From a virus, in the IMG/VR virus record IMGVR_UViG_3300046459_000220, positions 1 through 35,087 of that record: a stretch of 35,087 nucleotides of DNA; one strand, given 5' to 3'. Below the pieces are notes generated by a model. The model was given only the letters and a program-made list of their open reading frames with translations. It was not told the origin of the DNA and searched no databases. The translations under genes and the position numbers were made by a program. Below, in pieces: positions 1 through 35,087 of the stretch (positions within the stretch are counted from its first letter, which is position 1; each line of letters starts with the position of its first letter).

Positions 1-396
1 TCGCGGGTTCCGGTCACTGAAATTCTGTCGGTCGATCAGGGCGGCACGCTCCTGCAAGCGACCCAATATCAAGTCGACGAGGAGTCCGGGTTGCTGTGGT
101 CGGTAAGCCCCGGAAATATCCCGTGGCACGGCAACTGGATCGGCGGCGCGGTGCGTGTGCAGTTCAAGGCGGGCTATGTGCTACTCGCCACGTTGCCGTA
201 TGACCTCGAGCGCGCGGCGAACCTGATGATCAAGAGTGCGTTCTATGCCAAGACGCGCGACCCGACGATTCGGTCGGAGGCCATCCCCGGCGTGATGAGC
301 TTCGACTATGCCTCGGGCGCGGCGAATCTTAACGTGTTCGACGACTCCGAAGTTGGCCGACTGATCTCGCCGTACAAGTTGCCCGCCTATGGTTAG
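1..396 (+). CDS. Head-tail connector (gp6/phiE125 gp8-like), 5' partial
   Basis: The reading frame is open from base 1, so the gene starts upstream and only its last 131 codons are present. The visible part runs through an 'ITEILSVDQGG...YQVDEESGLLW' type segment and a 'VRVQFKAGY' segment followed by a helix rich in Ala/Arg. This layout is typical of the connector proteins that form the ring under the portal in HK97-like siphoviruses. The stop overlaps the start of the next neck gene by 8 bases, consistent with a neck operon. Assignment rests on family resemblance by eye and position; the missing N-terminus prevents a length check. Confidence 0.65.
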   Translation, partial: SRVPVTEILSVDQGGTLLQATQYQVDEESGLLWSVSPGNIPWHGNWIGGAVRVQFKAGYVLLATLPYDLERAANLMIKSAFYAKTRDPTIRSEAIPGVMSFDYASGAANLNVFDDSEVGRLISPYKLPAYG

Positions 397-766
397 CGTC
401 AATCAAATCCGCGCCAGCTATCGGACGATGCTGGATCAGGCTGGCGAGGACATTGTTGTGCGCCGCTACACCGGCACCGGCACCGACCGGCCGAAGATCG
501 ATGTTGTGTGCAGCGCCCGCGTGGTCGGCTACGCGCCACGGGAATTGACCGGCACCATCCAGCAAGGCGACCGGCACATCATCTGCATGGCCGACGATGT
601 GACGGCACCGAACACCGACAGCCCGCCGCAATCGCTGACCCTGCCGCTCAAGACCAGCGACAAGGTCGTGGTGCGGGGCAAGGAATTGCAGATTATCGCG
701 GCCGATGACTCGACGCGCCGGGTCGACGGGATCCTGATCGCCATCGAAATTCAGGCGCGTGGCTAG
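389..766 (+). CDS. Head-tail joining / head closure protein
   Basis: A 125-residue protein with an N-terminal helix followed by 'EDIVVRRYTGTGTDRP' and several beta-rich stretches ending in a 'DGILIAIEIQARG' strand. Proteins of this size and texture sit directly after the connector in many alphaproteobacterial phages and act as head closure or stopper proteins. The ATG lies inside the end of the connector gene and the stop overlaps the next start, so translation is probably coupled. The exact role (closure or adaptor) is inferred from gene order. Confidence 0.55.
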   Translation: MVSVNQIRASYRTMLDQAGEDIVVRRYTGTGTDRPKIDVVCSARVVGYAPRELTGTIQQGDRHIICMADDVTAPNTDSPPQSLTLPLKTSDKVVVRGKELQIIAADDSTRRVDGILIAIEIQARG

Positions 767-1361
767 TTGGCGCTGGCAAACCGCAGTCATTGTGGGTTCG
801 GGTCCGAGTGCAGCAATCGCTGTGCTCAATCGGCGCGTCAGGATCGTTGCAGTCAATGACTCCTGGCGCTTGGTGCCATGGGCCGATGCGGTCTATGCCA
901 CCGATGCGCTGTGGTGGATCCATCACAACGGCGTGCCCGAGTTCAAGGGCCAGCGGATAACCGCCTCGCCCTACGCAGCCAAGCTGTTCGGGATCGAGCT
1001 TTTCGCACCGGCCGGTGCGACCTCGGGCGTGCGGGCGATCCAACTAGCCGAATACAAAGGGGCCAATCCGATCTTGCTGGTCGGGTTCGAGATGCACCCG
1101 CGCGACGGCGTGCACTGGCACCAGCCGCACGGCGGTCGATTGCGCAATCCCGGCGTGGCCGAAATGCGCATCTGGTGTACCGACATGGAGGTGCACGCGC
1201 GCAAGTTCGAGCGCCGCGGCACTCGCGTCATCAACTGCACGCCAGGTTCGGCGTTGCGGTGTTTCAAGTTCATGCCATTGGAGCAGGCGCTTGGCAGTCG
1301 AGGCGAAGATCGAATCGATAGATCGCGACATCGAGTTGATGCTCGATGGCCTCAAGAATGA
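759..1361 (+). CDS. Conserved phage protein with N-terminal 'VGSGPSA' Rossmann-like motif
   Basis: A 200-residue protein from a GTG start that overlaps the previous gene by 8 bases. The N-terminus has a beta strand and glycine loop (AVIVGSGPSAA) followed by 'VRIVAVNDSWRLVPWADAVYATDALWW', resembling DUF115/glycosyltransferase-like nucleotide-binding folds found as accessory genes among phage structural genes. A later 'GANPILLVGFEMHP' segment is a second Rossmann-type strand. It is unlikely to be structural. A nucleotide-sugar or pterin-type substrate is possible but cannot be shown. The 3' end overlaps the next ORF by 71 bases, so the true end of one or the start of the other could differ. Confidence 0.55.
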   Translation: MASWRWQTAVIVGSGPSAAIAVLNRRVRIVAVNDSWRLVPWADAVYATDALWWIHHNGVPEFKGQRITASPYAAKLFGIELFAPAGATSGVRAIQLAEYKGANPILLVGFEMHPRDGVHWHQPHGGRLRNPGVAEMRIWCTDMEVHARKFERRGTRVINCTPGSALRCFKFMPLEQALGSRGEDRIDRSRHRVDARWPQE

Positions 1362-1887
1362 GGACGCGCGCGCGCAGTTTGCCGACTATGCCTCGCTGGA
1401 AATAGACAACGCGAAAGAGATCAATCGCGCCATTCTCGGCAAGGTGCCGCCGTTCAAAATATTCGTGGACGGACAGGAGGGCGCGACGCTGTCGTCGGTC
1501 AAGGCAGACGGCGTCATCGTTGTCGAGTTCGAGCTTGTCACCGATGCACTCAAGGTGATCTCGGACATGCTGCACCAGCACTCACCGACAAAGACCGGCA
1601 CTTATAAGCGGTCGCATGTTTTGCTTGCCGATGGCGCGGAGGTGGATCCGTCTGGCGCGAACGTTCCACCGGCCGACGAGTACGTGTTTATCAACACCGT
1701 GCCGTATGCCCGCCGGATCGAGCGCGGCTCAAGTTCGCAAGCGCCGGATGGCGTCTATCAAGCGGTCGCAATGTTGGCGCGCGGACGCTTCGGCAACATC
1801 GCGCGTATCACCTATTCGTTTCGCACTGTCTCAAGCGGAAAGAAATCCGAACGCAATCCGGCTGTGGTCGTTCGACTCAATAGGTAG
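1291..1887 (+). CDS. Neck/tail-completion protein (HK97 gp10-like)
   Basis: A 198-residue protein. The TTG start at 1291 gives a 71-base overlap with the previous gene; an internal ATG about 17 codons later would give a smaller overlap and remains possible. The segment 'LHQHSPTKTGTYKRSHVLLADG' followed by 'VFINTVPYARRIERG' is characteristic of HK97 gp10-type minor proteins that connect head and tail. Position between the closure gene and the tail terminator supports this. The first third is acidic and helical. Confidence 0.6.
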   Translation: MAVEAKIESIDRDIELMLDGLKNEDARAQFADYASLEIDNAKEINRAILGKVPPFKIFVDGQEGATLSSVKADGVIVVEFELVTDALKVISDMLHQHSPTKTGTYKRSHVLLADGAEVDPSGANVPPADEYVFINTVPYARRIERGSSSQAPDGVYQAVAMLARGRFGNIARITYSFRTVSSGKKSERNPAVVVRLNR

Positions 1888-1890
1888 CTC

Positions 1891-2313
1891 ATGCCCGCAC
1901 TTCAAGTCGTCGATGCAGTTGACTCCCGCTTGATCAACAATTGGTCGGCGACGCCGATCATTCCATACGATTCATATGACGACCCGCCCGAGGATGCCGA
2001 GGCGTTTGTCGTCGTGCAATACCCGGTCGTGTTCGAAGAGAAGCCGCTACTTAGCCGGACGTTCTGGGAACGCGGCGTCATCCGCCTTGTGCTCAACGTT
2101 AAGCGCGGCATCGGACAGCGTCAGGGGATCATCTGGTCCGATGGCCTGAAAGCAATCTTTCGCGAAGCAAAGTTCGATGGCGTCCACACGCACGAAGCGG
2201 ACGGACCCATCGTCGACGACACCGTCGAAAACGGGAATTGGATCAGTTACTCGAACGAGATTCACTATCACTACGAGTTCGTGTCTGCCGTCTACGAACC
2301 CGTGAGTGTTTGA
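1891..2313 (+). CDS. Tail terminator-like protein
   Basis: A 140-residue protein beginning three bases after the previous stop. It has the form of DUF4128-type tail terminators: a short N-terminal helix (VVDAVDSRLINNW), an 'AFVVVQYPV' strand, an 'RGVIRLVLNV' strand, then a 'WSDGLKAIFREAKFDGVHTHEA' segment and a C-terminal 'YHYEFVSAVYEPVSV' strand. Such proteins cap the tail tube before head joining. The gene immediately precedes the tube gene, the standard order in siphophages. Confidence 0.7.
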   Translation: MPALQVVDAVDSRLINNWSATPIIPYDSYDDPPEDAEAFVVVQYPVVFEEKPLLSRTFWERGVIRLVLNVKRGIGQRQGIIWSDGLKAIFREAKFDGVHTHEADGPIVDDTVENGNWISYSNEIHYHYEFVSAVYEPVSV

Positions 2314-2343
2314 TCCAACGGCGGCTTGCATAGGAGATGAGAA

Positions 2344-2826
2344 ATGGCTGTCGTAACAGCAAGCGGAACGCAAGTGTTCATCGGTGCGGCGGTGCAGCAG
2401 ATCGAGGCTGATACTCTTATCGAGTTTCAGGCCATGTCCAATTGGACATTGATCGGCGAGGTGGAAAGCGTCGGTGAGTTCGGCGATCAAGCCAACGACG
2501 TGACGTTTGCCAGCCTTGGCGACGCTCGCGTGCGGCACGCCAAGGGCGCTCGCGACGCAGGCACCATGGCGCTCGTCTGCGGCCATGATCCAACCGACGT
2601 CGGACAGATCGCCGTCGATGCGGCCGAGCAAACCAAGTCCAACTTTGCTTGGCGGGTGATCCTGCCGGACGCACCGACCGGCACATTCCAGAACACGGTT
2701 TATTATTTCCGTGGGCTGGTTGCATCGCGCCGGAAAAACATCGGCAGCAACGACAACATCGTGCGCGTCAATTTCAACGTGCTGGTGAATTCGGAAATCT
2801 TTACCGATCTCTCGCACTCGGTCTAA
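2344..2826 (+). CDS. Major tail tube protein
   Basis: A 160-residue protein with a good ribosome binding site (AGGAGATGAG) just ahead of the ATG. The sequence 'GTQVFIGAAVQQIEADT...WTLIGEVESVGEFGDQ' and the 'DAGTMALVCGHDPTDVGQ' segment resemble lambda gpV-like/TTP tube subunits that polymerise into the tail tube. It sits between the terminator and the chaperone genes. Its own strong RBS after a 30-base gap fits a protein needed in many copies. Confidence 0.75.
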   Translation: MAVVTASGTQVFIGAAVQQIEADTLIEFQAMSNWTLIGEVESVGEFGDQANDVTFASLGDARVRHAKGARDAGTMALVCGHDPTDVGQIAVDAAEQTKSNFAWRVILPDAPTGTFQNTVYYFRGLVASRRKNIGSNDNIVRVNFNVLVNSEIFTDLSHSV

Positions 2827-2851
2827 TCAACGCCAACGGAGGGCAACACTG

Positions 2852-3325
2852 ATGAAGCTCACGGATGTAAAGGTCGACTCCAATCGCATCGAAGAGGGCG
2901 AATGGATTAACAACATTTCTGAATGCCCCGGCTTGCGGCTACGGGTTCGCGGTCAGAGCAATAAGGAATGGCGCAAGTTGCAATCCAAGCTGGTCGAGGC
3001 GGTGCCGCGCAAAAAACGGATCAACCGCCTCGACTACGACGAGGGCGAGCGTATCACCAACTCGCTCTTGCTGAATGCCTGCTTGATTGATTGGGATGGA
3101 CTTACGGACGATGACGGCACCGCCATTCCGTACAGCAAGGAGATGGCGGAAAAGCTCATGACGGATCCAGACTATCGGAAATTCCGTGATGCCGTGCTGA
3201 CGGCCTCGTCCTTGGTTGGTGAAAAGATTGATGAAGATGTCAAGGACGCATCGGGAAACTTGGTCGCGCTCTCGCTTGGTCCCACAAGTGGGGAGCGCAA
3301 ACAAAAACTATCCTCGACCGGATAG
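2852..3325 (+). CDS. Tail assembly chaperone, G product
   Basis: A 157-residue protein with an 'ACGGAGGGCAACACTG' leader. It follows the tube gene and precedes the tape measure gene, the position of the G/GT chaperones that load the tape measure in siphophages. The body is alpha-helical and charged, with 'KKRINRLDYDEGERITNSLLLNACLIDWDGLTDDDG' in the middle. The last codons overlap an open -1 frame that continues to 3687, so this is probably the short product of a programmed frameshift pair. Confidence 0.65.
   Translation: MKLTDVKVDSNRIEEGEWINNISECPGLRLRVRGQSNKEWRKLQSKLVEAVPRKKRINRLDYDEGERITNSLLLNACLIDWDGLTDDDGTAIPYSKEMAEKLMTDPDYRKFRDAVLTASSLVGEKIDEDVKDASGNLVALSLGPTSGERKQKLSSTG
3298..3308 (+). 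promoter_or_regulatory. Candidate -1 ribosomal frameshift site
   Basis: The tract CAAACAAAAAC lies eight codons before the G stop. The zero frame reads AAA CAA AAA CTA and the -1 frame reads ACA AAA ACT. The A-site lysine tRNA can re-pair perfectly after a one-base slip, while the P-site match is imperfect, so it is not a classical XXXYYYZ site. The -1 frame has stops at 3229-3234 and is then open from 3235 to 3687, so any shift must occur in 3235-3325. Confidence 0.4.
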
Positions 3326-3687
3326 AGCGCGGTCTAGATGCGCCTGCGGCGTTCTATGACCAACCCGAAATCAATCCGGCGTGGCAGTTCCATTGGGAAG
3401 CCTTCAATGAGTTGAGCACCGAGCGGCAAATCGGGATGGGCGTTGGTCCCATACCGCGCTCGGCGATCAAGGACTATGCGGAAGAGTACGACATCGTTGG
3501 CGATGCGTTCGACAAGTTCGCGCGCATCATCCGCGCGGTCGATCTTGAATACATGAAGCAAGTCAACTCGTCGTCCCTGAAACCGAGCAAGGATGCAACC
3601 GTTCCGGTCGACGACGTCGACGCCGTGCGGGATGTTTTCAACCGCTTGCAAGCGCGTGCTCCAAAGGCAAAGCAACAGAAGCACTGA
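3304..3687 (+). CDS. Tail assembly chaperone, T extension (made as G-T frameshift fusion)
   Basis: This is the -1 frame continuation of the chaperone gene. The first in-frame start codon downstream of the open frame (TTG at 3412) lies inside the conserved domain, so independent initiation would truncate it. The segment from about 3319 to 3580 (ILDRIERGLDAPAAFYDQ, then 'AWQFHWEAFNELSTERQIGMG' and 'GPIPRSAIKDYAEEY') matches the pattern of small alphaproteobacterial tail chaperones with 'GxGPIPxxAI'. Its stop directly abuts the tape measure ATG. The exact slip point, and so the start coordinate, is inferred. Confidence 0.6.
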   Translation, partial: KTILDRIERGLDAPAAFYDQPEINPAWQFHWEAFNELSTERQIGMGVGPIPRSAIKDYAEEYDIVGDAFDKFARIIRAVDLEYMKQVNSSSLKPSKDATVPVDDVDAVRDVFNRLQARAPKAKQQKH

Positions 3688-6600
3688 ATGGCAACATCGC
3701 TTAATGTCATCCGAACGCTCACGTTGCGAGCGGTCGCGACCGGATTCGAGGCGGCGGCTAGTGCTGCGCGCGGCTTGGCTGGTGCGCAGGATCAAGTTGC
3801 GGCGTCGTCGGCCAACCAAACTAAGTCGACGTTGTCGGCTGATGCTGCCTTGCAGAAACTACAGCGACGATATGATCAGGAGGCGCGTGCACAACAGGAC
3901 TTGGCTAAGGCGCAGCAAACGCTCGAACGTGCGCGTTCGCAGGGATTGATTTCGGCGGCGGAACAAAACCGTTTAATGGCGTTGGCCGTCACGCATCACA
4001 ACGGCGCGGCCTCGGCCGCAGGCAAGCACTCGCAAGCTCTGCAAGAATTGTCGACCATCAGTCAGGGACTATCTGGCAACCTCGGAACGGTTGGCGGCAT
4101 CCTGGCGCGAATGGGGCCAGCGGGTTTGGCGATTGCCGCTGGCATTGGCGCGACGGTTGGGATTTTTGCGGCGGCCTCTGTCGCTGCACTAAAATTTGCC
4201 GAAGACATGGGCAAGCTTGCCGACACGGCGGAAACCGTCGGCTTGGCCGTTGAGCAGTTGCGGGCGTTGCAAATGGCGGCGGGCGAAGTCGGCGTCAGTT
4301 CAGAACAACTCGACACCAATCTCACGAAGTTCACGTCCGTGTTGGGGCAGGTTCGTGACGGCTCACAAAGTGCATACGACAGTTTCAACAGGTTGGGCGC
4401 AGGGTTGGGCGACAGCGTGCGCTCGGCAAAGAATGAGGAACAGGCGCTCAACTTAGTTTTTGAAGCCTTGCGAAAGGCCGACACGGCGTCGGCTGCTTTG
4501 GGGGCTCGCGAACTGTTCGGCAAAAGCGGCTCCGGCATGGTTCGTCTTGCCAATGCGACGACGACGCTCGATAACCTTGCAAAGAGTATGAATGCGTTGG
4601 ATGTCATCACAGGCGCGCAAGCCAAATCTTGGGATGATCTCGGCGACCGTATCAATAAAAACATGGCGCTAGCTGGCGCGAACGTCAAAGCATCATTTGC
4701 GACTCCGGTGCTTGAGGCACTCGCCGAAGTGTCCAAGGTGATTGTTGAGCTATCGCGGACGTTTCGCCTGATAGGCACTGACGCGCTAGGAAACCTTAAC
4801 ACTTCACCGATTGAAAAATTCCGAGTTGAGTTGCAACTGTTGAATTTGGAGATTCAGACTTTCGGGGCTTTGAAGGCACTAGACAATCTAGCAGAACGAT
4901 TGGGGCTAGGTGCCAATTTTGCTAGTAACGTCGCAGCGGTCATTAACACGATTAAATTGCTTGCAAGCGCCCTTTTAGATTTGATCAACATCATTGCATC
5001 TGTAAGCAGTGCAATGGGCCGATTTGTCGTGTTTGATTTTTCGGGAGCACTCGCTCAAGTAAACTCAGCGCGGGCTTCATTTGCAAATCTCGGGCAGACG
5101 GTTGTCGGCTTAAAGAACAATTTTCAAACTGTGTCGGATGCGTCGACAGAAATGGCGGATGAGAACAAAGCTCTAGTTAAGCAGCTTGGTGAAAATAACA
5201 AACAATGGCTTAGCTTCGGCAATCAAATGGAAAAGATCGGCGAGATCACACCGCCGGTATCAGCAAAGATCAACGATCTCGGCAAAGCGAATGCTCTTGC
5301 TGCCAAAAAGACGAAAGAGCATAAGGAGGAAGTCAGCGACCTTCTGAAAGAATTAGGACAGGTCGCGTCGCAATTAACCTCGTCGCTGGTCGGGGCGTTC
5401 CTCAAAGGCGACAACGCGGCCAAGGCGTTGAAGGGCACGCTGCAAAGCATTGCGTCATCGTCGGCGGGCAAGGCTGTCGATAAGCTGGTTACGGGAGATT
5501 TTACCGGGGCTGCGATCAGTGGTGCGATCAGCGTCGGGTCCGCAATCGCGAGCTTCCTGTTCGGCAACGACGAGGATGAGAAAAAACAACAAGAGGCGCA
5601 GAAGGCAGCGGCGGAAGCTGCGGCGGCTGCGGCTGCGGCCCTGAAACAAGCGCAAGACGCTTTCGCTGGATTGACGAGGCAAATTGCGGACTTCAATGCA
5701 CTGGCGACCGGAACCGTGATTAGCGATCTGACGAAGTCGCTTGCCGACTTGGAGGATCAGGCCAACCAATTCATGAATACTGCCGCTGCCGCGCATGACG
5801 ATGCCGCCGTGCAGAACATCGGCAACACCGCTGTGGCTGGCATCATTCGGTTGTTGACGCAGTTCCTTCGTGATGTGCCTGATCTTATCGCGGAGTTTGG
5901 CACCGGCACGACCGTCATGGCGGATGCGAAGCAAGCTGTTCGTGACTTGATGGGTAATTTCAGGAGTCTCGACGACGCCATCCTAGAGTTCGGTCGGCGG
6001 ACAGGTGACACGGTCGGCACGCTGGAGCGTCACACTCAATTGTTGAACCAGTATTTCGAAGCGTTGCTGAAGACACTCGACGCGCCGGTAACGTTGTCCG
6101 AGACAGCCACCGAATTCAAGCGATTGAACGCCACGGCGGAAGAGTTGACGGTCGCGCTGGTTGATCTTGGTTTTACCGCAGAGCAAGCTGCGGACATCGT
6201 CGACACCAAACTGAATGCGGCGCTCGGTCGCTTGGCTGGCAACTTCCTCGATCCCCTGATCCGAGAAATCAATGCGTTCGTCGGTGCGGATTGGATCAAT
6301 CAAGCCACCGATCTGTTTGCGCGTGTGAGTCAGTTGAACGCCGATGCCGCAACACTCGGCATCAAGACAACGCTGATCCAGACGTTCTTTGTGTTGGCAG
6401 CGCAAGACATCATTAATAAAAATCAATTGGTAGGGTTCTCTTTTCAGGCGCTTGTCAACATGCTCGGGCTGGCCGACGCAGGGTTGCATGAATTCACCAA
6501 CTCGGTCGAGGATGCTGCCGCAACCCTTGTCCGTTCGGCGCAAGAAATTGCGAGTGCCATTCAGACGAATGAGGATCGGCTGTTCAATGCCATCCATCGC

Positions 6601-8079
6601 AGCGACTCGCTCGCCGATCAGTTGGCGCGGTTCGATCTGCAGGCACAGCGTGAGCGCGAGGCCGAGATCGCGGCGGGCGGGCAGGCGTTGGCCTCGCTTG
6701 AGGCCGCGATCCAGCAAGAGCGGCTGAACCTGATCAACGATTTTCTGCAACAACAACTCGACGCGCAGCAACAGGCAAATGATCAGTCGGCGCAGGAAGC
6801 CGAACGGGTGCGCCAGGAGCAGATACAGGCGGCACAGCAAGCCGCCGAGGAACGCGCGCGCGCGATGCAGGAGGCGGTTGACTTCATCCAAGGCCAGGTT
6901 CGCAACATTCAAGAGTGGGTCAACAATTTTCTGGCGGGTCAGCAATCGATCTTGCCGCCATCGCAGCAAATGGCCACAGCCCGCGCACACTTCGCGAGCG
7001 AGTATGCCTTGGCGCAGAGTGGTAATCGCGACGCGCTGTCGAACATCACGAACAGCGCACAGCAAGTCGTGGACTCGGTGCGTCGTTATTTCGGCTCGTC
7101 GACGGCAGGCCAAACGATCATCCAGCAATTGCTTGGATCCTTGGGCACGCTGCCGAGCTTGCTGTCGCCCGAGGAATTCATCGTCGAGAATCTGACGCCA
7201 CCGATTGACAACGTCAGCACCACGGTCACCACAACCACGTCAACGCAGACGGCCACGCTTGCAGCATTGCTAAACAATTTACGGCTGGCGGTGCAGGCCA
7301 ACGATCCGCAGGCCATCGCCATCGCATTGCTGCCGTTGTTCGACGGGATCGATACGTCTGGCGATCAGGCGCTATCGTTCAACGAGTTGGTGGCAGCGTT
7401 GGGGAGCACGTTCTCGACCGGCACGCTGCAAAGCATCTTTCAGGAACTCGACACGAACGGCGATCAGTTGTTGCAGAAGTCAGAACTGATCAGGCAGGCC
7501 GCGCAGAGCACAGCGGTCGAGGTTACGCCTGTCGGTGATATCGAAAACAACACCGATGCGGCAAAGAATCTGTTGCAGACGACCGCGGACCGGATCGCGC
7601 AGGGCACGGCCGAAACCTCTCTGTGGCTGTCGCAGATTTGGAACACCTTAGTCACCACTATTCATAACGATCTCCAGCAAATGATTTCGTGGCTGGGTTG
7701 GCTTGGTGTGATCGCAGGGTGGGCACCCGGTTCAAGCCACGCCGCAGGCGGTTACATTACCGGCGGCATTCCTGGCCGCGACAGCGTGCACGCCATGCTG
7801 ACGCCGGGTGAGTTCGTAGTGCGGCAACCTGTGGCCCGGATGTACCCGTGGCTGGAAAACTTTAACGCGACCGGAATGCTGCCCGGCGTCATGTCGATGG
7901 GTGCGGCTGCAAACGATAACTCGGTGGTGGTTGCGCTGTCCCGGCTCGAGCGGTCGTTGCTGCGCGGCTTCAAGGCCATGATCGAGACGCAGCTACAAGC
8001 CGCTGGCATCGTGGCCGAGCCGATGCGTGAGGCGAACAAGCTCACCCGCACCCGCCGGGGCGAGAAAAAGGTGGCATGA
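3688..8079 (+). CDS. Tail tape measure protein with two EF-hand loops
   Basis: A 1463-residue protein starting immediately after the chaperone stop; its length sets tail length. It has an N-terminal Ala-rich coiled coil (about residues 15-110), a Gly/Ala-rich hydrophobic segment (about 130-175), a further hydrophobic stretch near 410-450, and a long Gln/Glu coiled coil around 990-1090. Near the C-terminus is the usual tape-measure signature 'GGYITGGIPGRDSVHAMLTPG' (about 1354-1375). Unusually, residues 1222-1233 (DTSGDQALSFNE) and 1255-1266 (DTNGDQLLQKSE) fit the 12-residue EF-hand calcium loop, with acidic or polar ligands at 1, 3, 5 and 12. Codons of bases 4780-5350 are more AT-rich than the flanks, suggesting a recombined block. 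Confidence 0.9.
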   Translation: MATSLNVIRTLTLRAVATGFEAAASAARGLAGAQDQVAASSANQTKSTLSADAALQKLQRRYDQEARAQQDLAKAQQTLERARSQGLISAAEQNRLMALAVTHHNGAASAAGKHSQALQELSTISQGLSGNLGTVGGILARMGPAGLAIAAGIGATVGIFAAASVAALKFAEDMGKLADTAETVGLAVEQLRALQMAAGEVGVSSEQLDTNLTKFTSVLGQVRDGSQSAYDSFNRLGAGLGDSVRSAKNEEQALNLVFEALRKADTASAALGARELFGKSGSGMVRLANATTTLDNLAKSMNALDVITGAQAKSWDDLGDRINKNMALAGANVKASFATPVLEALAEVSKVIVELSRTFRLIGTDALGNLNTSPIEKFRVELQLLNLEIQTFGALKALDNLAERLGLGANFASNVAAVINTIKLLASALLDLINIIASVSSAMGRFVVFDFSGALAQVNSARASFANLGQTVVGLKNNFQTVSDASTEMADENKALVKQLGENNKQWLSFGNQMEKIGEITPPVSAKINDLGKANALAAKKTKEHKEEVSDLLKELGQVASQLTSSLVGAFLKGDNAAKALKGTLQSIASSSAGKAVDKLVTGDFTGAAISGAISVGSAIASFLFGNDEDEKKQQEAQKAAAEAAAAAAAALKQAQDAFAGLTRQIADFNALATGTVISDLTKSLADLEDQANQFMNTAAAAHDDAAVQNIGNTAVAGIIRLLTQFLRDVPDLIAEFGTGTTVMADAKQAVRDLMGNFRSLDDAILEFGRRTGDTVGTLERHTQLLNQYFEALLKTLDAPVTLSETATEFKRLNATAEELTVALVDLGFTAEQAADIVDTKLNAALGRLAGNFLDPLIREINAFVGADWINQATDLFARVSQLNADAATLGIKTTLIQTFFVLAAQDIINKNQLVGFSFQALVNMLGLADAGLHEFTNSVEDAAATLVRSAQEIASAIQTNEDRLFNAIHRSDSLADQLARFDLQAQREREAEIAAGGQALASLEAAIQQERLNLINDFLQQQLDAQQQANDQSAQEAERVRQEQIQAAQQAAEERARAMQEAVDFIQGQVRNIQEWVNNFLAGQQSILPPSQQMATARAHFASEYALAQSGNRDALSNITNSAQQVVDSVRRYFGSSTAGQTIIQQLLGSLGTLPSLLSPEEFIVENLTPPIDNVSTTVTTTTSTQTATLAALLNNLRLAVQANDPQAIAIALLPLFDGIDTSGDQALSFNELVAALGSTFSTGTLQSIFQELDTNGDQLLQKSELIRQAAQSTAVEVTPVGDIENNTDAAKNLLQTTADRIAQGTAETSLWLSQIWNTLVTTIHNDLQQMISWLGWLGVIAGWAPGSSHAAGGYITGGIPGRDSVHAMLTPGEFVVRQPVARMYPWLENFNATGMLPGVMSMGAAANDNSVVVALSRLERSLLRGFKAMIETQLQAAGIVAEPMREANKLTRTRRGEKKVA

Positions 8080-10601
8080 TTTTTCTATGCGAATTCGATG
8101 TGCACGACGGCACCACGATCTCGACGCTGTATGTCGGGACGCATGGGATCCGTTCGGGACCGAATGACGATCCGCCTAATCAATACTACATGCCGCGGCT
8201 GTCGTCGGTCGGTCGAATCGAGCGGTCGATGTTCGGCAACGGTGACGGAGTTAGCAGCGGCACGACCGGCGGCGCGTCGCAAGTTGGCTTCGGCAACATC
8301 TCGGTACTTAACGGAACACCCTACGGCGAGACAGAACTGATCGATCATTGGATCGGGTTGGCGTTCCGCTCGCTCACCGTCAAGAGCTTGGTCAGCCACA
8401 CGCAACCCTATTCGCAGGCGATCACCAGATTCGTCGGGGACATCGAGCAACTGGTTTCGACCAATGCGTTCGAGCACTTCGATCTGATCATCCATGATCG
8501 CTTGAAGGACTTGGACAAGCCGATCCTTGTGAACACCTATGGCGGCACAACGATCTCGGGCGGACAAGGCACCGTCGACGGCGACGTCGATCTCACCGAT
8601 CAAGTCAAACAAAAAATTTGGGGCACGGTTCACAACGTCGCGGCGGTCGCTGTCAATCACTTCGATCTGGTGTGGCAGGTTAGCGACGGCCCTGTGTCAT
8701 CCATCATCGTCTACGATGGCGGCGTGGTCCTGACCCTGCAAGGCGATGTCGGCACGCTCTCGACCCTGTTCGCCACCAACATTGCGCTCGGCAGTTACAT
8801 CACTTGCAAATCGCTCGGATTGTTCCGGCTTGGATCGCCCAACATCGGCACGCTGACCGCTGACGTGGTCGAGGGTGCGACCGCTGCCGCTCGAACTGCC
8901 GCGCAGATCGCACGGCGTATGGTCGACTGGTTTCAGGATAGCTACCCGGACGCCATGGTCGAGGTGACCGCCGCGGACGTGGCCGCGCTCGACGCAATCA
9001 ATCCGGCCGAATGTGGCATCCTCGTCACGCAAACCGAGTCGGGGCTGTCGGCTATCATGCGGGTGCTCAATTCAATCGGCGCATGGATGCTGCCGCAAAG
9101 CGACAGCGAGTCCATCTTTAATCTTGGGCGGCTCGATCCACCGGACGACGACGGCGATCCGATCTCGTCCTACGATTTCGAGGACAACCTCAAGGGGAAT
9201 CCCGAGCGGGTCGAGAGTGGCGACGACAGCAAGGGCGTGCCCGCGTGGAAGATCATTGTTAAGTACGATCAGATCGCGACCGTGCAACAGACCGCCGATC
9301 TGTTTGGGTTGGTGACCGAGAACGATCCCGTCAGGGTTCAATACCTGGCGCTCGAATGGCGGCAGGCCAGCGTCGAGAACGACGGCATTTTGCAGGTGTG
9401 GCCGAATGCTCCGACCATCACGGTCGAGACGCGGTTGCTGACGCAGGCCGCGGCGGCGGCCGAGGCCGCACGGTTGTTCGATCTGTACAGTGTTCAGCGG
9501 GACATCTGGAAGATCACCGTACCCATGAGCGACGACCCGGAAGATGATCCCGGCATCGGCGAACTCGTCGAGTTGACGTCACGCGCCGGACGCATGGGAT
9601 TTGGTCGCGAGATCGGTTCAGGTGAATTGTTTCGCGTGCTCGGTCGCGTCGACGACTTCGACGAGGTGCCCACGCTGGGGTTGACGCTGTATGGGCCGCC
9701 GCGTGTGGTCTTCACTCCTGCTCTGCCTGTCTCTCCCCCTGCTCATATTCCTACGGAGTGGGACGGCCGTGCCGTCTTCGGCGGAAGAGGTTTGCTTAGA
9801 GTCAATGCCACAGTCGTTACGGCTAGCGATGTCGATGTGAACGCATGGGAGACTGCTGTTGTGGCTGCTGGCGGTTCGGTCAGCACAGCGCGCAAGGCAC
9901 TGATGTACACCACAGTCAGTGCGTTAAAAACGAAAGGTATTTGGCCGATAGTTGATGGACTGTTGATACTAGCTGCTGAGAACGCGCAGAGTGCATTGAT
10001 TGATATCAAAACATCAACAGCCGCATCATTGTCGTCAACGCCGCCAACGTTCACGTCTGACCGTGGTTACGCCGGGAACGGCAGCACCTCGTATATCAAC
10101 ACGAATTACAATCCATTCACTCAAGGTGTGAATTTAGTAGTAGCTTCCGCCCACCTTTCAGTGTGGGTTAACACTGATCGTGGCCCCGCCGACCTGATTG
10201 CGCTTGGTTCTTATGTTTGGCCGAATACGCTTGATATATGGCCATACCAATCGTCGCTCGGTGCGACCGGTGTCGGTTATCACGTTAATTCGGCAATTGA
10301 AATAAGCGCGCTTGCTAACAACTCGTCGCGTGGATTTTTTCTTGCGCAGAGTGACGGTGCTTCATTCCAACAAGTATTTTATAATGGCGTGTCACTGGGT
10401 TCGACGGCTAATACCTACGGCTATTTTGGCATTCCAGATCTTCCGCTATTTGTATGCGGGCAGAATAACGGTGGGGGAGTGGCTGGCCCATCGACAGATC
10501 AAATTTCAATGGTGAGTTATGGCGGCAAGATGACCAGCACGCAAGCCGCTGATTACTACACTATCATGCGCGCTCACATGACAGCCATCGGTGTGCCGTG
10601 A
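8076..10601 (+). CDS. Tail tip / baseplate protein with C-terminal lectin-like domain
   Basis: An 841-residue protein overlapping the tape measure gene by 4 bases (ATGA). Residues 1 to about 545 are a phage tail-hub-like region that runs through 'SYDFEDNLKGNPERVESGDD' and 'PGIGELVELTSRAGRMGFGREI'. From about residue 560 the character changes. 'DVDVNAWETAVVAAGGSVSTA' and 'GYAGNGSTSYINTNYNPFTQG' lead into a beta-rich stretch like LamG/concanavalin-type domains that end alphaproteobacterial phage receptor-binding proteins ('TSTQAADYYTIMRAHMTAIG'). The DNA of this C-terminal part (about 9710-10600) is visibly more AT-rich. Receptor binding is inferred. Confidence 0.65.
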   Translation: MIFLCEFDVHDGTTISTLYVGTHGIRSGPNDDPPNQYYMPRLSSVGRIERSMFGNGDGVSSGTTGGASQVGFGNISVLNGTPYGETELIDHWIGLAFRSLTVKSLVSHTQPYSQAITRFVGDIEQLVSTNAFEHFDLIIHDRLKDLDKPILVNTYGGTTISGGQGTVDGDVDLTDQVKQKIWGTVHNVAAVAVNHFDLVWQVSDGPVSSIIVYDGGVVLTLQGDVGTLSTLFATNIALGSYITCKSLGLFRLGSPNIGTLTADVVEGATAAARTAAQIARRMVDWFQDSYPDAMVEVTAADVAALDAINPAECGILVTQTESGLSAIMRVLNSIGAWMLPQSDSESIFNLGRLDPPDDDGDPISSYDFEDNLKGNPERVESGDDSKGVPAWKIIVKYDQIATVQQTADLFGLVTENDPVRVQYLALEWRQASVENDGILQVWPNAPTITVETRLLTQAAAAAEAARLFDLYSVQRDIWKITVPMSDDPEDDPGIGELVELTSRAGRMGFGREIGSGELFRVLGRVDDFDEVPTLGLTLYGPPRVVFTPALPVSPPAHIPTEWDGRAVFGGRGLLRVNATVVTASDVDVNAWETAVVAAGGSVSTARKALMYTTVSALKTKGIWPIVDGLLILAAENAQSALIDIKTSTAASLSSTPPTFTSDRGYAGNGSTSYINTNYNPFTQGVNLVVASAHLSVWVNTDRGPADLIALGSYVWPNTLDIWPYQSSLGATGVGYHVNSAIEISALANNSSRGFFLAQSDGASFQQVFYNGVSLGSTANTYGYFGIPDLPLFVCGQNNGGGVAGPSTDQISMVSYGGKMTSTQAADYYTIMRAHMTAIGVP

Positions 10602-11482
10602 TGTTCAGACTCTATCACACCAACCAGATCGATACCGCGACGTTCAGTGGCGGTTCGTGGCAACCGTTGCTGCCGCTCGATAACCTCTATTCGCCAAGCC
10701 CGACCCGGCGCGCGCGTTCAGTCGGTGCCACAACGGCCGCCACGCAGTTTCGCGTCTCGATGGCGCAAACGCTGACGGTGCATGGCATACAGATCATTGC
10801 CACCAACCTGTCGGCGGCGTCGACCTATCGCATCACTTGGTACACGGACTCCGCATTCACGGCGCAAGACGGAACGACGGGATTCATCACGGTCGGAAGC
10901 TCGATTGATTGGGCGAATACGTCGAACTGGCTCGATTGGATGGACGTGGGATTCTGGCTCGGGACCGGCGCGGAGATCGTTGACCCTGACGATCAAGGCG
11001 TGGACATCCGGCACAATTTTCCGTCGCCGCAATCCATGCGGTACATCAAAATCGAGTTCGCCGATCCGACCAATGCCGATGGCTTCGTCGAGGTTGGCTA
11101 TCTCTTTATTGGCGATGTGTTTGTGCCAACCTACAACGTCGCTCCTGATCCAACTTACAATCGAGTGTCGTTGACGACGATGCAGCAAGCAGTCGGTGGC
11201 GGGCAGTATTTCAATCGCCGCGGCTCGCGCAAGCGGCTGGTGGTCAATTGGCAACTGTTGCTGCAAGACGAAGTGTTCGGCGAACTCGATCAGATTATTC
11301 GCATCCACGACATCGACCGCCCGGTTTATGTGGACCTCGAACCGGACAATATCCTTGCAAGTGGATTCACTACGGCGTTCCTCGCGCGTATGGCGCAGTT
11401 GCCAGAGTCGCGCTTGCTTGAGGCGTACATCGAAAACGACACCGGGGCTACTATCGGCTTCGAATTTCAGCAGGTGCTATGA
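10601..11482 (+). CDS. Tail protein, distal/baseplate region, unassigned
   Basis: A protein of 293 residues from the ATG at 10601, which overlaps the previous stop by one base (TGATG); a GTG one codon earlier is an alternative. It begins 'MFRLYHTNQIDTATFSGGSWQ', contains beta-sandwich-like stretches (TQFRVSMAQTLTVHGIQIIA, 'RYIKIEFADPTNADGFVEVGYL') and ends with a domain around 'RKRLVVNWQLLLQDEVFGELD'. The N-terminal half resembles a discoidin/F5-8-like carbohydrate-binding sandwich. Position between the tail tip and the fibre makes a distal tail role likely. I do not recognise a named family. Confidence 0.5.
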   Translation: MFRLYHTNQIDTATFSGGSWQPLLPLDNLYSPSPTRRARSVGATTAATQFRVSMAQTLTVHGIQIIATNLSAASTYRITWYTDSAFTAQDGTTGFITVGSSIDWANTSNWLDWMDVGFWLGTGAEIVDPDDQGVDIRHNFPSPQSMRYIKIEFADPTNADGFVEVGYLFIGDVFVPTYNVAPDPTYNRVSLTTMQQAVGGGQYFNRRGSRKRLVVNWQLLLQDEVFGELDQIIRIHDIDRPVYVDLEPDNILASGFTTAFLARMAQLPESRLLEAYIENDTGATIGFEFQQVL

Positions 11483-14436
11483 TGGCCTTTGATTGGGGCA
11501 CAGATATCAGCCAGCCCGTCGAGGACGCGATCAATCGTCTCGACGACTACAACTCGTCGCCGTTCAACGCATCGACCAATCCGAAAGGCTTGGCGGGCGG
11601 CGGGCACATTACGAACTTTCCGGCGGCGTTGACCGACGCTGCGATCACCGCGAACGGATTCAAATCGTTTGCCGATCTGATGGCGAGCTATGCGGCGGCG
11701 GCCTCGACCTCGGCGGGCAATGCGTCGGCCGCCGCGGCCAACCTGTCCGGCACCTCGACGAGCTCGGTGGCGCTCTCGACCGGCCTGAAATCGTTCAGCA
11801 CACAGTCGGGCAAAACATGGCCTGCGGGCACCTATCTGTTGATCACAAGCGACGCCAACCCGTCGACGCACTACATGGTGTTGCTGGTCACAGCTTACAC
11901 CGGCTCGTCGTTGTCGGGTACGTCTGTTCTGTTCTCCGGTTCAGGATCGCGCGCTGATTGGACAATCCGAGCGACCGGTGTGCCCGGACGGTTTCCGGGT
12001 TTCCCCTATGTCTGGTCGACCGCCACGACCGCATCGGATCCAACCGCCGGAAAAATCAAAGTCAACGCAGCGCCAGGTGCGGCGACCGCGCTCTACATTT
12101 CCGAGACGGACGGCGACGGCAATGCGCTCGGTCCGTTGATTGCGACGTGGGATGATTCAACGTCGTCGCCCAAAGCTCGCATTTACATTCAGAACATCAC
12201 GGCCCCGTCGAACTTCCTCGTGCTCGACGTTGTGTCTAACGTCACCGATAACGGGACGTGGGACACCCTCGCCGTCACCAGTGCCGCCAACGGCGGCACG
12301 CTGGCCGATGGCGCGCAGGTTTCCGTCGTTGTGTTTCCGAACGGCAATGCGGGTGCTGCCGGGCCGTCAGGTTCGACCGGTCCGTCAGGTTCTACTGGTC
12401 CCGCTGGCCCGACCGGGCCGACCGGCTCGGACGGTTTGAGTGGCCCCGCCGGTCTAGCGGGACCGACGACCGCGCCCGTGTGGTCGTTCGATGCAAGCAC
12501 GACCGCGGCCGATCCCGGCACGAACAAGTTCCGTTTGAGCAGCGGCACTGTCTCGACGATGGCACCGGGCAGTCTCTACATCAACGAGCTTGGCACCGGC
12601 TCCAACGACATGAGCGCGTGGGTCAATACGTGGGACGACTCCACGAATAGCTCGCATCGCGGAACTTTGTTTCTGATCCAAACCAATGACAGCACGAAAT
12701 ATGCAACGTTCACGGTCGGCACCGTCACCGACAACGGCACCTATGACACGGTGGTTCTGAATTACGTTGCTGGTCCCGGCGGGTTCACCGCGGGTGCGGC
12801 GATAGCGTTTCAGTTCACCCGAACGGGCAATGCGGGTGCCGGTTCCGGCGACGTGGTTGGCCCGGCGGGCGCGACCAATCTCGGCATTGCGTTGTTTGAT
12901 GGCGGCACCGGCAAGCTGATCAAATCGTCGGCGGCTGTGGGCGCGCTGGCTTATCTGGCGACGGTCGGTAATGCACAGATCGATGCCGGGGCAGTGTCGC
13001 CCACCAACATCGCCACGCAGACTGCAGGGACGGTCCTGGCCAACACGACCGGCGGCACCGCGTCACCCGCCGCCGTCACCATCAACACAACATTCAAGAC
13101 CGCGCTCGGCCTGACCAAGAGCGACGTCGGCTTGAGCAACGTGGACAACACGGCGGACTCGGCCAAGCCGGTCCCCGCATCGGTCACGACGGCGCTCGGG
13201 CTGCGCTCGATAGTCCGGGTGCGCGCGGCGGCAACGACGAACCTTTCGATCCCGGCCGGGATTAACAACGGGGCCAGCGTCGACGGCGTTACGCTGGCGA
13301 CAGGCAACTTGGTGTTGCTGGCGGGGCAGTCGTCGGCCGGTGAGAATGGCATCTATCTGGTGGCCGCATCCGCGTCTACCCGCCATCCCGACTATGCCGC
13401 CTTCAATGATCTAGCTGGATTGCTGGCCATCGTGCAGGAAGGTACCGCCAACGCGGATTCGGTGTGGCTATCGACTGCTAATGCTGGCGGCACGATTGGC
13501 TCGTCCCCCGTTCCATTCACGCAGTTCGGCGGGCCGTCAGGAGCGCAGGGGCGCGTTGCGCTGGCATCAGCCGATCAGCCTGCCTTGCAAGCCGCGGTCG
13601 GCTTGACGGTTGGTTCCAACGTGCAGGCGTTCGATGCCTTGCTGACGAGCATTGCCGCCGCGCCCATGGTGGCGGATCGCTACCTGTACGGCACCGGCAC
13701 TGACACGGTGACGCTCGGAACGATCACGACGGCGGGCCGTGCGCTGATCGACGATGCCGACGCCAGTGCGCAGCTAACGACGCTCGGCCTCACTACGTTT
13801 TTTAAGACACTGGTCGACGATACTGATGCTTCGACTGTGTTGTCTACGCTCGGCGTCTCGACGTTTATCAAGACGTTGCTCGATGATGCTGACTCGGCGA
13901 CGGCGCTCGCGACGCTAGGCGTCGTTGGCAAAGAGGCCATCCCGATCCCGGCGGGTGCGCTCGAACCGGCGGCAACCAACGGTCCGTCAAGCGGCGCGCT
14001 CACGCTCACAAATCAGAAGTTCATCACGAAGGACTTCGACACGACCACGCAAGAGGCAGCATATTTTGCCTTGAGGATGCCGCAGCAATGGAACGAAGGC
14101 ACGGTGACGTTCCAGCTTGTGTGGTCCCATGCCGCAACGACGACAAATTTCGGAGCGGTGTTCGAGCTTGCTGCGGTCGCTTGTGGCGACGGCGACGCAG
14201 GCGACGCATCGTTCGGCACGGCGGTCACCGTCACCGATACGGGCGGCACCACGAACACAATCTATATCTCGCCCGAGAGTTCGCCGATCACGGTGGCGGG
14301 CACGCCGCAGCCCGGCGACTATGTGTTCTTTCGATTGCGCCGCAATCCGGCCGATGGCAGTGACAACCTAGCGGTCGACGCGCGCGTGCACGAACTGACG
14401 CTCTACATCAACACCAGCCTAGCGACCGACGTTTAA
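11479..14436 (+). CDS. Tail fibre with collagen-like segment and repeats
   Basis: A 985-residue protein overlapping the previous gene by 4 bases. An N-terminal attachment region (FDWGTDISQPVEDAINRLDDYN) precedes Ala/Ser-rich sequence. Residues about 178-288 and 333-455 look like two copies of one domain: both start VWS...DP..K, contain a 'TWDDST.S' motif and end 'VTDNGT.DT'. Between them lie Gly-X-Y triplets (residues about 289-330, bases 12343-12468) like collagen-type fibre shafts. Later come the tail-fibre motif 'LGLTKSDVGLSNVDNTADSAKP' and three repeats of the 'LxDDxDAxxxLxTLG' type (about 13738-13923). These support a trimeric fibre for adsorption. Confidence 0.75.
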   Translation: MMAFDWGTDISQPVEDAINRLDDYNSSPFNASTNPKGLAGGGHITNFPAALTDAAITANGFKSFADLMASYAAAASTSAGNASAAAANLSGTSTSSVALSTGLKSFSTQSGKTWPAGTYLLITSDANPSTHYMVLLVTAYTGSSLSGTSVLFSGSGSRADWTIRATGVPGRFPGFPYVWSTATTASDPTAGKIKVNAAPGAATALYISETDGDGNALGPLIATWDDSTSSPKARIYIQNITAPSNFLVLDVVSNVTDNGTWDTLAVTSAANGGTLADGAQVSVVVFPNGNAGAAGPSGSTGPSGSTGPAGPTGPTGSDGLSGPAGLAGPTTAPVWSFDASTTAADPGTNKFRLSSGTVSTMAPGSLYINELGTGSNDMSAWVNTWDDSTNSSHRGTLFLIQTNDSTKYATFTVGTVTDNGTYDTVVLNYVAGPGGFTAGAAIAFQFTRTGNAGAGSGDVVGPAGATNLGIALFDGGTGKLIKSSAAVGALAYLATVGNAQIDAGAVSPTNIATQTAGTVLANTTGGTASPAAVTINTTFKTALGLTKSDVGLSNVDNTADSAKPVPASVTTALGLRSIVRVRAAATTNLSIPAGINNGASVDGVTLATGNLVLLAGQSSAGENGIYLVAASASTRHPDYAAFNDLAGLLAIVQEGTANADSVWLSTANAGGTIGSSPVPFTQFGGPSGAQGRVALASADQPALQAAVGLTVGSNVQAFDALLTSIAAAPMVADRYLYGTGTDTVTLGTITTAGRALIDDADASAQLTTLGLTTFFKTLVDDTDASTVLSTLGVSTFIKTLLDDADSATALATLGVVGKEAIPIPAGALEPAATNGPSSGALTLTNQKFITKDFDTTTQEAAYFALRMPQQWNEGTVTFQLVWSHAATTTNFGAVFELAAVACGDGDAGDASFGTAVTVTDTGGTTNTIYISPESSPITVAGTPQPGDYVFFRLRRNPADGSDNLAVDARVHELTLYINTSLATDV

Positions 14437-15119
14437 TGTTGATGATGGCTCGCACAGCGAGACTGCGGAAGGGCATCATAACCGGCCCGGACGCGACGAT
14501 CTTTGGCTTGCAGGCCATCTGGGATACCAACTCGCTGTCGACCTATAGCTTTAGTGCGACCGATCTTGGACCGGCGGCGGCGGACAAATATATTGCCATG
14601 TGCTTGATGTTCAACAACGGCAGTTCGATCAATAGCATCGCGTCTGTGATTGTTGGCTCGCAGACTTGTGGTCGTCTTGTGGCGCAAAACGGAACGAATG
14701 TCGGTTCTGAAATCTGGATCACGGATGCAGCGTTTCCCGGCACGTCAGCGACGATTGTTGTGACAACCGCAGGCGCAGCATTCACGCGGGTAGTCTGCGT
14801 GACGTATCGGCTTAATTTTCTACAATCGCCAAGCCCGCAGTTTTCTAATCATTCTTCCTCTGGATATCCTTATTCGATGTCGCTGGGAATTTCAGCCGGT
14901 GGCGTCGGCATCGGTTGCTGCTATACCCGCAATGCCAACACTGGCGGCGGAACGACGTGGGGCGGTTTCAGTGAGGATATCGATCTATTGCTCGGGCCGA
15001 CAGTCGATAGCTACACATCCGCGCGCACTGTATCTGCCACGTCTGGCACCGGGACGGTGACCATCAGTTCATCTGCGCCGGGCGATGTGAGCGCCGCTTG
15101 CTGTGCGAGCTTGCGGTGA
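14436..15119 (+). CDS. Distal tail protein, paralogue 1
   Basis: A 227-residue protein whose ATG overlaps the fibre stop by one base. It starts 'MLMMARTARLRKG' and is Gly/Ser/Thr-rich and beta-predicted, with 'AADKYIAMCLMF', 'SEIWITDAAF', a 'GGGTTWGGFSED' turn and a terminal 'CCASLR'. The neighbouring gene has the same landmarks in the same order, so the two are tandem paralogues. Function is unknown; a fibre tip, fibre-associated or virion decoration role is suggested by location. Confidence 0.55.
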   Translation: MLMMARTARLRKGIITGPDATIFGLQAIWDTNSLSTYSFSATDLGPAAADKYIAMCLMFNNGSSINSIASVIVGSQTCGRLVAQNGTNVGSEIWITDAAFPGTSATIVVTTAGAAFTRVVCVTYRLNFLQSPSPQFSNHSSSGYPYSMSLGISAGGVGIGCCYTRNANTGGGTTWGGFSEDIDLLLGPTVDSYTSARTVSATSGTGTVTISSSAPGDVSAACCASLR

Positions 15120-15123
15120 CGCC

Positions 15124-15822
15124 ATGCTGATGACGGCGCGGACATCGAAGCTGCGGACGCTCACACAAGCCATCGTGCCCGCAACCATTTCCATAGGTGG
15201 TGGTGCAAGCGGTACCGGCGGCCCGTTCGTTGCGAATGTTTTCAACGGCGTCGGCATTGGGGCGGCCGCGGCTGATCGGTATATCGTTTCTGTTGTGGCT
15301 TTCGATACTGGGGCGGGGGCTGTTGCACTCAGCAATGTTAATATCAACAACAGCAACATCTGTTCGAAGCTTGCTGCTTTCAATCAATCAACGTTCTCGA
15401 TTGAAATTTGGATCACCAACGCGCCATTCACGACCGGCACGATTGCTGACTTTGTTCCGACTCCTGCAACGGGCGACTTTACTGACATGGTTCTGGCCAC
15501 ATATTCGGTGAGGGGACTCGTTTCTAATTTGATCAGTGGCAGCGCGCAGTCGTCCACGACTTCTGGCGCTGCAATGAGCTTGCCAATTTTGGCTGACGGC
15601 GTTGCGATAGGTGGAAGTTACTTGCTGGATGCAGGCAAGCCAGGAACAAATGATGGCTCTGGCTTTACTTGGAGTGGGTTGACTGAGGGCAGAGATAAAA
15701 AAGCCCTCAACATCCACGGTGGCGCTGCTGCTATCGCGTCGTCCACAGCCACAACGCTGTCAATCGCATGTACTAAGGGCGGCGGCACCACGTTCGGAGA
15801 ACTGTGCTGCGCGCTGCGATAA
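15124..15822 (+). CDS. Distal tail protein, paralogue 2
   Basis: A 232-residue protein. The ATG at 15124 was chosen over upstream codons because the product then begins 'MLMTARTSKLRTL', parallel to the start of paralogue 1. Shared landmarks are 'AADRYIVSVVAF', 'SIEIWITNAPF', 'GFTWSGLTEGRD' and the terminal 'CCALR'. Middle parts differ strongly and base composition is lower in GC than the fibre gene, suggesting diversification after duplication. Role inferred as distal tail or fibre accessory. Confidence 0.55.
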   Translation: MLMTARTSKLRTLTQAIVPATISIGGGASGTGGPFVANVFNGVGIGAAAADRYIVSVVAFDTGAGAVALSNVNINNSNICSKLAAFNQSTFSIEIWITNAPFTTGTIADFVPTPATGDFTDMVLATYSVRGLVSNLISGSAQSSTTSGAAMSLPILADGVAIGGSYLLDAGKPGTNDGSGFTWSGLTEGRDKKALNIHGGAAAIASSTATTLSIACTKGGGTTFGELCCALR

Positions 15823-15872
15823 AACTCTCCAGGGGCAAATCTCACTACCCTCACACACAAGGACATCAACCA

Positions 15873-16553
15873 ATGCCACAACAATATCTCGCGTTGATTA
15901 CCGTGCTCAGTGGCGGCCCCTACCCCGACAACTCTCTGCCGGGACCGCAGCCGCCGCTCGGCATCTGGGGGCCGACCGATCCTCGCCCAACCCCGCCGAT
16001 CTACATGCCGCCCGCTGGCGGTGGCGGCCCCGTCGATCCCGGTTATTCCCCGCCATGGGCACGGCCGCCCGTTGATCCGGGCTACAGCCCGCCGTGGGCG
16101 CGTCCCGGCGGTGGCCCGGTCGATCCTGGCTACTCCCCGCCGTGGGCGCGTCCACGACCGCCGGGACAGCCTACGCACCCGATCTACTATCCGCCCTACC
16201 CGGACAACTCGCTACCGGGCGGACAGCCATACCCGGATAATTCCCTGCCCGGACAGCAACCCCGTCCCGATCAAGGGTTGCCGCCGTTCCCGTCGCACCC
16301 GATCTACCTGCCACCGGAAGGAGCCCAGCCCCCGCTGGGAATTTGGGGGCCAACCGATCCGAGACCGGGTTACGGCCTGCCTGCTCCGCAGCCGCATCCA
16401 GAACACCCGATTGTGCTGCCGCCGGATCTGCCGCCGACTACACCGGAGGGTGGAAAGATTACTTGGAAGGTGGTTTGGACGCCCCAAACCGGATGGGCTG
16501 TGATCGGTATTCCGGCCGAGGGCACGTTGGTCCCCACGCCGTCGAAAAAATAA
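15873..16553 (+). CDS. Proline-rich repeat protein
   Basis: A 226-residue protein. The ATG at 15873 follows an AAGGA box; earlier in-frame codons look like non-coding lead-in. Nearly all of it is Pro/Gly repeat: three units like 'PVDPGYSPPWARP', three of 'PYPDNSLPG' and two of 'PPLGIWGPTDPRP'. A short ordered tail (GKITWKVVWTPQTGWAVIGIP) resembles a small beta domain. It is the last gene before the strong terminator. An extended fibre-linked or capsid-surface spacer is possible, but no function can be assigned. Confidence 0.6.
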   Translation: MPQQYLALITVLSGGPYPDNSLPGPQPPLGIWGPTDPRPTPPIYMPPAGGGGPVDPGYSPPWARPPVDPGYSPPWARPGGGPVDPGYSPPWARPRPPGQPTHPIYYPPYPDNSLPGGQPYPDNSLPGQQPRPDQGLPPFPSHPIYLPPEGAQPPLGIWGPTDPRPGYGLPAPQPHPEHPIVLPPDLPPTTPEGGKITWKVVWTPQTGWAVIGIPAEGTLVPTPSKK

Positions 16554-16603
16554 TGTGCTAGAACGGGTGCGCCTCGTAAGGGCACCCCCAGAACTACAAC
16601 AAC

Positions 16604-16637
16604 GGGGAGCACGGTTCAGCCGTGCTCCCCTTCTTTT
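16604..16637 (+). terminator. Strong intrinsic terminator after the tail operon
   Basis: A perfect 11-bp stem GGGGAGCACGG / CCGTGCTCCCC (16604-16614 and 16620-16630) with a TTCAG loop is followed by TTCTTTT. A weaker hairpin (GGGTGC at 16565-16570 with GCACCC at 16582-16587) lies just upstream. It separates tail genes from the lysis genes, so the endolysin needs readthrough, antitermination or its own promoter. Confidence 0.85.
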
Positions 16638-16655
16638 CATTCTGGAGGGCACGTT

Positions 16656-18218
16656 ATGAAATCCATCACCATCTCGAGCGGCCATGGACTCTATGTGCGT
16701 GGCGCATCTTGCTCGCCGATTCCGCCATACCTCGACGAAGTCGATGAAGCTCGTCGCATCGTCGACCGGACGGCTGAATATCTGCGGGCCGCTGGCTGCA
16801 CCGTGAAAGTTTTCCATGATAATACGAGCAAAGATAAATCTACGAATTTGAACACAATCGTTTCGGCACACAATAAGACCGTGCGCGAATTAGATGTTTC
16901 GATTCACCTGAATGCGTATACGAAGACCAGTAAGCCGATGGGCACTGAGTGTCTTTTTAAGACGCAGGAAGCGTTAGCAAAAACTGTTTCGAGTAAGATT
17001 GCTAAAGCCGGTGGTTTTTTGGACCGGGGTGGAAAGTACAGAAGTGATCTCAAATTTTTGAATTCGACGACTGCCCCAGCCGTGCTCGCCGAAATCTGTT
17101 TTGTGGACTCGAGTCATGACGGCGAGCAATACACCAAGAATTTTGATGCGATCTGCCACGCACTCGCCGAGGCGCTTGCGGGCAAAACAATCGATCAAGG
17201 TGTGACGCCACCGAAGCCGGTCGAACCTGGCGAGCCGGACGCACCGCCGCCACCGGCCGAGCGTCCGACCGTGGCTAAGGGTGACAAGGGCGAGCATGTT
17301 GAGAGTGTGCAAATTTCCATCGGCTTGATCCCAGATGGCGATTTTGGTGCCGTCACGGAGTCCGGTGTGAAAGGATTCCAAGCTGCCGCCGGGCTGAAAG
17401 CTGATGGTGTCGTCGGTCAAAAGACGTGGGCCGAACTCGACTTGTTGGACGAGCGGAAAGGCAATGGCGACGACGGCCTCACCTACGAACAGAGCACGGC
17501 GATTGTCGAGATCGCCAACACATCCAAGATCGCCAAATATAAATGGCGCGACCGCGGTGTGGCCCCGGCGGGGTATACCGCAGGCATCGCATTGTGCTTC
17601 GCGCTCGCGGTCACTCGCCTCGGATATGCCGACCCGGCGTTCGACGACATGGCGGTGGCCGACCGTGATAACCCGGACAAGGATGCGCTATCGTGGTACG
17701 CGGCCGAGTTTAAAAAATTGAACATGGACAATTCGCAGGACGGCGTCGACACGTTGCGGCATCTGTTCGTGATGTTGTTGGGGTTGGGGCTACGCGAATC
17801 ATCTGGCCGGTACTGCGAAGGGCGAGACATGTCGGCCGAAAACGTGAGCGCGGAAACCGCTGAAACGTCCATGCATCAGACGAGCTACAACATCCGCAGT
17901 TCCAACCCGAATGTCGCGGCCTTATTGCAAGAATATTGGGACAACCCGAACGGGTTCTTGGGTACCTTCAGACTCGGCGTGTTCCCTGATTCCAACGATC
18001 TCGGCGTGTACGGCTCGGGCGATGGTGCCAAGCATCAGTTTATCAGTCGGTTTGCGCCTGCGTATCACGCATTCGTCACGGCAATCGGAATGAGATACTT
18101 GCGGCAACATTGGGGGCCGATCAATCGCCGCGAGGTTGAGCTACGACCGGAAGCGGACGAGATGTTTCAGGCGGTGCAGGATTATCTGTCGGAGAATTCG
18201 GCCGAGGCTGGCGTATAA
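16656..18218 (+). CDS. Modular endolysin: amidase, PG-binding domain, lysozyme-like domain
   Basis: A 520-residue protein with a strong RBS (GGAGGG, 6 bases from ATG). Residues 1-180 are an N-acetylmuramoyl-L-alanine amidase of the Amidase_3 type: H10 (SSGHG), E28, H84 (SIHLNA) and E146 (LAEICFVD) fit the zinc ligands and catalytic Glu. A Pro-rich linker (about 182-207) leads to a peptidoglycan-binding domain (about 208-265; 'LIPDGDFGAVTESGVKGFQ'). The last ~250 residues contain 'GLGLRESSGRYCEGRD' and 'HQTSYN', which look like a lysozyme or transglycosylase-type active region. No signal peptide is seen, so a holin is needed. The amidase part (16800-17100) is more AT-rich than the rest. Confidence 0.85.
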   Translation: MKSITISSGHGLYVRGASCSPIPPYLDEVDEARRIVDRTAEYLRAAGCTVKVFHDNTSKDKSTNLNTIVSAHNKTVRELDVSIHLNAYTKTSKPMGTECLFKTQEALAKTVSSKIAKAGGFLDRGGKYRSDLKFLNSTTAPAVLAEICFVDSSHDGEQYTKNFDAICHALAEALAGKTIDQGVTPPKPVEPGEPDAPPPPAERPTVAKGDKGEHVESVQISIGLIPDGDFGAVTESGVKGFQAAAGLKADGVVGQKTWAELDLLDERKGNGDDGLTYEQSTAIVEIANTSKIAKYKWRDRGVAPAGYTAGIALCFALAVTRLGYADPAFDDMAVADRDNPDKDALSWYAAEFKKLNMDNSQDGVDTLRHLFVMLLGLGLRESSGRYCEGRDMSAENVSAETAETSMHQTSYNIRSSNPNVAALLQEYWDNPNGFLGTFRLGVFPDSNDLGVYGSGDGAKHQFISRFAPAYHAFVTAIGMRYLRQHWGPINRREVELRPEADEMFQAVQDYLSENSAEAGV

Positions 18219-18224
18219 TAAGCC

Positions 18225-18755
18225 ATGAACCCCGCCATCCACGAAGAGGTGTCCAAGCAGGTTGGCGGCTTTTTCAAGATTATGGAGATGCAGCCACTAA
18301 GCTTGGCCTTGGTGGTAATGAATTTTGCCCTGGTCGCCTTCCTCTTTTACAGCAATTCGCAAGTGCTGACGCAGCGGCAGAATGCGCTCGATCAGATCGT
18401 GCGTTGGCAATCGAACAGCGATCAAATGATGGCTTCGTGCGTTAGCATCGAAGTCATGAAATTGGTGGTTGACGCACTCGAGCGCGACCGCTCGCTCTAC
18501 CGGCAAATGCTGCCGCCGCTAACACCGGGGCAGGAAATTCCACGTCCGGCACCGGCACCGGCACCATTGCCGCCGGGGCTGATGCCGCAAAAGGATAATC
18601 CGCTGCAGCATTTGCTGCCGCCGGATCGGCGCACCGAACTAGAAAAGCTTGAGGTGCCTTATGTGGCTAACTGGCCGTCACATCCGCCACTTCCGACACC
18701 CCGTCCATCCACAGCACCGCGTGACTCCAAACCCGCCAACGATGGGAACGAATGA
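18225..18755 (+). CDS. Single-TM lysis-region protein (i-spanin- or holin-like candidate)
   Basis: A 176-residue protein six bases after the endolysin stop. Residues about 25-43 (LSLALVVMNFALVAFLFY) form one membrane segment, followed by a soluble helical region with 'RQNALDQIVRWQSNSDQMMAS' and then a Pro-rich tail. A short N-terminus, one TM helix and an outside coiled region fit an inner-membrane spanin, but no lipoprotein partner overlaps it, so a holin or unrelated membrane protein is equally possible. No clear Shine-Dalgarno; translation may be coupled to the endolysin. Confidence 0.5.
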   Translation: MNPAIHEEVSKQVGGFFKIMEMQPLSLALVVMNFALVAFLFYSNSQVLTQRQNALDQIVRWQSNSDQMMASCVSIEVMKLVVDALERDRSLYRQMLPPLTPGQEIPRPAPAPAPLPPGLMPQKDNPLQHLLPPDRRTELEKLEVPYVANWPSHPPLPTPRPSTAPRDSKPANDGNE

Positions 18756-18756
18756 C

Positions 18757-18870
18757 ATGATCAGGCGCGTTTCGGTTCCCGTCTGGATCTTTGTTGCGTT
18801 GATCGCGGCCATGATCGGCGTTGCCGTCATCGGCTATTCAGCCGGGCTGTGGCAAGAGATCGCGCAGTGA
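18757..18870 (+). CDS. 37-residue single-TM protein in lysis region
   Basis: A short protein beginning 'MIRRVSVPVWIFVALIAAMIG' with one hydrophobic helix (about residues 7-29) after a positive N-terminus. It starts one base after the previous stop and its own stop overlaps the next GTG (GTGA), giving a coupled series. Size and topology suit a holin or antiholin component. No family recognised. Confidence 0.45.
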   Translation: MIRRVSVPVWIFVALIAAMIGVAVIGYSAGLWQEIAQ

Positions 18871-19031
18871 CCGTTATCCTACTTCGTGCTGCGTGGTGCG
18901 TGGGTTTTCTGCACGGCATGATGGGCAAGAGGCGGACGCCGCTGATGTGGTACTCGGTGCTTATGCGAGTCGCTTGGTTCGTTCTGATCGTCGCGGCCGT
19001 CACGATTGTTCTGGCGTTGCTGAACCACTAA
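18867..19031 (+). CDS. 54-residue membrane protein in lysis region
   Basis: The GTG at 18867 overlaps the preceding stop. The product has a hydrophobic N-terminus (TVILLRAAWCVGFLHGMM), a basic turn (GKRRTP) and a strong second hydrophobic helix (SVLMRVAWFVLIVAAVTIVLALL), so two membrane passes are plausible, as in class II holins. It is the last plus-strand gene of the late unit, and its end overlaps by 32 bases the end of a convergent minus-strand gene. Confidence 0.45.
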   Translation: MTVILLRAAWCVGFLHGMMGKRRTPLMWYSVLMRVAWFVLIVAAVTIVLALLNH

Positions 19032-19149
19032 GCGCGGCAGTCGCCTTCTGTGCCGCGACCTGACCATAAAGCCATTTGTTTTCCGCCCGCAGCCGCTCAA
19101 TCTCGCGCTGGTCGCACTCGCCTAGGGCGCTCTGCCGCTCGACCAACAT
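19000..19149 (-). CDS. Short coiled-coil protein, end of paralogue array (possible frameshifted tail of the upstream gene)
   Basis: From the ATG at 19149 this gives 49 residues: 'MLVERQSALGECDQREIERLR' then 'AENKWLYGQVAAQKATAAL'. The 'REIERLRAEN' heptad is the hallmark of this gene array. It overlaps the end of the upstream gene in another frame. If the upstream frame shifted near 19140, 'KIRDVGRAAER' would run straight into 'QSALGECDQREIERLR', which looks like the ancestral continuous protein. So it is either a separate coupled gene or the detached C-terminus of a frameshifted gene. Confidence 0.4.
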   Translation of the reverse strand: MLVERQSALGECDQREIERLRAENKWLYGQVAAQKATAALSGSATPEQS

Positions 19150-19483
19150 CGCGGATTTTTGCCAGCGCCACCTGCAGCCGCTCAATCTCGGCCTCGGCCT
19201 CGGCCAATAGAAGCGTCCCTTTGTCAGCGATAGTCCGCACTGTCACGCGCAGCCGCTCAATCTCGGCCACTAGCCCCGTGCGCAAGGACTCGCTCGTCTT
19301 GAGCCGACGCCGCTCTAGGTCAAGCTCGGCCTGCAGCCGCTCAATCGTGTCGGCGGCGTCTTTTAAAATCCCGAAGCTGAACCGGCAGTCCTCGTCATCA
19401 GAGCTGTTTCGCAGGACAATCCTGCCGCAGCCTGTGCACTCCCATTCATAGGGTCCGCGCAGCCGCTCAACGATATCCGTCAT
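19097..19483 (-). CDS. Zinc-knuckle plus coiled-coil protein (Ea22-like array, copy A)
   Basis: A 128-residue protein starting 'MTDIVERLRGPYEWECTGCG'. An N-terminal C-x2-C-containing module (WECTGCGRIVLRNSSDDEDC) is followed by a coiled coil with three 'IERL' heptads: DTIERLQAELDLERRRL, 'VAEIERLRVTVRTIAD' and 'EAEIERLQVALAKI'. Multi-copy 'IVERLR/IERLR' proteins of this kind resemble the Ead/Ea22-like accessory proteins of temperate phages, whose function is unclear. The ATG overlaps the previous stop (ATGA). Its first 103 bases are almost identical to those of copy B at 19971. Confidence 0.6.
   Translation of the reverse strand: MTDIVERLRGPYEWECTGCGRIVLRNSSDDEDCRFSFGILKDAADTIERLQAELDLERRRLKTSESLRTGLVAEIERLRVTVRTIADKGTLLLAEAEAEIERLQVALAKIRDVGRAAERPRRVRPARD
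19381..19483 (-). repeat. 103-bp direct repeat, copy A
   Basis: Matches 19869-19971 at an offset of 488 bases with two differences by eye (19394-region C versus T, and the second codon ACG versus ATG). It covers the start codon, the MxDIVERLRGPYEWECTGCG module and the following acidic stretch. The identity stops abruptly at 'DEDCR', after which the two genes encode unrelated C-termini. Confidence 0.9.
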
Positions 19484-19650
19484 TGGACCGTCCCGTGCGG
19501 GTCGTGCTTAACAACGTGAACGGTGTCATCGCATTTTGGGCAACGTAGTTTGTCTCTGGCGATAACCTCGCCATATTTGCCAATCCAGCCGCAACTATCA
19601 CAGGCAACCGGGCTCTCCATTCGGTCAGGCCGCTCAACGATATCCATCAT
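19480..19650 (-). CDS. 56-residue zinc-ribbon protein sharing the array start cassette
   Basis: Starts at ATG 19650 overlapping the upstream stop (ATGA) and ends overlapping the next ATG in the same way, so it is locked into the coupled array. The product begins 'MMDIVERPDRMESP', the shared N-terminus with a changed seventh and eighth position, then carries two CxxC pairs (CDSCGWIG and CPKCDD, 17 residues apart) forming a zinc ribbon, and ends 'VHVVKHDPHGTVQ'. A small nucleic-acid-binding protein is plausible. Confidence 0.6.
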   Translation of the reverse strand: MMDIVERPDRMESPVACDSCGWIGKYGEVIARDKLRCPKCDDTVHVVKHDPHGTVQ

Positions 19651-19829
19651 GCGTCTCCCAGCGCCGTCTTGGCGTACAGGGCTACGTTGGTGCCAATTTC
19701 GGGGTCATCCAAGATTGCCTTGAGCGCCGCCCGGAGCCGCTCAATCTCGGCGGCGGCCTCGGCCATGCACCTGTCGGCATCAATGCAGCGCCCGACACCC
19801 TGGCGCAGCCGCTCAACGATATCCATCAT
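19647..19829 (-). CDS. 60-residue coiled-coil protein of the array
   Basis: Preceded by GGGAGAAAG directly before ATG ATG. It shares the N-terminus 'MMDIVERLR', followed by 'GRCIDADRCMAEAAAEIERLR', a coiled-coil heptad stretch, and 'AALKAILDDPEIGTNVALYAK'. This is the classical arrangement of the phage 'IVERLR ... AADEIERLR' family. It overlaps both neighbours (17 bases upstream, 3 downstream). Function unknown. Confidence 0.6.
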   Translation of the reverse strand: MMDIVERLRQGVGRCIDADRCMAEAAAEIERLRAALKAILDDPEIGTNVALYAKTALGDA

Positions 19830-19971
19830 CTTTCTCCCGGCGCTTCAGCAACCTACAGCAGCACCATGACCGGCAGTCCTCGTCATCAGAGTTGTTTCGC
19901 AGGACAATCCTGCCGCAGCCTGTGCACTCCCATTCATAGGGTCCGCGCAGCCGCTCAACGATATCCATCAT
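19813..19971 (-). CDS. 52-residue array protein, copy B (truncated relative to copy A)
   Basis: Starts at ATG 19971 in an ATGA overlap with the upstream gene. The first ~34 residues (MMDIVERLRGPYEWECTGCG onward) equal copy A; then the sequence changes to 'SWCCCRLLKRREKDDGYR' and stops, with no coiled coil. The tail reads across the RBS and start of the next gene, so this copy looks like a recombination product that lost its original C-terminus. Whether it is functional is unclear. Confidence 0.5.
   Translation of the reverse strand: MMDIVERLRGPYEWECTGCGRIVLRNNSDDEDCRSWCCCRLLKRREKDDGYR
19869..19971 (-). repeat. 103-bp direct repeat, copy B
   Basis: Partner of 19381-19483. Identity covers the start codon and the N-terminal zinc-knuckle module only, consistent with gene conversion or cassette exchange at the 5' ends of neighbouring genes. 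Confidence 0.9.
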
Positions 19972-20333
19972 TTTTGCTCGCGGTCCATCATGAACCTGCT
20001 CATCAGCTTCCACTCGCTCCTAATCAGCTTGTCGCCGAGCGCAGCAATGGCTGTATCTGCCATTTGGTGGGCTAGAGTGGCCACGCTGGTGGCCGGGCGC
20101 TGGTCTGCAATCTCTTGCAGCGCCGACCGCAGCTTCTCAGTATCGGCAAAACTGCGTACCAATGCCTGTGCCAGACCAGCTAAGGCGCTGCCGAGTTCGT
20201 TAATATGTTTCTTGTATGCCGCACTCTCAGCGTCATAACCCGCGTATGTTGCTCGCTGGGCCGCAATCATCTCCCGCAGCCGCTCAATCTCGGCAAGCAT
20301 TTCGTCATGGAGTGTGGCCTTAATGACATCCAT
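19968..20333 (-). CDS. Helical coiled-coil protein at head of the array
   Basis: From the ATG at 20333 (TGATG overlap with the upstream stop) it encodes 121 residues. An N-terminal heptad 'DEMLAEIERLREMIAAQRATY' relates it to the array proteins; the rest is long helix (SALAGLAQALVRSFADTEKLR, 'MADTAIAALGDKLIRSEWKL'). Earlier in-frame starts would overlap the upstream gene by 85 bases and are not needed. Function unknown. Confidence 0.55.
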   Translation of the reverse strand: MDVIKATLHDEMLAEIERLREMIAAQRATYAGYDAESAAYKKHINELGSALAGLAQALVRSFADTEKLRSALQEIADQRPATSVATLAHQMADTAIAALGDKLIRSEWKLMSRFMMDREQK

Positions 20334-20650
20334 CAGTGCATCCCGCGAATACAGATCCAATCGTTCATCGCTAAATATGCCGGATGATCGTCCGGCACTG
20401 GTAGCGGCACAAGCCATATAAACATTTCGTTGTCTTTGTTCCGCGCCAAGAACATCATGCAGTGCTCTAATTTTCCTGGCGCTATCCGCTGCACGTTCGG
20501 CACCATGTGGTCCGCTATCAAATACAGTTCGCCGTTTTCGTCGCGGGTTACCACGACTTCTATTTGATACTCTGGATCGGGGTTGACGCGAAAAAACTCC
20601 CCGTCTCGGGGAGCGCGAGCGTCAATCTTTTCAAACGGAGGTTCCGTCAT
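20333..20650 (-). CDS. 105-residue phage protein, no family recognised
   Basis: Begins 'MTEPPFEKIDARAPRDGEFF' and contains a compact alpha/beta stretch (YQIEVVVTRDENGELYLIAD) and a C-terminal 'IWLVPLPVPDDHPAYLAMND'. Composition and codon use look genuinely coding. The start codon occupies the same CATG as the start codon of the divergent plus-strand gene, so both genes begin at overlapping bases. A weak AGGAT box precedes it on the minus strand. Confidence 0.55.
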   Translation of the reverse strand: MTEPPFEKIDARAPRDGEFFRVNPDPEYQIEVVVTRDENGELYLIADHMVPNVQRIAPGKLEHCMMFLARNKDNEMFIWLVPLPVPDDHPAYLAMNDWICIRGMH

Positions 20651-20915
20651 GGATATCCTGATCAGCTTTCTCTATCTGCTCCTGCATATCGTGGTCATCG
20701 TCCTGATCGCCGCGGTGATTCTGTGGGTTCTGAAATGGCTCGGCATCGGCATCGATCCGCTCGTCTACAAGTGCGGACAAGCCATCGTCGTGTTGCTGAT
20801 CCTAATCGCCGTGGTCATTTGGCTGTCGGGACTACTCGGCTGGACGAGCTATCGTCTGCCGATGCGTTTCGGAGCGGCACCTGACACGACGCAAGTAGCA
20901 CAAGCGCCAGGATAG
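20649..20915 (+). CDS. 88-residue two-TM membrane protein (Thivi_2564-like), inserted in a minus-strand unit
   Basis: The ATG follows a strong GGAGG box (20637-20641). The product has two long hydrophobic helices (about residues 3-29 and 44-64) separated by 'KWLGIGIDPLVYKCG' and a short C-terminal tail. This resembles small inner-membrane proteins of the Thivi_2564 family common in proteobacteria. It is the only plus-strand gene between 19031 and 26038, so it needs its own promoter, which would lie inside the minus-strand gene. It may be a cargo ('moron') gene. Confidence 0.6.
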   Translation: MDILISFLYLLLHIVVIVLIAAVILWVLKWLGIGIDPLVYKCGQAIVVLLILIAVVIWLSGLLGWTSYRLPMRFGAAPDTTQVAQAPG

Positions 20916-20924
20916 CGACTGTTC

Positions 20925-21350
20925 TCACCCCGCCGCTCGTTTATCCGTTGGCGGTTGGAACTGTGTGGTCAGGACTTCCCGCCGCTCGCGCATGGACAGC
21001 GTGATATCTCGCATTGCGTCAATCGCTTTGCCGACGCGCGCCGAGAACGTTTCGGCGTGCTGCTTGACTTGCTGCGATAGCTGCTCGGCTTCCTCACGCA
21101 GCATTTTGCAGACGCCTTCGGCCTGCTGAACCGATAACATGATATCGCGTGAAGCTTGCTCGCTCGATTTCATGACAGCTTCGGTCGTGAGCTTGCCGAT
21201 CCTGGCACCATCATCCCCCACAAAATCCTCGCGCGACGGAACCTTGAGTGCGGTAACCTCTGCCATTTTTCGCTCCTGTTCATGTGCCGCCAAACTGGCG
21301 GCGACCGTCTGTTTGATTTCATCGGTCAACGTGTCGAACGTGTCAGTCAT
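20925..21350 (-). CDS. Coiled-coil protein, unknown function
   Basis: A 141-residue, mostly helical, soluble protein. It contains 'EIKQTVAASLAAHEQERKMAE' near the start and a long amphipathic region 'VCKMLREEAEQLSQQVKQHAE' with 'TFSARVGKAIDAMRDITLSM' toward the end. It overlaps the upstream gene by 8 bases. No catalytic motif seen. Its place downstream of the recombination genes suggests a middle-expressed accessory protein. Confidence 0.5.
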   Translation of the reverse strand: MTDTFDTLTDEIKQTVAASLAAHEQERKMAEVTALKVPSREDFVGDDGARIGKLTTEAVMKSSEQASRDIMLSVQQAEGVCKMLREEAEQLSQQVKQHAETFSARVGKAIDAMRDITLSMRERREVLTTQFQPPTDKRAAG

Positions 21351-21540
21351 GGTTCCCCGCTAGATGTTCCAGCGTTGCGAGTACCTGCTCCATGCGGTCG
21401 ATATGAAAGTCCGCCATGTCCTGGCTCATTTTACCGCGGCGAACTAAGCCCGGATACACGCGCTTGCGTAGCATAACCTCGCGCTCGACCTCTTCGATCT
21501 GCTGACTTAGCGAGAACCGACGATTAAAATCAGATGTCAT
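21343..21540 (-). CDS. 65-residue conserved phage protein
   Basis: The segment 'IEEVEREVMLRKRVYPGLVRR' then 'GKMSQDMADFHIDRMEQVLATLE' matches a pattern seen widely in proteobacterial phages (V-R-E-hydrophobic-x-L-R-x-RVYP...G-K-M...A-D-x-x-I...M). These are small helical proteins usually near recombination or replication genes, with no known role. The ATG overlaps the upstream stop by 4 bases. Confidence 0.6.
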   Translation of the reverse strand: MTSDFNRRFSLSQQIEEVEREVMLRKRVYPGLVRRGKMSQDMADFHIDRMEQVLATLEHLAGNHD

Positions 21541-22394
21541 TTCTTATCGGCCTCGTCAGCAAGGCCACGAAGCTCGTCGCCCATGGCGTTGAGCTTGGCA
21601 CGCTCGGCGGGCGTGCGGCCTTTGTAGAATGCGGCCAGCACACTTGCGCCTCGCGTCGCCGCCTCGCGGGCCATATCTTCCAAAGAGAGCACCGCCCCGT
21701 CTCCCCTCTCAGGGGTATCGTCAACAGAAGACGGGGCGGCGTCCACCACAGAATCAGGCGTTACACCTGTGGCGGAATCGATGATCTCACCAGTATCGGG
21801 ATCCACGTGTTCGGGTTGGCGATAGAAACGGTTGTCTGCATCATCCGGGGCATTGGCGCTCCCGGGCGTGTGCATCAGCACGTTCGGTGCGGGCTTCGGT
21901 GGCGTCCGTTTCCTATTGATGTCATCGACCTCCGATTCGTCGGAGAAACCCAAACCACTGATCGATAACGTAACGCGACGTTTTGCCTTGGTGATTGCGC
22001 GCATCATCGTGTTTGCGCGCAGCGTGCCCTTGAGGCTATCGGGCAGTTCGACGATGCCAACATCTTCATCGGTGCGACCGTCTTTATCTGTTGCCCGGAC
22101 CCGCACATTCAGCATCCCCAAGCTCACCGTTTGCTGAACGATCTCCACACTGATGTGATGCAATTTGCGCAACTGGTCGGTGGCATCGCGGCGTGCGTAG
22201 AGCACCAGTTTCCCGTTGAGCATCAAATACTCGAACGGGCGTGTGTATGGGTTCAGCCCCAGCGATTCGCACGTCTTCATGTAGTAAGACACGCGCTGCT
22301 CGGGCGTTAATTTGCTCAGATCGCCGCCCATAATGACGCTCTCGATCACGTCTCCGGTCGGCGTCAGGGGTGATGTTGCCAGCTTGTTATTCAT
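21537..22394 (-). CDS. Single-strand annealing-type recombinase (RecT/Bet-like)
   Basis: A 285-residue protein from ATG 22394 (GAGGA box 6 bases away). After 'GGDLSKLTPEQRVSYYMKTC' it has 'ESLGLNPYTRPFEYLMLNGKL', the layout of phage annealing proteins ('GLNPxTRPFEY'), then 'RATDKDGRTDEDVGIVELPDS' and 'TMMRAITKAKRRVTLSISGLG'. An acidic linker leads to a C-terminal helical module (EDMAREAATRGASVLAAFYKG) often fused to RecT/ERF-type proteins. Together with the YqaJ exonuclease 260 bases upstream it would catalyse single-strand annealing recombination. Exact superfamily is by pattern only. Confidence 0.65.
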   Translation of the reverse strand: MNNKLATSPLTPTGDVIESVIMGGDLSKLTPEQRVSYYMKTCESLGLNPYTRPFEYLMLNGKLVLYARRDATDQLRKLHHISVEIVQQTVSLGMLNVRVRATDKDGRTDEDVGIVELPDSLKGTLRANTMMRAITKAKRRVTLSISGLGFSDESEVDDINRKRTPPKPAPNVLMHTPGSANAPDDADNRFYRQPEHVDPDTGEIIDSATGVTPDSVVDAAPSSVDDTPERGDGAVLSLEDMAREAATRGASVLAAFYKGRTPAERAKLNAMGDELRGLADEADKK

Positions 22395-22651
22395 ATTTCG
22401 TCCTCTGGTACGATTTCCACTGTGCTCGCGGTTAGCGGGCGATTGGCTTTGCCATCCGGTCGATACGGCGCGCGCGCCGACCGCCTGCGGTAGAACAGGA
22501 ATGCAGAATGCGCGGTCGGAAATCGTTTTGCGCACCAAATGCAATGTGTGAACAAGCCAAATCCCTTACCGTCATTGGCATTGAAATCAAATGCCACAAG
22601 AAATTGTCCGGCGATTTCCTCGGGTGTCCATATCCTCATGACGTAAGCCAC
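22391..22651 (-). CDS. 86-residue protein between exonuclease and annealing protein
   Basis: Starts at GTG 22651, three bases after the exonuclease stop, with GAGGA upstream (ATG 22639 is an alternative), and its stop overlaps the recombinase ATG by 4 bases. It contains 'IWTPEEIAGQFLVAFDFNAND' and a 'HCIWCAKRF' pair of cysteines. Being placed inside the exo/annealing pair suggests a recombination accessory role, but nothing in the sequence proves it. Confidence 0.5.
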   Translation of the reverse strand: MAYVMRIWTPEEIAGQFLVAFDFNANDGKGFGLFTHCIWCAKRFPTAHSAFLFYRRRSARAPYRPDGKANRPLTASTVEIVPEDEI

Positions 22652-22654
22652 GGC

Positions 22655-23440
22655 CTATTCCTCGCGCAGCGACAGGTGCCCAACCCGGTTGCGCGTGATC
22701 CGCACGCCGTGGCCGTGGCATTTGTGGGCATCGGCCGGGACCATGGCCTTGAGCAGCTTGCCCGCGTCCTCGTTGCGCTTGGCTGCGTCGTTGGTTGAGA
22801 TCCATTCCACCGCGTAGTTGCCCCACTCGTTCGAACCGGTCATGTCGTATGTCAATTTGGCATCGACCGGCGATGGGATCGATGGAAGTTCAACCGGCGG
22901 CGTGCGCGTGCGAACGCAGTGCATGAACTGTTTGCCGCGTTCAATCATGATATTAATATAGTCGTCGTCACGGCTGATGATTTCGACGATGGGCGCACTG
23001 GCCCCGATGATCAGACTAAGTGCGATCTCCCGCGATTCTGTCACCATCATTTGCCATTGCAGTTGCGGCTGATAGCGGTCGATCACGATCTCCAGTGGTT
23101 CCCTACCGCCAACGTGCTTGGCCTCGATTGGGCAGTTCATGACGGTCAGCCAGCCGTCGAGCGTGCACGCTGCCCAATCAATGATCGGGTGGATCACGAC
23201 CTCGCCGCGGCGGTTGACCTCTTCGTGCTGGCGTTCCTCGTACCAATCGAGTTGCAATGCCTCGGTGATCTCGCCCAACCGCACCGCCCAAAGGTGCGAA
23301 ATGTCCTCGGGCAGTTCGTCGCCAATCATCTCCCGCCATAGCCGATCTGTTTTCTCGCGGTCGCCGGTCATCAGACAACCGATTCGGCTTGCTGTTAACT
23401 TGCCCATTCTTCGCGCGATTTGTGCAGCGTTCAGTGCCAT
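22655..23440 (-). CDS. YqaJ-type phage exonuclease
   Basis: A 261-residue protein from ATG 23440. It has the YqaJ/lambda-exonuclease layout: 'GKLTASRIGCLMTG' at the start, 'RLGEITEALQLDWYE' with E58, then 'WAACTLDGWL' (D95) and 'CPIEAKHVGG' (E106, K108), the D...E-x-K metal site of the PD-(D/E)XK nucleases, and 'YQPQLQWQMMVTESREIALSL'. It should resect DNA 5' to 3' and hand single strands to the annealing protein downstream. A promoter-like region lies immediately ahead. Confidence 0.8.
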   Translation of the reverse strand: MALNAAQIARRMGKLTASRIGCLMTGDREKTDRLWREMIGDELPEDISHLWAVRLGEITEALQLDWYEERQHEEVNRRGEVVIHPIIDWAACTLDGWLTVMNCPIEAKHVGGREPLEIVIDRYQPQLQWQMMVTESREIALSLIIGASAPIVEIISRDDDYINIMIERGKQFMHCVRTRTPPVELPSIPSPVDAKLTYDMTGSNEWGNYAVEWISTNDAAKRNEDAGKLLKAMVPADAHKCHGHGVRITRNRVGHLSLREE

Positions 23441-23466
23441 TGTGGTTCCCGTGTGTGCAACCCGAT

Positions 23467-23510
23467 CTTGCCACAGCATACACAGGGAGTTCCGGTCGGC
23501 AAGGGAAAAC
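23467..23510 (-). promoter_or_regulatory. Promoter with paired CTTGCC/GGCAAG operator upstream of yqaJ
   Basis: On the minus strand, TTGCCG (23502-23497) and TATGCT (23480-23475) are 16 bases apart, giving a plausible sigma70 promoter with start near 23467. One CTTGCC overlaps the -35 box; an inverted GGCAAG follows the -10 box by 2 bases. The extended word GGCAAGGGAAAA (plus strand, 23498-23509) recurs at 26047-26058. Confidence 0.55.
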
Positions 23511-23519
23511 TACCAGCGG

Positions 23520-24110
23520 CTATTTTTTGTTGTTTATTTCTTTCCACCAATCGGCCGCGCCCTCGTCGTCGTCATCGGTGGTCGGGATGTCGTCGGCAGC
23601 ATCAGATTGGTGTATTTCCGTCTCGATCTGTGCATCGAACGGAATGTCTTTGTATATGAGTTGCACGCCGTGTTCAAAACATACGCGCTGCAGGTAGTGC
23701 CAAAATTCGTTGCGCTCGGTATCGTCGGCAGCATCCCATGCTTGCTGTACGGTCGTGCGCGCTGGCCCCGGCGGGCTGAACGGGACGACGTTTGCCCGCA
23801 CCTCGGAAGGCGCGGGCAGGTCATTATGTCCGGCTCTTCGTCCATCCTGCATCACGTCCCTTCGTTCATGTTTCTTGTTGTTGGTTGCGCACTCTGGGCA
23901 GAAGTGTAGGTTAGGCGCGCGGCCGACTTTCCAGTGCCACCGCATGAACAGCTTGCGCATCTGCTCGTTCGATTGGCCGTGGTTTAAATGCTTGGCTTGC
24001 TTGCCACACTTGCGGCAAACGATCCTATTATATCGGTCGAAGCCAATGCCATCGGGCTTCACACCCTCGATGATCTCAAACCAAAAACTGTTATCATTGT
24101 GTTTTTTCAT
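23520..24110 (-). CDS. Zinc-ribbon-containing phage protein
   Basis: A 196-residue protein. The N-terminal third holds 'YNRIVCRKCGKQAKHLNHG' and, further on, 'LHFCPECATNNKK', so two CxxC pairs about 40 residues apart could bind zinc. The C-terminal half is acidic with 'TVQQAWDAADDTERNEFWHYL' and ends in a poly-Asp stretch plus 'WWKEINNKK'. The start overlaps the upstream stop by 4 bases. No enzymatic motif; DNA or RNA binding is possible. Confidence 0.5.
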   Translation of the reverse strand: MKKHNDNSFWFEIIEGVKPDGIGFDRYNRIVCRKCGKQAKHLNHGQSNEQMRKLFMRWHWKVGRAPNLHFCPECATNNKKHERRDVMQDGRRAGHNDLPAPSEVRANVVPFSPPGPARTTVQQAWDAADDTERNEFWHYLQRVCFEHGVQLIYKDIPFDAQIETEIHQSDAADDIPTTDDDDEGAADWWKEINNKK

Positions 24111-25147
24111 TCAGCCGCTTCGTCGACCTTGCTGGCAAAGATCGGATCGAGGTTCAGCCGCTTGCGCAGCACTTCATAGAGTACGTCTTTCGGCAGTTTC
24201 TTGGTCGAGCGTAGATATTCGTCGACCTTGAGTCCCTTCAATCGCCGGATGAATTTGTCCGGGAAATAGAACTCGTCCTTTGCGGTGCCATCCCAGAAAT
24301 CGGAATAGGTCGACAGCAGCCAGCACACCGTCAACAGAAACTCAGCCCTAAGATGCGGGCGTGGCTCGTCGCGAGCGCCGGACAGTTGACGGACGGTCCA
24401 ACATTTATCGATGGCGTCGAAAAACCGGATCATGTTGGTGCGGAGGTTGTCGGGGCCAATCGTTTCCACCAGCGAATCCAACCCTTGCAGCAAGTCGTAC
24501 ACCTTGCTGCTCCTAAGCGCGCCGCTCTTGTGGGCGTGCAGCGCACCGACGATCCGAGCGAATGTGAACCCGGTCATCAGTTCGTGGCGGGTTTTAACTT
24601 GATCCCAGCCGACGCGATCTTTCATCGCAAAGGCGTCGTCCTTGTTCAGCGCCACCAGCACGGCCGCGGCTTCGCTTTTCTTTTTCCGGTTGCGCATCAG
24701 CACGCTTGCCGAGATGCGAACCTGTGTCGTCCCCAAGCGGCAAAACAGGTCGTTCTCGAATTCCTCGGTTGTGCCTATATAGACTTTGGCTCCAAGCTTG
24801 ATCTTGAGATCCGGGCGTTCCTTGACCGCCAAGGCAGCGGCGTACAGGCGTTGTCCGCCGTCGATGCAAAAGCACTTGTCGTGCAGGAAGTAGGTTGTTC
24901 CTCGCGACGTGCACCGCTGGCCGCGCATTCCGAGCACGATATCGGACATGTTGCCGCCCATGAAATAGCCCGCGATAATCTCGTTGATGTGATTGCCGCT
25001 GAATCCCTGCTCGCGCTGATACCAACCAATGTTGATATATTTGAGCGTGGTCTGATCGAGCACGCCGCGCAGAACAAGCTCGTCCTTCACGTCGTCGTCT
25101 TCCTCAAGGCTGTAGTTAAGGACGCGGACATCGTTATTATTTGCCAT
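24107..25147 (-). CDS. ParB/DndB-like (DGQHR-type) domain protein
   Basis: A 346-residue protein from ATG 25147 with a perfect AAGGAGT box. The N-terminal part has 'YQREQGFSGNHINEIIAGYFM' and, after a variable loop, 'FCIDGGQRLYAAALAVKERPD', matching the 'DGQ(H)R' signature of DGQHR/ParB-type domains, followed by 'FENDLFCRLGTTQVRISASVL'. These folds occur in DndB regulators, ParB-like nucleases/CTPases and phage proteins. The C-terminal helical half is unfamiliar. It overlaps the upstream gene by 11 bases. A DNA-binding or partition-like function is inferred only from the motif. Confidence 0.5.
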   Translation of the reverse strand: MANNNDVRVLNYSLEEDDDVKDELVLRGVLDQTTLKYINIGWYQREQGFSGNHINEIIAGYFMGGNMSDIVLGMRGQRCTSRGTTYFLHDKCFCIDGGQRLYAAALAVKERPDLKIKLGAKVYIGTTEEFENDLFCRLGTTQVRISASVLMRNRKKKSEAAAVLVALNKDDAFAMKDRVGWDQVKTRHELMTGFTFARIVGALHAHKSGALRSSKVYDLLQGLDSLVETIGPDNLRTNMIRFFDAIDKCWTVRQLSGARDEPRPHLRAEFLLTVCWLLSTYSDFWDGTAKDEFYFPDKFIRRLKGLKVDEYLRSTKKLPKDVLYEVLRKRLNLDPIFASKVDEAAE

Positions 25148-25973
25148 GGTCCGACTCCTTGTGATCAATCGAGTCCATGAGATGGACGACGACTTCCTCG
25201 CGCCGTATGCGGTCAATGCTTTTGATCAGATAGGCTAGCAAGTCCTTTTGCTCTTGCGGCGTTGCCGTACTCCATGCCGACACCATGCGCTTGCGCCACG
25301 CGCCGATCAGGGTTTGCGGGCCGCTGCGCCGGTTGGTACTCGCAAGCGCGCTGACATCTTTGCCAGCGGCGGCATCCGCGATCAATTGGCGAACGATCTC
25401 GGTATGCTCACCCTCCGGTGCTCCGCGATTGAGAACGACCAGTTCATCCATCTCGGGCGCACTGTCGAGCGACGTCCCCTTGATCTTGTTCATCGCCTCT
25501 TCGCCGAGCTTCATTGTGCGGAAGTTCGTTTTGCGGTCACGACTCCCCCGCTTTTGCTTGCCAAAAAATGTATTGTCTGATTTCACGGGCGGTGCGGGCT
25601 GTATGGGTTGCGCCGGTTTTCGGTAGCGCTCCCGATTCTCAATCCAGATCCTTCGGTACGAACGCAGATGCGTCCCGGTGAGCGCGGCGCGGAGCAGTGT
25701 CATATCGGATGCGAGGGCGAGCAATGCGTTGCGGTCGATCCGCGTCCAAAATTCCACGCCGTTCTGTGTCAGCCAATCCTTAAAAGCGACGTCCGGTGAT
25801 ATGGCGTCTTTCGCTTCAAGCATTGCCGCTGCATATTGGATCGAACCCTCGATCCAACTGGTGCGGTCGCCCTTTGCGGCGGCTGTCACGGTGAGATCGT
25901 AAGCAGCGATGATGCGGCGCTTTATGGAATCGATCTTGCCATGGCCAGGTTCGATAAACGCAACGACCGACAT
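25137..25973 (-). CDS. First gene of leftward operon, unknown function
   Basis: A 278-residue protein with an excellent GGAGGG box. The N-terminal half (IKRRIIAAYDLTVTAAAKGDR, 'IQYAAAMLEAKDAISPDVAFK', 'DWLTQNGVEFWTRIDRNALLA') resembles plasmid/phage proteins built of short helices like DUF3102-type 'EAK...L' segments. A basic linker (KQKRGSRDRKTNFR) precedes a helical C-terminus. It starts next to the divergent control region and heads the minus-strand unit. Confidence 0.5.
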   Translation of the reverse strand: MSVVAFIEPGHGKIDSIKRRIIAAYDLTVTAAAKGDRTSWIEGSIQYAAAMLEAKDAISPDVAFKDWLTQNGVEFWTRIDRNALLALASDMTLLRAALTGTHLRSYRRIWIENRERYRKPAQPIQPAPPVKSDNTFFGKQKRGSRDRKTNFRTMKLGEEAMNKIKGTSLDSAPEMDELVVLNRGAPEGEHTEIVRQLIADAAAGKDVSALASTNRRSGPQTLIGAWRKRMVSAWSTATPQEQKDLLAYLIKSIDRIRREEVVVHLMDSIDHKESDHGK

Positions 25974-26007
25974 GGTCGCCCTCCGTTTAATTTTGTGTTG
26001 TTTGAAA

Positions 26008-26058
26008 GCAAAACTTGCCGTAGGCTACACGTCAAATATGACGGCTGGCAAGGGAAAA
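26008..26058 (+). promoter_or_regulatory. Divergent control region: promoter for the Cro/YdaS-like gene with operator pair
   Basis: TTGCCG (26015-26020), a 16-base spacer and TATGAC (26037-26042) form a rightward promoter. CTTGCC (26014-26019) overlaps the -35 box and GGCAAG (26047-26052) follows the -10 box, the same design as ahead of yqaJ. An additional interrupted palindrome, TTGnCGT-N7-ACGnCAA, spans 26015-26035 and places a TTGACG box (26035-26030) on the minus strand for the leftward operon, though a matching -10 is not clear. Confidence 0.55.
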
Positions 26059-26067
26059 TTTCCGGTG

Positions 26068-26271
26068 ATGGACAAGGGTGTCGAGGCGGCTGTCGAGGCG
26101 GCTGGTGGAGTTAGACCGCTGGCCCGGTTGTTGGGGATTTCGCATCAGGCCATAGTCCAATGGGACCGGGTTCCGGCGGCGCGGTTGCTTGAGGTTGAGC
26201 GCCTGACTCGAGTACCGCGCGAGGATCTACGGCCCGATCTGTTCAGGCGGGCGCGGCGGGCTACGGCTTGA
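26068..26271 (+). CDS. Cro/YdaS-like HTH transcription regulator
   Basis: A 67-residue protein from ATG 26068, chosen because the predicted promoter's -10 box covers the earlier ATG at 26038 and an AAGGGA box lies 12 bases upstream. 'AVEAAGGVRPLARLLGISHQA' then 'IVQWDRVPAARLLEVERLTRV' and 'PREDLRPDLF' is the standard Cro/YdaS helix-turn-helix pattern. It is probably the regulator that binds the flanking operators, controlling both directions. No CI-type partner is seen in the window. Confidence 0.75.
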   Translation: MDKGVEAAVEAAGGVRPLARLLGISHQAIVQWDRVPAARLLEVERLTRVPREDLRPDLFRRARRATA

Positions 26272-26286
26272 TCGGTGCTTGCACGC

Positions 26287-26817
26287 ATGACCGATGACGA
26301 TGATCAACCGGATATGTTTGGATCATTCACACGCGCACGTCGCGGTGATCCCGAAACGTCGAAGCTTGCGGCCGAGAAGGTCGCGCAGCGGCTCAACAAG
26401 CTACAGCAGCAAGTCCGCGATATCATGCTCGCCCATTCCGAAGGGCTGACCCATTGGGAGATCGAGCATATCTATGGTTGGCACGGCACGACCGCACGGA
26501 CTCGAGTCAGTGAGCTTGAACAGATGGGTCTGGTCATCAAAGGGCCGACGCCGCGGTTCATCAAGCAATCGCGCGATCCAACCGCGCCGCGGGGCGTGTA
26601 CTTTGCCATTGAGCACGCTCGCACCAAGCCGTGGTTTAATCTGATTACGCCGATAGCGACGCAGCCGGTTGAACTCCGGTGTGCTCATTGCGGTGACAGC
26701 GGCGGGAACTTCGAACACGTTACCCACATCGGTGCACCGAACGGTGGCGTGTCGGTTCATGCAAAATGCCGCTCGGCGTATTTTCAGGAACTAGACAAAC
26801 GTCCGTTCAAATATTGA
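26287..26817 (+). CDS. Winged-helix protein with C-terminal Cys/His cluster
   Basis: A 176-residue protein (ATG 26287; GTG 26275 possible). Residues ~20-85 hold 'GDPETSKLAAEKV' and a winged-helix-like segment 'LTHWEIEHIYGWHGTTARTRV' followed by 'SELEQMGLVIKG'. The C-terminus has 'LRCAHCGDSGG', 'HVTHIG' and 'VHAKC', a possible zinc site. This combination is seen in phage proteins located near regulators and replication genes. DNA binding is likely; target unknown. Confidence 0.55.
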   Translation: MTDDDDQPDMFGSFTRARRGDPETSKLAAEKVAQRLNKLQQQVRDIMLAHSEGLTHWEIEHIYGWHGTTARTRVSELEQMGLVIKGPTPRFIKQSRDPTAPRGVYFAIEHARTKPWFNLITPIATQPVELRCAHCGDSGGNFEHVTHIGAPNGGVSVHAKCRSAYFQELDKRPFKY

Positions 26818-26836
26818 GTGCCCCACGGGGGTCGGC

Positions 26837-27562
26837 TTGAAATTCTATGTCGGCATCGATCATGCTTCGCACGCCGAACATCTCAACCGAGTTTTTATCA
26901 GCATCAATACTGTACGCCGTCGCAAAAAGCCGGTCGCAGCCTCGGAATGGATTCTAGACAGCGGGGCATTTCGTGAAATCGAGCAATATGGCTGTTACCG
27001 TCACGACCCGGCTGAATATGCTGCTTCGGTTAATCGTTTGGCGGCAATCAATTCCAATCTGATTGCCGCTGTATCGCAAGATTGGATGTGCGAGCCGTTC
27101 ATGGTCGAGCGCACCGGGCTGTCAGTCGAGGAACACCAGCGGCGCACGATTGAGCGATACGATGCGTTGCTGCCGCTGGTGAACATCTACTTGATGCCGG
27201 TGCTGCAAGGATATTCATTGCAGAGTTACCTTGACCACATCGCCCAATATGGCGACCGGCTACAGCCCGGCATGTATGTCGGCGTTGGATCAGTCTGCAA
27301 ACGCAACGGGGATGTGCGGCAGATCGAGGCAATTCTATCTGCCATCAAGCGAGTGCGGCCGGATTTGCGATTGCATGGCTTCGGCATCAAGGTCACGGCC
27401 CTCGGCAGCGGTGTGGTGCGTGATTGCCTCTACAGCGCAGACAGCATGGCGTGGTCGTTCGCTGCTCGCTGGGAAGGACGGAACGCCCACGATTGGCGCG
27501 AAGCAAAAGCATACGCTGATCGGATTGAAACGATGCCATTTCAATATGGATGGATGTTCTAA
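26837..27562 (+). CDS. dpdA: DpdA-like 7-deazaguanine DNA/tRNA base-exchange enzyme
   Basis: A 241-residue protein from a TTG start five bases after a GGGGG run. It follows the phage DpdA/TGT-related pattern: 'MKFYVGIDHASHAEHLNRVF' opening, 'WILDSGAF' (D41), 'AVSQDWMCEP', 'IERYDALLPL', 'YLMPVLQGY', 'YVGVGSVCKRNGDVRQIEAIL', 'LRLHGFGIKVTAL' and 'SADSMAWSFAAR' (D202). TGT-family enzymes use two aspartates of this kind to exchange guanine for a 7-deazaguanine; DpdA homologues do so in DNA and can shield phages from restriction. No preQ0 synthesis genes occur in the window, so the base would come from the host queuosine pathway. Confidence 0.7.
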   Translation: MKFYVGIDHASHAEHLNRVFISINTVRRRKKPVAASEWILDSGAFREIEQYGCYRHDPAEYAASVNRLAAINSNLIAAVSQDWMCEPFMVERTGLSVEEHQRRTIERYDALLPLVNIYLMPVLQGYSLQSYLDHIAQYGDRLQPGMYVGVGSVCKRNGDVRQIEAILSAIKRVRPDLRLHGFGIKVTALGSGVVRDCLYSADSMAWSFAARWEGRNAHDWREAKAYADRIETMPFQYGWMF

Positions 27563-27563
27563 A

Positions 27564-27788
27564 ATGATGTACCGCAAGCGTTCGCTGAACCGGAAATATC
27601 CGATAATAGTGGCGCTGCGGGACGTGCGTTTGGCAAAGAAACTTCCCCGCAAGGTCATCGCTTACAAGATGGGATATGATGAAAAGACGCTGGCAAAGTG
27701 GGAATGGGGCACCAACCTGCCATCGTTGCAGGCGCTTCACGATTGGTGCGAGGTGCTCGGTATGAAACCAACTATCCGACCACTATGA
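27564..27788 (+). CDS. XRE-family HTH protein
   Basis: A 74-residue protein starting two bases after the dpdA stop (ATG ATG). 'VALRDVRLAKKLPRKVIAYKM' then 'GYDEKTLAKWEWGTNLPSLQA' is an XRE/Cro-type helix-turn-helix with the usual 'W...G...P....L' recognition-turn pattern. It is basic at the N-terminus. It could regulate phage genes or be a small DNA-binding partner. The 3' end overlaps the convergent minus-strand gene by 17 bases. Confidence 0.65.
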   Translation: MMYRKRSLNRKYPIIVALRDVRLAKKLPRKVIAYKMGYDEKTLAKWEWGTNLPSLQALHDWCEVLGMKPTIRPL

Positions 27789-28074
27789 CGTCAATCAGAG
27801 TGGTCAGTGCTCCATCTTTCACGGCCGGATCAAAATGCTCGCAACCTTTTTGATTGACGATTAGTTGAAGCCTTTTGATTGCGCGCCAAAGGTCACGAAC
27901 TTCAATCCCATCGTCTGGATCGGCCCCGCCATCATCGGCAACGGCCCGTGCATCCTCGTCGGTGTCCTCGTCGGTAAGCCGACGCGAAAAACCCTCTTCC
28001 TCATTCTCACCCCACCGCGACGCGATGTCGACGACGAGTGCCAAGGCGGCGGCGGTGCTCATATCGTTGATCAT
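27772..28074 (-). CDS. Acidic small protein, last gene of leftward small-gene operon
   Basis: A 100-residue protein with a hydrophobic helix (STAAALALVVDIASRWG) followed by an extremely acidic stretch (DEDTDEDARAVADDGGADPD) and a helical tail (LWRAIKRLQLIVNQKG). It begins one base after the upstream stop. No family recognised; acidic phage proteins of this size sometimes mimic DNA, but there is no specific evidence here. Confidence 0.45.
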   Translation of the reverse strand: MINDMSTAAALALVVDIASRWGENEEEGFSRRLTDEDTDEDARAVADDGGADPDDGIEVRDLWRAIKRLQLIVNQKGCEHFDPAVKDGALTTLIDVIVVG

Positions 28075-28075
28075 G

Positions 28076-28237
28076 TCATTCGTCCTTGTAGCCTAGCGCG
28101 CGCAGCTTGACGCGCAAGGCTTCCATTTCCATCAGATAATTTGTGTTGTCATTCGCGGCGGCGAGCGGTCGAGCCGCTGGCACACTCGGTCGCGTCGCTC
28201 GACGCCACCGCCACCAGATCAGGATCCTACGCATCAT
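28076..28237 (-). CDS. 53-residue basic protein
   Basis: From ATG ATG at 28237, within the end of the upstream gene (11-base overlap). The start is Arg/Trp-rich (MRRILIWWRWRRATRPSVPA), then comes the 'AAANDN' peptide and a short helix 'MEMEALRVKLRALGYKDE'. The N-terminus could sit at a membrane surface. No family recognised. Confidence 0.4.
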   Translation of the reverse strand: MMRRILIWWRWRRATRPSVPAARPLAAANDNTNYLMEMEALRVKLRALGYKDE

Positions 28238-28442
28238 CGATGTCGTCCCACGTAAGTTCGATTCCCTCAATAAATACATCCCAAGGCATCTTGATCGCTT
28301 TTGCCAATGAAACGGCTGTAACCATCAGCATGAAGATGCCGTCAAGTGGTTGCCCTTTGCTGATTTCTTTGATCGCTTTGAGTGTTTCATCGGATCCGGC
28401 TTGGATCTGTTTGGTGAGTTTAGCTAGTTCTGCCTTACGCAT
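28227..28442 (-). CDS. 71-residue helical protein
   Basis: Begins 'MRKAELAKLTKQIQAGSDETL' (amphipathic helix) with a mildly hydrophobic middle (FMLMVTAVSLAKAIKM) and an acidic end (ELTWDDIDDA). It overlaps the upstream gene by 8 bases. Function unknown; clearly part of the coupled operon. Confidence 0.5.
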   Translation of the reverse strand: MRKAELAKLTKQIQAGSDETLKAIKEISKGQPLDGIFMLMVTAVSLAKAIKMPWDVFIEGIELTWDDIDDA

Positions 28443-28653
28443 CTGGTTTCCTCGCGATCAAGTCGGAGATTGCCCGCGCGCTGCAACGGTTGCAGACGTG
28501 AACATCGCCGATCTTGTAAACGTGGTAAGGCAGCGCCGGAATGACGTGCTTGCATTCGAGCACGACGTTGCTGCCGCCCGTCTGCTTGGTGAGGCCGACG
28601 ATCAGCCGGAACACACCGGGCGGTTCGTCGTAATCGGAATCGATGTCGATCAT
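28435..28653 (-). CDS. 72-residue zinc-ribbon-like protein
   Basis: The ATG at 28653 has a GGGG box 6 bases upstream and overlaps the preceding stop (ATGA); ATG 28659 is in frame but less favourable. 'IDIDSDYDEPPGVFRLIVGL' is followed by 'VVLECKHVIPALP' and 'HVCNRCSARAISDLI', so Cys/His residues could form a small zinc site. Function unknown. Confidence 0.5.
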   Translation of the reverse strand: MIDIDSDYDEPPGVFRLIVGLTKQTGGSNVVLECKHVIPALPYHVYKIGDVHVCNRCSARAISDLIARKPDA

Positions 28654-28748
28654 AACCATCCCCGCATGATTGCCGCCCATGCCGCGATGTTGGCGAGGAC
28701 GAGCGCGAGCGCGATCAGTTCGAGCACGGCGCTGGCTTGGCGTTGCAT
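28650..28748 (-). CDS. 32-residue membrane peptide
   Basis: Preceded by GGGGGAT and locked into the operon by an ATGA overlap at its end. The product is 'MQRQASAVLELIALALVLAN' followed by 'IAAWAAIMRGWL', a single continuous hydrophobic helix with a basic N-terminus. Its regular Shine-Dalgarno and coupling argue for translation despite its size. Role unknown. Confidence 0.5.
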   Translation of the reverse strand: MQRQASAVLELIALALVLANIAAWAAIMRGWL

Positions 28749-28763
28749 TGTGGTATCCCCCAT

Positions 28764-29006
28764 TCAGAACGGTAAGTCGTCGTTCATGTCGCCTTCGACG
28801 GCACCGCCGCCCGAGCCGATGATCACCTCGCCGTTGTACTTGAGCTTGCGCGAGGCCGGATTGAGCAACCGTTTGCGTTGGTCGGTGAGTTTTTTCAGTT
28901 CGTTGGCGGCGCGGAACAACTTGCGCTGCCACCGTTCGATGGCCTCGGCGTTGGCCTGTAGCTTGGTTTGGCGCTGCTCGACGCGCATATCGGGTTTGTT
29001 CATCAT
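28764..29006 (-). CDS. 80-residue coiled-coil protein
   Basis: Starts 'MMNKPDMRVEQRQTKLQANA' and continues as a basic coiled coil (IERWQRKLFRAANELKKLTDQ) to 'LNPASRKLKYNGEVIIGSGGG', ending in 'DMNDDLPF', a tail like that of ssDNA-binding proteins (acidic residues then P-F). That tip is suggestive of interaction with replication proteins but may be coincidence. ATG overlaps the upstream stop by 4 bases. Confidence 0.5.
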   Translation of the reverse strand: MMNKPDMRVEQRQTKLQANAEAIERWQRKLFRAANELKKLTDQRKRLLNPASRKLKYNGEVIIGSGGGAVEGDMNDDLPF

Positions 29007-29182
29007 CGCACCTTAGCTTTTGCTCGCCGCAGATCGGCGATCAGCCGCACCTCGTCGACTCCGTACAGATCGCGCACCATGCCAGCGGTTACACAGATGA
29101 TCGGCTCGGCATCGTCGAGCCAATATGTATCGTCGTTGTAGGCGATCCATTCGACCGCCTCGCGATATCCGGGGCGCTTCAT
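29003..29182 (-). CDS. 59-residue conserved phage protein
   Basis: From ATG 29182: 'MKRPGYREAVEWIAYNDDTYW' then 'ICVTAGMVRDLYGVDEVRLIA'. The 'REAVxWIAxNDD' motif with 'V..LVADLFG' recurs in small proteins of alphaproteobacterial phages of unknown role. ATGA overlaps on both sides place it firmly in the operon. Confidence 0.55.
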   Translation of the reverse strand: MKRPGYREAVEWIAYNDDTYWLDDAEPIICVTAGMVRDLYGVDEVRLIADLRRAKAKVR

Positions 29183-29385
29183 CGCGGCACCTCTTCGCTT
29201 TCGCAATGGTCTGGATAGCCGACCCAATGCGGAAGGCATCGACGCATCGTCGGATGCGATTTGCGGCTCGGGCTTTTGCCAAACACGTTAGGAATGAACC
29301 GCCAGCCGTTCTCGTTTTGCGTGGCGTGCCCAAGGATGTAACGGGAGCCGTCGTTTAGCTTGCGGATGAAACGATAGGTTGTCAT
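29179..29385 (-). CDS. 68-residue protein, unknown function
   Basis: Begins 'MTTYRFIRKLNDGSRYILGHA' and has 'GWRFIPNVFGKSPSRKSHPTM' and a 'CLPHWVGYPDHCE' end. It looks like a small beta-sheet protein. The start overlaps the lipoprotein stop by one base (TGATG). Confidence 0.5.
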   Translation of the reverse strand: MTTYRFIRKLNDGSRYILGHATQNENGWRFIPNVFGKSPSRKSHPTMRRCLPHWVGYPDHCESEEVPR

Positions 29386-29618
29386 CACCGCACCCAAAAG
29401 TGACGCTCGCGCGAGTAGCCGCGCAGGGCCATGCATTCCTGAATGATAAAGCCTTGTTGGCTTTCGGGGCCGGATGAGAACCTTGATTGATACCGGCATT
29501 CGTCGAAGTTGCGGTTCGTCTGATCGGCCGATGAACCGGGGCGCTTCCACGCTTCGGCGACCGTGTTGCAGCCAGCGAGCGACACCGCGAACGCGGCGAT
29601 GGTGATGATCCTTAACAT
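29385..29618 (-). CDS. Small phage lipoprotein
   Basis: A 77-residue protein with a classical lipoprotein signal: 'MLRIITIAAFAVSLAGC', a basic start, hydrophobic core and LAGC lipobox with the modified Cys at residue 17. The mature part has two further cysteines ('DECRYQSRF', 'IQECMALRG'). It is the first gene of the leftward small-gene operon and sits behind a clear promoter. Surface lipoproteins of this size in phages can act in superinfection exclusion; that is a hypothesis here. Confidence 0.65.
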   Translation of the reverse strand: MLRIITIAAFAVSLAGCNTVAEAWKRPGSSADQTNRNFDECRYQSRFSSGPESQQGFIIQECMALRGYSRERHFWVR

Positions 29619-29648
29619 CGTCCTAGTCCCCCATTTGTTGACGCGACA

Positions 29649-29689
29649 GGTATAGCTTGCCGCTCGTCTGGTGTCAAGTTTTACTTGCC
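29649..29689 (-). promoter_or_regulatory. Sigma70-type promoter with two GGCAAG operators
   Basis: Minus strand TTGACA (29677-29672, perfect -35), 17-base spacer, TATACC (29654-29649). One GGCAAG lies in the spacer (29661-29656) and another just upstream of the -35 (29689-29684), in direct orientation 28 bases apart. The upstream element is part of the palindrome CAAGTTTTACTTG (29675-29687). The next gene is the lipoprotein 31 bases downstream of the -10. Confidence 0.65.
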
Positions 29690-29814
29690 AGTGGGATCAA
29701 TGGGATGTCGGGGACAGCGCCCGCGCCGGGTTGACGGAACCGGGCCGAATCGGGAACGTTGTGCGAGCGCCGGGACAGCGGTTTGATCCACCGTTGCCTC
29801 ACCACAGCAGTCCG

Positions 29815-29869
29815 CCCTAGTCCGTCGCACTGCCGAGGCTTACCGGCATCCCTTTACGCCAGACTAGGG
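29815..29869 (+). promoter_or_regulatory. Stem-loop in the leader of the replication operon
   Basis: CCCTAGTC (29815-29822) pairs with GACTAGGG (29862-29869), enclosing an inner TGCCG/CGGCA hairpin (29831-29835, 29844-29848). The 3' arm contains the only G-rich ribosome-binding-like run before the GTG at 29881, so folding could limit initiation of the replication protein. The rest of 29619-29880 holds no gene. Confidence 0.4.
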
Positions 29870-29880
29870 GCCGATCCGCC

Positions 29881-30708
29881 GTGAAATGGTACAAGCGCGA
29901 CCCGGATGCGGCCCTTATCGGTTTTCGCGGCTTAAGCCACGACGAAAAATCAGCCTACGGCACAATCATTGATTTGCTTTACAGCCGTGACGGGGACGTT
30001 CCCGACGACGAGCGGTTGCTGTGCGTTCACATCGAGTGTCGCCCGCAATGGTGGCGACGGGTGCGCGCTGCGCTCATAGCGAAAGGTAAAATTTGGGCGA
30101 CCGCAGAAGGTAAACTCATGGCAAACCGGGTCGAAACTACCCTGAAAGAGGCGGCAAACTTCGGCCAAACTCAAGCTAAACGGGCAAGACAAGGGTGGGT
30201 TTCAAAGAAAAACCCAAGTGGAAACAACGGCCCAGCAGTGCCTACAGGCAATGCCAATACAACCACAACCACATCTACAGATATAGAAGCAAGAGCTTCT
30301 ATATCGCCCGAAAGTGTAGCTACCGCACCGCAACCCAAAAAACGCGTGCAGCGCACCAAGCGCGCCAAGACGTCCCAGCCCGACGACTGGCACCCCGAGA
30401 TCGCGCCGACCGACGCAACCGAGTTCGGACGGTTCACCGACTACTGCAAAGCGAACGGCCGCCTATACGCCGATTGGGATGCGGCTTGGCGGAACTGGAA
30501 ATCATCCCCGTATCGAAATGCTGGAGGGCACAATGGACAAGGACGACGACACGGGTCAGTACTGGACGCGGCCGACCGCCTCGAAGCAAAGCTCAACGCC
30601 CAAGGATCATTTGCCGATCTCTACGTCCCCGGATCGAGCGGGCCAACACCGCTCCGATTGGATCAGGAAGTGCGCCCTCCAAATCTTCGGGTCATACCGA
30701 AAAGATGA
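29881..30708 (+). CDS. DUF1376/YdaU-like replication protein
   Basis: A 275-residue protein from a GTG start. Residues 1-75 (MKWYKRDPDAALIGFRGLSH, 'YGTIIDLLYSRDGDVPDDERL', 'WWRRVRAALIAKGKIW') match the DUF1376/YdaU winged-helix module of phage replication initiators. A Thr/Ser-rich linker with basic runs leads to 'WHPEIAPTDATEFGRFTDYCK' and 'ADWDAAWRNWKSSPYRN', a C-terminal motif common in these proteins. Likely role: origin binding or helicase loading. It overlaps the next gene out of frame by 176 bases. Confidence 0.75.
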   Translation: MKWYKRDPDAALIGFRGLSHDEKSAYGTIIDLLYSRDGDVPDDERLLCVHIECRPQWWRRVRAALIAKGKIWATAEGKLMANRVETTLKEAANFGQTQAKRARQGWVSKKNPSGNNGPAVPTGNANTTTTTSTDIEARASISPESVATAPQPKKRVQRTKRAKTSQPDDWHPEIAPTDATEFGRFTDYCKANGRLYADWDAAWRNWKSSPYRNAGGHNGQGRRHGSVLDAADRLEAKLNAQGSFADLYVPGSSGPTPLRLDQEVRPPNLRVIPKR

Positions 30709-31105
30709 TTTTGCGGATCCAGACAGCTACCTCGTTCAACTCGGCATGGTGCTCGAACGATACGACGACGCAACCATTCGGGCTGTGACGTCGCCCGTCA
30801 CCGGCATTCAAAGGTCGTGCAAATTTCCACCAAGCATCGCCGAGTTTGTGGAATTCATCGACGAGCACATTCGCCGAGCAAGCTTCGCTCAAAGCTACGA
30901 CGCACATTCGGCTGATCAACTGCGCGAGCGTGAACAGATCGAACGCGAAGCCGTGCACGAAACACTCGAGCATCGCCGCGCAGCCGCCGAACGGATCCTT
31001 GCCGAGTACAAGGCGCAGCTAACACCGGAGACAAAACCGAAGCGGCCGACATGGCAACGCCTATCCGACGACGACCTGCGTGCGGCTTACCCGCCCAAGC
31101 CATGA
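30533..31105 (+). CDS. Replication accessory protein (helicase-loader-like), overlapping the previous gene
   Basis: A 190-residue protein from ATG 30533, preceded by GGAGGG. The recognisable domain begins near residue 42: 'DWIRKCALQIFGSYRKDDFAD', 'YLVQLGMVLERYDDATIRAVT', 'CKFPPSIAEFVEFIDEHIRRA', the last resembling 'PP(S/T)xAEFxxF' segments of phage replisome loader proteins; a charged coiled coil follows. The first ~58 codons are read in a different frame over the end of the upstream gene, so both proteins use the same DNA. Function by gene order and motif only. Confidence 0.6.
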   Translation: MDKDDDTGQYWTRPTASKQSSTPKDHLPISTSPDRAGQHRSDWIRKCALQIFGSYRKDDFADPDSYLVQLGMVLERYDDATIRAVTSPVTGIQRSCKFPPSIAEFVEFIDEHIRRASFAQSYDAHSADQLREREQIEREAVHETLEHRRAAAERILAEYKAQLTPETKPKRPTWQRLSDDDLRAAYPPKP

Positions 31106-31338
31106 GCATAAACATCTTGATCGAGCATACGCTCGCCATGCAGAAGCTTAATCAGTTCCGCCGCCATCCTGATTGGCACAAGGCGTTCGAACAGGTGCTT
31201 GCGTCTGGACGCTTTCTCACGACGTTCCCTGACGGCACCCGCGGCATTCTACAGAAAAATCTCTTGGCTTTGAGTGATGCGGTGGATCAACAATTCATCG
31301 ACAACAACATTCGCAGCGACCGCGTGACTGCACCATGA
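31102..31338 (+). CDS. 78-residue protein, unknown function
   Basis: ATG in an ATGA overlap with the previous gene. Product 'MSINILIEHTLAMQKLNQFRR' then 'HPDWHKAFEQVLASGRFLTTF' is helical with a Phe-rich middle. Nothing identifies its function; it is conserved in position with replication genes. Confidence 0.5.
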   Translation: MSINILIEHTLAMQKLNQFRRHPDWHKAFEQVLASGRFLTTFPDGTRGILQKNLLALSDAVDQQFIDNNIRSDRVTAP

Positions 31339-31550
31339 GCACTCAAACCAAGATCGGCGATTGGTACTTCTCGGTGTACCACGGCAAGAACGGTTTCATC
31401 GCATTTGCATCGGTGAACGAGGACGCCGGACCGCAGAACTTCGAAGGGTGCGAAGCAATCTTCGCGCTTGGCGAGACACCCGACGACGCGATGCACAAGC
31501 TGTGCACGCAAATGCGCGAGCAAGGGCTGATCAAGGTGGGATATCACTGA
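31335..31550 (+). CDS. 71-residue protein, unknown function
   Basis: ATGA overlap upstream and a one-base overlap with the methyltransferase start downstream. 'KIGDWYFSVYHGKNGFIAFAS' and 'EAIFALGETPDDAMHKLCTQM' suggest a small alpha/beta fold. Unknown role; its position suggests co-expression with the methyltransferase. Confidence 0.5.
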   Translation: MSTQTKIGDWYFSVYHGKNGFIAFASVNEDAGPQNFEGCEAIFALGETPDDAMHKLCTQMREQGLIKVGYH

Positions 31551-33442
31551 TGCCCGAGACGTTCCTCGACCGGATCGATCTGCATTGCGGCGACTGTCTC
31601 GCCGTGCTCGCAACCCTGCCCGATAACTCGATTGACTCGTGCGTGACCGATCCGCCGTATCACCTCACGTCCATCGTCAAGCGATTTGGATCCGACGACG
31701 CAGCACCGCCGAAGGAATACACATCGGCACCCTACGGCGGCAACTTTCCGTATCGAGACAGCGGTGGCGGCACGGGCGCAGCGTTCGCGCGAATGTCGAA
31801 AGGCTTCATGGGAAAAGTTTGGGACGGTGGCGACATCGCATTTCGTCCCGAGGTGTGGATGCAAATCTTTCGCGTGCTCAAACCTGGCGGCTACGTGCTC
31901 GCGTTCGGTGGCACGCGCACCTATCACCGCATGGCGTGCGCAATCGAGGACGCGGGCTTCGACGTGCGCGACATGATCAGTTGGATCTACGGCAGCGGAT
32001 TTCCGAAGTCGCATGACGTGAGCAAGGGCATTGACCGCGCGGCGGGAGCGGAGCGCATCTCGCTTGGCCGCGCCAATGGCGCAGGATCGTCCAACACCGA
32101 AAGTCTGGGTGTCTTTCAACCGAAATATGAAGCTACCGCGCCAGCCACCGACGCCGCCCGCGAATGGGAAGGCTGGGGCACGGCGCTCAAGCCCGCGCTT
32201 GAACCGATCTGCATGGCGCGGAAACCGTTGAGCGAGGGCACCGTCGCAGCCAACGTGCTCGAGCACGGCACGGGCGCGATCAACGTGGATGGATGCAGGG
32301 TTGTGTCATGGGAACAAGAGGACGCTACTTATTGTTCGTGTGCCGAGCGTGCGGATGTATTCAGGAAAACAGGCGTACCGGGAACAAAGGAATCTTCTGC
32401 GATAAAGCGTGTCGAGCCGATTTTGAACGGCGACCAAAAGACAATCCCGGTCGATATCGTCACAACGGATATTGGATGTTGCGATGGATTGAAAACGGAA
32501 AATATCGGCACGAGTTCGAGCACAGACGAATATGGAAAAACGCTAACGGGCCGATCCCAGACGGATACGAAATCCACCACGTCAATGGACGAAAAACAGA
32601 CAACCGCATCGAGAATTTGCAGTGTTTGCGGCGGTATGATCACGCCCAACAACACCGACTCTACCACACACGAGAGGACGATCTCGCAGCCCGACGAATT
32701 GCAGCCAAGCAATCACGCGACAAGCGACGGCTCGATCCTGAATGGGTTGAAAAAGAACGAGCGCGAGGCCGCGAGAAACACAATCGCCTCAAAGGGAAGG
32801 TGGCCAAGTAATTTGATCCACGACGGCAGCGAGGAAGTCGTGGCGGCGTTTCCTGATAGCGACGGACAGCAAGGCGCGGTAACAGGATCAGAACCAAGCG
32901 CAAAGACCGCGACGGTATGGGGATCAATGCATCGTGTCCCCGGCGACTCTCGCGAGCCGCGAAACGACTCCGGCTCCGCCGCCCGCTTCTTCTATTCGGC
33001 CAAGGCCGACGCCGACGACCGCATCGGATCCAAACATCCCACGGTCAAGCCCGTCGATCTCATGCAATACCTCGTCCGCCTGATCACACCGCCGCACGGC
33101 ACCGTCATCGATCCGTTCGCCGGAACCGGCACCACAGGCGAAGCCGCATGGCGCGAAGGAATGCACGCCGTGTTGATCGAGGCCGAGCCAGAATATCAGA
33201 ACGACATCCGCCGCCGCATGAAGCTGTGCATGGCCGGACCCGACGAGCGGCTGCGTGAATCGATCAAGGCAAAAAACTTGCCGTATGATCCCGGTCCGTT
33301 ATTTGGATCGCCCGGTTTGAAAGGCGAGGGTCGGCAGATATACGGTAAGTATGCCGACCAAAATCCACGCACGGATGCGTGGGATGAGATGTGGGCGAAG
33401 CCGTTTGATTTTTCTGCGGAGCCGAAAGGCAACCCCGGATGA
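31550..33442 (+). CDS. DNA methyltransferase (beta-class N4/N6 type) carrying a translated insertion
   Basis: A 630-residue frame from ATG 31550. 'DLHCGDCLAVLATLP' and DPPY (residues 34-37) come first and the SAM motif 'DPFAGTGTTGEAAW' (about 521-534) near the end, the motif order of beta-class N4-cytosine/N6-adenine methyltransferases; 'KHPTVKPVDLMQYLVRLITPP' is also typical. Between 'GTGAINVDGCRV' (residue ~250) and 'GRWPSNLIHDGSEEVVAAFPD' (~417) lies about 165 residues of Ser/Thr/Asp-rich sequence without resemblance to methyltransferases. In another frame this DNA encodes an HNH endonuclease. The insertion falls in the region that normally recognises the target, so activity or specificity may be altered. 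Confidence 0.8.
   Translation: MPETFLDRIDLHCGDCLAVLATLPDNSIDSCVTDPPYHLTSIVKRFGSDDAAPPKEYTSAPYGGNFPYRDSGGGTGAAFARMSKGFMGKVWDGGDIAFRPEVWMQIFRVLKPGGYVLAFGGTRTYHRMACAIEDAGFDVRDMISWIYGSGFPKSHDVSKGIDRAAGAERISLGRANGAGSSNTESLGVFQPKYEATAPATDAAREWEGWGTALKPALEPICMARKPLSEGTVAANVLEHGTGAINVDGCRVVSWEQEDATYCSCAERADVFRKTGVPGTKESSAIKRVEPILNGDQKTIPVDIVTTDIGCCDGLKTENIGTSSSTDEYGKTLTGRSQTDTKSTTSMDEKQTTASRICSVCGGMITPNNTDSTTHERTISQPDELQPSNHATSDGSILNGLKKNEREAARNTIASKGRWPSNLIHDGSEEVVAAFPDSDGQQGAVTGSEPSAKTATVWGSMHRVPGDSREPRNDSGSAARFFYSAKADADDRIGSKHPTVKPVDLMQYLVRLITPPHGTVIDPFAGTGTTGEAAWREGMHAVLIEAEPEYQNDIRRRMKLCMAGPDERLRESIKAKNLPYDPGPLFGSPGLKGEGRQIYGKYADQNPRTDAWDEMWAKPFDFSAEPKGNPG
32308..32811 (+). CDS. HNH homing-type endonuclease nested in the methyltransferase gene
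   Basis: A 167-residue frame (ATG 32308 with AGGG about 8 bases upstream; ATG 32293 also in frame). A zinc ribbon (FVCRACGCIQENRR, 'GIFCDKACRADF') precedes the HNH core: 'EFEHRRIWKNANGPIPDGYEI' then 'HHVNGRKTDNRIENLQCL' and 'DHAQQHRLYH', followed by a basic helical tail. Its last codons and stop are read out of the conserved methyltransferase sequence 'GRWPSN' in the other frame. The inserted DNA is more A-rich than its flanks, indicating acquisition. It resembles mobile HNH genes that cut allele copies lacking the insert. Confidence 0.7.
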   Translation: MGTRGRYLLFVCRACGCIQENRRTGNKGIFCDKACRADFERRPKDNPGRYRHNGYWMLRWIENGKYRHEFEHRRIWKNANGPIPDGYEIHHVNGRKTDNRIENLQCLRRYDHAQQHRLYHTREDDLAARRIAAKQSRDKRRLDPEWVEKERARGREKHNRLKGKVAK

Positions 33443-33957
33443 CCCAACCGTTCTGGGCTGTCTGCCAAGTTGAGTCTCGCCGCGAACCATTCGTGCGCAT
33501 GTTGCTCGAACTCGCCGACTTCGAAACCTACATGCCGTTGATTCGGGTTCGGCATCAAATGATCCGCTACCGAACCTCGTTGTTGTTCCCGAGCTACATC
33601 TTCGTAAAAATTCAGGACGATTGTTGGTACGACGTTCTTTGGACGCCGCGAGTCATCCGCCTGATCATGTCCGGTGATCGACCGGCAAAACTGCCGATCA
33701 ACGCAGTCGAACAACTCCAACGCAAAACCACACGGGACGGATTCGTGAAATTACCCTCGAAACCCTCGATCCGCCTCGGCGACAAGGTCCGAATCCTGCA
33801 CGGCCACTTCGCCGGTCACCTCGGGATCTTCGACGGCCAATCCGCCCATGAGCGCCAGCGGATCTTGCTGGATCTGCTCGGACAGAAAATCGCGGTCGAA
33901 ATGCCTTCCGGTCACGTCGAGCCGCTAGATGTTGCGTCAAATCGCAAGTTCCCGTAA
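33439..33957 (+). CDS. NusG/RfaH-like transcription elongation factor
   Basis: A 172-residue protein overlapping the methyltransferase by 4 bases. The N-terminal NGN-like domain has 'WAVCQVESRREPFVRMLLELA' and 'DFETYMPLIR', then 'LFPSYIFVKIQDDCWYDVLW' and 'VIRLIMSGDRPAKLP'; residues ~110-132 (IRLGDKVRILHGHFAGHLGIF) form a KOW motif, followed by 'LLDLLGQKIAVEMPSGHVEPL'. The size equals bacterial NusG. Phage NusG paralogues could drive antitermination. It is the last gene before a highly structured non-coding stretch leading to late genes. Confidence 0.75.
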   Translation: MTQPFWAVCQVESRREPFVRMLLELADFETYMPLIRVRHQMIRYRTSLLFPSYIFVKIQDDCWYDVLWTPRVIRLIMSGDRPAKLPINAVEQLQRKTTRDGFVKLPSKPSIRLGDKVRILHGHFAGHLGIFDGQSAHERQRILLDLLGQKIAVEMPSGHVEPLDVASNRKFP

Positions 33958-33961
33958 TAAA

Positions 33962-34207
33962 CAACCCCACGGGTTGCGATTCCAAGAATCTCGTAAGCTT
34001 TTGTTTTCAGCGAGGAAACGCCCGAAAACACGGCGTTTTCTGCGCGCAGCGCGTTGATTCCGTTGGGGTTTTGTTGGGCTTTCCCCTAACGGAATCACAG
34101 GTGCCGAGCACTCCCCGCAGGCAATGTCCCCCCATGAACCCGCAACAGGGTGCTCGGTACTTCCTCAAATGCGACCCATGGGTCGGAAATGCGAAGCACC
34201 GCTTCGC
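33962..34207. repeat. Cluster of six inverted repeats
   Basis: By eye: CAACCC/GGGTTG (33962-33967, 33971-33976); AAACGCC/GGCGTTT (34016-34022, 34032-34038); GATTCCGTT/AACGGAATC plus GGGG/CCCC inside (34056-34096); CCGAGCAC/GTGCTCGG (34104-34111, 34150-34157); the perfect palindrome CGACCCATGGGTCG (34172-34185); GCGAAGC/GCTTCGC with a 3-base loop (34191-34207). None is followed by a long U-run, so classical terminators are unlikely; a structured RNA or protein-binding array fits better. Confidence 0.75.
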
Positions 34208-34298
34208 TATTGGCCCGTCCCAAATAGGGGGGTGGGTATGCTCCCCGTTAATTCCAATAGGCCGATTTGCCCCAGCGCGGGCCACTGGTGCGCTAATC

Positions 34299-34334
34299 GG
34301 GGTAGGGGTAGCCAGGGGTAGCGGGTACTAGGGG
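34299..34334 (+). other. G-rich run with quadruplex potential
   Basis: Five G-tracts (four GGGG, one GGG) separated by 2-6 bases, based on repeated GGGGTA units. Such spacing permits a G-quadruplex in the plus strand or its RNA. Confidence 0.55.
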
Positions 34335-34421
34335 CCACGCTACAGGCGGCTTTCCCTGCCTGTCCCTTGGTGGTTCATGGTGGCACAGCTACCCGTGGTG
34401 GTAGGGTCCAACCCGAGTGGC

Positions 34422-34500
34422 TATCTATATTTAATTATCTAATTGATAAATACATTTGGGATTCCAAATAGATAAACCAAAAAGAAATTAAATCAGGTTA
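34422..34500. other. AT-rich island with nested inverted repeats
   Basis: About 79 bases with roughly 20% GC. It contains ATCTAT near the left and ATAGAT near the right, TTATC/GATAA in the middle and ATTTGG-GATT-CCAAAT (34454-34469). A TTGATA box at 34443-34448 may serve as a -35, without a convincing -10. Possible duplex-unwinding element, promoter/UP element or bent DNA. Confidence 0.5.
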
Positions 34501-34596
34501 GCATTTTCATTTCAGTTGATCGCCGATCTCAATCCCACGTGCTGCCCCGCAGGCACCCCCCCTAGGGGCGCTAATCCCAATCGGAGAGATTGAATC

Positions 34597-34989
34597 TTGC
34601 CAATCAAATTGGACCCACGGGACAATGCCCACCGCCGGGGCTACACCCATACGTGGGAAGCTCAGACGGCAGCATACCGCAAGCAGCACCCCCACTGCAC
34701 CGGATGTGCCGCAATGGGCATCGTCCACAGAACCGAGTGCATCGATCATATCATCCCCCATAAGGGCGATAAGCTATTGTTCTGGAACAAAAACAATTGG
34801 CAACCGTCTTGTAACTGGCACCACAACTCGATCAAACCCGAACTCGAACGGCGGTGGTTCGATAAGCTGATCCCCGCAGCCGAGCTTGTTCTATCCAGTC
34901 CGACCGCCGTGCAGGTTTCGCGCGAACGATACAAGCCGACCATCGGTGTCGACGGCTGGCCCGTGAAACATGTTTCACGTGAAACATAG
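34597..34989 (+). CDS. HNH endonuclease of the terminase-adjacent type
   Basis: A 130-residue protein from TTG 34597 with GGAGAG 8 bases upstream. The core is 'HPHCTGCAAMGIVHRTECIDH' then 'IIPHKGDKLLFWNKNNWQPS' and 'CNWHHNSIKPELERRW': two CxxC/CxxxH zinc pairs and the DH...N...H catalytic arrangement of phage HNH proteins such as HK97 gp74. These genes usually lie just before the small terminase gene and aid cos cleavage with terminase. The last codons (VKHVSRET) are formed by a perfect parS palindrome that ends right before the stop. Confidence 0.8.
   Translation: MPIKLDPRDNAHRRGYTHTWEAQTAAYRKQHPHCTGCAAMGIVHRTECIDHIIPHKGDKLLFWNKNNWQPSCNWHHNSIKPELERRWFDKLIPAAELVLSSPTAVQVSRERYKPTIGVDGWPVKHVSRET
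34971..34986. other. Perfect parS (ParB-binding) site
   Basis: The 16-base palindrome TGTTTCACGTGAAACA is the canonical chromosomal parS sequence recognised by bacterial ParB. A further half site (CGTGAAACA, 34962-34970) abuts it, producing the overlapping palindrome GTGAAACATGTTTCAC (34963-34978). No other copy was found in the window by eye. Confidence 0.9.
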
Positions 34990-35087
34990 TTCGCATCGAG
35001 GTTGCGGAAAAATTTCTAACCCGTTGAAGTTCAAAAACTTCGAGGGGGGGGTGGAAAAAAAGAAAAAATTTCGATGGGGGAAACGAC
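34990..35087 (+). other. Non-coding right edge, possible packaging-site vicinity
   Basis: After the HNH stop there is no gene start visible. The stretch has GAAGTT-CAAA-AACTTC (35026-35041), eight consecutive G (35044-35051) and an A-rich run. In HK97-like genomes the cohesive end site lies between the HNH gene and the terminase genes, so cos may be here or just beyond; no cos sequence can be identified by inspection. Confidence 0.35.

Follow-up and report, generated by a model that had tools for sequence, protein, structure and literature searches.

parS Element at the End of the HNH Gene

The window, that is, the whole stretch of viral DNA analyzed here (35,087 nucleotides), ends with an antiterminator gene, an HNH endonuclease gene and a short non-coding stretch. 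The last codons of the HNH gene are formed by a parS element. The features of this region are:

33439-33957, plus strand: NusG-like antiterminator gene (PF02357, E = 1.1e-12)
34597-34989, plus strand: HNH endonuclease gene, 130 amino acids, TTG start codon (phrog_2323, E = 3.4e-20)
34963-34970, plus strand: parS half site GTGAAACA, part of the palindrome GTGAAACATGTTTCAC at 34963-34978 (sequence and palindrome scan)
34971-34986, no strand: perfect parS palindrome TGTTTCACGTGAAACA (exact match; the same 16-mer as the chromosomal parS of the presumed host)
34990-35087, no strand: non-coding stretch of 98 bp from the HNH gene to the contig end, which probably abuts terS and is a possible cos region

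The original prediction had placed an exact parS palindrome with an adjoining half site just before the HNH stop codon, and both were found there in the reading frame of the gene. The half site directly abuts the 16-bp palindrome and forms with it a second perfect 16-bp palindrome; the element as a whole consists of three successive half sites. Positions 34960-34989 read CCCGTGAAACATGTTTCACGTGAAACATAG, which encodes the C-terminal residues VKHVSRET followed by the stop codon TAG at 34987-34989. A motif scan of the whole window at up to three mismatches gave 34971-34986 as the sole parS match. Some ParB proteins bind single half sites, while Caulobacter ParB binds them only weakly (PMC10419367). 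Therefore, the extra half site may increase the affinity but need not do so. A reading of the palindrome as a terminator was rejected, since no terminator-like site was detected in 33900-35087. Rfam gave zero matches in the window.

Host and Type of the parS Site

Relatives of the tail gene were found in a phage that exists as a circular 41-kb plasmid of Rhizobium rhizoryzae (L124), in Rhizobium oryzicola and in Antarcticirhabdus. Judged from such relatives of its structural genes, the phage probably has an alphaproteobacterial host of the order Hyphomicrobiales. The exact 16-mer was present in 18 of the 31 Hyphomicrobiales genomes sampled, often with two or three copies in one place, spaced by about 2 kb. 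R. oryzicola has four sites, each with no more than one mismatch, among the origin-region genes gyrB, hemE, rho, trmE and gidA (genes identified by eye), and an exact 16-mer is located just past gidA. Because the 16-mer clusters in Hyphomicrobiales genomes, in R. oryzicola among the genes of the origin region, we assign the phage site to the chromosomal type of parS. The description of the site as host-type is thus borne out for the host order deduced above. A parS of repABC plasmids was ruled out: the centre of the phage site is CG and not GC as in their consensus GTTNNNNGCNNNNAAC (PMC9040568).

A Lineage-Specific DNA Element

The assignment of the ORF as an HNH gene is firm, as judged by its profile match. 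A single-protein query for HNH relatives in IMG/VR returned no matches, and relatives were found via the alignment of the tail protein. Their HNH proteins, including those of two related phages, end in DGYPKPGS, DGWPIDPRHPANRR or otherwise; the C-terminus is IGADGYPKPGS in a 67-kb relative (G004) and GLDGWPIDPRHPANRR in L124. In the window protein the shared motif, here DGWP, is directly followed by V and the tail encoded by parS. Among about 30 homologues examined none carried a parS near the end of the HNH gene, and the KHVSRET tail was seen in no other HNH protein examined. No conserved parS was detected in 28 related viral records, in which a single match with three mismatches was the only one. 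L124 and L125 lack a host-type parS. G004 and L124, the nearest relatives that span the HNH position, are both devoid of parS. This absence, together with the presence of one parS copy plus a half site in the window, was counted against a functional reading.

Since the HNH genes of the relatives end differently and without parS, the tail is an addition of the window phage's lineage and not a by-product of the protein. Alternatively, the tail could serve the HNH protein itself, with the palindrome as a mere consequence of the peptide. The element indeed follows the reading frame of the gene and runs exactly up to the stop codon. Nevertheless, we regard this explanation as highly improbable in view of the different endings of the homologues and of the 2304 synonymous spellings of HVSRET, only one of which gives a perfect parS. 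With the tail missing from the relatives examined and so many spellings available, selection on the DNA would be a simpler cause of the exact palindrome than a need of the protein. The comparison of the palindrome with the C-terminal peptide, proposed earlier as a check, consequently revealed a lineage-specific DNA element, with peptide and site both absent from the HNH relatives examined.

parS Sites in Other Phages

In the window the expected count of the 16-mer is 3.5e-6 (base composition) to 1.2e-5 (order-1 Markov model), and that of the 24-mer formed by half site and parS is 5e-10. The earlier statement that the 16-mer is unlikely by chance in 35 kb holds for the expected number, but the implied rarity is misleading, as many phages carry an exact parS. 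A collection-wide control weighs more than the chance expectation for one window, because any motif in any of many windows could have been picked.

Such a control was made with three palindromes that share the base composition and the ACGT centre of parS; they occurred in 11, 3 and 12 IMG/VR contigs. The exact parS was present in at least 120 viral contigs. It is thus at least 10-fold above the controls, and at most about one in ten of the viral parS matches is due to chance. Some IMG/VR contigs may contain contaminating host DNA, but isolate phages give the same picture: in INPHARED 176 records match a parS-containing 51-mer versus 0 for a control palindrome with the same flanks. According to a crude ORF model, 74 of the 147 parS sites among the matches listed are intergenic, versus 15.5% of the sequence and 2 of 11 control sites. 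In two Ruegeria-type phages 16 of 16 parS bases are kept within flanks that align at 58%. The excess over the controls, the intergenic bias, the INPHARED counts and the conservation in the Ruegeria-type phages suggest selection on phage parS sites as a group.

On each of three viral contigs a segment of about 1 kb contains three to five exact parS sites (L017, 2657-3444; L044, 10535-11462; L053, 240-961). These clusters are possibly centromeres of their own or host-derived. In INPHARED, parS-like palindromes were also noticed in small single-stranded DNA phages, namely microviruses, Spiroplasma phage 4 and bajarodino viruses, sometimes at many places per record.

The 24-mer has one further occurrence in IMG/VR, on contig L122, where it lies close to the end of an unrelated ORF and is read in the same frame. 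L122 is also the only other case of a half site joined to parS among the viral parS loci listed. The 24-mer was absent from all 289 alphaproteobacterial genomes sampled. It therefore does not seem to be a common scrap of host DNA, since it recurs in L122 all the same. These data bear on the explanation that the site is a neutral passenger, i.e. a piece of host parS recombined into the gene end, or a chance motif, in either case devoid of function. Its absence from the relatives examined, the tolerance of a gene end towards additions and the few chance occurrences of each control palindrome would fit. The low expected counts and the recurrence of the 24-mer speak against it, and in a host that possesses ParB, a perfect site for this protein would hardly be without biochemical effect. 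Overall, we consider a functionless site quite unlikely.

Genome Layout and Packaging Region

A second contig (G002) is 100% identical to positions 1-18427 of the window and continues for another 20,955 bp on the opposite side. The extension leads from portal and capsid genes to terL and terS, and the contig begins 82 bp before terS. The apparent conflict that only 1-18427 is shared was resolved in this way, with G002 running the other way, to terS. If the window and G002 are parts of one genome, the phage would comprise at least 56 kb.

The gene order NusG-HNH is common to the window, L124 and G004, the latter also with a PF02357 match. In L124 NusG is followed by HNH and then by terS, and about 134 bp separate the HNH stop from the terS start. 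Since the window ends 98 bp past the HNH gene, G002 starts shortly before terS and L124 shows this order, the HNH gene probably abuts terS with the parS in between. Hence, the proposed neighbourhood of the site and the packaging region is probable. That cos lies at the contig break is conjecture.

Such a location would suit a role in packaging or ejection, in which ParB at the terminase-end parS marks, positions or protects the genome end after injection or before packaging. From the order in L124 and the ends of G002 and the window, parS probably lies within about 200 bp of a terminase gene and perhaps of cos. However, the HNH gene of G004 is not adjacent to terL but well away from it, cos is a candidate only, and in Ruegeria, Gordonia and Microbacterium phages parS is found away from the packaging genes. 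We therefore judge this role to be improbable.

Two more observations concern HNH genes. The HNH gene of L124 between NusG and terS (14722-15066, minus strand) is unannotated and lies on the strand opposite to the annotated small ORF G6N80_RS23250. In the window a further gene, HNH_3 (PF13392; 32293-32811, plus strand), lies in another frame inside a DNA methylase ORF (31361-33442). Compared with EBPR siphovirus 2 this methylase has an extra stretch at about residues 315-455, at the position of HNH_3; Rfam revealed no intron family at this locus.

Lifestyle and Partition Genes

Searches for ParA (PF13614) and for integrases of the tyrosine type (PF00589) gave no match in the window, G002 and G004, any gap between the window and G002 lying outside the search. 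Both domains were found in the phage-plasmid relatives G009 and L124. The absence of parA, stated before for the window, is thus confirmed for two contigs of together at least 56 kb, and the recommended look into the missing part of the genome likewise yielded no PF13614 match in G002. The phage encodes a Cro/YdaS-type regulator; a plasmid replication initiator was not recognised in it. Accordingly, it resembles neither a phage-plasmid with its own ParABS, by the lack of a ParA match, nor an integrating temperate phage, by the lack of PF00589. A parS mimic in combination with no ParA of its own is what would be expected of an SGI1-like hijacker.

Near YqaJ-like recombination genes the window encodes a DGQHR-domain protein (24107-25216, minus strand). 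This protein was considered as a stand-in for ParB and set aside: it does not resemble a typical ParB, its TIGR03187 match is weak and below the cut-off, and no solved structure matched it. A DpdA homologue (26837-27562, plus strand; PF23859, E = 2.1e-43) suggests DNA modification of the 7-deazaguanine type. Modification of guanines by this pathway could alter ParB binding and was counted against a functional reading.

Proposed Function of the Phage parS

After loading at parS, ParB slides with the help of CTP and contacts ParA and SMC. CTP-dependent loading and sliding at parS is among the findings described for Caulobacter ParB (PMC8367383). Based on the identity of the motif, host ParB very probably binds the phage site. 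ParB-CTP clamps of the host would load at the 16-bp site, slide onto the adjoining phage DNA and connect this DNA with the ParA, and also the SMC, of the host. The circularised, extrachromosomal phage genome would then be positioned and shared between the daughter cells by the host machinery, with the host ParABS standing in for phage-encoded ParA and ParB. A function of the site in positioning or segregating extrachromosomal phage DNA is plausible, but we propose it tentatively.

The main rival to this segregation reading is titration. Here, many phage copies would act as a decoy that titrates or redirects host ParB, together with MipZ and SMC, and disturbs segregation and division to the benefit of the phage. 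During lytic growth phage copies would presumably far outnumber the few chromosomal parS sites, and a lytic lifestyle would agree with the lack of a tyrosine integrase in the genome as far as known. In Caulobacter an extra parS lowers fitness depending on its position, and a plasmid with parS 3+4 was reported to be lethal (PMC5815017). Nevertheless, one site per genome is a modest sponge, so that strong titration would need loading and spreading, and the sparse, often intergenic placement of phage parS is not specifically in favour of a decoy. Titration thus appears unlikely, although it deserves more weight than the other rivals.

Carriage of a host parS might even be a widespread strategy among phages of Firmicutes, Actinobacteria and Alphaproteobacteria. 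Those that lack ParA and ParB would join or disturb host segregation by means of one ParB loading site, and the window phage would be a case in which the site was added at the end of a gene of the packaging region. We regard this generalization as conceivable, and hold it somewhat less readily than not. If the element is functional, the phage uses the chromosome segregation machinery of its host via only about 24 bp of DNA. Sites of this kind would then predict which phages without an integrase might be maintained as episomes partitioned by the host or might interfere with ParB. With the counts from viral contigs and isolate phages and with the intergenic bias, one odd case becomes a general question on phages and ParABS that can be tested.

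Comparison with Known Systems

No paper on host-type parS in phages was found in the literature searched. In the phi29 family of Bacillus phages host Spo0J/ParB has reportedly been implicated in the trapping of phage DNA in spores (Meijer et al. 2005). The family member B103 carries an exact parS inside the coding sequence of gene 15. As in the window phage, an exact host-type parS thus lies within a coding gene. In contrast, the phi29 family consists of podoviruses of a sporulating Firmicute, whereas the window phage is tailed, has a likely alphaproteobacterial host that forms no spores, and carries its site in a terminal HNH gene.

A related phage-plasmid is L124 (NZ_CP049252.1), with related tail genes, a terL 51% identical to that of G002 and the order NusG-HNH-terS. 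Unlike the window phage, it possesses its own ParA and ParB as well as a tyrosine recombinase, and it lacks a host-type parS. Extrachromosomal mycobacteriophage prophages are also integrase-less and have a partition site. However, they rely on parABS with their own ParA and ParB and a direct-repeat parS (PMC7157519), whereas the window phage has the host motif and no ParA in its known genome.

The mobile element SGI1 hijacks the ParABS system of IncC plasmids for its own stability by means of parS mimics, two of which were shown to bind (PMC10954446). Like SGI1, the window phage is a mobile element with a parS that is proposed to use the ParABS of another replicon. SGI1 depends on a plasmid ParB and on two sites with demonstrated binding, whereas the site of the window phage is of the chromosomal type and known from its sequence. 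Hijacking of ParABS by an element is therefore of a known kind, with phi29 and Spo0J and the "stolen" parS of SGI1 as precedents. By analogy with SGI1 and the IncC ParABS, the replacement of phage partition genes by the host ParABS would be the simplest functional reading of the parS in the window phage.
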